DNA of 64,000 bases from Branchiostoma floridae (taxonomy: Eukaryota > Chordata > Leptocardii > Amphioxiformes > Branchiostomatidae): contig NC_049984.1 in assembly GCF_000003815.2 (NCBI RefSeq), forward strand, positions 2,624,932 through 2,688,931. The letters are read 5' to 3'. The notes under the pieces are model-generated. The model was not told the DNA's origin. It did not search any database and worked only from the letters and a program-made list of their open reading frames with translations. This document shows positions 1 to 64,000 of the stretch, piece by piece (position 1 is the first letter of the stretch; every line of letters begins with the position of its first letter). Both the position numbers and the translations under genes were made by a program.

Positions 1-593
1 GGTAAGGGGGAATTCTGGTTTTCTTTTGATAAATATTAGAGATACCACAAAACTACTGAAGAAGATCACATTCAAGAAATTCAATCACTTGTTCCTTGGT
101 CTAGGGGCTATACCCACAGAAGTCTGTTTTCTTTTTGATAAATATTAAAGCGGCAGCAGGGACAGCTGAAGAAGATAAAAGACTTTGTACCAGACAGAAA
201 ACAGATCTCTTCCAAAATTCAATCACATGCTCCTTGGGCTTTCCAAAGAAAGATACACCAAATAGCAGTTACTCAAGCAACTGGGATTTTTTTTTTCAAA
301 ATCATATAAAAACATATCCAGTTGCCTGTGTAAATGCTATTTAGTGCATCATATTACCTGGATGTCTAACGTTTTTGCTCCCAAGGAAGTTGCAAGGAAA
401 TAACAGTGATGATAATATTTTTCGTTTGTATGGTGAAAGGATAATGGTACTACTGGTAGATTCTATTCAGCTTAGATTCTAGTCAGCTAAACATAGGCTA
501 GATCTTATTTCCTTGTGTTCTGATAGGATTTTAGATAGTTTCTTTACTTGAGCAAGACTTGGTGTTTAAAGTGTGTGTTTTTCCTGCCCACAG
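1..593 (+). other. Intron of the ADAMTS/papilin-type gene (3' part)
   Basis: Non-coding sequence upstream of the PLAC exon, ending in a good acceptor (pyrimidine-rich run then CAG at 591-593). An imperfect direct repeat of about 100 bp is visible: 15-115 and 125-240 share the order TTTGATAAATATTA, GAAGAAGAT, TTCAATCAC and CTCCTTGG. No other exon is recognised. The small open frames here have no family signature. Confidence 0.5.
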
Positions 594-727
594 AAGACGA
601 GAGCTCCTGCCAGGATGCGTTCCGCTGGTGCCACCTGGTGCCCCAGCACAACGTGTGCGACCACAGCTTTTACGGGCAGAAGTGCTGCAAGTCCTGCCGA
701 AAACACAAGCAGGAGCAGGCCAGCTGA
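594..727 (+). CDS. Terminal exon with PLAC domain (ADAMTS / ADAMTS-like / papilin family)
   Basis: This is the last coding exon of a secreted extracellular-matrix protein. Splicing at the AG of 592-593 gives a frame beginning with two bases (AA) and then D-E-S-S-C. The peptide has six cysteines spaced C-x6-C-x8-C-x8-CC-x2-C, including FRWCHLVPQHNVC and YGQKCCKSC, then a basic tail and TGA at 725-727. That pattern is the PLAC (protease and lacunin) module, found at the extreme C-terminus of ADAMTS proteases, ADAMTS-like proteins and papilin, and also in some proprotein convertases. It normally ends the protein, which fits the stop here. The rest of the gene lies before the window. The exon alone does not identify the family member. 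The longer open frame over 559-777 is a different reading frame and is not the gene. Confidence 0.85.
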
Positions 728-1066
728 CGTGTAGAGACTCAATAGCGCTGTGCTGGTGTTGGCTGGGATCTACCTAACTGGACTTACAACCATAACTGTA
801 CATGAAACAACAGAAAACTTCATAATTCTCAAGGAAACACAAGCAGGATCAGGCTAGCTGACGCAGCAGTGGCGGCGTAGAGACTCGATAGCATGTGCTG
901 GTGTAGGTACTCTCTGTTTGGACTTACTTCAACCTACAACCTACAACCTCCAACCTACAGAATACTTCATAATTCACAAGGAAACACAAGCAGGAACAGG
1001 TTAGCTGACACAGCAGTGGCAGTGTAGGGACTCAATAGCACTGTGCTGGTGATGGCTGGGACCTAG
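701..1066 (+). repeat. Three imperfect tandem copies of the stop-codon region of the PLAC exon
   Basis: The end of the coding exon (AAACACAAGCAGGAGCAGG, then the TGA and about 70 bp of 3'UTR) recurs at about 835 and about 982, giving steps of 134 and 147 bp. Each repeat keeps an AGCTGA stop context followed by TAGAGACTCRATAGC or TAGGGACTCAATAGC and GTGCTGGTG. The second and third copies lie in the 3'UTR. Confidence 0.8.
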
Positions 1067-2504
1067 CTACGTGTACAACCGAAAACAGTACAGGAAACTT
1101 CAAAGCTGTGGGTCTGTATGACAGGAGCAATATCAACAGCTGATAAGAGGAGAGGAAAATTTGCAACCAACCATGGATTTACAAACAAGCTGTCATTGAA
1201 GGGCAACTGTCAATGCTGACTATCCAACAGTAGAAGAGGCGAATCTCTCTGCAAGGAGGATGGGACAGCTTTGCAACAACAAAAACTGGATGTACAAGCT
1301 AGAGAAAGGCCTTCAGTATGGATGCCTAATCTATGCCAAAGTTCCCAAACAACTTAAGCATCATCAACTGTAGCACAGGTGCTGAAGATACGTGCTATTT
1401 CTTAGTGGTGGACAGAAAACATACAAACATTGGGACAGCCAAACAAGCTCCTTGCAAATGTCATCTGCAAGACTCAGCACAGTGCTGTTATTGTTGTTAT
1501 CAGTAGATTTTTTTAATGACTTGTTTTTGAAAGGCAGTGAAAGAATCAGACAATGAGGATGTAGATTTTTACAAGGACGATTTCGGAGGACGTTCTCCTT
1601 GACTTGTAACTTAAGAATTCCAACGTTTTGCTGCTGAACCAAGAAAATTCCAAGTGGGACTTGAAGAAAGATGTCGAAGGACTTGAAATCAGTTTCTGGA
1701 CTTGCCATAGCCTGCTCGGTGGTGTTGAACTGGGGAATATCATCCAGCGTGTGAAACAATCGAAACTGGATGCAAGACCAAACCTATGCAAGGTTGTGGC
1801 ACACGGTGTAGGGACCATAAACTGGTATGGGACCACTCACTCACTACGCAATGAACGATCCTGAGAGGATTCAGACAAACGCGGGGAAAATATTGCTTTC
1901 TATTTAGCAAGAGACCCTTTGAATTTCGTTTAGATCGACTTTTGTGGCAAGGAATTACTCGAGCAGTAGCCTAGACAGAGCTGGCCAAGGAAGTCAAGAA
2001 ACGACGGCTTCTTGAAGACTTGCCGAAGTATGAACTGATCTCTCACATCTAGAGAAAGATAGATGTAAGAAATATTACATCTGAGAACTGTTATCAATGA
2101 CTTATTATATAAGTAGCACTGTAAAATACTGGGATAAATATTGTACAGAGGGCGTCGAACTCTCTGAAATTCAAAGGAAGTTTCCTTTCTGCCTGATTTT
2201 TGGCATTTTACATGGAAATATTGTCTACCTTGATCATTTGTATTTATTGTGCCAGAGAAGTTATATTTTCATATATTATATAGAATTGTGGATATTAAAG
2301 CTTGCGAGGCAGACAGCTACCGAAACGTTTGTTGTTCAGTACTGTGACGGTAACTTGACCAGAGGAATTTTATTTCGACACAGGCCAGAAAAGCAGTGAA
2401 TCATGATAATAGAAAAGAACACACGAAACAATTAAACTTCTGAAAAGATGTACCCACATTTTGGACTATCAAACTCCACTTCTCAAGGAATGAGGCCCAA
2501 GAAA
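1067..2504 (+). other. 3'UTR / downstream flank of the PLAC gene, no gene seen
   Basis: No family-recognisable coding region on either strand. The overlapping 60-130 codon open frames (about 1364-1864 and 2097-2399) show no domain motifs or usable exon borders. The 3'UTR probably extends into this stretch, but its end cannot be fixed from sequence alone. Confidence 0.4.
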
Positions 2505-2680
2505 AAATATTGTTTCCTGTTTCAGTCCTAAAATATATTGTTTCCTGTTTCAGTCCTGAAAAATATTGTTTCCTGTTTCAGTCCTAAAAAATATTGTTTG
2601 ATTCCTGTTTCAGTCCTAAAATATTGTTTCCTGTTTCAGTCCTGAAAAATATTGTTTCCTGTTTCAGTCCTAAAAAATAA
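2505..2680. repeat. Minisatellite, about 26-30 bp unit, six copies
   Basis: The unit AATATTGTTTCCTGTTTCAG followed by TCCT and a short A-rich spacer is repeated six times, with spacers alternating between TAAAA and GAAAA types. One unit has a GATT insertion. Confidence 0.9.
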
Positions 2681-3808
2681 GGGTAGGCAAGGATTATTTT
2701 TTTGGCCAAAACTGTGATGCAGTACAGTTCAACAAAGTAAAACTGAAATCCATGAAGACACTTAATATTTTTTTCCATGTCAAACTTTAATTTTGTGCAC
2801 CATGGTTACAAATCTGCTTCCATGAAATTACAACATTGGATTGCTTATTCTTTAACAAAGACTGGAGTTGGACAGTCGAAAATTTGTTCTTCATGTCCAA
2901 TTTTTTGTGTCGGCAATTACAGTTCAACTTTGACCCAGAATATCTCAAAATTGATCAGTCTGAACAGAAAACGTCCCGGTCAGCTGTTTGTTCCGCCCTG
3001 TCACAGAAATTGCTGTAGCTAGCTTCACCTTGTTCAGAGTATTATGGGATGTAAAAGTTTACTGTATAGTCACTGCAGAATCTAACACTGTTGGCTCGCG
3101 TCCAATTCGCTACCTCGGGGGCGCTGCAGAGGTCTCTCACCGCGTTCCTAAAACTCTGATGTGATACCCGTTCTGCTGTAGAGCTACATGTAGATATTGT
3201 TGATCAATGTCGTGTCTTTTAGAAATGTAGAAATTATTATTATTATTCTGTTTGATCCAGATTATATACAATGTACTGGCAAACAGAGAGAGAGAAAGCT
3301 GAATATGTATTACAAATACAACTAATTTATCTACGAGATTCCTATGGAGGAATGTGCAGTCCTTGCAGACCCCTGTAGGTGGCGCTGCCGCACGCAGATG
3401 TACATATTTGAAACTGCAGCGTTCGTGTTGCTGGTCGGACAGGGTAACGTCAGGTCGTAGTCACGCCCGGCTCGGGGGATGGTTTCTCCGACTCTGCTGC
3501 TCTGGATACAGTGTTTTTTTTTTTTAATTTCTAAAGGAAGACAGGACAGTTTGGGCCTTTACCAATTCCAGTCTAACACTTGCAAGACAATAATTTGTGT
3601 CAAGTTGAAGATGTCATTAGAAATTAATGACTGAATTAAAAGGAACAGGGTCACACACATTTTTACGAAAGTCGGTCCCTCCCTATCGATCCAACATCCA
3701 CCGTTAATAATATGGAACTACCTGGCCTGACGAACTCTAAGAGTTCTCTATGAAACATTCTAACTTTAGATAAATAACGGTAATCCTAAGCCCTGTACCT
3801 TGCCTTCT
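2681..3808. other. Intergenic, nothing recognised
   Basis: No exon, transposase or reverse-transcriptase remnant recognised. The two open frames near 2777-3022 overlap in different frames and lack motifs. Confidence 0.4.
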
Positions 3809-3872
3809 CTACTCTCCAAGCAGAGGTTGAGTCGCGTAGATATAAGCGACTCAACCTCTGCTTGGAGAGTAG
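3809..3872. repeat. Perfect 27-bp inverted repeat (solo foldback end)
   Basis: Arms CTACTCTCCAAGCAGAGGTT plus GAGTCGC are repeated in inverse orientation around a 10-nt loop. The arm start is the terminal sequence of the foldback MITE at 9779-10112, 44891-45078 and elsewhere, so this looks like a miniature element made only of its ends. Confidence 0.85.
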
Positions 3873-3964
3873 CCTTCTCTGAGTTCCTGACAGTTACCAG
3901 AATCTATCTGCACGACAGCCAGACTTTTCTTGCCAGCAGAGAGCAGAGTTGTACAGAGGACTGA

Positions 3965-3985
3965 CCCCCCCCCCCCCCCCCCCCC
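3965..3985. repeat. Poly-C tract (21 C)
   Basis: Homopolymer run of 21 cytosines. Its length is prone to sequencing error. Confidence 0.95.
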
Positions 3986-4410
3986 GGGCATAGAAGCTGT
4001 AGAAATGGGCTCATGTAACAGTGTACAGACGTATGTGTATGTGTAAAAAACTGATACTTGGTGCTACTGCGTATTACTTACCATAGAGGGGACGGTGACA
4101 AGTACGAATTGGAAAAAAAATGGTCATTATTATCATTATTATTTGTTTATTTGCACCAACTCTCATGTCATAGGAAATTTTTTTATTGACTTAGGGGTAG
4201 ATGTGTATTTTTTACCACTTCAGTTTTGAGCGAAAAAACAACAACAATTGTGTACTGTGAACCCAGAATCTTGTGCAGGTGACTGGAATTGTTTTCCATC
4301 ATGTTTTGGGCTCTATAACTTAAACATTAAAAAATCTGCTGTTCATTCCAAACATTAGAACTTTTAAAAAGCTTTCAAAAAAGTTCTAAGGGTTCAATAG
4401 TAATCTGTCT

Positions 4411-4566
4411 AAGGTTCTTTAAGCACAACCAATGGGTACTTACTAATACATCCAACGTTTCGGTGTCTGTCGGACATCATCATCAGGGTAGAAACAAGGG
4501 TAGATGATGGTGTCTGAAAGACACCGAAACGTTGGATTTAACCATTGGTTGTGCTTAAAGAACCTT
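4411..4566. mobile_element. Short foldback MITE
   Basis: Terminal inverted repeats start AAGGTTCTTTAAGCACAACC and continue through CCAACGTTTCGGTGTCTG. The right end carries the reverse complement (AGACACCGAAACGTTGG ... GGTTGTGCTTAAAGAACCTT). Nearly the whole 156 bp is palindromic, with no coding capacity. Transposon superfamily not determined. Confidence 0.8.
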
Positions 4567-5689
4567 ACTATATGATTAATTGCCAACCTGATGAAGTTAT
4601 TGACGGAGTAATCTGTCCAGTAATGCAGCTTGTACTCTTTAGTACAAACCTGGTGTGTTATGCTATAATAATTATTAATATCAGCTTACCAGGAATAATA
4701 CAATACAAAGGAAGTCATACAAAAATTCAAGGTAGATTCCTGCACTTGGAAAAAATAATGAGTTAAATTTTGAAGGTCCATGAAAAAATTGTTCTATAGT
4801 ATCATCTGCACATTTTGGTTCACAGGCACAAACCTCTATCAGTGTTGGAGTCGGGCCACACCAGGTTAATTGGTTGTTTCTTTTGACGTTTCCAGAAAAA
4901 GTTGGCAGCATATAACATCAAATGTAAACCCACACCTTTAAGCAGTGACACAACAAAAGTAGTCAAATTATAGAATTAAATACCGTTGATTATGAGAAAC
5001 AACTAATTAACTTTCTGTGTCCCTCTAATGACATATCAGTATATGGCCTCATGATCAATGTAAGGAAAAGTTATGCAAAGTAATCTTAAGTAACTTCGCC
5101 ACATGTTCTTATTGGCCACTGGTGCTTAAGGTACGACTTCTTTAGAAACACCTGTCAGATGTTCCTTATATGTTCATCATGCTTTTTATGAAACATCTTC
5201 AACCAATTTGGCGCTGCTTCAATTACAAAGGAAGCAAAAATGGCAGACAAGATGTTTTCTTTCCTTCGCAACAAAGTAAAGCAAAACAAAATAGCATAAA
5301 GGAAAAGGTTATAGAACAAGGAGAAGTCATAGTCTATAAAGACTTTACTTTTTATAGACGATGTAGCAAACGCAAACATTGTAACTACCTCTGTACTGCA
5401 CAGCTCCCATTCTTGCCAATACTTAGTACCATCTATGACAAGTGTTGTTAGAATTACATAAGAAACAGCTTCTGACAGGTGTGTTCTAAACAAGTTGTAC
5501 TACATACGTTTTTCAGGTCACTGTTCAGACTCCCAATATTCCGATATCTGCATTATGTGTCTTATGAATTATTTTTGAATATGAAATTGGGAATAAAATG
5601 TCACAACACATTAGTAATGTCTGTCTTTTTTTATCAATGTACTTTATGGTAATAAAACTTCGAGACTGACAAGAAAGTCACAAAGCACA
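4567..5689. other. Intergenic, nothing recognised
   Basis: AT-rich. Opposing open frames over about 5155-5493 overlap each other and have no motif. A short stretch near 4630-4680 resembles the LINE 3'-tail family seen at 18951 and 57430 (CCTGGTGTGTTAYGC). Confidence 0.35.
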
Positions 5690-6965
5690 ATGAAGACTTA
5701 GGTGTTGGCAGTTCAATATTTTAATGTCTTTGTTTCAACAAGCAAAACTAAAGAGTTCATACATGCATATAGAAGGGCAATGTATTTACGTGGTAAATAA
5801 TGTACAACCCTTGTTTATTTTCTGCATTCAAATGGAATAAGACCTTCAAGGATTCCTTGCACAAAATGTATTTACACACTAGACCAACATTGCATTAAAA
5901 AAATGACATCCCTGTACAAATGTATTTAAAAATGCCATCTACTTGGCTTGCAACAGACACCACGGAGTGAACTGTACCATTCACAAAGCTCAAAGACATA
6001 CATCCAGTAGACAGTTTCAGGCATATGCATGTAACAGTACAATACAGTTGCAGAATTGTTGCCCGGTACGTAGACAAACATATTATAGCTGCAGAGTCTC
6101 TTTTGTCCCCTCTGGCAGATGAAAAGGGGCAGAGATCAATCTCCAAGTAAATCCTACAATGGCATAAGATAGTGCCAAACTGACCAAGGAGTGTAGTCAG
6201 CCAAGAGATGTACATTTGTCCGGTAGCCAAACACACTCCTAAGCTGCTTTTGAGACTATCTTGACCCTTAAACTGCCAGAGTTTCAGCTCTATAAAATGC
6301 TATCAGTGCCAGGGTTGCCCGCTGACCTCCGAAAAGATGACCCCTGAACAAGGCCGAAGTCCCTAACTTCCGGGGTTCGTGCGCTACACACGCGCAAAGC
6401 TGCTACTTTGAGGAAATACACTATCCCGGATATATCCGGGTGCGGCACACAGGGCATGTATATGTGTGCCGGATATATTCGGTTTTGGCACTAAGCTACC
6501 GTAGCATCTGCTTGGAGATTAGGCAGAGATGAGAGAATGCGAGAGGCTCGGGAGGCTATCAGAAACAACAACCTTGTGTAAACTGCACGTCATGCTGCCA
6601 CTCTGTAGCTTTTCTAATTACACTGATGGAAACAACAGAACAATATTGCACAAATCTTCCAGTATATCAATAAATCTCGCCAGGTCTTTTCAGCATAGGG
6701 AGCCCCTACGCTCTGATAAGGATGTCTTACACCGCAATTTCAGATTTACTTTTACTAGTCTGGGTACCAGTATTAACTGCTGGCTCAATCTTTTTGCTTG
6801 ACAACCACGGTTTGCAAGCCAAAAAGACTGAGCTAGCAGTGGAGGGCACACAGGCTAAACTTTTACATTTTCCCCTTTGATCTTCCAGTAAGTTCTCCCC
6901 TTCTTCAAGACAAGATAGATCTTCAGGTAAGTTCTCCGAAAGTTTAAGACATAACACATCTTTCC
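5690..6965 (-). other. 3' flank / probable 3'UTR of RECQL4 copy A
   Basis: Sequence downstream of the copy A stop codon. 5690-6240 is well conserved with 42540-42930, which fits transcribed 3'UTR. A minus-strand AATAAA lies at about 5815. 6240-6965 is not matched in copy B and contains a small imperfect hairpin around 6419-6485 (CCGGATATATCCGG). Confidence 0.4.
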
Positions 6966-7518
6966 TCACATCCTGATCCGGACCAGTTCCCCCACTGCCA
7001 GCCTCCTTAAGACTATGTGATAACTTACCTAATTTTAGATTAAGTTAAGATGGGAGATAGCTGGGCCTTGTCTTTAAGATGAGAGAACATACCTCATTTT
7101 TGTTAAGATGGGAGACTTAGGCCGGGCCTTGTCTTAATCTAAAATTAGGTAAGTTATCACATAATCTTCAGGTTCCTCACATCCTGATCCTGACCAGTTC
7201 CTCCACTTTAAGATAATCAGATCTTCAGTAAGCTCTCCCATCCTTTAAGACATGACACATCTTCAAGTGACATCCTCACATCCGGATTCTGACCAGTTCC
7301 TCCACTGCCAGCCTCCTTAAGGCAAGTTCTCCCATCTTAAAGACAAGGCCCGGCCTATATCTCCCATCTTATCTAAAACGAGGTAAGTTATCACATCACT
7401 AAAGACATCTTCAGGTTCCTCACATCCTGATCCTGACCAGTTCCTCCACTTTAAGATGATCAGATCTTCAGTGAGCTCCCCCATCCTTTAAGACGTGACA
7501 CATCTTCAAGTGACATCC
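6966..7518 (-). repeat. Repeated copies of the last RECQL4 exon's stop-codon edge (copy A)
   Basis: Segments matching the last coding exon's 3' edge (plus strand CCTCACATCCTGATCC, GACCAGTTCCTCCACT, and in some units GCCAGCCTCC) start at about 6966, 7177, 7269 and 7418 before the real exon at 7519. They are separated by ATCAGATCTTCAGTAAGCTC and CCATCCTTTAAGAC blocks. An inverted repeat with ~34-bp arms (7011-7166, GTGATAACTTACCTAATTTT) is embedded. Confidence 0.8.
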
Positions 7519-10500
7519 TCACATCCTGATCCTGACCAGTTCCTCCACTGCCAGCCTCCGCAGCTGGTTGAAGTCCACATCCAGGTGGCTGCGCCAGTAC
7601 CGTCGATCACGCCCCCACACCTGGATAAACAAACATGCAGGTAAACAGACAGGTAACAAACAGCTGTAAGAGACAGGTAGAAACAGTCTCCTGACTACCA
7701 TGATTTGAACGGTACGGACATGTAGAAAGATCTAGTGACTGCATAAACTCCATCACCAAATTGAAATTGTCAGGCCGCAGTGGTTGTGGCCGACCTAGGA
7801 AATCCTGGATGGAATATGTTAGGAGAGACATCAAGGTGAACCCGCTGGACAGAGTTGCTTGGAAGCGCGGTGTGCAGTGTAGCCAAATGCTGCCTACCTC
7901 TGTGTCAGGGACCCCAGCAGCAGTATGATCAAATACTGCATACTACTTTACTACTACTACTACCGACCTGTGCTGGGTAGCAGGGGCTGGTGATCCCGTG
8001 GAAGATGCGAGCGATGGCTCGACCGGTGAAGTTCCTATCGTGGTGCAGACACACGAAGCTGCAAATGTCCGCACGCACCTGGCCCTCGTTCTTCAGCGGC
8101 ACCTGAACAGAGATGTCAAGGAGTTTACATACATACATACAAACATAGGCATACTCCTATACAGTTACATACGAGGGGCGTGGAAGAAGTAATGGCCCTG
8201 ACCCACTTCCAGTCGTCTGATCTAAATGAAATTTTGTATGTGTAATGATTAATATCTCTATGGGGTATGTTGCGAAAGACAGCTCTGAACTAATTGTGGT
8301 TTCTGATTTACTGGTGTTTGAACTTAGTCAGGTGCGAAATGGACCAGGTGTGAAATGGAACCAGTTGAGTGTCGCGCAGTGATCCGGTTTTTGTATTTGA
8401 AAGGACGCACACCAAAGAAGACTTTTGATGAAATAAATGAAACTTATGGTGATGATGCCCCATCATATGACCTTGTAAAACGCTGGCATCCTGAATTCAA
8501 AGGTGACCGGAAGTCTGTGGAAACAGCTCCCAGACCTGGTCGTCCCGCTTCTGCCATTGATGAGGCATCTGTTGGAGGACCAACCTGGGGTGTCCTACAA
8601 AAACGGTGTCCAGAGCTGCATCAAACGATGGGAGAAATGCATAACTCTGGGTGATTCCTATGAAGATAATGACTAATATCTGTGCCAAGTTTCATCAATC
8701 TCCTGCTATGGGAAATGGGTCAGGGCCATTACTTCTTGCACGCCCCTCGTACATACATACATAGGCATACTCCTATACAGTTACATATATACATACATAG
8801 GCATACTCATATACAGTTACATATATACATACATAGGCATACTCCTATACAGTTACATACATACATACATAGGCATACTCCTATACACCTTTCTCACGCG
8901 GCGGCCATGATAGATCTAAAACGAGTTCAATGTGGCAAACAAAAGGCTGTCCATCATAATCAGCAGTTCGACCAATGGTAGCCTGCCAATTAGGAAATCG
9001 ACCAATAAGTGAATGGCTGCAAATTCGTTAAAAATTTGCATTATTATGTTTTTATTTTGCATCTCTTAAGGGACCATGGGGTCAGTCTACACTACTCTAA
9101 ATTGCTACATCTTTCGGTGCATAACACTTCTTGTAATATTTATTATTCTATCTTATATCATGAAAATTTGCGTGGTTTGGGGGAAAACTAAATGGGACCT
9201 GATTTTAGAAATAAGTTTTGTCTGCTTGCCTCATTGACCTTGTCTTCGATCTATCATGGCCGCCGCGTGAGAAAGGTGTATAGAGTTGTAACATTAACAA
9301 GGAGTTTAGCTTCCTTAAAAACAACATTGAGTAACAGTCGTCTCCAAGCAGATGTGTCAGTTCAAGGACGTTATCTCACTTAACTCAAGTGAAAATGAGT
9401 ACCTAGCTACGGCTAGGGCCATCCTTCGGATAGGACGTTAAATGGAGGTCAAGTGTTTGGGGAGAGCCACACCCCACGCACGCACAAAAGGAACCCCCAC
9501 ACGGGCGATGGTGCAGTGTGTCATGGTGCAATTTCTTTTTTCTAGAATTGGTGATTCTCTACAAATCACCCGGACTCCAGGAAAAATAGTGACATATCTG
9601 TCACTATTGGAGATCTGTACCAAACCAAACCACACCTGTTCCACCTCTTGCTCCTCCCCACAGCTGTCTGAAGAAACGTTAAGTGTCAGCTCCTTCTCAA
9701 AGTACCCCCTTCAGTAGGTTCAGAACCACTCCGGGAAGTGGAAAGGACCTACTCTTTTTTATAAGTGTGGTGGGTTCTTACTCTCCAAGCAGAGGGTAGC
9801 TCCGGCTGTTTTTTTAACGCGTTTTTAGTCGTTTTTAATGGGATTTCTATTTTGTCATTTTTCTTGAAGGACCCTTACTGTTTCTGACAAGTGTGGTAGG
9901 TTCTTACTCTCCAAGCAGAGGGTAACGGTAGGCTCCGGCTGTTTTTGAACACGTCTTAAGTCGTTTTTATCAGGATTTCTATTTAGTCATTTTTCTTGAA
10001 GTACGTTAGGCTTTGACAATACATGTACAATACAAAATAGAATGCCTGATAAAAACGACTAAAAAAACGTTATAAAAAAAACAGCCAGAGCCTAACCTCT
10101 GCTTGGAGAGTAGTGCACATAGGTTCTTAGAATTAGATGTGCTTGAGATAGGCCTAAGAAGTATAATTGTTCCTTACCTGTTCCTCCTCCTCCTCCCCAC
10201 AGCTGTCTGAAGAAACGTTAAGTGTCGGCTCCTTCTCGAAGTACTCCCTCAGGGTGACCTTGAGCTGCTCGCTCCGACCTTGGTCCACTTCTTCCGCACA
10301 GTGCCAGAACTCGTCATGCGACACGCTGGGGCAGGAGGGGGGCAAGAGACACTTTCATTCACAATTTCTTGTTTGTGTTCCTTAATTGTAGTTCATTTAT
10401 TATGATTTAAGAAGATATTAGATTATATGGATGACATCCTCTGAGAACCCCAAAACTGATGCGAGCATGCGAATAGAAAGTTGCATTCAGTATGAAATCT

Positions 10501-13500
10501 AAGTAGTCAGGAAGGTTAAAAAAATGATTGTAAAAATGAGTATGATATACAGAACAATAAATTCTTCATTTTACATTTTGCTCTTTCACATCTTTTTCCA
10601 TAACTTCCATGAAATTGAATTTGGCATTTCTCTATGATATTTCTAAGTTTGGCTAAGAAAAATTGTAACAACTGTACAGCAATTTTAAAGTCCCAATCCG
10701 GCATTCTAATCATTGACAGTGGCACACTCGGTGTGACTTTGAATTGTTCTATGGAAGCCCGTGTGATAACAGAAGAACCAAGTGTAATACCCCAAGTTAT
10801 CGCCCGGACAGGAACAGAACACCCATGGCTCGTTCTCATTTAAATGTCGAAATGCTGTCGCCTGACTTTACGCCTTGATATGGAGCAAATTATAGACAAC
10901 AGCATTGGTTCCTTCATCTTTCCACAACCCCAGTAATGTTTTACAAAAGATGCACCACATCTTTCGTATATGTTGACGGGTTAGAAGATTATTATGGCCA
11001 CGGGTGGGATTTCACACCCTAAAAAATGGCTGTCGCCTGAGAAGAAACGAAGAATTCAAATAGTAGCCAAAAATGTAACTGGTCAGTTCCCAGAATAATT
11101 GTTCGGTAGGTGAAACCAGCTACCCAGACCCTCTGCCCGATCACGTCAGATCGCTCCTGTCACTGATCTTGGAGGCTGTGTGAGGTGGTTTATGCCTGTC
11201 GCCAGATTCTGTAACAAACGTTACCACCACTAGTACGATGGTTGCCTAGGTTATATTTACCACGTATAAGACTAGAAATGGCCGTTTTTGTGACGCTGTA
11301 CAGTTTTTCTGGCTTTCTAAAGAAACAATAAAGGATTGTTGACTGTCATTTGTATCCCACCTTGCTTAACAAAATGTTGTACAGAAATGACTGTAACAAA
11401 CGTTACCATTGTTCGATGCTGTCTAAGCTTTCTATTTGACCTGGTGTAAAAAAGCTGCCCACTTTTCAAATGTCCCTAGGGACATCCACTTATACCTAAA
11501 TGATGTAGTTAATAAGGTAAGTCCTTTCGAGGAAAACAGGGTAAAGTCTACTGTTGTAACAAACGTTACCGGTAACGTTTGTTACCTGCCCTGTAATGCA
11601 TTACCAATGGGACCGAAAATAATAAGTTGCCATTTTTTGGCTATGGTTAAAAGAGGAATTTTCCTAAACAACCACGTAGTTTTCAGTGAAAATAAAGCCG
11701 ATTTATTTTTCGACCAAAAAAATGCAATTTTCGACATTTCAATGAGAACGAGACCCATATCAAATGTTATTGCAGCCAAGGTATGACATAAATACATGTA
11801 ATACATGTGGCTGGGGAAACATAAGGTCAAATGTGAAGATGCCCTACTCTGTTAATGCCTGGAAGACTGCCTTGAGCTGCCTGAGCTCCGTACACTCCGT
11901 TTTGCCGATATCTTGACTACGACAATAAAATTTCCATCTAGAAAAAACTGTCGGCAACCCGATATTGGCGAGGAAAAAAACTGCGTCTAATCGTGCCTTT
12001 CTTTAATGTCTAAATGTTCTGTACAGCAAGAGAGAGACTACCTAGTCCCACAAACAAGCTGGAGGTCAGGTGACTATGCAGGTAGGTAGGCTAGGAAAAC
12101 ACAACGTCCATTCTCCTATGCAGAGACATCCAATGGTGAAACCGGGCGACGCCCACAGGAACAAATGCTGACACTTGAGATAGCAGAGTACAGACAAGCA
12201 GCGGTTTTGCCATTGGATGTCTCTGTGAAGGAGAATGGACGACGCCTTACTCTGTCAGCGCCTGGAAGACTGTCCTGTTAAGTTGGTATATAGGTAGGCT
12301 AGGCAAACATAATGTGTAGATGCCTTAGTAACCCTTACTCTGTCAGCGCCTGGAAGACTGCCTTGAGCTGCCTGAGCTCCGTCCGCTCCTGAGACTCCAC
12401 CCGACCGTACAGGAAATCCGACACCTCCTCCAGCTGATCGTCCGTCAGGTCGCCCGGCGCCCGCAGCAGGAACGACACGTCCGTAAACTCCGCCAGCAGG
12501 CCCGTCCGCTGGTAACCTGAAGCTCAGAAGAGACCCCTGTCAGTTACGGACAAAACTGCAGTAGTCAAAGCAGAGATCAACAACACCAGTATGAAAACAA
12601 CACTTATCAATGTTGTTAAGGGCACAACTTTTAAGGGCACAACTTTTAATAAGAGTAGGTTGACCATATCTCACTTTACAGAAACTGAAAAATGCTTATG
12701 TGGAGAGGACTTAATGAAAACAATGTATGACAAGAAATACTGGAGGTTGAACTTGTTGAGCATATCTGTAAACAGTGGAGTCTCCTACCAATTACAGACA
12801 GAACTGACATGGTTTCAAAAGCAGAGCCTCATAATTTGTTTCAGGTATTTCCCCACCTCCTGTGTTTGTCCTCTTCCACTTGAGTGCCCGGATGTCCCTC
12901 CGTACAGGCTCCAGGTCCCACCCCATCCTGTCTGCTAGCTCCACCACATTGAACTCTAACCTGTGGGTACAGGGGTTAAAGGTTAAAGGTGACAGGCACC
13001 AGGTCCCACCCCATCCTGTCTGCCAGCTCCACAACGTTGAACTCTTACCTGTGGGTACAGGGGTTAAAGGTTAAAGGTGACAGGCTCCAGGTCCCACCCC
13101 ATCCTGTCTGCCAGCTACACAACGTTGAACTTTAACCTGTGGGTACAGGGGTTAAAGGTTAAAGGTGACAGGCTCCAGGTCCCATCCCATCCTGTCTGCC
13201 AGCTCCACAACATTGAACTCTAACCTGTGGGTACAGGGGTTAGAGTTTAAAGGTGACAGGCTCCAGGTCCCACCCCATCCTGTCTGCCAGTTCCACAACG
13301 TTGAACTCTAACCTGTGGGTACAGGGTTAAAGGTTAAAGGTGACAGGCTCCAGGTCCCACCCCATCCTGTCTGCCAGCTCCACAACATTGAACTCTAACC
13401 TGTGAGTACAGGGGTTAAAGGTTAAAGGTGACAGGCTCCAGGTCCCATCCCATCCTGTCTGCCAGCTCCACCACATTGAACTCTAACCTGTGGGTACAAG

Positions 13501-16325
13501 GTTAAAGGTGACAGGCTCCAGGTCCCACCCCATCCTGTCTGCCAGCTCCACAACATTGAACTCTAACCTGCAGGGTCAGAGGTTAAAGGTTACAGGGGAC
13601 ATGCTCTAGGTCCCAACCCAAGCTGTCTACCCACAGCTCCAACACATTGAACTCTAACCTGCAGGGACAGAGGTTAAAGACTACATGTCCCACCCCATCC
13701 TGTCTGCCGGCTCCACGACTTGACCTCTAACCTGTAGCATCAGAGGTTAAAGGTTAAAGGCAATTGGCTCCTGGTCCTTGAATCTTGAAACAGTGTGCAA
13801 GGAAAATAATTCGCTAGACATGGTCTCTTGGTGCTGGATAACACATGCATGGATACCCGTAAAGCTTAACAGTGAAACAAGTTCAACAGATGGCCCCAGC
13901 CTGACCTGTTGCTGGTCGAGTGGTCGACTCCCTTCTTCCTCCCCATGGCGACGGCCGCGGCGATGATGGGGTTGGTCCGCGCCAGTTGCCGTAGCAACCC
14001 CGGTCCCCCGTAGAACTGGATGGTGCAGAAGGCTCTGATTGGTTGGAGCACCTCGATCCACTTCCTCTGGTGCAGTTCCAGGTAGCACAGCAAGGTGGCG
14101 ATGCCTGCAGATGCAAGGGGAACACATCCAGGAAAACAAACACAAGGTCATTTCGGCTAAATTTTTATTCATTTTTCCATTTAGTGCATGACCCAAGATG
14201 GCCGCCATATCTGGAAATTACTCTATTACTCAACAACTAGATTAAGATTTAGGAACCAGTTAGACATTTAGCATCTTTCGCCAGTGACTGAGGTAAAAAA
14301 CGTGAACAAAGGCACTGATTGAAAACATCAGACGCCTCTTTTTTAATTAAAAAACAACAAATTGGGGCTTGGGCAGTAGTTATTGGGTCAGCCTACTGGC
14401 CTACTGAAATTCAGATTTATGAGAAGTGCTGTTAAATTTATTCTTGGACAGAGGAAGAAGAAATGAGGCAACAGCACATTTCTCTTCAACAAATTGGCTA
14501 GAAAAAAATTTATTTCAATGTAGGTCCTAAAGGTGCTCATGATCCACTCAGCAATACTCCAATGAGTCACAGTCAATGAAAGACCCATAGCTGACCTTCC
14601 TCCGTCATGTCCAGTGCCTGCACAGCTGCCTCCACAGGCACTGCCACCACATGCCCAGGGCAGCTACAAGGCAGGGGGGCCTCCGAACTGTCAGCAGTTT
14701 CATGGTTGCAAACTGCTGAGGCTGTGTTCTGGTCATTGTCTAGACCAGTGGAGACTTGTGCTGGAGTGTTAGCATCTTCAGACAGCATGGCGTAGTCTAT
14801 ACCATCTTCTTCAAATTCTGGTTCCTGTACAAAGGGAAACGTTTCAACAACCAAGTTCAGAACTCGACAGCAAGTAAAGAGCAAGGTTTCTTTTGGAAGC
14901 ACGGTCTTGTGGCTATACTTGTTCTGGATTCGAATCCCTACCTGATCGCAGTGTTGCACATAGCTAGGAATAAAATTTTCTAGTAAATCTATTATTTTTC
15001 AAAATACAAAAAAAATGCAGTAACCCTGACCTGCACCTGTGCAGCTCTCTCTCGTTCCCGTTGCTGCCGTAACTTCTCGCGACACCGGCAGCGCGGGAAA
15101 ACTTTCCTCAGCAGTTTCTTCACTGTCGTCCTGTCAACTGAGTTGCCGTAGGTGTGGCGCCGCAACTCACACAGGTCCGAACCCTGCAATAAACAATAAA
15201 CAAATGAACAACAACATTAAGCAAACAGCTTAAGTCATTACAGTACTTGACATTTCTAGCCTGAATTAGGCTTATGTCACATTCCCTACCCAGGGGCCCA
15301 GCCGGGCTGTTTGAAGAAATGAAAAATTTAAGTTTATGCCTTATGCCGTTGAATTATTTTGGGTTCATAATGTGTTTCGGTTGTCTTTGTATTGTACTTT
15401 TCATTCTCCAAAACTGCACAGCCAAGCCCCTTTGTGGAAATGTGATGCTAGCCTTTGCAGTTTCAATGAAAATTGCTAGGTGTCTCTCTTGCATCAGCGT
15501 TAAAGAAGAGGTGACAGTGTGAAGGTCCCCCATCTCTCCCTGCCCTCCCAATCTCCTGTACATAGTTCTACAAAATTTCAAAGAAATAAATTGTGCCTCT
15601 GCAGTTTCAATGAAAATTGCTAGGAGTCTCCCTTACATCAGCATTGAGGAAGAGGTGACAGTGTGAAGGCTTCCCATCCCTGCCTGCCCTCCCAATCTCC
15701 TGTACATAGTTCTACAAAATTTCAAAGAAATAAATTGTGCCTCTGCAGTTTCAATGAAAATTGCTAGGAGTCTCCCTTACATCAGCATTGAGGAAGAGGT
15801 GACAGTGTGAAGGCTTCCCATCCCTGCCTGCCCTCCCAATCTCCTGTACATAGTTCTACAAAATTTCAAAGAAATAAATTGTGCCTCTGCAGTTTCAATG
15901 AAAATTGCTAGGTGTCTCTCTTACATCAGCGTTGAGGAAGAGATGACAGTGCAAGGGCTTCCCATCTCTCCCCGCCTTCCCGATGTAAAACTACTGAAAG
16001 AAGTTTTAAAAATGCCTGCAGTTCTAGTGCAAATTGCTAGGAGTCTCTCTTACATCAGCGTTGAGGAAGAGATGACAGTGTGAGGGCTTCCCATCCCTCC
16101 CCGCCCTCCCGATCTCCTGAACGTAGTTCTCAAAGCTCTTTGGCATGTTGTAGTGGATGATGGCCCGCACGTCGGACTTGTCCAGCCCCATGCCGAACGC
16201 GACCGTTGCCACGACGATACGCAGCTCTCCCGACATGAAGCGTTTCTGGATCTGCCGACGCTGAGCGGCGGACTTCCCGGCGTGGTAACAGTCAGCCAGC
16301 CACTTCACCTGCGGTGGGCCTTTCT
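7519..16325 (-). CDS. RECQL4: RECQL4-type RecQ DNA helicase, C-terminal nine exons (copy A, intact)
   Basis: RecQ4 helicase acts in replication initiation and genome stability in the nucleus. Exons in transcript order: a 16325-16054, b 15183-15031, c 14824-14596, d 14104-13906, e 12960-12857, f 12516-12339, g 10325-10178, h 8102-7968, i 7620-7519 (stop 7521-7519). All phases match across GT/AG introns, giving ~506 uninterrupted residues. Exon a holds helicase motif V ([12 protein letters not shown]) and motif VI ([10 protein letters not shown]). Downstream blocks align in order with vertebrate RECQL4 rather than other RecQ proteins: [89 protein letters not shown]. There is no typical zinc-binding RQC region, as in RECQL4. 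Exon b could instead end at 15037. Exons for motifs I-IV and the Sld2-like N-terminus are not found upstream before the EF1A gene, so this copy looks 5'-truncated or misassembled. Confidence 0.9.
7621..7967 (-). other. RECQL4 copy A intron h-i
   Basis: Short intron between exon h (donor GTCGGT) and exon i (acceptor TTTATCCAG). No mobile element recognised. Confidence 0.7.
8125..8885. repeat. Minisatellite split by a mariner insertion
   Basis: Units of about 40 bp (CATACATACATAGGCATACTC, CTATACAGTTACATA) occur at about 8125-8170 and about 8750-8885. The mariner element at 8172-8749 sits inside the array. Copy B lacks the array at the equivalent intron position. Confidence 0.85.
8172..8749 (+). 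mobile_element. Internally deleted mariner element
   Basis: Terminal inverted repeats CGAGGGGCGTGNAAGAAGTA, extending through ATGGCCCTGACCCA, are flanked by TA at 8170-8171 and 8750-8751, the target duplication of Tc1/mariner elements. The plus strand encodes the N-terminal paired-like DNA-binding region of a mariner transposase from about 8355 ([43 protein letters not shown]). It is then joined out of frame to the C-terminal tail ([19 protein letters not shown], stop at 8674-8676). The catalytic DD(D/E) core is deleted, so the 578-bp copy is non-autonomous. Confidence 0.9.
8881..9283. mobile_element. Foldback MITE, ~403 bp
   Basis: Terminal inverted repeats CTATACACCTTTCTCACGCG, continuing GCGGCCATGATAGAT, with the exact reverse complement at the right end. 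No transposase. Absent from the same intron in copy B. Confidence 0.85.
9365..9620 (+). mobile_element. tRNA-derived SINE body (5'-truncated)
   Basis: Shares the body GTGAAAATGAGTACCTAGCT, GGACGTTAAATGGAGGT, GGGGAGAGCCACACCCCA with copies at 17830, 33565 and 57060. The tRNA-like head is missing. Copy B has only the tail end of this sequence near 44640. Confidence 0.65.
9640..9720 (-). repeat. Partial duplicate of RECQL4 exon g donor edge (copy A)
   Basis: The plus strand reads CACAGCTGTCTGAAGAAACG, TTAAGTGTCAGCTCCTTCTC, AAAGTACC, matching the 3' part of exon g (10178-10260). It begins like the exon/donor side (ACCTGTTCC) but stops within the exon. It lies in intron g-h. Confidence 0.8.
9779..10112. 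mobile_element. Foldback MITE (CTCTCCAAGCAGAGG family), left arm duplicated
   Basis: The left arm TACTCTCCAAGCAGAGGGTA..GCTCCGGCTGTTTTT..TAGTCGTTTTTA occurs twice (9779 and about 9904) before a single right arm ending CTCTGCTTGGAGAGTA. The orthologous element in copy B (44891-45078) has one left arm, so the duplication is specific to A. Confidence 0.85.
10326..10823. other. RECQL4 copy A intron f-g, first part
   Basis: Non-coding. From about 10400 it is not matched in copy B. No element recognised until the inverted-repeat block at 10824. Confidence 0.4.
10824..11757. mobile_element. Copy-A-specific inverted-repeat element, ~930 bp
   Basis: Ends are imperfect inverted repeats (CTCGTTCTCATTTAAATGTC on the left; GACATTTCAATGAGAACGAG on the right). 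Inside, the motif GTAACAAACGTTACC occurs at 11211 and 11393, and as a perfect 30-bp palindrome at 11556-11585. No transposase motif is visible in the 116-codon open frame at 11436-11786. The segment is absent from intron f-g of copy B. Confidence 0.55.
11830..12345 (-). repeat. Duplicated donor edge of RECQL4 exon f (copy A)
   Basis: Sequence like the exon f end plus donor (plus strand TTACTCTGTCAGCGCCTGGA, AGACTGCCTTGAGCTGCC) recurs at about 11845 (diverged) and 12246 before the genuine junction at 12336-12345. Confidence 0.8.
12106..12240. mobile_element. Short foldback MITE (GCAGRGACATCCAAYGG family)
   Basis: Inverted ends GTCCATTCTCCTATGCAGAG..ACATCCAATGG and CCATTGGATGTCTCTGTGAA..GGAGAATGGAC. 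The same family as the larger element at 42952-43229. It sits between two exon f edge repeats. Confidence 0.75.
12857..12960 (-). CDS. RECQL4: RECQL4 copy A exon e (intact)
   Basis: A 104-bp exon, acceptor CCCACAG at 12961 side, donor GTGGGG. It encodes [20 protein letters not shown] and then [15 protein letters not shown], matching the RECQL4 block around MGWEL..VRR. Its first ~55 bp are the same sequence as the repeat units that fill the preceding intron (12961-13745). The codons for L-E-P match the array version, unlike copy B. Confidence 0.85.
12961..13745 (-). repeat. Exon e acceptor array (copy A), about nine extra units of ~89 bp
   Basis: Each unit read on the minus strand carries a pyrimidine stretch, CCCACAG acceptor and the first ~55 bp of exon e. 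On the plus strand the signatures are CCACCCCATCCTGTCTGCC, AGCTCCACAAC(G/A)TTGAACTC, TAACCTGTGGGTACAGG and GGTTAAAGGTTAAAGGTGAC. Acceptor copies recur near 13038, 13127, 13217, 13305, 13391, 13479, 13559, 13650 and 13721, besides the real one at 12961. Later units drift (CTGCAGGGTCAG). Confidence 0.9.
14105..14595 (-). other. RECQL4 copy A intron c-d
   Basis: Non-coding. About 14220-14570 matches copy B 53040-53360 only partially. No element recognised. Confidence 0.5.
15441..16090 (-). repeat. Exon a donor array (copy A), four extra units of ~137 bp
   Basis: The plus strand unit AGTTTCAATGAAAATTGCTA, GGAGTCTCYCTTACATCAGC, TTGAGGAAGAGRTGACAGTG, CCATCCCTGCCTGCCCTCCC, AATCTCCTGTACATAGTTCT repeats at about 15460, 15605, 15742 and 15890 before the true exon edge at 16030-16140. 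Each unit holds a GTAAGRGAGAC donor on the minus strand and the last ~85 bp of exon a. The units before the true edge are frayed and lack the helicase-coding remainder. Confidence 0.9.
16054..16325 (-). CDS. RECQL4: RECQL4 copy A exon a: helicase motifs V and VI
   Basis: A 272-bp exon starting [16 protein letters not shown]. It includes [12 protein letters not shown] (motif V) and [13 protein letters not shown] (motif VI, arginine finger region) and ends HCHLFLNAD before donor GTAAGA. This is the second half of RecA-like domain 2. The ATP-binding motifs I-III would be in missing upstream exons. Confidence 0.92.
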
Positions 16326-16346
16326 CTGTAGGGGGACAAATGGAAA

Positions 16347-16549
16347 TACTGTAAATGCATTTAAGTTTGTGGGAATTTAATTTTGCGGTAACGGGAAAAA
16401 GGACTTTTAAGTTCGGTTTTAAGGTCATGGTAGTATCATGCACTGTAGTCTCTTACTGCCATTGAAAAATGTTCCTGGTGGTTTATGTTCGCAGCCACCG
16501 CGAAAACTGCGAACATTAAACTACCGCAAAAGTTTCTGCATTTACAGTA
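16347..16549 (+). mobile_element. MITE, TACTGTAAATGCA family, copy 1
   Basis: Terminal inverted repeats TACTGTAAATGCA and TGCATTTACAGTA, with internal stems such as GCGGTGGTTTTAAGTTCGCGG (here diverged). It sits only 22 bp upstream of exon a, so its right side overlaps the branch-point region of that intron. Other copies: 22752, 24473, 28232, 33279, 34416, 40554, 55515, 61693, 63771. Confidence 0.85.
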
Positions 16550-17514
16550 TATTTCAGTATCTAGTCTAAATAGAGATACAATACAAAAACTAGTAGTTCT
16601 GATCCACCACCAACCAGGCTGAGCTCCTGACTACATTCTACAGCACACATGCACACTTAGGTCTGTACTACTCTAACACTGTCCAGTCCATCTCAGGCTG
16701 CGCGTGATAAGCACATGATTTATACAGTGCAGCCCTCAGGTGCCAAACTGGGCTTAATCCCTTCTCAAGGTAATAATCATTAATCTTAATCCATCAGGCC
16801 ACCTGATATCAGGCATCCCTCCAGGCATGTGTCCCTAATCTCAAAGCAGATCCTAAGGTAGCATAAGATAGTATCAAAAGTATCAAAAGCTGGCAGAGGA
16901 GTGAAGCCAGTGAGTGAGTGAGTGAGTGATTGAGTGAGTGAGCAAGTGAGTGAGTGAGTGAATGAGTGAGTGAGAGCGAGTGAGTGAGTGAGTGAGTGAG
17001 ATAGTGTGCGTGAGTGAGAGTGAGTGAATGAGTGAGTGAGTGAGTGGGTGAGTGAGTGGGTGAGTGAGTGGGTGAGTGAGTGAGTGAGTGTGAGTGAGTG
17101 AGTCAGTGAGTTAGTGAGTGAAAACATATATTAGTCACCATCTTTCCACATAAAACAGATTGTTCCAGTCCCAAGTAGTGTCTTTGGGAAATTTGTACTG
17201 CATTCCCACACAAAACGTAGAAATAAAGGAACAAAATCTTTAAATTGAACAACAAAATTGCACAGATGCAGAGCTTCTCTCGGCTATAGACTCCCTATGA
17301 TTGACAGCTATCACTATACAGGTGTGACATTAGAGCAGACAAAGGTGCCCAGCAGGTAAGCTGAAGCGGATACACCTGTTCCTGAGGAACACCTGTCGGT
17401 CGTCACTCATGCAGAGAAATTGCCCCAGATTGCAAACCAGCGATTACTGTGACACAGCCGCGTTACAATGGGCGCCTTTGTTACTGGTGTACCACTGGGC
17501 TAACTTCACAATAG
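16550..17514. other. Non-coding sequence upstream of RECQL4 exon a (copy A)
   Basis: Collinear with 55653-56575 in copy B. No exon is recognised. It includes the microsatellite at 16908-17120 and a block at about 17370-17510 whose pattern (CACCTGTC/TGGTCGTCACTCA, GATTACTG, CCTTTGTTACTG) is repeated again at 18360-18475. Confidence 0.5.
16908..17120. repeat. (GTGA)n microsatellite
   Basis: Tetranucleotide AGTG/TGAG run with scattered interruptions. The apparent SLTHSLTH protein on the minus strand is only this repeat translated. Confidence 0.95.
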
Positions 17515-17680
17515 CAGGGCTCAAAATATTATTTTCTGCATACCTGCACTGAAAATTACCTGCACCAGACAAATTTTACCTGCACCACTCTGAATTTAGA
17601 ATGTATAGATCATACTAAAATTGTTCAGTAACCATTGCTATTTTTCTTTAAGTTTTATACTTCATCAGGTCAGGATTGCA
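17515..17680 (+). mobile_element. hAT-like MITE (CAGGGCTCGAAATA family), truncated
   Basis: Begins CAGGGCTCAAAATAT and contains GAAAATTACCTGCACCAGAC and ATCATACTAAAATTGTTCAG, then breaks off. The orthologous copy in B (56576-56910) is full length, so the right part was lost or interrupted here. Confidence 0.7.
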
Positions 17681-17824
17681 CTAGTGGAGGAGATCGCCCG
17701 CTCACTCCGGTCCCAGGGTGCTTTGTGCTTGCAAGGGTTCCAGCTGCCAGGGTCCCAGGGACAGCCAAGCCAGAACCGAGTTCCTTTTAGTGGTAAAACA
17801 GTCAATACAGCTAAGGGCTAAGGC

Positions 17825-18060
17825 ACTTGACACGGCTTTCCTCACTTTACTCAGGTGAAAATGAGTACCTAGCTTCGGCTAGGGCCGTCCCCCGGATAGG
17901 ACGTTAAATGGAGGTACAGTGTTTGGGGAGAGCCACACCCCAGGCATGTTAAAGAACCCACCACACGTGCGATGGTGTGGCGTGCGATGGTGCAAACCCT
18001 TCTGTCTGGAGTTGGTGATCCTCTACAAATCACCTGGATGGAGGCCTGGCGAACCTCCTT
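17825..18060 (+). mobile_element. tRNA-derived SINE body
   Basis: GGTGAAAATGAGTACCTAGC, GGACGTTAAATGGAGGTACA, GTTTGGGGAGAGCCACACCC, TTAAAGAACCCACCACACG, and a tail with GGTGATCCTCTACAAATCACC. The tRNA-like head is missing. Not present at the same spot in copy B. Confidence 0.65.
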
Positions 18061-18110
18061 TTTGTACCAGCCAAAACATATCAATAATTGCCGATTCCTT
18101 GTCAGATGGA

Positions 18111-18198
18111 CATTATCAGAAGAACATTTTTGGAAGAACATTTTTGGAAGAACATTATCGGAAGAACGTTATCGGAAGAACGTTATCGGAAGAACGTC
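18111..18198. repeat. Short tandem repeat, ~16-bp unit
   Basis: AGAACATTTTTGGA and AGAACGTTATCGGA units occur five to six times. Absent in copy B. Confidence 0.85.
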
Positions 18199-18475
18199 TC
18201 TCAGATAGAACAGCGATCCTGAAGAAGGCCACAGTGGTCATTGAAAATCTGACCTGTGTACACCTTTGCATTGCCAAGGAAGTGTTGGAAGAAAGTTTAG
18301 CATCGTACGTACAACAAATGAACACAATCCCCCAGTCCGCACACTGGTCAGTACACTACAGTTCCACCTGTTCCCACCCAGACCACCTGTTGGTCGTCAC
18401 TCAGGCAGAAAAAACAGCTCTGACCACTGGTGATTACTGCCCAACAAGTGTCACAATGGTCTCCTTTGTTACTGA

Positions 18476-18837
18476 GGCCACACCGATTTAATTTCTTGGT
18501 TCACGGATTCGCTCGCTCCTATTTTCTGGGGAAAAAAATAAAAATAAAAATTACCACTCAAGCAAATTTTCACCATTAATGAAACCATTCACCAACTTTC
18601 TGGTGTAGCAAATTGGCCTTTATATTATAAGCTCCTTAAAGTGTGGGTACAGGTGCTGTTACTGTACAAAAATAGTGTTTTTGTACTTTTTTCAAGCTGA
18701 AAACTTTTTCTCTTTATGTTTTGGATTAGCCTTTACCTTTACCCCAACCATTTTACAATTTTTATTTTTATTTCGCCCTCTCGCTCCATATTTTTTATGA
18801 AAAAATCCGTGAACCAAGAAATTAAATTGGTGTGGCC
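18476..18837. mobile_element. PIF/Harbinger-like MITE (copy A only)
   Basis: Terminal inverted repeats GGCCACACCGATTTAATTTC, continuing TTGGTTCACGGATT. A 3-bp direct repeat TGA at 18473-18475 and 18838-18840 flanks the element. Copy B has the empty site with a single TGA at about 57947-57949. The 3-bp target duplication points to PIF/Harbinger; no transposase is present. Confidence 0.85.
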
Positions 18838-18950
18838 TGAGGGTTTGTTTTGGCTCTGCGATTGTGCAGTGTTGCTAATAGGATTCTCCCTAATATACTA
18901 AATACTAATCACAGACAAAGAGACTGTTATTCTACCATCAGCTCAAGACC

Positions 18951-18996
18951 TGGTGTGTTACGCCGAAGGGCGGTTATACCGGCTATATAGATACAG
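18951..18996 (-). mobile_element. 46-bp LINE 3'-tail insertion (copy A only)
   Basis: TGGTGTGTTACGCCGAAGGG, then CGGTTATACCGGCTATATAG and ATACAG, flanked by AAGACC on both sides (18945-18950 and 18997-19002). Copy B has a single AAGACC. The sequence matches other dispersed 3' tails (4640, 19277, 20114, 57430, 58327, 59187), fitting extreme 5' truncation of a non-LTR retrotransposon. Confidence 0.7.
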
Positions 18997-19276
18997 AAGA
19001 CCAAGAAGGAGGACTGCTTATTCTGATTTCAAGGTCTCACAGTTTTATATTCTACAGTACCAAAAGGCAGCAATTATTAGGAAATTTTATTCAATGAATA
19101 ACATCTTCAGGTGACTGGAGTGCTGAAAAAGTGAATTATAGTAAACCATCCAATTTTCAAAAGAGATGGGGATTATAGTATATTTCTATAATTATCAGGC
19201 CTGCAAAGTATTTATCCCACTCCGAAAGAAGACACGATTGCTCCCTCCTTGGAGACTTCTTCAATACGGAGACACA

Positions 19277-19332
19277 CTGTATCTGTATCTGTATCTATAT
19301 AGCCGGTATAACCGCCATTCGGCGTAACACAC
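19277..19332 (-). repeat. LINE 3'-tail fragment with (CTGTAT)n
   Basis: CTGTATCTATATAGCCGGTA, TAACCGCCATTCGGCGTAAC. Same tail family, opposite orientation to the convention of a sense-strand element. Conserved in copy B at 58335-58390. Confidence 0.65.
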
Positions 19333-19524
19333 ACGCTAGAACCTACAGTCTTCTGTGGCTGTACAAAGAAAACTGTAGAAGGGCTTCATTTGAGAAATTT
19401 TCAATCTAGGCCCAGAATGTGTCCTAGAGAATTATAAAATTTCATGTTTCGTGGCGCAGCCGTTATTGTTACTTTCTGAACGATTTTCGTGTCGACTACG
19501 TGCAATTCGGGTTGACGGTGGCCA

Positions 19525-19680
19525 TCGGGGGTAGCGGAAAGGAGGGGGAAAAGCGGAATTACACCGGGGGTAAAGATGAAGGACGGGGGCACAGATGAAT
19601 TACGGCGGGGGTTAAGGGGAAGTCCGGGGGAAAAGATGAAGGGGCAGGGGGAAAAGCTGAAGGAGTTAGGTGGGGGTGCA
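19525..19680 (+). other. Purine-rich, G-run tract
   Basis: Many runs of 4-6 G separated by GTAAAGATGAAG-like spacers on the plus strand, a potential G-quadruplex sequence. The copy B equivalent is 58685-58822, partly replaced by an N gap. The open frame on the minus strand (S/P-rich) is a composition artefact. Confidence 0.6.
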
Positions 19681-20113
19681 TTACGCCAAATCCATTACTC
19701 AAGACTTTGATCCTCCTTTTTTTCGGATGGCTTTTTTTCTTGTCTACATGTAATATCCATTTAAAAAGGGGAAAATGTGGTATCCAGTACTCTAGATGTA
19801 AAGCAGTGGAGACGGGACTGATTGCACTCCGGTTGAGATTGATCACAGACGCTCAATGGTCGCCGTGGCCGAGAAACAGATCTTAAATTTCTGTACTGTC
19901 ATGTGCACATCCTCTCCTGACCGTGTCTCAACTGAACTCAGTCTTCTCAATCTCAAATCTGCCTTCTATTTATTGGACATGGGTGCTAATATAATCAGAC
20001 CAGATGTGCTTGAAAGCTCATTAATAATATCTGTATCTATGTAATAATATCTGTATCTAAACGAGTGGAGACACAGGTGTCACCTCCAAGAGGATGAACT
20101 GAACTGAACTGAA

Positions 20114-20280
20114 CTGTATCTATATAGCCGGTATAACCGCCCTTCAGCGGTAACACACCAGCGTCTGTATCTGTATCTATATAGCCAGTATAACCGCCCG
20201 TCAGCGTAACACACCAGCTTCTGTATCTGTATCTATATCTAATAGCCGGTATAACCGCCCTTCAGCGTAACACACCAGCT
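20114..20280 (-). repeat. Three adjacent LINE 3'-tail fragments
   Basis: CTGTATCTATATAGCCGGTA followed by TAACCGCCCTTCAGCG and TAACACACCA, repeated at about 20114, 20167 and 20221. Copy B has one such unit at 59187-59233. Confidence 0.75.
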
Positions 20281-21955
20281 TCGCAGGCACACGGCGCGGC
20301 AGCAGCTGGTTATATTACACCGAATGACCCGTCACACCTAACTTTTGCACATCTATCTGCAAGCGATTCTTTAAAACTATCCAGAGAAGATGCTTCTACT
20401 GTGCCTAATATATAATATAATACATCAGGTGTATTTGCAGCCAGCACAGTAGGTTAACTAACGATAGATCTTCCATTTCTTCTTCCTTGTCTCCTCCTTG
20501 GTCAGCAGAAATACAAGATGTTTTTCAGCAATCATCAGTTTCTTGGAAGCCTACCCAAGAGACATATGTTGTCATTACGGACTCTATTACCATAGATACA
20601 GAGTCGTCGTCATTAAGTCATGTTGTCTAACCAGTTCTGCTGTTCTGCCAGGGTCCATTGATTCACACCGACCCGTACATGGTACAGGTGTAACATTGTG
20701 CTCCAGAATACTTCAATTCTTTGGGGGCAGCTTTCGAATTCCTGACAGTTCACCCTACATCGGTACGTATTTAAACTATATTTTCTGGCGTAGGTGATGT
20801 GACACATGCTAGTAAGTTACGAATAGCTGCATTTTCTCAATTTTCGTGCCAGCTGAATTCAGAGACAAATAAATAAACAGTTCAAGCAATCTGTGACTAA
20901 AGGAAGAAACTCTGCGCGCCGCGTTTAGTTTGCTTTTTCGTTCAATTCCGTTTAATGACACTACCTCTTGCAGTCCCATAAAAGATTAAGGTATGAAATT
21001 AATGGCAGTGTTTTTTCGGTAACTTTTTCCGCACCTGTGTCTGCAGGTACCTGTAAAATGACAATGCGCTGTTTCTCAAATGACCTGTATAACACCACCA
21101 AGGGTGTAAATGCGATTTTTACATGAATTTAACGGAGAAAACTCTAGAAATACTTTAAGATGTGACTGCAGTGAAAATATATGTGAAAGAGACAAGTTGA
21201 TCATGAACTGTTAGGGAAATGTGAAGCAAGAAATGTGATGCAGATAACATCCAACCTCAAACTTAGCTTTTGACCTACTTAGTACATGCCCTAGCCCTAT
21301 TTGCTCATTGTATAGTTGTCTGTGACAACGCCCCCTTTTCTGTCATTTAAAAATTACTCACCGTTCTGTTTTGCTACTTCAAGAATCAAAATTATTGAAA
21401 ATTCGTTAGAACTTTCAGGAACATAACAGTGATACATTTCTAGCCAAAAAGATACACATTTTAAAGCAAGGAATGGTGGATTTAAACCTCCTTGTTATGT
21501 CAGTTGTGCACCAGAAAAAAACAGGAAAGTCAATTACTTGAACTTTCCGGAGTGAAATACCGAGCTCGGTCCACTTTTTAATGAAAAATACGGTTGAAGC
21601 TCTGGCGATTTTGAAATTCAGCGAGCTGCGACGGATCTACAAATTAGCCCGGCATTCGATTAAATTGTGACGCTGGCTAAAGGACAGCGACCCTTTTTAG
21701 TATCGTCGTCGAGCGACAACAGTCGAGATTCAAACTCACTAGATACAGAGACACTCTCTAACCGCTGGACAGTATATACTACACATACACAGTATTATGA
21801 TCTGGCATTGGATAATTAGAGGACACATCTTTTGTTCTTTTTGTCACATGTAACCTGTTCAGCCATTTCTGCTGCATTCGTCTCTTTTGTTTGAACTAAT
21901 CTTTATTCATGAGATGCTCAGATCGGGCAGCGAACCACTTTCTCAGAAGGCCCTT
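20281..21955. other. Non-coding block conserved with copy B
   Basis: Collinear with 59234-60896 with few differences. No exon, transposase or RNA gene recognised. The 99-codon open frame at 20498 is duplicated at 59453 simply because the DNA is duplicated. Confidence 0.45.
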
Positions 21956-21959
21956 GATG

Positions 21960-22050
21960 AGTACTCTCCAAGCAGAGGTTAGGCTCCGGCTGTTTTTCAA
22001 CGTTTTTTTTAGTCGTTTTTATCGGGCTTTCTATTTTGTCTTTTTTTTTG
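21960..22050 (+). mobile_element. Solo left arm of CTCTCCAAGCAGAGG MITE
   Basis: TACTCTCCAAGCAGAGGTTA, GGCTCCGGCTGTTTTT, TAGTCGTTTTTATCGGGCTT, then no right arm. An identical solo arm lies in copy B at 60902-60992. Confidence 0.8.
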
Positions 22051-22751
22051 CTGTGTCCAACCTAAGGACAAGGGAGGAGAACCTATTAATGACCACTCTC
22101 CGCCTGTATGGACAAGGATCACTATAAGGGAGCGACTCACGGGCAACACGATGCAACTGTTAACTTGAGGTTTATTCCAGCATGGCCGGCATAGCCGGTG
22201 GTCGGTGGTAGGACTGACGTACCACAATCCGTGACGTAGTCACATGTGGGAATGTGGACCATACCACTTACAACATAGGTGGTAATCTAAACCTAACTAT
22301 AACATGGTGGCGCTCAGCCTTAGCCAACTCCAACACACCACAGTTGGCCACCAGGATATTGCAGTAGCAAACCATGGTCTTAGCTTAAGGGTGTATCATG
22401 ATGGAGTTATTTTTCAAAATAACAGCAGAACTTTGTTCAAAACTGCTAGCTGCAATCGAATCATTCTGAGGTCTTAACAAGACCTACCCGAATACTAAAT
22501 AGCAAGGCAATCCACCCAGGCATTCTTGAGTTATCATGTTCAAAAACACAGACAGACAGACGGACTGACGCAACAAAAACTTTACAATGTGCCAAGGACT
22601 ACAATGCTTTCTGCTTACATGTAGGAATTGCATGTGCAAGAACAAGAAGTAAGAAAACAAGAGTAAGAAAAACATACAGTACTTTGTCATGGAAAGTTAC
22701 CTGCAGTGTAGACTCATATTCCTAGAGGGCGCAAGTAACCAATTGTGGAGA

Positions 22752-22930
22752 TACTGTAAATTTAAGTTCGCGGGGATTTACTTTCGCGGTAGTGGGAAAA
22801 TGGAGTGTTCGCAGTGGTTTTACGTTTGCGGTAGCGCCATAGACTGTAGTAAAAAAACTATAATTGAAAAATGTTTGCGGTGGTTTTAAGTTCATGGTGA
22901 AATGGCCACCACGAAACTGCGTTCACAAAT
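22752..22930 (+). mobile_element. MITE, TACTGTAAATGCA family, copy 2 (3' end lost)
   Basis: Begins TACTGTAAATTTAAGTTCGC. The right terminal repeat is degraded. Copy B equivalent at 61693. Confidence 0.8.
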
Positions 22931-23159
22931 TCTGTGACCCTAAACTATACTCATTCCTTGCATATCTGTGGCTTATTTTTATCTGGAAGTCGATAACAGG
23001 ACTTCAAACAACATATTAGGAATCTTGATGAAAAAAGAAGGACTTTGAAACGACGACATTTCCGACCAGAAGGCTCCCTACGTACTTGAGGCACTGTAAA
23101 TGTGAAATATCGATCCCTAGTGGTTTCCTTTTCCTGGTTTTTGTGTTGTTCCCCTGCCT

Positions 23160-23481
23160 TTCTTGAATAGCAAGTAAAGATATCCCTAGTATGCTGTGTC
23201 TAAGGGTTGAGAAACAAACATGCTTTTCATGGCTAGCTACAGAATCTGTGAACGCCTTCAAATCAAAGCTGGACAATCACTGGAGGGGGATGGAGTACAC
23301 GTCCAACAGAAAGACACTTATTACAGACTCTCATGAACTCTCTCTTCATAACTTTAGATGTTTTTAGAAGCGGATCTTATAGGCAAAATACCTCTTATCT
23401 GATGATATGTTATGTTATGTTATGTTATGTTATGTTATGTTATGTTATGTTATGTTATGTTATGTTATGTTATGTTATGTT
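23160..23481 (+). mobile_element. LINE 3' end with (TATGT)n tail
   Basis: One plus-strand frame reads CFSWLATESVNAFKSKLDNH followed by WRGMEYTSN, the conserved C-terminal end of CR1/L2-type LINE ORF2. It is followed by a short 3'UTR and a TATGT pentanucleotide tail (23406-23481). Copy B: 62100-62433. Confidence 0.7.
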
Positions 23482-23689
23482 AGTTGCTTCCCATCCAATC
23501 TCTGATTTGCATACAACTACAACAAAAAAAAACAACGTCATATAACGTCCTTGAAAAAAACACATGAAAAATCACCACCGCTCACCTCACCCATCCCTAA
23601 TGACCTCTTTGTGGGTTGTTGGAATTAAAAAAAAATTCTTCTATTAAACGTTGAAAATTATGGTGAACGATTTGATTTTGTATCCTTCA

Positions 23690-24090
23690 TCTGAACGACA
23701 CACCTTTGACGAATACAGAAATTACGTCACACTCTGTTCAGATCTAATGACAACAGGCTACCTTTGGCACAAGCCATTGTTCTCTTTCCCTCCCTTTTTC
23801 AAACAAAGGAAAAGACGATACCAGCGCACCAATGACGAACAGGGGTTTGGCAAGGTGTGCACAGGTGACGCACACAGGTGCAGCCTGACTGGCAGGTAGG
23901 GGCGGGCAACAGGTGAAACCTGGCGGGTTGCCAGGGGCGATGGGCGTGGCCGCTCAGGCGTGAAGGACAGGTGGTGGGGAACAGGTACTCGCCAGGTGGG
24001 ACAATGGAGGGTCGATAATAGGTGTCATCATGTCTGCCTGGGAATTCGTGCTTCACCTGTTTTCACCTGTCTGTAAGTTGGTTGGTTGGT
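23690..24090. other. CACCTG/CAGGTG-rich block next to a 125-bp unit
   Basis: 23700-23820 is a single unit of the sequence repeated three to four times in copy B (62740-63215). 23845-24070 holds many CAGGTG or CACCTG hexamers (E-box type) within 230 bp, nearly identical in copy B at 63260-63480. Confidence 0.5.
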
Positions 24091-24280
24091 TGGTGAAACT
24101 CAGCATTCCTCAGAAAGTTATGAAATTCAATTTATGGTATACCTTGGCCAAAGTGAGTTGATTTTGAGAGACATGTACATGGTACAAATCAACATCTGGC
24201 AGGGAATCTATAATTTCCCTCGTGTCTGTCTGTTTGTACGTTGGTTGGTTTACTGCTCAGTAATATTCAGAAAGTTATGA

Positions 24281-24380
24281 NNNNNNNNNNNNNNNNNNNN
24301 NNNNNNNNNNNNNNNNNNNNNNNNNNNNNNNNNNNNNNNNNNNNNNNNNNNNNNNNNNNNNNNNNNNNNNNNNNNNNNNN
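24281..24380. other. Assembly gap (100 N)
   Basis: Exactly 100 N. The copy B sequence at about 63681 bridges the same flanks (AAAGTTATGA to TTATGTT) with only about 8 nt, so the gap length is a placeholder. Confidence 0.9.
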
Positions 24381-24472
24381 TTATGTTTCCTTTGAAGTGG
24401 CAGAAATGATTAAATTTGATTTTGTGGAATAATGTACAGCGTATAAGTCAAGACCAAGAAATTACTGTAAAT

Positions 24473-24665
24473 GCATTTAAGTTCGCGGGGATTTAATTTC
24501 GCGGTAACGGGAAAAAGGACTCTTCGCGGCGCTTTTAAATTCGCGGTAGCACCATGCACAGTAGTCTCTTAATGCCAAGGAAAAATGTTTTTAAGTTCGC
24601 GGTGAAGCGGCCACTGCGAAAACCGCGAACATTAATCCACCGCAAAAGTTTCTGCATTTACAGTA
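24473..24665 (+). mobile_element. MITE, TACTGTAAATGCA family, copy 3
   Basis: Full-length with both terminal repeats and the GTTCGCGGGGATTTAATTTC internal block. Copy B equivalent at 63771-63973. Confidence 0.9.
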
Positions 24666-24690
24666 CATGTATTACCATTGTGGGACAGGG

Positions 24691-27325
24691 AACCCCCCTA
24701 GCAGTAACCTGTGGAACTGCAGAGTACAAGCCACAAACTTTTCAGCTGTGTGGCTTGTACATCCATGTAGGAGGATAGAGATAGAGTGCAAAGATAAGTG
24801 AAAGACAGTGCTTCCGTACTGACTATGCCCAAAACATTACAAGCTGTTAGTTGTCCTATATTAGAGCATAATTTTGATTTTAATAGTGCACACAATTGTT
24901 GTGGGTGGTCCACGACCCAATGATAAAACATAAGCCCAGTGATTCGGAACTTCTGCTTGGATGGTCTAAGAGGTTATGACAAGGCCACAGGAGAAAAGGG
25001 CAAGTTTCTTTCCCCCGAAAAAGTGACTTACACTGTGTCAAACTGACCAGTGACATGTTCAGTAGCAAGATTTCCAAACTTACTTTCATGGGACTAAAAA
25101 TCACAAGTAGATCCGAACCAATCAGCATGATACTGCACAAACTTGCAGCATATGTGCGTCAAACAGACTATAAATGCACGTTAATCCGGCACACGCCCCT
25201 TTTTGAAACTTACTACGCCACATCAAAGCGACAAGATTGCTATCGAGGTTCGGTCGATCGTCCATCTCCAAATGTCACATACCACAGTGCCCCATTGTTT
25301 GCGGACTCAGGAGGGTGTGTTTTGAACGTTTGGTAAGAACAAGATTTCTTTGTGAAGAGGTAAAAGCTGGAGTATATGATAATGGACCAATTACGAATTG
25401 GCTCTGCTAATTTAACTGCTGTTTGTTTGTCTCAGTATAGTATAGTAGTATTGTATAGTAATTATTTACCAGCATTCCAAAAAAATAGACCCTGAGACCA
25501 CTGAGCCACAAAATATTGCATAGCCCGCTCAAAGAATTTCATACATAAAGAAAAATTCCTGTTTTCTCTTGTCAGATATACTTCTTGCAGATCTATGGAG
25601 TCCAGTTGACAAAAAACACACTTTGGTCATTGTACGGTCGCTCAGCAATTTCGGTCAAGTGGTAAGAGGGACTTAGGACAGCCTAAGATCATATTTTTTT
25701 CTTTCAGGAAGATATGATCTCTTCATAAATAACACGTAAGAGATGTTCAATTTTCCCGCCAAAAAAAGGAAGACAAAGGGATTGCAGTCAAACTGACAAA
25801 AACCCAATGAGAGTAAGTGTCAGAGAACAACAAAGACAGGTGTTAACAATACCTGTAGAATGTGGAAAACGTTAGGAAGGTGGTACAAAATAACACCTTG
25901 GTCACTGATCCTAAGATTATACCAGTATGTACCAAAATGATGGAGTAAACATATTGTCAAAATGTCAAATTTGAATGACATGAGACCATTTTAAAAGGCA
26001 CCTCTTATTTAGTCCCCTTCAACTGGCAAAGTAAATGAGAAGGGATTTTCATTAATACAGAGTGTTGTGAGATGTTCAATTTTCCCGCCAAAAGGGACTT
26101 AGACAAAGGGATCGCTTCCAAACCGACATAAACCCATTAACGCCTTCATAACTGCGAAAGTAAGTGAGAGCAGTATTGAACAGGTGGTGACAATACCTGT
26201 ATACCCGCCAGACTGTTAAACGTTAGGGAAGAGGGTACAGGACAATGCGTCGGTCTCTGAGCCTACCATTGTCACAGCAGGTGCAAGACTGGGGAGACTG
26301 TCCTTCATTGTTCTCCTCACAAGGGAAAACAATGGTGTTTGTAAACACCTGTCTGCTATTGTTTCCAACTCACTTTCTCTATTGTCGTCTAGCCGTAGGT
26401 AGCTCACCGGAAAATTCCTTCATACAGATTTTTTTCTAAAGGGATTGTTTGGCTTCTGCTGTGGTGAAAGTGGTACTATTAAAGATAAAAATAAAACATC
26501 TCCGGGTAAAAAGCACTTTGAATTTGCTTTTTGATCGATTCTGCAACAATTTTAACCTGGTCTAAATGTGTTTTCATCAGAATGATACTTGTACACATGA
26601 GTCCAAGAAACATTAAGGGAAACACTTTTATAACAATGTTTAAACATCAGCATCTTGCTGCCTGGTGCAGCATACTGTATTGTCATGTTGCAATTTAAAT
26701 AAAGTCAAAGTCAATGTTTAAAATTTGTTAAAATCTCCATTGAAATATAGGTTTCCCCATTTTAGCCAACTTTGTATTTGCCAGCAAGGCAATATGGTTT
26801 GAACTTTTTAATAAATGTTTTAAAAAAGCAAAGAATTGCAGTCTTAATTCTGACAACCCACAACTTCAGCTTGAGAAATTTGAAAACTTATTTCCTCAAC
26901 TTGAATGTACAGAAACTGTTTATTAGGTCATCAAGAAGATAATATTTTTTGCAATCCATGTGGTTTTGTGGTTGGAAAGCAAAACTTGAGAAGCTATGGG
27001 TGTATTATTGTGATATCAGGTATGTGTTCAGGTGTTCAGCTTGTTTACTTTCGCTGTAGAACCACGTGCCTTCATGCATCCATTCTGCCTAACTGTGTAA
27101 CCAGGTGAGCCACCCAGGTGTGACAGGTAGTTACTTAAGGACACTTCAGTTCTGTCACCTGCATAACGTGATAATTAAGGAGTCTGCGCTGTGGAAACGT
27201 CCAGGTTTGGACAGTCGTACACTGATGAAGTTTGGTGTCCAGGTGAATCTCCGTAAATGATAAAAATAATGATAATAAGAACAATTACATGAATTATATG
27301 ATGCCTTCATCGTAGGATAAACCTT
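24691..27325. other. Intergenic, nothing coding recognised
   Basis: No conserved exon seen. Two related blocks about 330 bp apart begin AGATGTTCAATTTTCCCGCC at about 25741 and 26070 and share GACAAAGGGAT and CAATACCTGTA. The 93-codon frame at 25055-25336 lacks motifs. The copy B counterpart would lie past the window end. Confidence 0.4.
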
Positions 27326-27640
27326 CAGGGCTTGAAATACGTTTTTCTGCACACCTGCACTGGCGCAGGTAACATTGAAAATTACCTGCACCAAACAAAT
27401 TTTACCACCACTCTCTCTTACCAATTTAGGAACTATGGATCATACTAAAATTGTTCAGGCACCATTGCTAACTTTTTTATAATCTACAGGTGGCAATGCA
27501 GCTAAGAACAATCCACATACACCTATATCATAGGACATTTATGTATAAAACCAAGTACATGGACCAGTGCAGGTTAGCTGTAGGTAGACACCAGAAATAC
27601 CTGCACAGCTCCAATTTAACCTGTATACAATGCAAGTGAC
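27326..27640 (+). mobile_element. hAT-like MITE, CAGGGCTCGAAATA family
   Basis: CAGGGCTTGAAATACG start, AAAATTACCTGCACCA, GGACCAGTGCAGGTTAGCTG, CCTGCACAGCTCCAATTTAAC. The right terminal repeat is lost. Confidence 0.75.
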
Positions 27641-28231
27641 CTTATTCTCCATTTAGTCCCAAACACAACCTTAAAGTTTATATTACTCTACACACTTTTC
27701 AACTTTCCTATTTCCTACATTTCTCAGCTACCAGTCTGTATCAACATACATTCAGAAATGCCAGGTGTACTCGAAGAACTTTGCCACTTTGTGCTTCCCG
27801 GCCATTGTAGCAATCGTGGATGAACACCTACAAACAAGCTGAAAGTCTTAAGAAGTTCGACAGGTGCCTTAATCACAGGGTGGGTCCCAAGAATGCAACA
27901 AGGGGCATTTCGAGACAGGTCTTGTGTCAGCAACAATAAGTATTACCCTGAGCAAGGACATAGTGCAAGACACTGTGAAGTGATAGATTATGTTGTCCCC
28001 AAAGTGCAAGTTGCAACTGTGCTGTTTGAAAGATAAACTTTTTTTCTCTACCATGACACTGAGTTATCTTGCACTGAGTTATCTCGTACTGCCACCACAC
28101 ATTTAAGCACATCTTTGGACATGAAAATACATAAATTGTAGCAACTGCACATTCTGATCACCTTGAACGTCCTGAGATATGTTGATTGCTGATTGAAGGC
28201 AGATCCTGCTAACACAAGATGTTTTATGACA

Positions 28232-28412
28232 GCGACAAAAAGTTTGCGGGGATTTAATTTCACGGCAGCGGGAAAATGGAGTGTTTGCGGTGGTTTTAAG
28301 TTTGCGGTAGCGCCATTGACTGTAGTACAAAACTGTAATGGTAAAATGTTCGCAGTGGCCACCGCGAAAACCGTGAACATAAAACCACCGCGAACATTTT
28401 TGCACTTACAGT
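28232..28412 (+). mobile_element. MITE, TACTGTAAATGCA family, copy 4 (left end lost)
   Basis: Starts inside at TTTGCGGGGATTTAATTTCA and ends GCACTTACAGTA. Confidence 0.85.
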
Positions 28413-28748
28413 ATTACCGTGAGCAAGGACATACAGCATTATACCATAGCCACAGTTGAACCAAAAACAACAACAAGTTGCTCAAACTTATAGGACAGTC
28501 TTGCACTGACATTCTATAAGCCCTGTGTGCACTTGAGCTGTGCAATCTTTAGTCCTTTCTATCTACCTGGAGCTACACACAGCGATCACATACTACCAGT
28601 AACTACCTCATAAAACGCTAGTACCTAAATTGTTTTGACATAAAAAGGCATAATTCACAGCAACACCTTGAAAGTTGCGAGTGGAAGAAGTCAGACAGGT
28701 GTGTTACTCACGGGGCGTACCCTCCAAGCAACAAGTGGCATGTCAAGA

Positions 28749-29092
28749 CAGGGCTTGAAATACCACCTGCATATGCAGGTTAGTGCAGGTAAAATTAGAG
28801 CTGTGCAGGTATTTTAGTGTCTACCTGCACCTAACCTGCACTGGTCCATGTGCTGGGTTTTATACATAAATTGCCTATGATGTAGGTGTATGTGGATTGT
28901 TATTAGCTGCATTGACTGTTACCACCTATTATGTTTTGAAAGAAAAAAAAAATAGCAATGGCTCCTGAACAATTTTGATATGATCCATACTTCCTAAATT
29001 CAGAGTGGTGCAGGTAAATTTGTCTGGTGCAGGTAATTTTCAATGTTACCTGCACCAGTGCAGGTATGCAAAAAAAAGTATTTCGAGCCCTC
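28749..29092 (-). mobile_element. hAT-like MITE, CAGGGCTCGAAATA family, full length
   Basis: CAGGGCTTGAAATACCACCT at the left and AAAGTATTTCGAGCCCT at the right, in the opposite orientation to the 27326 copy. About 340 bp, no coding capacity. Confidence 0.85.
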
Positions 29093-29629
29093 ATGTAAGC
29101 TACTGTTTATGTGCTTAGTCCTACCCTCAGCAAGGACAGGCTGCGGAGAATGGTGTCTTTCAGGCAATAGCAAGTCAGTAATGGGTAAACGTCTTGGGCC
29201 AAGGTTATGTGACTTAGCGAGAGATAAGCCTGGTAGCAGATATTACTATTCTCGGGAACAGGAACAGTTGGTTACTTTTGTTTGTCATTCGTGATATCTG
29301 AAAATAGGGAAGCAATGATTATAACATATGGTTTGACAACTGCTTGTCAATTAGATAAGAGGTCCAACTTTACAAGAGTCTGAAACTAGGAGTCACTGAA
29401 TGCAGGTAGGGGGCAAATAGTATGGGGTGGTAAGGCCAGGGTAGGGTGCAATCAAAACCAAACAAAGAGTAAGTGAAGGGAACAACTCACAAGTTATAAA
29501 ACTAGCTCTGAAATAAACAAACCCTGAAACTAAAGCTTATCAGGGAGGAATATGACATGGAGTGAGACAAGAAGGGAGCAAACAAGTGATAAAGGAATGG
29601 CTGACAAGTTATTGAACTACTAACACCAG

Positions 29630-30168
29630 AAGCTAATTTAAAAGAACTCTCAAACGTAATCTGAAAATCCATCTGTTAATCCATCCGAACCCCCTGTAGT
29701 AGCCACATTTTTTTCTTTTTAATCATATTATCTTAATTCATTCCATTATTTGATTATCCTTATTGCACTATTATCATTTTCTAAGTCATTCATCGGTCGA
29801 CGTGATCAAATGTAGACATTTTCTAAGTATTATGCTGATTTATTATTTATTGTTAAGTCAAACCATCAATTACATGGTTATCCATATTGCATCATTATCA
29901 TTTTCTACATATTACGTTACTTTATCATTCATTGTTAATTCATACCATTAATTACTTGTTTATCCTTATTGTATCATTATTATTCTATGTATTGCTTTAC
30001 TTTATTCATAATTATTATTATATATCATAATCAATATTGTTTAGTTTAAAGGAGGAGGGCGCTAAGCATAAGCTTCACAAGCTTTTTCCCTCCTCCTGCA
30101 CCTGTTTGTTTTGTGTTTTAATGTAATACTTGTGTGCGAATAAATAAACAAACAAACAAACAAACTAA
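29630..30168 (+). mobile_element. LINE 3' end (truncated)
   Basis: The frame AAAAGAACTCTCAAACGT.. reads KRTLKRNLKIHLLIHPNPL then TAG, the usual FKRxLKTHL-type end of CR1/Jockey-like ORF2. An AT-rich 3'UTR follows, ending GAATAAATAAACAAACAAAC. Confidence 0.6.
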
Positions 30169-31735
30169 AACATAAGAAAGTGTAGCTTGGTTGGTGAGGG
30201 GTGGGTATGGGAGCCCCTGTAAACTAGCAAGGCTCGTACTCAGGCTATGAAAGTCTGGGAGGGAAATGAACAATTATCAAGCCACCTCTGAAGCTAAAAG
30301 CACCTGAAACTTAAATACAAGTGAGACTGCTAACAAGTATTGGCACTACTCCTGCCCACAGCCACGAGCGCTGAAAGCCTGTTCTTCTGTCGGGGTCATG
30401 ACCCGACCTTTGCGAGGAGTTCCGCCCCTTCGCTCTGCACCTGCTTCTTGTGGAAGAATGGCGTTCTAATGACCTTGCAGAGAAGGTCACTTCTGCAACT
30501 ACACATTCACACCTCTCTTTCTACCATCGTACTTCTGGTTATGTGCCACAAGTTCTGCAAAGGCTAAAGACTTCAATCTACAAGAACATCTTTTCATCTT
30601 TTGTCATAAATCTGGCGGTTAGTAGGAAAAAAAACCTTGTCAAAAGTTATCAAGCCACCTCTGAAACAAAACATGTGCCTAAGGAACATCTTCAATGTGC
30701 TAAGAACAGTCCAAGAACAATCCAAGTGGCCAGGAGTCTGACAGGCACGATGAAGGCCTCCACTGACTTCAGTACACCCCAAGCTGATGTGGGAAGGGAA
30801 CATCAGACAGTTTAATTCCAACCCACACCCTCGGAACCCTTTCCTCACTTGTGTCAGACAAAGAGGACAATCATGTCACCAAACATCTGCTTGGATATTG
30901 CACCCAATAATATAGGTTCAAAACAGGTCACTGAAAATCTACGCTCCACGTAATGTGCAACAACTGACAACTTTTCCTGATTGTAGAAACTTGTGGTGGC
31001 TGCATGGCCAGCGTTGTACCTGTGGCGTGATAGCTGCCAATTTTCTTCATTAGGCCATTAGAGATGCTCGTTAAATACAGCGGGGAGGGGGCCTAACGAA
31101 CTATAAAACAGACAAGGGTCAAAGACCCAATAATCACTCACTTACATGATAGATATTGTTTTGACAGTTTTCGCTACATTCTGGTAAATCAGTTTAAATT
31201 TATAATTGCTTTGAAACACCTTACATGTAAGCAATAGACATGGAGTTTCATGGAGTGAATATAGTCTGAGATTTGACATTTTCATCTAGGCCTATTGATA
31301 AATCTTTGTTTCAACATGTGTGAAGAAATGAATTGTACAGGTGTGTTGGAATTGGACCGTACACAACGTTACATACCTATGGTATAAGTACATATCCACA
31401 GTATTATTAAGTACATACCTACAGAGCTAATGTTACAGACAGACAGCTGGGGAGGACAAACCTGTCCCCCGTGTGTGTCTGTTTCCCCACCTGTGCCCTA
31501 TTGTTCCCCTGTGGAGACATCTGCCACAGGAACAATGGCTACAGTCTCGCCACACCTGTCACCCGCTCGCTACAATTGTCACAATTACCAACAGGTGACA
31601 ATCCTGTCGCCACACGCCTTTTGTTACATGTCACGGAACTCAGATTTTGGGGGTTGATTTTGTGATTTCTGGTCTTAGAAGAAGAGATTTCAAGATTAAA
31701 CATTTAACATTGCAGAGACCATCTTGCACATAAAA
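30169..31735. other. Intergenic, nothing recognised
   Basis: The largest frame (121 codons at 30450-30815, plus) lacks recognisable domains and splice context. Several CACCTG/CAGGTG hexamers cluster at 31440-31610. Confidence 0.35.
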
Positions 31736-31973
31736 NNNNNNNNNNNNNNNNNNNNNNNNNNNNNNNNNNNNNNNNNNNNNNNNNNNNNNNNNNNNNNNNN
31801 NNNNNNNNNNNNNNNNNNNNNNNNNNNNNNNNNNNNNNNNNNNNNNNNNNNNNNNNNNNNNNNNNNNNNNNNNNNNNNNNNNNNNNNNNNNNNNNNNNNN
31901 NNNNNNNNNNNNNNNNNNNNNNNNNNNNNNNNNNNNNNNNNNNNNNNNNNNNNNNNNNNNNNNNNNNNNNNNN
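31736..31973. other. Assembly gap (238 N)
   Basis: Run of N. Content unknown. Confidence 0.95.
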
Positions 31974-32415
31974 TTTAACGATGGCAGAAGTTACGAAGCA
32001 TGTTAACGATCAGTCTGACCTTCACTTTTGTAGTGTTTATAGAAGCATCCCAGACAAATGTCATGTACATCATAACCTTTTATTTTCTTAGTTAACTATA
32101 TGGAAAAAGTGACAGTTAAAACTCAAAACTATTAGGTGTTCCTCAGTGACTTTTACCGAGAAAACATGCCCTTCCCAAACCTCTAACATACAACCAGAAC
32201 AAAAAATAAATTATTTCTATTACTCAGATTTTTTTACTTTTAGCTTCAAAATCTTCTTTTTTTCAGCTGCTCTCATCAGTTTTGGGATACTAAAAGCATG
32301 TTGTCTATGAGACTATGGTGGCTATGGCCTAACATATGTCCCAATGGACCTCATCATACACAGAAAGCACCCCCATTCCAAATCTCTAACATACTGTCAT
32401 ACCACAAATCAATTT

Positions 32416-32590
32416 GCACAGTATTATGTAGACTGTTCCCTATAATTATAGTCCTATTTGCAGATGCGTTGACGTGTCGTTGCACCTTATAATTACCTGT
32501 GCAACAGGTAGGTTCTACACTCTGTTTGATCCGCTCCCAAATGTCAGGTGTACACCCACTGCACCTGTATTGTCTGATAATCGCTTAAAA
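32416..32590. repeat. Diverged repeat related to 33100-33270 and 40780-40950
   Basis: All three share a CCCTA(T/C)AATTAT(A/C)GTC-like block followed by TGTCAGGTGTACACC or a relative and CTGCACCT..ATTGT(C/G)TGATAAT. The three copies surround the EF1A gene. Confidence 0.45.
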
Positions 32591-32635
32591 TGCTGTTTTT
32601 GAGAGAGATTTCGGAGTAAGAACTAATTGAATGTT

Positions 32636-32940
32636 TTTACTCTGAAATCTCTGTGATAACTGAAAGTGGCATAGTCTCTATATCTATACTTGTACAAATT
32701 GTCCAAAAGTCCAATCTCAAGGAAGACATACAACAGAAGATTTTCTTGATCATGACTTTGATAAAATTGAGAACACTGCACAATGCTGGATACTAAAGTA
32801 ATCACTTTGGTGTTTTGCCCTGAAATTTGTATTTGAAACTGGCATGGTCTCTATATACAAATTAAACAAAACCAGGTCTAAAAGAAGGCATACAACAGAA
32901 GGTTTTCTTGATCATGACTTTGATAAAGTTGAAAGCTGCA
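32636..32940. repeat. Two-copy tandem repeat (~180-bp step)
   Basis: CATACAACAGAAGRTTTTCT, TGATCATGACTTTGATAAAR at about 32727 and 32888, with GGCATRGTCTCTATAT upstream in both. Confidence 0.8.
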
Positions 32941-33278
32941 TTCAGAAAACAAGTCCCTCAAACTTATACCATGTACTACAACATCACTGTGCACATCTCC
33001 TCTTCACAACGTGAAAACCTGTTTTTTTACTTGACTCTGATAAACACAAAAACTGAAAAGTCTCCGCCACCCCCATCCCCAAACCTCCCATACACCAGCA
33101 TGGCTCTGACTAATCTGAGCAGTTTTTCTGTTGACCGCCCTACCCGGTAATTATCGGCTTGTTAGTGAGACCTGTTTGACGTGGCACAAAGACTCCACTG
33201 TTGTCAGTGCCGTCACAGCACCGGCGCGACAGGTTGTTCCGACGCACTCGCTCCCAAATGTCAGGTGGATATGAATGC

Positions 33279-33490
33279 GTACCATAAATGCAGAAATGTT
33301 CGCGGTGGTTTTATGTTTGCGGTTTTCACAGCGACCACTTCACCAAGAACTTACAACCACCGTGAACATTTTTCCATTATAGTATGAGACTGCAGTCTAT
33401 GGCACTAGAGTGAACTTAAAACCGCCGTGAACACTCCATTTTCCCCAACCGCGAAAATAAATCCCTGAGAACACAAATGTATTTACAGTA
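33279..33490 (-). mobile_element. MITE, TACTGTAAATGCA family, copy 5 (reverse)
   Basis: TACCATAAATGCAGAAATGT at the left and AATGTATTTACAGTA at the right. It interrupts a unit of the repeat seen at 32416 (CCAAATGTCAGGTG... / ...TTGTCTGATAAT). Confidence 0.85.
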
Positions 33491-33564
33491 TTGTCTGATA
33501 ATGATGTTCTGGGTTTTAGAACTTCACATCGCACTTCCAAGCGGCTCTGTCCAGTGCTTTATTG

Positions 33565-33850
33565 GGATTGTGTGGCACAGCGGCAGCGTGTTTGGCTCGG
33601 GACCCTGCCATGTCACCGATCTTGTGCCCTTGGGAAAGGCAGTTTACACAGCTTTCCTCGCTTTACTCAGGTGAAAATGAGTGCCTAGTTTTGTATACGA
33701 CGTTAAATGGAGGTCCCGTGTTTGGGGAGAGCCACACCCCACGCACGTTAAAGAAGCCGCCGCACTTATCGAAAAGTGTAGGGGACCTTCCCGGTGTGAG
33801 TGGATCAAACCTCCAGACCGGTCTCCGGGTTGACATCTTGAAAAGGTGAT
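33565..33850 (+). mobile_element. tRNA-derived SINE, near full length
   Basis: The head GTGTGGCACAGCGGCAGCGT resembles a tRNA A box (TGGCNNAGYGG). It is followed by CCCTTGGGAAAGGCA, GTGAAAATGAGTGCCTAG, GACGTTAAATGGAGGTCCCG, GGGAGAGCCACACCCCACGC, AAGTGTAGGGGACCTTCCCG and GTGAGTGGATCAAA. The B-box part appears deleted here but is present in the 57060 copy (GAGTTCGAATCC). Confidence 0.75.
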
Positions 33851-34415
33851 AGTCACCTGTTATGCCAATCCTTCCACAAACGTGGTAAATCTAAATAAAT
33901 AAATCAGCGGGTCCACACTTTTGAGGTCACACATACATTTGTATTGATGTCCTTCCTGTCCTTCCTCCATCCAAGAGTTCCTTGGTTTACCATCTGATTC
34001 TTACTTTAGAAAAGAGCCAAACTAGGAGGCCTATTATCGAACTTGTCCTTCACTTGAAAGTTCATCTGTGTTGGAAGATGTCATTATTGAAGTATGCGAG
34101 AGTGCAGTGGATTGTTCACAAAGACTGGTGCTGTTCAGTCAAAAATTTGGGTGAGTCCAATTTTCAACGGTGTTGGAAGTCACAGTTAAACTACTTCAAT
34201 TAAGAACTTGTCTTTCGTTTTCCCGACCCCTACTCATCTACCAAATACCGGTATCGTACGACCATCCATCCATCCACAGTCTCTCTCACAAACACACAGT
34301 CACACGAAACAGCACCGAAAACATAACATAATCTTCCTGATAAAGGTATTCTGACTGAGGCAAAAACATGCAGCAAAACTTGAACTCAAAAAACAGGCAG
34401 ACAACAGTTTGAGAG

Positions 34416-34629
34416 TACTGTATAAATGCATTTAAGTTCGCGGGGATTTAATTTCGCGGTGGCCGAAAAAGGGACTTTTCGCGGTGGTTTTAATTTCGCG
34501 TTAGCACCATGTACTGTAGTCTCTCACTGCCATGGGAAAATGTTCGCGGTGGTTTTAATTTCACAGTGAAGTGTCCACCGCGAAAACCGTGAACATAAAA
34601 CCACCTCGAACATTTCTGCATTTACAGTA
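34416..34629 (+). mobile_element. MITE, TACTGTAAATGCA family, copy 6
   Basis: Both terminal repeats present. About 285 bp upstream of the EF1A start codon. The preceding AGCAAAACTTGAACTCAAAA also precedes copy 7 at 40554, downstream of EF1A. Confidence 0.9.
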
Positions 34630-34913
34630 GTCTCTTTGGTCTTGACCTTGAAAATAAGCTACCAACATCCTCAAGAACATTCAAATGCGACATAGGTTAT
34701 CTGGTACCTGTTGCTATAGTGACGTGATTCCGACGTCAAACCAGATGCTGCAGTAGACAGGTCCATTCCTTGGGTTAGTCCCAACTTTATTTAGTGTTGA
34801 TTTAGGCTAAGTTTACTTTGTCGTAAAAAGTTCATTACAATGTCACTTTTTCAAACACTGACCGATTTCATTTACCATCCGTCAGGATAAAAATTCTCTA
34901 GTCAACCAACAAC
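34630..34913 (+). promoter_or_regulatory. EF1A 5' flank / 5'UTR (no TATA seen)
   Basis: Sequence between the MITE and the ATG. No TATA box and no clear upstream exon is visible. The start context CAACAACATGG is good for translation. Transcription start is not identifiable by eye. Confidence 0.35.
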
Positions 34914-37900
34914 ATGGGAAGGGAAAAGACTAATATCAGCATCGTGGTCATCGGCCATGTCAACTCTGGCAAGTCCAACACCACTGGTCACCTGATCTCC
35001 AAGTGTGGTACCATGGCCATCGACATGTTTGAGACCGCAAAGTACTATGTGACTATCCAGGGCTCGACTATCATTGACCCTGGACATCTTGATTTCATCC
35101 AGAACATGATCACAGGAGCTTCACCGGTAACACTCCGTAAAACATTAATAGTTTTTTGGCCTCTCATCTTTTTAGTACTAAAAGAATACGTTTAATACAA
35201 GTAAAAGTGAATTTATACTAATAGTACCTATGTGAACTTACGTGATCTCGTGAGACTAGGCCTTTCTGTGGTCAAGGCAAAAAGCTGGAGGTTTTACGTG
35301 TTTTTAAGAGTTTTGAAGAATTATTCTATTTGGACAGTACATCTTTTCACATGTTAATTCTCTGTAGGTTGACTGTGCCTTGCTGATTGTGTCTGCCGGT
35401 ACTGGTGAGTTTGAGGAGGGTATGTCCAACGAAGGACAGACCCGTGAGCACGTCCTGCTGGCCCACATCATGGGTTTCAAGCAGCTCATCGTGGCAATCA
35501 ACAAGATGGACAGCACCGAACCCCCCTACTCCGAGGTAAGTCTTTATCTCCCGCCATTTTGATTATATGAATGACATGCATCCATGGCAAAGTAAAGTCA
35601 AAGAAGAAGATGTGAAGGAACAAAAATCAAAAACTTATTGTTAGGTATGCCATAGTTAGGGTGTTTAATCATTTGTTCAACCTTCCACTTAAGACAGACA
35701 ACACTAATATATTCGTGCGACTGTTGTTGTCGACAACGTCACCAGCGACGGTATTTTTAGGCTGTCTAAAGAGGATCAAAATAGTCCTGCGAAAGTTTGT
35801 CCTCAAATCATTGTGCGACCACTTTGGACCCAGTTGCGCGACCCTTCAGCGGGGGGCCGCGACTATTCTTCACATGTCTAAAGAGGAATCGTCGCCAGCG
35901 ACGGAAGTAGATCATATGCTAATAAGCCAGCAGTGTGTTTTTTCTGTTCGAAAAGGCATTTTCTCCGTAAATATACATGTAGTCAGTAATGGAAACGTAT
36001 CTTTGTAACCAGAAACTGCCTGTTCCAGCGCAATGCCCTGCCACCAGTGGCTATATCCTTTGCATGTCCCTATTCCTTGATGATATACAAATCTGTAAGG
36101 CCTGTAATACCACCGGCGGCCACGATTTCCCGTCTCTGTACGGGCCTCCGGATGTCATTCTTTGTTGAGGACGTACTCTGCGTCTTATTTATAGGACAAT
36201 GTTTGTTTGCAAGCAAAAAAATACTAATCTGCTGCATTACCAAAATAAAGAATTCTCCCGCCCTTTTCAATTTGCGTGCAAGAGGTCACTGTGGGTCATG
36301 CACGCACCGCAATGGAATCCTGCGCCGCGGGTGTCCCGCAATATTCTGAACGCATGTCTAAAGACATCCGTCGCCCGCCCACAACGATAGACAAGAACAG
36401 TCGCACGATTATATAAGTGTTGTCTGTTTAAAGCAGGCCTTAGATTTCATCCTGAAGGCAACTTTTGTTTTGGCCAAACTGTTTTTTTTATTGGAACACT
36501 CACATCTGAGTTTTGGGGTTCCTAGAGGATGTCATCCATATAATCAAATCATCAAAACTTTCATGAGATTTTCGCTCTGATTTCAACTTCAGTTTCACAT
36601 GACGTTCCCTTGCTGAGTGGTATTCTCTTGTAGGCTCGTTTCAATGAGATTCAGCAGGAACTGAGCGCTTGCATCAAGAAGGTCGGCTACGACCCCGGGA
36701 CTGTCGCCTTCGTGCCCGTCTCTGCCCAGCATGGTGACAACATGGTGGAGCCTTCAGGGAACATGCCGTGGTACAAGGGGTGGTCAATTGAGCGCAACGA
36801 GGGCAATGGCAGCGGCACCACCCTGCTCGAGGCCCTGGACTCCATCCTGCCACCCCAGAGGCCTACTGACAAGCCTCTCCGTCTGCCCCTGGCGGATGTG
36901 TACAACTTCAGGCCTGGAGGTAGGGCTACAGTATTCAGGACTAATGTACAGTTATGATGTTATACTAACTGGTGATTGAAGGAAATCCTTACTTTGTGGC
37001 CACATGTAATTTGAATCTGCTTCAAATTCCCGTTATCGTTCTACCCAACACATCTAAGAAAAGGCTTTTGTTCGGTGAACAGGTGTGGGAACTGTGCCCG
37101 TCGGCATTGTGGAGACCGGCATCCTGAAGCCAGGTATGGAGGTGACCTTCGCCCCTGCCGGCCTCACCCTTGAGGTTAAGTCCGTGGAAATGCACCACGT
37201 GTCTGTGCCCGAGGCCCTGCCTGGAGACAACGTCGGCTTCGTTGTCGGGAACGTGGATGACTTTAATAAGTTTGTCAAGGACCTCAGGCGTGGGTTTGTT
37301 GCCGGTGACAGCAAGAACGACCCACCTAAGGAGGCCGTGAGCTTTGATGCGGAGGTGAGATGGTTGTCCAGGGTTGGACAAGTTTTCTAAAATTGACTTG
37401 ATCTATCGGGCAAGTGCATAAAAATTTTACTTGCCCGAAACACATCTTCACTTGCCCGAAATTTAGATGAATTTTTAAAGCATTTTCACTTGCAGCAATG
37501 GAATCCTTTTATCATTGGCTCAATTTTTCCGTATTGACCAATGCTTGATGCCGCGACTGTGAAAAGTACATTGTAACATGTATATCAAAAATCTCAATAA
37601 TTGAAAAATATTACTTGCCCGATCGGGCAAGTGGGGTAGGACATGCACTCGCCCGGTTGGGCTATTTTACTTGTCCGGGACAATAGGGCTAGTGGACTTG
37701 TCCAACCCTGGTTGTCCATTGTGGTACCTTTAATGGAATAGGGCTATGCTCAAATACAGCTGCAAAATAGATCAGAAAAGATATTAAGGAAACGATTCCA
37801 TCGACAGCTATTTTGGCTGTTGAAGCACTTCAGGCCACGGTTGATACTGCATACATGGAATATCTGTTCAGTACCGGGTGGGTAGAATGATAGGCGGGCA

Positions 37901-38976
37901 CCTTGGACTTCCCTATCCTTCCTACTGTACCATCTACTCTCAACTGGGCCTTCCATCGCTCAGCTTCCGCCGTAAGTTTCACACTCTGACTGCCCTCTTC
38001 AAACTGACGAACGGACACTGCCCACCCCACCTCTGCAACCTCGTACCCACTTCCAGGTCATCATCATCAGCCATTCAATCTAGATGCCCCCTCAGAAACG
38101 GAAACAACCTGTTAATACCAATTCCCAAAAGTGCACGAACCCAGAAAACCTTCTTCCACAGAGCCACTCAGTTATGGAACAATCTTCCACTTGAAACACA
38201 AACAGCTACCACATTATCATCCTTCAAAGCCAAAGCCTGGTTCTCCCTCGGAGATCCGACCATTCTCTGTTGCTTAATGTCAGAACTTGTACTACCTCAT
38301 GATTTGTGACTTTTAGCGTGTACAGATTGTATACATGTAATATATGATTTAAATTTGTAATTATTATTGTTTCATAGCTCATGTTAGTGATTTTATATAA
38401 TATGTAACATGTACTTTTCCTCCCAAGGGTTAGCCCTGGCAATAGCACCTGGCTAGTTGGCAACCCTGGCTGTGTAAACAGCTGANNNNNNNNNNNNNNN
38501 NNNNNNNNNNNNNNNNNNNNNNNNNNNNNNNNNNNNNNNNNNNNNNNNNNNNNNNNNNNNNNNNNNNNNNNNNNNNNNNNNNNNNNNNNNNNNNNNNNNN
38601 NNCTTTTTCCTGATGCATGTTTTCGTGACAGGGTTACTGTGCTGAACCACTCAGTCCAGATCCACGCCGGCGACACGCCTGAGGTGGATTGCCACACCGC
38701 CCGCATCGCCTGCAAGTTGCCAAGCTGAAGGAAAAGATCGACCGTCGTTCCGGCAAGGTTCTGGAACAAAACCCCGCGTTCCTCGAGTCTGGAGATACGG
38801 CCATCGTCCAGATGATCCCCTCCAGGCCCATGTGTGTGGAGGCCTTCTCTGATTACCCGGCCCTGGGTCGCTTCGCAGTGCGCGACATGACGCAGACCGT
38901 GGCCATCGGCACCATCAAGTCCGTGACGAAGAAGACTACTGAGGCTGCTGCTGAGGCTGCTGGCAAGAAGAAGTGA
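34914..38976 (+). CDS. eEF1A-like translation GTPase gene, five exons, switch I deleted
   Basis: Homologue of eEF1A, which delivers aminoacyl-tRNA to the ribosome. Exons: 34914-35126, 35368-35535, 36634-36919, 37083-37354, 38632-38976; the first four join in phase with GT/AG borders. The P-loop [12 protein letters not shown] (G4) in exon 2, and domain 2/3 blocks ([46 protein letters not shown]) are clear. Between KCG and FETAKYYVT about 40 residues of helix A and switch I are missing, without an intron. The G3 motif reads IIDPGH instead of the normal D-A-P-G-H, with extra QGST before it. Length is ~427 residues against ~460 normally. Exon 5 carries one extra G at 38631-38633 and one missing T at 38717-38718, together disrupting the frame; these look like homopolymer errors or decay. 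It may be a non-canonical paralogue or a pseudogene. Confidence 0.88.
35693..36428. mobile_element. Inverted-repeat element inside EF1A intron 2
   Basis: Ends AGACAGACAACACTAATATA..TTCGTGCGACTGTT and AACAGTCGCACGATTATATA..AGTGTTGTCTGTTT are ~40-bp inverted repeats. The interior (~650 bp) contains no recognisable transposase. Confidence 0.75.
37369..37710. mobile_element. MITE, CAGGGTTGGACAAGT family, copy 1
   Basis: Terminal repeats CAGGGTTGGACAAGT and ACTTGTCCAACCCTG, GGGCAAGT-rich interior, flanked by GTTGTC on both sides. It starts 15 bp after the exon 4 donor of the EF1A gene. Ends and a 5-6 bp target duplication fit a hAT-type element. Confidence 0.85.
37740..38350 (+). mobile_element. 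LINE ORF2 C-terminal fragment in EF1A intron 4
   Basis: A plus-strand frame reads [62 protein letters not shown]: the region after the reverse-transcriptase domain of CR1/Jockey-type LINEs. It ends near 38309 and is followed by an AT-rich tail. 5'-truncated. Confidence 0.8.
38486..38602. other. Assembly gap (117 N) in EF1A intron 4
   Basis: Run of N ending 29 bp before EF1A exon 5. The indels in exon 5 lie close to this low-confidence join. Confidence 0.95.
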
Positions 38977-40553
38977 TGGTCGCTTCAGTTTACTCCGCCT
39001 TCCGTCACAGCCACGATGGATCCATGATGTACACAGGAGCTTCCAACAAGGTCAAACCAGAAGCTTTTTGTTTAAGAATCGTAGCTTTTGTTTCAGCCGA
39101 CGACGATTCCATAGCCAAAAAGCTTCACCGTAAGCACTGAGCTGACAATCGTAAGGTGAGGGTCTTAACTCGAGTTATGAATCTATCTAGCTTCCTCTTC
39201 TATGTATCTTTGTTAGCTTGAAGGTACAATGGTCCAATATAATATGTTTTAACTACTTTGAATTGGTAAACTGGCAAATCATATGTTCCTACTTTTATCA
39301 TATGTAAAAGACGTGGATTGTAACGAGGTGGAGTAAAGAGAGAAGTTCAGAACCGATCAAGTTTCACGTGCATTTGTGGTGCCTCCATGGTTGTAGTTTC
39401 TTTACTTACTCTAGTATTATGATTTTCTCCATTGGTATCTTAAGCTAGGGGCACAACCCGCCGTACTTGCAACTGCGTGGTGTCCACGTGCCAAAACGTG
39501 GGCAATCGCACAGAGATTGTACGTTGTAAGCACGTACATNNNNNNNNNNNNNNNNNNNNNNNNNNNNNNNNNNNNNNNNNNNNNNNNNNNNNNNNNNNNN
39601 NNNNNNNNNNNNNNNNNNNNNNNNNNNNNNNNNNNNNNNNNNNNNNNNNNNNNNNNNNNNNNNNNNNNNNNNNNNNNNNNNNNNNNNNNNNNNNNNNNNN
39701 NNNNNNNNNNNNNNNNNNNNNNNNNNNNNNNNNNNNNNNNNNNNNNNNNNNNNNNNNNNNNNNNNNNNNNNNNNNNNNNNNNNNNNNNNNNNNNNNNNNN
39801 NNNNNNNNNNNNNNNNNNNNNNNNNNNNNNNNNNNNNNNNNNNNNNNNNNNNNNNNNNNNNNNNNNNNNNNNNNNNNNNNNNNNNNNNNNNNNNNNNNNN
39901 NNNNNNNNNNNNNNNNNNNNNNNNNNNNNNNNNNNNNNNNNNNNNNNNNNNNNNNNNNNNNNNNNNNNNNNNNNNNNNNNNNNNNNNNNNNNNNNNNNNN
40001 NNNNNNNNNNNNNNNNNNNNNNNNNNNNNNNNNNNNNNNNNNNNNNNNNNNNNNNNNNNNNNNNNNNNNNNNNNNNNNNNNNNNNNNNNNNNNNNNNNNN
40101 NNNNNNNNNNNNNNNNNNNNNNNNNNNNNNNNNNNNNNNNNNNNNNNNNNNNNNNNNNNNNNNNNNNNNNNNNNNNNNNNNNNNNNNNNNNNNNNNNNAT
40201 ACATAGCATGCCAGATACATGTTATATAGATACAAGTATGGTTAGCGACCCAGCTTACTTGTCCGACACGTTACCTGTTTACGTTTGTCTAATTTCTATT
40301 ATTTTTACAACGACCTGTGGAGCCTGGTGGAGGCAAATACTCCCATACGTGCCTCATACGGACTTAAATATATACGCAGGTGTGACCCCACCTTAAGGTC
40401 TTGTTTTTAGTGGGAGATCTACAACTGAAAGTGGTGAAGGCTGTACCTAAAAACTGAGCAAAACTTGAACTCAAAAGACTGAGAAGACAGCACAGAGTTG
40501 TCTTTCTGGGGCTCTTATCTTGACTTTGCAAACACAGACTGCTGAAAATAAAA
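38977..40553 (+). other. EF1A 3' flank with a 659-bp N gap (39540-40198)
   Basis: 3'UTR continues past the TGA at 38974-38976; its end is not determined. Open frames spanning the Ns are artefacts. Nothing else recognised. Confidence 0.5.
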
Positions 40554-40765
40554 TACTGTAAATGCATTGAAGTTCTCGGAGATTTAATTTCGCAGTAGCG
40601 GGAAAAAGGACTTTTCGCGGTGGTTTTAAGTTCGCGGTAGCAACATGCACTGTAGTCTCTTACTGCTATGGAAAAATGTTTGCTGTAGTTTTATATTCAC
40701 GGTGAACCGGGCACCGTAAAAAACGTGAACATCAAACCACTGCGAAAGTTGTTGCATTTACAGTA
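40554..40765 (+). mobile_element. MITE, TACTGTAAATGCA family, copy 7
   Basis: Full length with TACTGTAAATGCATTGAAGT start and TGCATTTACAGTA end. Confidence 0.9.
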
Positions 40766-40779
40766 TGTCCTCCAACCTC

Positions 40780-41388
40780 AGCCAATTTTCGCAGCATCTT
40801 GTTGACCGTCCTACCCTATAATTATCGTCTCACTGATAATGACCCTTGACGCGCTGCGGGTTAACCGTCCATACGGCTGAGCCACTGCCAAAGGTCAGGT
40901 GTGACAGTGCGCCCGCTGCACCTTGCATTGTGCGATAATGGCCCTGTCCCTACAAGTAGGACACAGCTTTCTAGCAGGGAGGGGCAGCGGACATTCTACA
41001 GAGTCTAATAGAAAGATATAACAGAGTAGTACAGACACTATTTGGAATCGCGTAATTAACGTATCACCCCACCCCTGGCTTACAGCCAAGGCTAGCGATT
41101 AGGCCAGGACTAGAGTACAAACGATCAAGAATATCATAATAGAAAGATATTTCATAGCAAGCACTTACCAACAAGCTTTAGATCAGCTTCTACAGGTGTA
41201 AAGGAGACTGACAACCTCAGGGCTTTGTGACAGACTAACTTTGATATTGACGAACAAGAAAATTGGGACATACCCAACTGATTGAAAGCTACACTGTTGT
41301 ACTGGGTGAGTATTTCTGGTATCAAGTATTTGTTGATATCTTGTTCTAGCAGAGAGGGGCAGTCGAGCATGACGTTCTATACTCTCCA
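40780..41388. other. Intergenic, with a third copy of the 32416-type repeat at 40780-40950
   Basis: TTGTTGACCGTCCTACCCTA, TAATTATCGTC, GGTCAGGTGTGACAG, CTGCACCTTGCATTGT. 40951-41388: nothing recognised. Confidence 0.4.
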
Positions 41389-41925
41389 AGCAGAGGTGAG
41401 GCTCCAGCTGTTTTTTTGAAAAACATTTTAACAACATACACACAACTAAAGTTCAATTAGCTTGGGGAAGCTTTCGAGACGAACTCTGTCTCTTTGTCAA
41501 CCCGAAGATCTCATCTAGGCTGTTTTTTTAAACGTTTTTTAGTCGTTTTTATCGAGCTTTCTATTTTGTATTTTATCTTGTAGGTTTTGACAATACAAGA
41601 TAGTACAAAATAGAAAGCCCGATAAAAACAACTAAAACAACGTTTTTAAAAAAAAAGGGCGGAGCCTAAGGCCATACCAATTTAATTTGTTGGTTCTCGG
41701 ATTTCTAAAAATATTTTCCAAAAACCCTCAACTGGAAAAACACAATGAAAACAAAGCCTGAGGACCAGGCTTGTGCCTTTGTGCACTCAGTTTTATGAGG
41801 TGAATATTGCCACTTTCAAGTTTTCCTCCCTACCCTCTAGCTTTATGATGCCCACTTGCTATCACTTTTAAAAATCCGAGAACCAAGAAATTAAATTTGT
41901 ATGGCCTAAACTCTGCTGAGTGTAG
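41389..41925. mobile_element. CTCTCCAAGCAGAGG MITE interrupted by two insertions
   Basis: The left arm starts TACTCTCCAAGCAGAGGTGA. About 100 bp (41418-41518) of unrelated sequence follows. The arms continue at 41519-41669. The right end is split by the Harbinger-like element at 41670-41906 and resumes as CTCTGCTGAGTGTAG, a diverged form of CTCTGCTTGGAGAGTAG. Confidence 0.7.
41670..41906. mobile_element. PIF/Harbinger-like MITE, second copy
   Basis: GGCCATACCAATTTAATTTG, TTGGTTCTCGGATT at the left and the inverse at the right, with TAA at 41667-41669 and 41907-41909. Same family as 18476-18837. Confidence 0.88.
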
Positions 41926-42111
41926 ACATCCTACAGGTGGCTTCAGAGATGCAGAATGGACACTCCCTCATTTCTTCAGACACCTTACCTGACACAGGTG
42001 AATCACCTGGACACCAGACAGACTACCTGTTCATCCCACCTGACATTTCAGCACGTCAGAGCTCACCTGCCGTAATTACCTGGGTGTTACCTGCACAAAG
42101 GCGCACTCAAC

Positions 42112-42500
42112 CGATTACCTGTACGTCAGGTACACACGCAGGTGGAGCTAAAATAAGACGCAGAGATTTTATCTTGTTATTGAAGTCGTTATCAGAGACA
42201 TTCCTAAAAGAACACAACTGACGTCAGGTGACGTTACCTGTGCCCACCTGTACGTCAGGTATATACGCAGGTGGAGATAAAATAAGGCGCAGAGATTCTA
42301 TCTTGTTATTATTGAAGTTGTTATCAGGGACATTCGTAAAAGAACACAACTAATGTCAGCTTACGTTACCTCGTTACCCACTTGAACGTCAGGTACATAG
42401 TTTATGCAGGTGAAGCTAAACAGAGACAAAGAGATTTCCTTATCGTGCCTTTATCAAAGTTCTTATCAAAGACATTCCCCAAAGAACACGTCTAATCTCA
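42112..42500. repeat. Three-copy tandem repeat, ~127-bp unit
   Basis: Unit: ACGTCAGGTAYAYACGCAGG, TGGAGMTAAAATAAGRCGCA, GAGATT, TTATCTTGTTATTGAAG, ACATTCCTAAAAGAACACAA. It starts near 42112, 42240 and 42380 and ends close to the left border of duplication unit B. Confidence 0.8.
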
Positions 42501-42951
42501 GCAAAGATGGCTGTACAGGTTTGACTGTATTCACAAACCACAATGAAGACTTGTGTGTTGGCAATTCAATATTTTAATGTCTTTGTTTCAACAAGCAAAA
42601 CTACAGAGTTCATACCAATAAGTCCTAGGATTTCTTGTATTTACACACTAGACCAACATTGGATTTTAAAAAATGATATCCCTGTATAAATGTATTTAAA
42701 AATGCCGTCTACTTGGCTTGCAACAGACACCACGGAGTGAACTGTATCATTCACAAAGCTCTAAGACATACAAAATGTACATCCAGTAGACCGTTTCACG
42801 CATATGCACGTAACAGTACAATTGCAGAATTGTTGCCTGGTAGACAAGCATGTTATAGCTGCCGAGTCTCTTTTGTCCTCTTTGGCAAACAGAAAGAGAC
42901 AGAGACGAGAGAATTAAAGTCCTCAGTAAAAATTTGCCCATCCGGGACTCA

Positions 42952-43229
42952 TCCTCCTACGCAGGGACATCCAACGGCGAAACCGCCTGTCTGGATGTAC
43001 CCTGCTTTCTCAACCGTCACTCTCAGTTCCTGTGGACGTTCCCCCCCCCCCCACCAACTGTCAGCCGATCAGAGAATAGGCCTTTCAGTTTTCGCAAGGG
43101 GTCTCGCATATATATGGGTAAGTTCATTAATATTTACAAGCATGGCGGTCAGGAACTAAGGGTGACGGTTGAGAAAGCAGGGTATATCCAGACAGGCGGT
43201 TTCGCTGTTGGATGTCCCTGCGTAGGAAG
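42952..43229. mobile_element. Foldback MITE (GCAGGGACATCCAACGG family)
   Basis: The left arm CCTCCTACGCAGGGACATCC..AACGGCGAAACC..TACCCTGCTTTCTCAACCGT is mirrored at the right by ACGGTTGAGAAAGCAGGGTA..GGTTTCGCTGTTGGATGTCC. Arms are ~85 bp. Confidence 0.85.
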
Positions 43230-43415
43230 ATGCCAGGACTAGTCCGAGCCGGCTTGGACGGGCAGTTCGAACGGTAAGAGTTTGGAATAGGAACGGTTCG
43301 GGATGGGCCGTACGGACGTTCATGAACCGCAGGAAGTTCGGCCAACGGTTCCAACGGTCCACAATGGCCGCTTGGACTTGTCCGGACAACGCCACAGGCA
43401 TCTTCAGGTACCCAT

Positions 43416-43690
43416 TTCCTCACATCGTTATCCTGATCAGTTCCTCCGTAAGGTAAGTTCTCCCATCTTAGGCCCAGCCTATAGGCCCAGCCTATAGGCC
43501 CAGCCTATCTCACATCTTAACTAAAATGAGGTAAGTTATTTCATCACTAAAGACATCTTTATGTTCCTCACATCCTGATCCTGACCAGTTCCTTTATTTT
43601 ATTTTAAGATAATCAGATCTTCAGTAAGCTCTCCCATCCTTTAAGACGTGACACATCTTCAAGTGACATCCTCACATCCGGATCCTGACC
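43416..43690 (-). repeat. Repeated stop-codon edge of RECQL4 exon i (copy B)
   Basis: Exon-edge copies at about 43418 (TCCTGATCAGTTCCTCC) and 43568 (CCTCACATCCTGATCCTGAC) precede the real edge at 43672. Three copies of TAGGCCCAGCC lie between (43470-43507). Confidence 0.75.
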
Positions 43691-46600
43691 AGTTCCTCCA
43701 CTGCCAGCCTCCGCAGCTGGTTGAAGTCCACATCCAGGTGGCTGCGCCAGTACCGCCGGTCACGGCCCCACACCTGGTAAACAAACTCCAGTTAGAAGCT
43801 CTGAGGAAGGTGTCTAAGAGCATTCGAAACATAAGCAAAGTAAGTACCTACTGGTTGTGTAATAAGAATTCTCCTATATCCTATATTCTACCAACATACT
43901 AGTACATTTAACCCAGAGTCCTGACAGGTCCGAAACCAGCAAATGATAAAAGGTTAACATTTCACAATGTAATGTTGTTAAATGATGTTATAGCTTGATG
44001 TTAAACGTGTAATTTATTGTATTATGATCAGTAGATAATAAGTGTTAGTATGACAACGCTTTGCAAATAGCAGTCATAATTTATTGTATTCTATGGAAGA
44101 GAACTCCAGGAAGAGTAGTGGTTGTATGTCAACACTAATAGAGATTCCTTGACAAACAAACAAACACTACCGACCTGTGCTGGGTAGCAGGGGCTGGTGA
44201 TCCCGCGTTAACACTAATGGAGATTCCTTAATAAACAAACAAAGAAACAAACAAACAAACACTACTGACTTGTGCTGGGTAGCAGGGGCTGGAGATCCCG
44301 TGGAAGATGCGAGCGATGGCTCGTCCAGTGAAGTTCCTATCGTGGTGCAGACACACGAAGCTACGGATGTCCGCTCGCACCTGGCCCTCGTTCTTCAGCG
44401 GCACCTGGACAGAGACGTCAAGGGGTTTAACTTATGTGTCTGACAGGAAAGCTGTACGGATAGAACCTAAATGTCTATGGTCTGGGGGGAACTCTGTACC
44501 TTTGTATATACAGTTTAGTTAATATGTTAATCTTGACCTTGAGAAACCAAGAAGAAAACATATTTTGGCCTGCACTGAAGAAGTGGCATTGTCCTCACCT
44601 GTTCCTCCCCACAGCTGTCCGAAGAAACGTTGTGTCATGGTGCAAATTCTTCCTTCTAGACTTGGTGATACTCACCCGGACTCCAGGAAGAATAGTGACA
44701 TATCAGTCACTAATGGAGATCTGTACCAAACCGAACCAAACCAAACCAAACCTGACCCTCTTGCTCCTCCCCACAGCTGTCTGAAGAAACGTTAAGTGTC
44801 AGCTCCTTCTCAAAGTACCCCTTCAGTAGGTTCAGAACCACTCCGGGAAGTGGAAAGGACCTACTCTTTTTTATAAGTGTGGTGGGTTCTTACTCTCCAA
44901 GCAGAGGGTAGCTCCGGCTGTTTTTTTAACGCATTTTTAGTCATTTTTATTGGGCTTTCTATTTTGTTATTTTTCTTGAAGAACGTTAGGTTTTGACAAT
45001 ACAAGATACAATACAAAATAGAAATAACGATAAAAACGACTAAAAAACAGCCAGAGCCTAACCTCTTCTTGGAGAGTAGTGCACATGGGTTCTTAGATGT
45101 GCTTGAGTTTGGCCTAAGAAGTGGACTTGTTCCTTACCTGTTCCTCCTCCTCCTCCTCACAGCTGTCTGAAGAAACATTAAGTGTCGGCTCCTTCTCGAA
45201 GTACTCCCTGAGGGTGACCTTGAGCTGCTCGCTCCTTGCCCGGTCCACTTCCTCCGCACAGTGCCAGAACTCCTCATGTGACACGCTGAGGGGGGAGGGG
45301 GGCAAGAAACACTTTCACATACAAACAAGCATGATGCTGAATCTTCAGTCTACCTTGTCCCTCCAACAAGATGGAAGACGCTCAAGGGACTAGGTAGGTA
45401 AATAGGTAGGCTGAGAAAACATAATGTGAAAATGTGACAATGCCTTCAAGTTAGTAACTCTTACTCTGTCAGCGCCTGGATTAAGACTGCCAAATATCAT
45501 GAAGTTCCGTCAACCCTTTCCCGAGTTATTCCCCTCTAAAGGGATGATGCAACTACACATGCCTACAAATTTTGGGAAATCTTGTCAAACAGATGCTCTC
45601 TATCCTATTAGGCTAGCCCCTAAGGCATCGCCAAAATGTGACAATGTCTTTAGTAACGCTTACTCTGTCAGCGCCTGGAAGACTTTGCCTCCTTCACCGG
45701 CGTCTCTAGGGCCTTGGTGGAAGTTGTTTGGGGAGCTTCGATTCACGATTTTATCCGGGAATACGCGGCAAGGGAAAATATGGGCCGGTACACTTCCCCC
45801 AGTATATATTCCTCTCTCCCCCCCCAAAAAAAACAACTTCCGCCAAGGCCCTAGAGACGCCAGTGAAGGATGCTATGGAAGACTGCCTTGAGCTGCCTGG
45901 AGACATATCTAAAAGCAATAGTAATATTTTTCCCGTCTCAACAAGCAAATTTCCGTCCTGGGGCAGGGGGACTGTCCTTGGGACTGCCCTGCTAAGTAGG
46001 TACAGTAGAAGCCAGTTAATTGCACAACAGATTAACGCACACTTCTGTTAACTGCACGGAATCCCCAAATCCCAAACCGGTGCGGTCCAGCTGGGTAACT
46101 TTGCATTATTGGACCAGCCTGATAATTGCACGAAATACGCTGGCAAATAGTGTGTACAATAAAACGGCTTCTACTGTATATAGGTAGGCTACGGAAACAT
46201 AATGACTGTGTAGATGCCTCAGGGTTAGACAAGTCCACTAGCCCTCGTCCAGGGCAAGTGAAAATGCTGATCGGGCAAGCGCGTGTCATACTTCACTTGC
46301 CCGAATGGGCAAGTAAGATTTTTCCATTGAGTGAGAGTTTGATATACTTTTCACTTTTTACAGTCATGACAGTCTTGACATTAAGCAATGGTCGACATAG
46401 AAGAATAGAGGCAATGATAAGAATTCCATTGCTGGAAGTGAAAATGCATATAATAGTGACATTCAAATTTTGGGCAAGTGAAAAATTGATTCGGGCTAGT
46501 AAATTTTTTATGTGCCTGCCCGATAGGACAAATGAATTTTAGAAAACTTGTCCAACCTTGTGCCTTAGTAAGTCTTACTCTGTCAGCGCCTGGAAGACTG

Positions 46601-49600
46601 CCTTGAGCTGCCCTGTTAAGTTGGTATATAGGTAGGCTAGGCAAACATAATGTGTAGATGCCTTAGTAACTCTTACTCTGTCAGCGCCTGGAAGACTGCC
46701 TTGAGACTGCTCTGCTAAGTAGGTATATAGGTAGGCTAGGGAATGTGTAGATGCCTTAGTAACCCTTACTCTGTCAGCGCCTGGAAGACTGCCTTGAGCT
46801 GCCTGAGCTCCGTCCGCTCCTGAGACTCGACCCGTCCGTACAGGAAATCCGACACCTCATCCAGCTGATCGTCCGTCAGGTCGCCCGGCGCCCGCAGGAG
46901 GAACGACACATCCGTAAACTCCGCCAGCAGGCCCGTCCGCTGGTAACCTGCAGTGGCGCAGAAGAGACCCCTACTGATTTTGGAGAAAACTACAGTTACC
47001 AAAGCTGAGATCAACAACGCCAGAGAAAACAAGCATGGTGTTTATAAAAACACAGGCGACGAAAGGTTACGATTGAATAGTTGTTTGTTTGTTTGTTTTA
47101 TTTAGACCTCTGCTGTCATAGACACCCTTTGTCTCTGATATGGACTGTCTGTGCCTTGACAGTTTATGAATGACCTTAATTGTACACGGTGCAGTGCATG
47201 GCAGGAACTATTACACAGAGTGTGAAATAAAGGTATCGGGTAAGACTAAATATCCTAATTACTATAACAATAAATGCTAGCATAAATTTCGATATCAAAT
47301 TTCAATCGAGCGGGGATTATCATGAGTGTCAGTATATTTTCTAATAACATTGCTAACAAAGCTGTCTCCTATATTTGCCTATTTTTGCGTTGTGCCATTG
47401 AAGATAATTTATATTTATATACATTCAAATCTGTCTGTAGCATCTAGTCTTTTAAAATCTGATCTACTTGATTCGAGAACTGCGAATAACTTACGACGTA
47501 ACGTATTATATCTAGAATAATCCACGACGAAGTGGAAGTTCATTTCATATGGATAAAATGTTGGTTTATTAGGGGATTAATCGCCTCATGGCCGATTGAC
47601 AATGTCACAATGGTGACCCTAAGTAGCCCATTGAGAGTCCCAAAGCACAGACTGCCAGACCAGCTGTAGGTCATCTGGAGCGAATTACAGCCCATTCCAG
47701 TACCGTGCCCTCGGGGACATCTGTGTCTGTTACATGTAAATCATAACACTCGCACCACCTGTACAACTGGAACCCGAGCTCAGGGGACAGTGTTAAACAG
47801 GTGCCCACTGACAAGCTTAGAACTGGGAGTTCATGGGGACATCGATCTGTGGAAACTTTTCACTCGCACCGCCACCTGTACAACTGGATCATATGCTTAG
47901 GGGACAGTGTTTAACAAAACATTTACTAGTACCCACTGTTACGTTATTGTTGACGCAAATTTTACATCACTAAATCTAAATCTTACATTAGAATCTCAAA
48001 TAGGCTATGCAGTAAAGAAGTGCAATATCAGCATGGTCAAGTGAGCTTAGAGTGAGTAAATCACTTCCAATCCACGCAGACAGAAGGTGGCACTGGTTTA
48101 AGCTGGTACTGACACGGCTGGGTACATCTAAGAAAAGGGTAAAACAACTTCAAGTTTCAAGCGATACAAAACAGAGCGGCCAGGATCACCCTTGGATGCG
48201 ACAGGTCCAACGGGTCCAGAGACTCTTTACAGTTTACTGCAGATGCTAACGTTAGTGCCGTTAAACTTGAAAGACATGATCCAGCAGAAAACTTAGTGAA
48301 TTTTCATGAGTCATGAAAACAAACCATCAGTGTCAATATGTAAACTACTCACAATGCAAGATCACTGTTATCAGACCAAATCTTCAGAAAAAGTTAGAAA
48401 ATATCCGCTCTCTGAAACCCAGCACAAATTTAGATGCTCAAAACTGAACAATTTCTGCACTGAACGTCTAACACATGGAATAGTTTGCTGTAAGCAAATT
48501 AGATTTTGTCCCATTGTTCGTGGACCTAACGTAGACTTCCTACTTTTTGTGACTCTTTTGAAAAGTTGCTGTATATGATATTTTCCTGTGGCTGTGTGTT
48601 ATCTAGATTTGTTCCATGGATATTGATGAATAAAGGATCACAGGAAGAATACAGATGCTATAGACATTGTAAAAGCTAATCGTGTCTCCAAATAAATTCA
48701 TAGAATGTTACCAACATATAGATAGCTGTGTGTTAGTACTGTTATCAATTACCACACAAAGTGCAATGATTGATGACCAGATGGACAGACAGCTGGGCGG
48801 GGATTTGTGTGGAAAGTAGGTTGGACGTTATTTGTTGAGAGGAAAAGTGGGAGGAGAGAAGGGTGGACCTTATTGGGTGTTTGCATGTTAGATCAACCCA
48901 AAGGCGGAGCACAGAGATAGGGAAGAGCATTCGAGAACTTTTGAGTGAACACAAAAGACCCTCCAGTGATGGGAGCAGACGTACTGGATGGGAGCAGACG
49001 TAATCAGGCGTCTATAGTCTATCAGCGTTCAGGCAATCTTTGGCCGAGTTTTCTTGGGGACAGACGGACACAGAACAGCACAAAAGGTGAGTGATCATCA
49101 TTTTCCAGCTTCATATATTACGTATCCTTGTAAAAACCATTATGTGGTTGTTTCTAATTGTTCTAGTTGCCTCGACGAACCTACCCAGGGTTAGCCTGCT
49201 TGCTAGACTGTTCTGTTTCTTCAAAATTCAAGAGCTAACTGACAGACCATCTCCTTGGCTGACATGAGAAGGAATTTTACCACAGACACCCCTAAGTTAG
49301 ACCAATTAAAAATAGAAACTGTGCAATGCATACTCCCGCTTACTAGACAGGATAGCATGCTGTTGGGGGAAAAGTCTTTGTTCCCTTTGTCTCCCATGGC
49401 CAGCTGCGTAGCTTAACGCGTGCTAACTCATTAATCACTAGGTCAGGGGGGGGGGGGGGTGGCACACCTGCGATGCAGATGTTTAGCCGCATGCTAGGGA
49501 TAGGGCCGTACCAAATAATTCTATGGATGCTATCATAGTGAGCATTGATTGCAAACGAATTTGTTTGCAAAAAAAAATTGTCACATTTTCTGGAGTTACA

Positions 49601-52600
49601 CTTTAGGAAATTTTGTGTTATATGTCATTGGATTTGATTATGTAGGGGCGTAAGTAAAGACATCAGAGCCCACATTCCCCTCTTTATATGTTGAGTGTTA
49701 ACATGTTTATCTTGAATGTATAGCAAGAATTTAATTTCGAATGAGGGTCACAGTCTTAGAACCATGTGTATGAGTTACAGTAGTCTGGTTAGTGAAACGT
49801 ATAAATTCAAAATGATTTCAGTTTTGTTATTCTATGTACATTGACATATTTCCTAGAATTTCTTTCGCCGCACATGCGTAGTGACATCTGTGAAGGGCTT
49901 ATATAAGATAGTTTGTTCAATGCCCAACTTGAGTACCGCACGTGTGCTCACGAAGATGAAGTCGAAGATATTTGTTACTTACCTTTGAATTAAACGCCAA
50001 GGGGTATCTTTAGCCAAAATATGAGAAAAAGCTATGATGTTTCAAATGAAAAGTTTGAAAGAAAATCCCTTCGGAAGGTACGTATCCTCAGTACACATTA
50101 TTGTTTCTTTTGCAACTGCATGGGGCTGACCAGTACCCGTGATATTTTTCATAAAGAAGAAAGAGAGAGATCCGTCAATGACTCATCGTGATTTATGAAG
50201 AATGTAACATCATTCTGTCCAGAGCAGTACAGCCCTATAACAAAACAGAAACATGGTGTGCTGGGTGATATAGTTTTTTACTGGATATATCACTACATGC
50301 AATATCAATCCCAAACATCTTCTTACAACTAATGGTTTCAAATGTATGCAATTACTGTAAAGCCAAACGGTTGGGAGTAATTCCACATTTTTCTTTTTTT
50401 TCTCTCACAAGGAATTACAACATATGAAGGATGGGAAGATGACCCCACCAGACCCCACAGCTTGTCATGAGAACAAGTTACACAGACGGATGCTGTTCAA
50501 ACAGTTTTCCTGAACAGCGAGGTTTGTTACACCATTGTTCTTATTGCTGATATAGTTTGAGTATCCAAAGTCATAGAGGTAACAGTGGGCAGAATGGTGG
50601 GTTAAAAATGGACCTTTAAAGGCACAAGGGGGCTTAAATGCACAAACATCGGGAGCATTGAAAACTAGTACAAACATATGAGTGGATGTTGGGTGTTGGT
50701 TGATCTATTATACTGGGCACTTAGTTTTTTCGAACCTTTATTTATTAATTATGTGAAAAAAAAATTTGACAGCTAAGCAATCTAAAGAAACCCATAGGGA
50801 TTCATTCATGTTGACATATTGATCATGGAATATGTTTGTGTCCGTCAACTATACCTAACCTGTTCTATATTATTTCTTTCAGCTCTACAAGGCGACAACG
50901 ACAACGGTCACAAGAAATTAATAGTTGAACTTGGACGGCAATCAGATTGATAGTAACCGTAGCTTTACAATGCATCACAATCTATCACCTCAACGAAACG
51001 GAAGTCAATGCACATGTAGTCAGGCTTGACTCTATAGTTCCAGGAATTTTGTCAGCATGCAAACAACTTATTATACGGTCAACAGAATTACAAAAGAAAT
51101 GTTTTGCTTGAATGTATTACCAAGTGTCATTGTTATAGAAGTAAATCCAAAGTTATAAGAATGACGCATCTTTGCCATGTTCTGCCAGGTTTTTACATTC
51201 TCTGTGTTTGTGTCTTGAGATATGGTAAAAGTATATATGATGTGTATGTTGATGAAATAAAAGGTATAGGCAATTGTGTGGATCGTTTTTTTTAAATGAG
51301 TAGTCTTTAAAATGTGGACAGTCATGGCCATTTCTGCTTTCTACAAACATCTTGCAGATAAAAATTGTTTCAAATCAGATTTAGTAAATTCAAAATACGA
51401 CTGTGTTCACAGGTGAAACAAAAAAACGTATGTACTTCAAACATTAAAGCTTTAATATAGTGTTCCTATTTCTCTCAAAGAACACCAAAAGAGCGATTGA
51501 GAGTTAAAAATATAAATCTCAATTTGCCAGAATTTGCAAAAACAGAAAAACGTACTTAATGCATTGATTATGACAGTGTTTTTTTGTGTGCTGAAAGAAA
51601 CAAATTGCACGAAACAGTAATGTGACGGTAAAATACCAAGCACAAAGGCCATTTCTGTTCCGACAAAAGACCAAACAGGCAAAGGCTACCTCAAAACCAA
51701 TTCCCTAGGGAATGCATTCGTGCAATTTTTGGAATATTTTCAAAGCGATCGTAATACTGTAGAATGCCTCCGCCCCTGAGGCGTCGCCAAAAAAACGCTT
51801 ATAAATGTTTTAGAAGACTACTTAAGAGCACTACTAGAGAGTAGGTCGTCTGTACCTCACTTTAGAGAAACTGACTGAAACTGAAATGTGTTTATGTGGA
51901 GAAGACTTGATGTAAATGCAGTATTCGAGGCACTCTGAGGTTTACTGAGACCAGGCATTGTCAATTGCTGGCTGGCAAACTTTGAAAATGAAACCCTGCA
52001 CAAAAATACTAGTACTTGTTGAGCATTTCCAAGAGAGACTCCTACCAATTACAGCTAGAACTGCAGTTTCAAAAGCACAGCCTTAGAATTTGTTTCAGGT
52101 ATTTCCCCACCTCCTGTGTTTGTCCTCTTCCACTTGAGCGCCCGGATGTCTCTCCGTACATTCTCTTAGCTCCCACCCCATCCTGTCTGCCAGCTCCACA
52201 ACATTGAACTCTAACCTGTGGGTACAGGGGTTAAATGTTAAAGGTAACAGGCTCCAGGTCCCACCCCATCCTGTCTGCCAGCTCCACAACGTTGAACTCT
52301 AACCTGTGGGTACAAGGGTTAAATGTTAAAGGTCATACGCTCCAGGTCCCACCCCATCCTGTCTGCCAGCTCCACAACGTTGAACTCTAACCTGTGGGTA
52401 CAGGGGTTAAAGGTTAAAGGTGACAGGCTCCAGGTCCCACCCCATCCTGTCTGCCAGCTCCGCCACGTTGAACTCTAACCTGCAGGGTCAGAGATTAAAG
52501 GTTAAAAGTGACAGGCTCCAGGTCCAGCCCATCCTGACTGCCAGCTCCAAGACTTGACCTCTAACCTGTAGCATCAGAGTTTAAAGGTTAAAGGTAATTG

Positions 52601-55406
52601 GCTCCTGGTCCCTGAATCTTGAAACAGTGTACAAGAAAAAAATTTCGTTAGACATGGTCTATTGGTGCTGGATAACACATGGATACCGGTAAAGCTTAAC
52701 AGTGAAACAAGTTTAATAGATTCCCCCAGCCTGACCTGTTGCTGGTCGAGTGGTCGACTCCCTTCTTCCTCTCCATGGCAACGGCCGCGGCGATGATGGG
52801 GTTGGTCCGCGCCAGTTGCCGTAGCAACCCCGGCCCCCCGTAGAACTGGACGGTGCAGAAGGCTCTGATTGGCTGGAGCACCTCGATCCACTTCCTCTGG
52901 TGCAGTTCCAGGTAGCACAGCAAGGTGGCGATGCCTGCAGATGCAAGGGGAACATGTGGATGAAGGTTGGACACCCAGGAAAACAAACACAAGGTAACTG
53001 TTGCTCAAGCAACTGGATAGTTTTGGAGCTGGTCATACATTTCAGGTAGCATCTTTCATCAGTGACTGAGGGAAAAAACATGAACAACAAGAGCACAGAT
53101 TCAAAACATCAGAAGCCTGTAAATTGACAGAACCAAAGGCTTGGGTCAGCCTACTGGATCTCAGGTCTTTGCCAAAATACAAATGTATATGAGAAGTACT
53201 GCTAAATTTAATGTTGAACAGAGGAAGAAGAAATGAGGCAACAACACATTTCTTTTCAAAACAATAAGTGAAAAAAACAAGATCTATTTTGAGGCAAGTC
53301 GCCTGATGGCTTATCCATTCAGTATTATGGCTCCAATGAGCGTGAAGGTCCCATAGCTGACCTTCCTCTGTCATGTCCAGTGCCTGCACAGCTGCCTCTA
53401 CAGGCACTGCCACCACATGCCCAGGGCAGCTACAAGCCAGGGGGGCCTCTGAACTGTCTGCAGTTGGATGGATGGACACTGCAGAGGCTGTGTTCTGGTC
53501 ATTGTTCGGACAGTCAGGACCAGTGGAGACTTGTGCAGGGCTGTTAGCATCTTCAGACAGCATGGCGTAGTCTATACCGTCTTCTTCAAATTCTGCCACC
53601 TGTAAGAAAGGTCAATACATTTTAACAGTCAAGCATTCTACAGCAAAGAGTGTTCTTGTCAATACATACAATCTGAATATTCCTGAAATGCCATGCAGGT
53701 CCCAATGTTTTGCACTTGGGAAAGGCATTTACTTTTACCACTATTTCCTCACTTGCCTCGGCAGGTCAAAATGAGTACCTAGCTTCACTTAGGGACATAA
53801 AGCCGGCAACCCCAAGTTTGACGACAGCCACACCTAAAGCACACTAAAGATTCCACAGCTCTTCTGAAAAAAGACTAAGCATCCTTCCCTGTTAGAGTGG
53901 TTCTAACCTTACTGTACGATTTTACACAGCTAAGCATTTACTGTGCAAAGCTCAGGTGTGTTGCACCTCTAATTCGTAGGTGTGTGCAACCAAATATGCC
54001 AGGAGGCAAAATTTGCTGGTAAAAAATTTCCTTCTTTTTTTAAAGTAACTATGACCTGCACCTGTGCAGCTCTCTCTCGTTCCCGTTGCTGTCGTAACTT
54101 CTCGCGACACCGGCAGCGCGGGAAAACTTTCCTCAGCAGTTTCTTCACTGTCGTCCTGTCAACCGAGTTGCCGTAGGTGTGGCGCCGCAACTCACACAGG
54201 TCCGAACCCTGCAATAAACAATAACAAATGAACAACAACAAGCAAACAGCTTAAGTCATTAAAGTACTTGTGACATTTCTAGCATGAATTAGGCCTACGT
54301 CACATTTCCTAACCGGGTCCTGCCCGGGCTGTTTGCGGAAACAAAAATGTAAGTTTATGCCAATAAGTATGCCGTTGAATTAGTTTTGGTCCGTTTGGGG
54401 TTTCTGTTGTCTTTATATTGTACTTTTCGTTCCCCAAAACTGCCCAGCCGGGCCCCTTTGTGGAAATGTGGTGTTAGCCTTTGTAGTTTCAATGAAAATT
54501 GCTAGGAGTCTCTCTTACATCAGCATTGAGGAAGTGGTGACAGCGCGAGGGCTCCCCATCCAGGGCTCGAAATACTTTTTTCTGCATACCAGCACTGGCG
54601 CAGGTTACATTGAAAATTACCCGCACCAGACAAATTTTACCTGCACCACTCTGAATGTAGGAAGTATGGATCATACTAAAATTGTTTAGAAACCATTGCT
54701 ACTTATTCTTTTATACTTTATAGGTTGTAACGGTTAATGCAGCTAATAACAATTCATATGTACCTGCATCATAGGACATATATGTATAAAACCCAGTACA
54801 TGGACCAGTGCAAGTTAGGTGCAGGTAGACACCAGAAATACCTGCACATCTCCAATTTTACCTGCACTAACCTGCATAGCAGGTGGTATTTCGAGCCCTG
54901 CCATCCCTCCCCGCCCTCCCAACCTAACAACTTTTAAGAATATGAAAAATGCCTGCAGTTTCAATGAAAATTGCTAGGAGTCTCCCTTACATCAGCATTA
55001 AGGAAGAGATGACAGTGTGAGGGCTTCCCATCCCTCCCTGCCCTCCCGATCTCCTGTACATAGTTCTACAAAATTTCAAAGAAGTAAATTGTGCCTCTGC
55101 AGTTTCAATGAAAATTGCTAGGAGTCTCCCTTACATCAGCATTGAGGAAGAGATGACAGTGCGAGGGCTTCCCATCCCTCCCCGCCCTCCCGATCTCCTG
55201 AACGTAGTTCTCGAAGCTCTTCGGCATGTTGTAGTGGATGATGGCCCGCACGTCGGACTTGTCCAGCCCCATGCCGAACGCGACCGTTGCCACGACAATA
55301 CGCAGCTCTCCCGACATGAAGCGCTTCTGGATCTGCCGACGCTGAGCCGCGGACTTCCCGGCGTGGTAACAGTCAGCCAGCCACTTCACCTGGGGTGGGC
55401 CTTTCT
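43672..55406 (-). CDS. RECQL4: RECQL4-type helicase, C-terminal nine exons (copy B, frameshifted in exon e)
   Basis: Second set of the same exons: a 55406-55135, b 54208-54056, c 53599-53362, d 52934-52736, e 52215-52111, f 46947-46770, g 45285-45138, h 44404-44270, i 43773-43672 (stop 43674-43672). Exon lengths equal copy A except c (238 versus 229 bp, in frame) and e (105 versus 104 bp). The extra base in e shifts the frame after DRMGWEL, so the downstream domains would not be translated in the normal frame if e is used as in A. All other exons keep intact frames, with conservative changes such as DEFWHC to EEFWHC and SPCYPAQ kept. The exon h donor is CAA|GTCAGT instead of CAG|GTCGGT. Intron e-f is ~5.2 kb against ~0.3 kb in A. 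Upstream exons, if present, lie beyond 64000. Confidence 0.88.
43774..44269 (-). other. RECQL4 copy B intron h-i with one extra exon h edge
   Basis: A partial exon h 3' edge (ACCGACCTGTGCTGGGTAGC, AGGGGCTGGTGATCCCG) lies at about 44169-44206, embedded with ACAAACAAACA runs. The genuine edge is at 44270. Copy A has only one. Confidence 0.75.
44588..44830 (-). repeat. Two extra exon g edges (copy B)
   Basis: CACCTGTTCCTCCCCACAGC, TGTCCGAAGAAACGTT at 44598-44632 and CCCACAGCTGTCTGAAGAAA, CGTTAAGTGTCAGCTCCTTC at about 44768-44815. The real exon g is 45138-45285. Between them is ACCAAACCRAACCAAACC (44715-44755). Confidence 0.8.
44891..45078. mobile_element. CTCTCCAAGCAGAGG foldback MITE (copy B)
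   Basis: TACTCTCCAAGCAGAGGGTA, GCTCCGGCTG at the left and CAGCCAGAGCCTAACCTCTT, CTTGGAGAGTA at the right. Orthologous to 9779-10112 and so older than the duplication. Confidence 0.88.
45450..46775 (-). repeat. Exon f donor array (copy B), four extra edges
   Basis: TTACTCTGTCAGCGCCTGGA recurs at about 45465, 45660, 46574 and 46674 before the real junction at 46768-46775. The last units also carry GAAGACTGCCTTGAG and TAGGTATATAGGTAGGCTAG. Copy A has two extra edges. Confidence 0.85.
46220..46560. mobile_element. MITE, CAGGGTTGGACAAGT family, copy 2
   Basis: CAGGGTTAGACAAGTCCACT at the left and AAAACTTGTCCAACCTTG at the right. Flanked by TGCCT, the 5-bp target duplication of the GATGCCTTAGTAA sequence in the surrounding exon f array. 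Confidence 0.85.
48050..48600 (+). mobile_element. LINE ORF2 remnant
   Basis: The frame containing [20 protein letters not shown] matches the QNRAARI signature downstream of the reverse-transcriptase domain in CR1/Jockey LINEs. Heavily degraded. Confidence 0.55.
49904..51275 (+). CDS. Candidate three-exon small gene inside the copy-B-only segment
   Basis: A TATA-like CTTATATAAGATA lies at 49902-49914. The first ATG of one frame is at 50021, with an in-frame TAA upstream at 49990. Exon 1 codes 19 residues to 50077 and meets a GTACGT donor. A strong pyrimidine tract ends in AG at 50410-50411. Exon 2 continues in phase for 33 residues (including [17 protein letters not shown]) to TGA at 50511-50513. 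A further acceptor at 50881-50882 after TATTTCTTTC could start a 3'UTR exon ending near AATAAA at 51256-51261. An extra donor at 49087 (AAAAGGTGAGTGA) may belong to an upstream exon. The 52-residue product has no signal peptide, membrane segment or family match that I recognise. Coding status is inference from splice signals; a non-coding RNA is equally possible. Confidence 0.3.
52111..52215 (-). CDS. RECQL4: RECQL4 copy B exon e (1-bp frameshift)
   Basis: Starts like copy A ([14 protein letters not shown]) but between 52160 and 52172 reads TTCTCTTAGCTCCC where A has GGCTCCAGGTCCC, one base longer. The remaining codons then read out of frame ([13 protein letters not shown]..) instead of [11 protein letters not shown]. 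Removing one base restores W-E-L-R-E-V-R-R-D, nearer to vertebrate RECQL4 (MGWEL..VRR) than the copy A version. Confidence 0.85.
52216..52590 (-). repeat. Exon e acceptor array (copy B), four extra units
   Basis: Same ~89-bp unit as in copy A, with acceptors near 52305, 52395, 52483 and 52568. Half as many units as copy A. Confidence 0.9.
52935..53361 (-). other. RECQL4 copy B intron c-d
   Basis: Non-coding. Open frames running from exons c and d into it end without motifs. Confidence 0.55.
53712..53910 (+). mobile_element. tRNA-derived SINE body, diverged (copy B intron b-c)
   Basis: ACTTGGGAAAGGCATTTACT, AAAATGAGTACCTAGCTTCA, GACGACAGCCACACC. Absent at the same place in copy A. Confidence 0.6.
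54480..55215 (-). repeat. Exon a donor array (copy B), two extra units, one split by a MITE
   Basis: Units start at about 54488 (interrupted at 54560 by the MITE and continuing at 54901) and 54960, with the real edge at 55100-55215. Copy A has four extra units. Confidence 0.85.
54561..54900 (+). mobile_element. hAT-like MITE inserted in the exon a donor array (copy B only)
   Basis: CAGGGCTCGAAATACTTTTT start and GGTGGTATTTCGAGCCCTG end, 340 bp. CCATC occurs on both sides as target duplication. The intact empty site is seen in the copy A units (CCCATCCCTSCC). Confidence 0.9.
55135..55406 (-). CDS. RECQL4: RECQL4 copy B exon a: helicase motifs V and VI
   Basis: Protein sequence identical to copy A exon a as far as can be read ([31 protein letters not shown]), with only silent differences such as AAGCGC/AAGCGT. 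Donor GTAAGG. Confidence 0.92.
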
Positions 55407-55514
55407 CTGTAGGGGGCAAATGGAAATACATTTCAACCAATGAGGTTAAAAAAAAACACAACAATCAAAAGTTCTGCTGCAGACTAACAATGTGACCTGT
55501 GTTTTAGAGTTACC

Positions 55515-55652
55515 TTGTACTGTAAATGCAGAAAAGAAAAACAAAATAAATGCAGAAAACACCAACATTTTTGCATTACAGTATGTGACTACAGTCTCGA
55601 ACTAATCTTCTGCTAAATTAAATCCCCGCAGACTTAAATGCATTTACAGTAT
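55515..55652 (-). mobile_element. MITE, TACTGTAAATGCA family, degraded copy 8
   Basis: TACTGTAAATGCAGAAAAGA at the left and CATTTACAGTA at the right, with the interior largely lost. Confidence 0.7.
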
Positions 55653-56575
55653 TTTTTCCTCCTCTCATCCCTTGAACATAGCCTTTGGTTCAGTTCAATC
55701 AGTTGCCCAGATGCAGTATGTGTTTGGGGAGGCGATAACTAGTATCTGGCGTTCAGACGCACTGTCCAGTCCATCTCAGGCTGTTCATAATAAGCACATG
55801 ATTCATACAGTGCAGCCCTCAGGTGACAAACTGTGCTTAATCCCTACTCAAGGTAATAGGCATCAATCTTAATCCGTCAGGCCACCTGTAATCAGCGATC
55901 CCTCCAGGCATGTGTCCTTTTCCTGGGTTTAAGTTAATAGTAAGAATGATCCTAATTGACCCAGCTACAGTCAACCCTGTACTAGTGAATACCTCTACAA
56001 AAGGATGTGGCCACCAATGTGGCCACTCTTTGGGCCCTTATTTTTTACAAATTTTCTATAAGCATGAAAAAACAACCTGTAAAATCCTGACTATAGTGAG
56101 CATCTGGTAAGTGTCCACATAAAACAGATTTTCCCAGTCCCAAGTAGTTAGTCCGTGTAACACAAACTCCACTGTCCAGGGCTGTAACTGGCCCCTCCCC
56201 GGCGGATGTGTGGCGGACTGCTATAAGCAACGTTTAATCAGGCTACCAAGTAGTGTCCTTGGGAAAATTTTTGCTGCATTCTCACAGAAAACAAAATCTT
56301 TAAATTCCACAACAAAATTGCACAGATGCAGAGCTTCTCTCGGCTATAGACTCCCTATGATTGACAGCTATCACTATACAGGTGGGACATTTAGGAGCAG
56401 ACAAAGGTGCCAGCAGGTGTGCTGAAGCGGATACACCTGTTCTCGAGGAACACCTGTCGGTCGTCGCTCATGCAGAGAAATTGCCCCAGATTGCAAACCA
56501 GCGATTACTGTGACACAGCCGCGTTACAATGGGTGCCTTTGTTACTGGTGTACCACTGGGCTAACTTCACAATAG
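55653..56575. other. Non-coding sequence upstream of RECQL4 exon a (copy B)
   Basis: Matches 16550-17514 without the long (GTGA)n run. No upstream helicase exon recognised. Confidence 0.5.
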
Positions 56576-56910
56576 CAGGGCTCAAAATATTTTTTTCTGC
56601 ATTCCTGCACTGGTGCAGGTAACATTGAAAATTACCTGCACCAGACAAATTTTACCTGCACCACTCTGACTTTAGGAAGTATGGATCATACTAAAATTGT
56701 TCAGTTGCTACTTTTTCTTTTATACTTCATCAGTGGTAACAGTCAATACAGCTGAGACCAATCCGTATACAGCTACATTAGAGGACATTTATGTATAAAT
56801 CCCAGTACATGGACCAGTGCAGGTTGGGTGCAGGTAGACACCAGAAATACCTGCACAGCTCCAATTTTACCTGCACTAACCTGTATATGCAGGTGGTATT
56901 TTCAGCCCTG
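56576..56910 (+). mobile_element. hAT-like MITE, CAGGGCTCGAAATA family
   Basis: CAGGGCTCAAAATATTTTTT start and GGTATTTTCAGCCCTG end. Orthologous to the truncated copy at 17515. Confidence 0.85.
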
Positions 56911-57059
56911 AATAGGATCCCTACTTCCTGAATTAGAAACAAAGAGTACAGTCTATGTTATCATCGCCAAATGTGTTTAGATCATTTTGTAATGGACAGC
57001 ACATGAGCTTGACTCTGTAAACAAGAATTTTCTTCTAATTTTGCAGTAGCTTTAAAAAG

Positions 57060-57410
57060 GGCCTGATCCAGTGTGTGGGTTGTTGACTCAGGACCTGGAG
57101 GTGCTGAGTTCGAATCCATCACAAGTCCTTACAGGTAAACAAACAAACAAACAAACAAACAGGTCCTGATGTTGTTCCCTTGGGAAAGGCACTTTACATC
57201 TATTTTGTCATTTTGTTCATTTGTAAGTGTGTACCTAGATTTAGCTAGCACAATTAGAAAATGGATACTACTACTACGTGTCGCGGATATAGGACAGTAA
57301 ATGGAGGTCTCATGTCTGAGGAGAGCCACACCTCGAGCACGTTAAGGAGCCAACCACACTTATGGAAAGAGTAGGGGTCCTTCCCGGTGTGAGTGGATCA
57401 AATAAATCTG
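57060..57410 (+). mobile_element. tRNA-derived SINE with intact B box
   Basis: The head contains TGAGTTCGAATCCATC (RNA polymerase III B box GWTCGANNC). It is followed by an ACAAACAAACA run, CCTTGGGAAAGGCACTTTAC, GTACCTAGATTTAGCTAGCA, AGTAAATGGAGGTCTCATGT, GAGGAGAGCCACACC, AGAGTAGGGGTCCTTCCCGG and GTGAGTGGATCAAA. Confidence 0.75.
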
Positions 57411-58326
57411 TCCGGATATGCAGCGTGTACTCTTCAGTACAAACCTGGTGTGTTATGCCATGAGGCAGTTTACCGGGTATGCAATACAAATAAACACATC
57501 AGGGCACTAGTACAACAATGTACTCCAGCCATCACTGAACAGAGACGGTGGGCGTTATCTATAAGATTCTTTTAAGAAACTTCCTGGCACGTTTGACCAA
57601 TTGCTGAATCCGCAAGATCATGTTAATAAGATCATGTGTCTGCAACTCTGGCAAGTTTACTTTTCTGAAGTGGTAAGTCATCAGTACTGATCCTGAAGAA
57701 GGCTACAGTGGTCATTGAAAATTTGATCCGTGTCTGCCTTTGTAAGAAAGTGTTGGAAGAAAGTTTAGCATTGTAGTTGTACGTACTACAAACGAACACA
57801 ATCCCCCAGTCCGCACACTGGTCAGTACACTACAGTTCCACCTGTTCCCACCCAGACCACCTGTTGGTCGTCACTCAGGCAGAAAAAACAGCTCTGACCA
57901 CTGGTGATTACTGCCCAACAAGTGTCACAATGGTCTCCTTTGTTACTGAGGGTTTGTTTTGGGTCTGCGATTGTGCACTGTTGCTAATAGGATTCTCCCT
58001 AATATACTAAATACTAATCACAGACAAAGAGACTGTTATTCTACCATCAGCCCAAGACCAAGAAGGAGGACTGCTTATTCTGATTTCAAGGTCTCACAGT
58101 TTTATATTCTACAGTACCAAAAGGCAGCAATTATAATTAAATTTGATTCAATGAATAACATCTTCAGGTGACTGGAGTGCTGAAAAAGTGAATTATAGTA
58201 AACCATCCAATTTGCAAAGAGGATGGGGATTACACTATATTTCTATATCAGGTCTACAAAGTATTTTATTCACTCCAAAAGAAAGATACGATTTCATCCC
58301 TCCTTGGAAGACTTCTTCAAATACGG
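57411..58326. other. Non-coding, copy B
   Basis: Holds a LINE-tail relative at about 57440-57495 (CCTGGTGTGTTATGCCATGA). It also holds the empty sites for the Harbinger-like MITE (57947) and the 46-bp LINE tail (58053-58058). Confidence 0.55.
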
Positions 58327-58390
58327 AGACACACTGTATCTGTATCTGTATCTATATAGCCGGTATAACCGCCATTCGGCGTAACACACA
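58327..58390 (-). repeat. LINE 3'-tail fragment with (CTGTAT)n (copy B)
   Basis: Counterpart of 19277-19332. Confidence 0.65.
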
Positions 58391-58584
58391 CGCTAGAACC
58401 TACAGTCTTCTGTGGCTGTACAAAGAAAACTGTAGAAGGGCTTCATTTGAGAAATTTTCAATCTAGGCCCAGAATGTGTCCTAGAGAATTATAAAATTTC
58501 ATGTTTCGTGGCGCAGCCGTTATTGTTACTTTCTGAACGATTTTCGTGTCGACTACGTGCAATTCGGGTTGACGGTGGCCATCG

Positions 58585-58684
58585 NNNNNNNNNNNNNNNN
58601 NNNNNNNNNNNNNNNNNNNNNNNNNNNNNNNNNNNNNNNNNNNNNNNNNNNNNNNNNNNNNNNNNNNNNNNNNNNNNNNNNNNN
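58585..58684. other. Assembly gap (100 N)
   Basis: Copy A has about 25 G-rich bases between the same flanks (GGCCATCG and AAAAGCGGAATT). The 100-N size is nominal, and the break falls exactly in the G-run tract. Confidence 0.9.
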
Positions 58685-58822
58685 AAAAAGCGGAATTACA
58701 CCGGGGGTAAAGATGAAGGACGGGGGCACAGATGAATTACGGCGGGGGTTAAGGGGAAGTCCGGGGGAAAAGATGAAGGGGCAGGGGGAAAAGCTGAAGG
58801 AGTTAGGTGGGGGTGCATTACG

Positions 58823-59098
58823 CCAAATCCATTACTCAAGACTTTGATCCTCCTTTTTTTCGGATGGCTTTTTTTCTTGTCTACATGTAATATCCATTTA
58901 AAAAGGGGAAAATGTGGTATCCAGTACTCTAGATGTAAAGCAGTGGAGACGGGACTGATTGCACTCCGGTTGAGAATGCTCACAGACGCTCAATGGTCGC
59001 CGTGGCCGAGAAACAGATCTTTATTCTGTACTGTCACATCCTCTCCTCATCGTGTCTCAACTGCACTCAGTCTTCTCAATCTCAAATCTGCCTTCTAT

Positions 59099-59130
<32 letters not shown>

Positions 59131-60900
59131 TGGACATGGGTGCTAATATAATCAGACCAGATGTGCTTGACAGCTCATTAATAATATCTGTATCTATATA
59201 GCTGGTATAACTGCCCTTCAGTGTAACACACCATCTTCGAAGGCACGCGGCGCGGCAGTAGCTAGTTATATTACACCGAATGACCCGTCACACCTAACTT
59301 TTGCACATCTATCTGAAAGCGTTCTTTAAAACTATCCGGAGAAGATGCTTGTACTGTGCCTAATATATAATATAATACATCGGGTGTATTTGCAGCCAGC
59401 ACAGTAGGTTAACTAATAATAGATCTTCCATTTCTTCTTCCTTGTCTCCTCCTTGGTCAGCAGAAATACAAGATGTTTTTCAGCGATCATCAGTTTCTTG
59501 GAAGCCTACCCAAGAGACATATGTTGTCATTACGGACTCTATTACCATAGATACAGAGTCGTCGTCATTAAGTCATGTTGTCTAACCAGTTCTGCTGTTC
59601 TGCCGGGGTCCATTGATTCGCACCGACCCGTACATGGTGCAGGTGTAACATTGTGCTCCAGAATACTTCAATTCTTTGGGGGCAACTTTCGAATTCCTGA
59701 CAGTTCACCCTACATCGGTACGTATTTAAACTATATTTTCTGGCGTAGGTGATGTGACACATGCTAGTAAGTTACCAATAGCTGCATTTTCTCAATTTTT
59801 CGTGCCAGCTGAATTCAGACTCGGAGGCAAATAAATAAACAGTTGAAGCAATCTGTGACTAAAGGAAGAAACTCTGCGCGCCGCGTTTAGTTTGCTTTTT
59901 CGTTCAATTCCGTTTAATGACACTACCTCTTGCAGTCCCATAAAAGATTAAGGTATGAAATTAATGGCAGTGTTTTTTCGGTAACTTTTTCCGCACCTGT
60001 GTCTGCAGGTACCTGTAAAATGACAATGCGCTGTTTCTCAAATGACCTGTATAACACTACCAAGGGTGTAAATGCGATTTTTACGTGAATTTAACGGAGA
60101 AAACTCTAGAAATGCTGCAGTGAAAATATATGTGAGAGGGAAAAGTTGAAATGTTAGGGACATGTGAAGCATGAAATGTGATGCAGATAACATCCAATCC
60201 TCAAACTGAGCTTTTGACCTACTTAGTACATGCCATAGCCCTATTTGCTCATTGTATAGTTGTCTGTGACAACGCCCCCTTTTCTGTCATTTAAAAATTA
60301 CTCACCGTTCTGTTTTGCTTCTTCAAGAATCAAAATTATTGAAAATTCGTTAGAATCAGGAACATAACAGTGATACATTTCTAGCCAAAAAGATACACAT
60401 TTTAAAGCAAGGAATGGTGGATTTAAACCTCCTTGTTATGTCAGTTGTGCACCAGAAAAAAACAGGAAAGTCAATTACTTGAACTTTCCGGAGTGAAATA
60501 CCGAGCTCGGTCCACTTTTTAATGAAAAATACGGTTGAAGCTCTGGCGATTTTGAAATTCAGCGAGCTGCGACGGATCTACAAATTAGCCCGGCATTCGA
60601 TTAAATTGTGACGCTGGCTAAAGGACAGCGACCCTTTTTAGTATCGTCGTCGAGCGACAACAGTCGAGATTCAAACTCACTAGATACAGAGACAGTCTCT
60701 AACGGCTAGACAGTATATACTACACATACACAGTATTATGATCTGGAATTGGATAATTAGAGGACACATCTTTTGTTCTTTTTGTCACATGTAACCTGTT
60801 CAGCCACTTCTGCTGCATTCGTCTCTTTTGTTTGAACTAATCTTTATTCATGAGATGCTCAGATCGGGCAGCGAACCACTTTCTCAGAAGGCCCTTGATG
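58823..60900. other. Non-coding block conserved with copy A
   Basis: Matches 19681-21959. It includes a (TTTA)n run at 59097-59129 absent from A and one LINE-tail unit at 59187-59233. No exon recognised. Confidence 0.5.
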
Positions 60901-60901
60901 A

Positions 60902-60992
60902 GTACTCTCCAAGCAGAGGTTAGGCTCCGGCTGTTTTTCAACGTTTTTTTTAGTCGTTTTTATCGGGCTTTCTATTTTGTCTTTTTTTTTGC
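60902..60992 (+). mobile_element. Solo left arm of CTCTCCAAGCAGAGG MITE (copy B)
   Basis: Same as 21960-22050 with no difference seen by eye. Confidence 0.8.
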
Positions 60993-61692
60993 TGTGTCCA
61001 ACCTAAGGACAAGGGAGGAGAACCTATTAATGACCACTCTCCGCCTGTATGGACAAGGATCACTATAAGGGAGCGACTCACGGGCAACACGATGCAACTG
61101 TTAACTTGAGGTTTATTCCAGCATGGCCGGCATAGCCGGTGGTCGGTGGTAGGACTGACGTACCACAATCCGTGACGTAGTCACATGTGGGAATGTGGAC
61201 CATACCACTTACAACATAGGTGGTAATCTAAACCTAACTATAACATGGTGGCGCTCAGCCTTAGCCAACTCCAACACACCACAGTTGGCCACCAGGATAT
61301 TGCAGTAGCAAACCATGGTCTTAGCTTAAGGGTGTATCATGATGGAGTTATTTTTCAAAATAACAGCAGAACTTTGTTCAAAACTGCTAGCTGCAATCGA
61401 ATCATTCTGAGGTCTTAACAAGACCTACCCGAATACTAAATAGCAAGGCAATCCACCCAGGCATTCTTGAGTTATCATGTTCAAAAACACAGACAGACAG
61501 ACGGACTGACGCAACAAAAACTTTACAATGTGCCAAGGACTACAATGCTTTCTGCTTACATGTAGGAATTGCATGTGCAAGAACAAGAAGTAAGAAAACA
61601 AGAGTAAGAAAAACATACAGTACTTTGTCATGGAAAGTTACCTGCAGTGTAGACTCATATTCCTAGAGGGCGCAAGTAACCAATTGTGGAGA

Positions 61693-61870
61693 TACTGTAA
61701 ATTTAAGTTCGCGGGGATTTACTTTCGCGGTAGTGGGAAAATGGAGTGTTCGCAGTGGTTTTACGTTTGCGGTAGCGCCATAGACTGTAGTAAAAAAACT
61801 ATAATTGAAAAATGTTTGCGGTGGTTTTAAGTTCATGGTGAAATGGCCACCACGAAACTGCGTTCACAAA
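61693..61870 (+). mobile_element. MITE, TACTGTAAATGCA family, copy 9
   Basis: Counterpart of 22752-22930, right end degraded in the same way. Confidence 0.8.
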
Positions 61871-62099
61871 TTCTGTGACCCTAAACTATACTCATTCCTT
61901 GCATATCTGTGGCTTATTTTTATCTGGAAGTCGATAACAGGACTTCAAACAACATATTAGGAAACTTGATGAAAAAAGAAGGACTTTGAAACGACGGCAT
62001 TTACGACAAGAAGGCTCCCTACGAACTTGAGGCACTGTAAATTGTGAAATATCGATCCCTAGTGGTTTCCTTTTCCTGGTTTTTGTGTTGTTCCCCTGC

Positions 62100-62433
62100 C
62101 TTTCTTGAATAGCAAGTAAAGATATCCCTAGTATGCTGTGTCTAAGGGTTGAGAAACAAACATGCTTTTCATGGCTAGCTACAGAATCTGTGAACGCCTT
62201 CAAATCAAAGCTGGACAATCACTGGAGGGGGATGGAGTACACGCCCAACACAGCATAGACTCTTATTACAGACTCTCATGAACTCTCTCTTCATAACTTT
62301 AGATGTTTTTAGAAGCGGATCTTATAGGCAAAATACCTCTTATCTGATGATATTGTTATGTTATGTTATTTTATGTTATGTTATGTTATGTTATGTTATG
62401 TTATGTTATGTTATGTTATGTTATGTTATGTTA
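62100..62433 (+). mobile_element. LINE 3' end with (TATGT)n tail (copy B)
   Basis: Same C-terminal ORF2 remnant (ESVNAFKSKLDNHW) and pentanucleotide tail as 23160-23481. The tail differs by a few units. Confidence 0.7.
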
Positions 62434-62739
62434 GTTGCTTCCCATCCAATCTCTGATTTGCATACAACTACAACAAAAAAAAACAACGTCATATAACGTC
62501 CTTGAAAAAAACACATGAAAAATCACCACCGCTCACCTCACCCATCCCTAATGACCTCTTTGTGGGTTGTTGGAATTAAAAAAAATTCTTCTATTAAACG
62601 TTGAAAATTATGATGAAACAATTGCTTTTGTATCCTTCATCTGAAGGCATACACAACTATGTCGTCATGCTGAAAGTGACGGGCTGCTAATTAGTGTAAA
62701 AGCTAATTGTCCCTTCAGGGAAAATACCGAAACTACGAC

Positions 62740-63215
62740 ACAAAGGGACCAGACACAGAAATCACAGCACCTCCCAATTAACGAGTTATCCTTGGCACAA
62801 GCCATTGTACCTCCCTACTTTGTTCAAAGGCAAAGGCAAAGGCAATAACAACACACCTATGACGAATACAGAAATTACGTCACACTCGGTTCATATCTAA
62901 CGCACAACAGGCTACCCTTGGCACTTCGCCATTGTTCTCTTTCCCTCCCTTTTTTTTAACAACGGAAAAGACGATACATAACAACACACCTATGACGAAT
63001 ACAGAAATTACGTCACACTCGGTTTATATCTAACGACAACAGGCACATGCCATTGTTCTCTTTCCCTCCCTTTTTTGAACAAAGGGAAAAAGACAATAAC
63101 GACACACCTTTGACGAATACAGAAATTACGTCACACTGTGTTTACATCTAACGACAACAGGCTATCCTTGGCACAAGCCATTGTCCTCTTTCCCTCCCTT
63201 TTTTTGAACAAAGGA
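62740..63215. repeat. ~125-bp tandem repeat, three to four units (single copy in A)
   Basis: Units share GACGAATACAGAAATTACGT, CACACTCGGTT, CTAACGACAACAGGC, GCCATTGTTCTCTTTCCCTC, CCTTTTTTGAACAAAGG. Copy A 23690-23820 has a single unit. Confidence 0.8.
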
Positions 63216-63770
63216 AAAGATGATACCAGCGCACCAATGACGAACAGTTGTTTGGCAAGGTGTGCACAGGTGACGCACACAGGTGCAGCCTGACTCGCAG
63301 GTAGGGGCGGGCAACAGGTGAAACCTGGCGGGTTGCCAGGGGCGATGGGCGTGGCCGCTCAGGCGTGAAGGACAGGTGGTGGGGAACAGGTACTCGCCAG
63401 GTGGGACAATGGAGGGTCGATAATAGGTGTCATCATGTCTGCCTGGGAATTCGTGCTTCACCTGTTTTCACCTGTCTGTAAGTTGGTTGGTTGGTTGGTG
63501 AAACTCAGCATTCCTCAGAAAGTTATGAAATTCAATTTATGGTATACCTTGGCCAAAGTGAGTTGATTTTGAGAGACATGTACATGGTACAAATCAACAT
63601 CTGGCAGGGAATCTATAATTTCCCTTGTGTCTGTTTGTACGTTGGTTGGTTGGTTGGTCAGTAATATTCAGAAAGTTATGAAGGAATTCTTATGTTCCTT
63701 TGTTGTGGCAGAAATGATTAAATTTGATTTTGTGGAATAATGTACAGCGTATAAGTCAAGACCAAGAAAT

Positions 63771-63973
63771 TACTGTAAATGCATTTAAGTTCGCGGGGAT
63801 TTAATTTCGCGGTAACGGGAAAAAGGACTCTTCGCGGCGCTTTTAAATTCGCGGTAGCACCATGCACAGTAGTCTCTTAATGCCAAGGAAAAATGTTTTT
63901 AAGTTCGCGGTGAAGCGGCCACTGCGAAAACCGCGAACATTAATCCACCGCAAAAGTTTCTGCATTTACAGTA
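63771..63973 (+). mobile_element. MITE, TACTGTAAATGCA family, copy 10
   Basis: Full length, nearly identical to 24473-24665. Confidence 0.9.
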
Positions 63974-64000
63974 CTGTATTACCATTGTGGGACAGGGAAC

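Follow-up and report, generated by a model that had tools for sequence, protein, structure and literature searches.

Why do the ends of so many exons of a single lancelet gene recur in the non-coding DNA next to them? The question was raised by a preliminary description of a 64,000-nt stretch of the Branchiostoma floridae genome (C6:2624932-2688931, contig NC_049984.1; hereafter the window), which named the gene RECQL4 and reported that its exon edges had been copied into the adjoining non-coding DNA. The identity of the gene, which encodes a DNA-repair helicase, was borne out. Copy A of RECQL4, delimited by splice signals and reading frame, comprises nine exons (a to i) on the minus strand, running from 16325 down to 7519 in a single open frame to the stop codon. 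The joined nine-exon protein matched the human RECQ4 structure 5lst_A with E 4.3e-95, far above the second-best family, WRN (8e-24), and also far above RECQ5 and BLM; comparison with human RECQ4 places the encoded part in the C-terminal half of the protein. Motif searches over 144 kb, of which 24.3 kb is N and in which intron-split motifs are missed, gave a few unconvincing matches to first-lobe helicase motifs (Walker A, DEAH), and upstream of copy A (window 16326-43600, 1,114 bases N) motif search yielded no convincing first-lobe exon of RECQL4. The copies of this block may perhaps be 3' partial. A plasmid search with exon a returned bacterial RecQ genes only.

To locate repeated exon ends, the copy A exons were aligned back against the window, and the units were read individually. 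Exon a (16054-16325), which by protein match encodes the end of the helicase core and closes on the donor GAT/gtaagag, is followed by a donor-side array at 15451-16053 with units of ~144 bp, whose four decoy stubs end at 15925, 15781, 15637 and 15493. Four extra units had been claimed, and four were found, but the period given for them (~137 bp) was replaced by a stub spacing of 129 bp and then 144 bp. The acceptor of exon e (12857-12960; ccacag/GTTAGAG) adjoins the largest series of decoys, at 12961-13777, where nine decoy acceptors (13048, 13136, 13224, 13312, 13399, 13487, 13567, 13658 and 13731) recur in 88-bp units with AG kept in 9/9, close to the roughly nine extras of ~89 bp first reported. 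Both of these large arrays were independently detected by TRF (88 bp x 8.9 for e, 144 bp x 3.7 for a), and minisatellite-scale tandem repeats are thus present in the gene.

The remaining repeated ends of copy A are shorter, and were identified by exon alignment and unit reading. Exon f (12339-12516) has two decoy donor stubs within 11848-12276 (12276-12251 and 11898-11848), carrying 26 and 51 exon bases and lying below the length needed for the strict self-alignment test described below. Exon i (7519-7620), the last exon, ends in the stop codon TGA, and four copies of this end, 31-41 bases each, occupy 6966-7450 (7450-7420, 7316-7276, 7207-7177 and 7006-6966); both counts agree with the earlier ones. 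At exon g (10178-10325), the last 75 bases are copied once, at 9636-9714, followed by gtgtgg; the single extra copy claimed here therefore stands for the exon end, but the intron side differs and was not copied. Exon alignment and local self-alignment showed both edges of exons b (15031-15183), c (14596-14824) and d (13906-14104) to be array-free, as is exon h (7968-8102).

Exon edges are accordingly copied into adjoining non-coding DNA at four of the nine exons of copy A (five with g) and at five (six with g) of copy B, and the introns do carry decoy splice sites attached to stubs of coding sequence, as seen in both the alignments and the unit reading. The edges affected include donors, one acceptor and one stop codon. 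The statement that every unit straddles a junction does not fit exon g, which repeats its exon side and GT without the intron, or exon i, whose array lies on a coding/UTR edge with no splice junction. Units that cross the exon/intron boundary together with the splice signal occur at exons a and e in copy A and at a, e, f and h in copy B, not at g. Stub depth is not fixed: a simple measure put it at ~21-86 exon bases in arrays a, e, f and i, but broke down on g and h (14 and 0).

The RECQL4 block is present as three copies in a row (6966-16325, 43420-55406 and C6:2727945), ~86-99% alike in a mosaic pattern. In copy B, also on the minus strand and ~36-39 kb from copy A, exon alignment and unit reading recovered exon a (55135-55406) with two decoy stubs (55072-54991 and 54561-54519, the second interrupted by an inserted element), exon e (52111-52215) with four decoys (52303, 52391, 52479 and 52565), exon f (46770-46947) with three decoy donors (46677, 46579 and 45664), exon g (45138-45285) with two partial copies of its end (44826-44757 and 44631-44603), exon h (44270-44404) with one decoy donor stub (44205-44175, also found by self-alignment) and exon i (43672-43773) with two stop-codon stubs (43593-43568 and 43447-43420). 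This agrees with the first account of copy B, which had listed the same exons plus h. A further exon f candidate at 45864 did not align at the junction and was dropped from the conservation set. Exon e of copy B measures 105 bp against 104 in copy A, with one additional base, close to where the repeated stub ends on its exon side, that shifts the frame and is either genuine or an assembly error. Copy C lies in gap-rich sequence and contains exons a, b, c and g only; its exon a, at C6:2727945, has one old decoy, and its exon g has one long and one short copy. The element that interrupts the old exon a unit in copies B and C has inverted ends (CAGGGCTCGAAATACC) and spans 54562-54901 of the window; stretches resembling it were observed near 28749-29091 and 27326-27623.

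Unit number differs among the copies, which may be haplotypes or paralogs: exon a has four, two and one decoys in A, B and C, and exon e has nine in A and four in B. At four-fold sites, A and B differ at 18/179 positions (7/9 exons), A and C at 10/83 and B and C at 15/83 (exons a, b and g), and first and second codon positions differ by ~1%, a pattern expected under constraint. The close similarity of the copies, their mosaic arrangement and the 24.3 kb of N raise the question of whether assembly has expanded or collapsed the arrays and set unmerged haplotypes in tandem as A, B and C; one amphioxus globin repeat of this type is described as aberrantly assembled in the draft genome, in the text of PMC3087553 compared here. 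Yet the units inside an array differ from each other, comparable repeats are known from unrelated amphioxus genes studied by other groups (PMC3087553 and PMC3902484, as far as compared), and an artefact would bear on unit number and on the tandem arrangement of the copies more than on whether the arrays exist. We therefore regard an origin in assembly as very improbable.

A comparison of exon a among the copies suggests that real and decoy ends can change roles. Copy B from its first exon a decoy onward and copy C from its coding end onward are 98.3% identical over 635 bp. Over the 105 bases compared, the coding end and the first decoy of copy B differ at three exon and seven intron positions, and the coding end of copy C carries the base of the B decoy at two of the three exonic and all seven intron-side differences. 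Both exonic changes are silent at the protein level in the chosen frame. We initially read this pattern as a contraction in copy C that had carried decoy bases into the coding end. This reading was not kept: among the matches between C and the B decoy, only the base at position -10 is not shared with the coding end of copy A, so that the gain of a unit in B is as plausible as a loss in C. The few informative sites thus suggest that one stretch serves as coding end in C and as decoy in B, an exchange of roles whose direction we leave unassigned.

If the decoys took part in splicing, as the preliminary description had proposed among other readings, perhaps by buffering, delaying or regulating the use of the true site, their splice dinucleotides might be expected to stand out. 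In aligned, hand-chosen units, AG is kept in 13/13 decoys of exon e (copies A and B), GT in 6/7 of exon a with one GC (A, B and C) and GT in 5/5 of exon f (A and B). However, among neighbouring column pairs, 25% in e, 52% in a and 41% in f are conserved at least equally, and column conservation in these three arrays gave no indication of selection on the decoy AG or GT. The dinucleotides are kept because the units are alike, and their retention is therefore no sign of selection. In one unit of array e, at 13048, the acceptor context has become CAG/GTAAGAGT, with a donor score of 11.1 that exceeds seven of the eight true donors of copy A (5.9-11.4); together with the decoy acceptor one unit upstream, this donor could form a predicted pseudo-exon of 88 bases. 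Against a splicing function stand the unremarkable conservation of the decoy dinucleotides, the existence of one array built on a stop codon and not on a splice site, and a unit number that is not maintained across copies. In addition, the globin study, in the portion compared, reads the Adh3 data together with its own RT-PCR as a sign that splicing is left undisturbed (PMC3087553). We give a splicing role almost no credence.

Whether the arrays are tied to junctions was assessed by strict local self-alignment, with at least 12 bp on either side of the edge and E<=1e-4. By this measure, 3/18 edges are spanned in copy A (a, e and i) and 5/18 in copy B (a, e, f, h and i). Of 6,000 non-coding points placed at random in the window, 8.6% are spanned; the figure is 4.8% between the copies, and 9.0% and 30.4% for intron points in copies B and A, respectively. 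Point by point, no clear excess of edges over background was found within the window, where A and B are related copies. As sequence, the repeats greatly exceed what chance would give, but their tie to junctions is weaker than it first appears.

The analysis was extended to control exons obtained by family searches of the same genome (513,431,437 bases, 431 contigs), namely myosin head (29 of 142 matches, six loci), CCT chaperonin (33 of 60, five loci) and SNF transporter (19 of 103, four loci). The 15 control loci (81 exons, 162 edges, 90 kb) were selected for a high number of exons per length, ahead of any search of them for repeats; one locus fetched for a duplicated exon match (L052) was left out. 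The splice-edge scorer recovered 17/17 splice edges of RECQL4 copy A from exons trimmed by 12 bases, and 15/144 edges in the first 13 control loci had weak splice scores. Local direct repeats were sought, and the arrays were compared with a null that assigned one unit per array to a random viable position. Of the 15 local arrays, 5 lie across an exon edge against 2.0 expected (P 0.04 at the main setting), an excess over random placement that counts against a neutral reading; among nine settings, P varied between 0.004 and 0.31. Before the last two loci (L053 and L054) were added, the figures were 5/13 against 1.66 (P 0.016), and their inclusion raised P to 0.04. This array-level test was adopted after the point-level result was known, and is preferred because an array represents one event growing into the intron; its P depends on the flank demanded, being 0.004 with flanks of at least 5 bp (7/15 against 2.35 expected), while 20-bp flanks gave 0.31 at an E limit of 1e-2, 0.22 at 1e-4 and 0.10 at 1e-8. 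The same test on RECQL4 itself, whose copies are related and which was selected for its arrays, gave 3/6 against ~1.0 in copy A (P 0.05) and 5/7 against ~0.9 in copy B (P 0.0007).

At the level of points, the control loci displayed no excess: 5/162 edges (3.1%) lie in arrays against 976/21177 intronic points (4.6%), and 2/156 against 411/19986 when locus L044 is omitted. The five straddling arrays sit in 3 of the 15 loci, all of them myosin (5/58 edges, three of six myosin loci), and three of the five are in L044; no straddling array was found at the 66 chaperonin or the 38 SNF edges of the control set. The L044 myosin locus (C10:21154400-21159000) has local repeats over 3/6 tested exon edges, and such repeats also take in 47% of its intronic points.

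A mechanism tied to junctions had been put forward in the preliminary description, together with a check of arrays at edges against a shuffled control. The results bear on one form of this idea, namely that transcription, R-loops or an AG/GT proto-splice sequence starts duplications preferentially at exon edges. The array-level excess speaks for it, particularly with short flanks, as does the position of individual control arrays, with the sole array of L041 and one of the two in L040 sitting on a donor. But the excess fades with 20-bp flanks, is concentrated in few loci and is absent per point; in copy A, moreover, the three spanned edges compare with 30.4% of intron points, and a stop-codon edge is affected besides the splice edges. 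Pairs anchored in a conserved exon decay more slowly and stay visible for longer, an effect that inflates the array-level figure and may account for part of the excess over random placement. Overall, a modest junction preference is possible but unproven, and junction-tied birth is an unlikely explanation for the RECQL4 arrays.

Repeated exon ends extend beyond RECQL4. Among 20 RecQ loci fetched from the genome, 11 were scanned for local repeats, of which 8 contained some, and three were read closely. A locus on C7 with a Walker A exon that we take to be RECQ5-like (L018) has ~12 decoy acceptors in 58-66-bp steps, with AG in 13/14 sites, the true one included, and a presumably BLM- or RECQ1-like locus on C17 (L023) has two decoy acceptors with long stubs preceding the likely true acceptor; decoys were absent at the exon read in the third (L028). 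A single donor-side copy, 92% identical and 168 bp distant, occurs in the SLC6-type gene L052 on C7, which was picked for its duplicated match. With 5/162 edges affected in the 15 control loci, such arrays may be common in this genome.

Taken together, the evidence favors, with a probability of roughly 0.7, the reading that the RECQL4 arrays are mirages, as such repeats are called in amphioxus, that arose through ordinary minisatellite birth and turnover and whose presence at exon edges is tolerated, since the site closest to the exon is left unharmed. As the anatomy suggests, the first duplication would by chance have broken once within the exon and once within the intron or 3' UTR. The exon would thereby retain its own intact splice site, which is indeed seen in the unit adjoining the coding body, while the extra units in non-coding DNA would be free to multiply, shrink, drift and accept insertions, presumably through slippage and unequal exchange; differences in unit number from copy to copy are observed. 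Splicing would be expected to ignore the decoys, since the true donor precedes the decoy donors and stubs with a decoy acceptor generally have no donor of their own, so that exon definition would favor the true exon. A unit confined to an exon would in most cases disrupt the frame and be eliminated, and the surviving arrays would be intronic or edge-straddling. Real and decoy ends may occasionally trade places, as the few sites at exon a of B and C indicate.

With ~half of its exons bearing a repeated end, and with three related copies that differ in unit number, RECQL4 offers a compact natural experiment on how a true site is chosen among up to nine decoys and on possible intron gain. A broader proposal, which we hold only tentatively and consider doubtful, is that a process in this lineage starts tandem duplications at exon edges with a two- to three-fold preference, seeding a few per cent of edges with decoys, and that unequal exchange then swaps real and decoy ends. 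If so, concerted turnover would shape the evolution of exon edges, which would provide raw material for the gain or shift of introns.

The preliminary description knew of no named system of this kind; such a system has been published, as the parts of PMC3087553 and PMC3902484 compared here make clear. Mirages were named in amphioxus Adh3, for which somatic instability is also reported in the text compared, and were described again in the globins BflGb6 and BflGb9; published units measure 10-72 and 150-160 bp, BflGb6 has six versus three units in two haplotypes, at 81-100% unit identity, and intron gain was proposed from these repeats (PMC3087553). PGBD5 and troponin C were added later (PMC3902484), so that, in the literature compared, mirages have been published for a handful of genes. 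Among the matches listed in a search of the open-licence literature, judged by titles and the beginnings of abstracts, none concerned mirages in RECQL4 or a genome-wide mirage count. Two other systems invite comparison, again on the basis of partial texts. Primate-specific human paralogs likewise have tandem repeats at exon-intron boundaries, in numbers that vary between paralogs and with new introns as a possible outcome (PMC2812944; intron-class units measure 9-30 and 62-126 bp), but these are segmental duplications found via exons that differ between paralogs, and long intronic decoy arrays are not described in the text compared. Intron gain by tandem genomic duplication (PMC4974935) also copies splice-competent sequence; there, a gained intron is claimed, whereas RECQL4 has existing introns with partial exon copies and no evident new intron. 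Judged by anatomy as read in the DNA, the RECQL4 arrays belong with the amphioxus mirages: in both, minisatellite-like tandem duplications lie over an exon/intron boundary, on the donor or acceptor side, and copy the splice signals. They differ from the mirages described in the texts compared in that four to six of nine exons have a repeated end, a stop-codon edge is included, and up to nine decoys accompany one acceptor. Our results thus extend what is known of mirages: many are packed into one gene, one array repeats a stop codon, real and decoy ends have probably changed places, and a small survey gives an estimate of how frequent they are.
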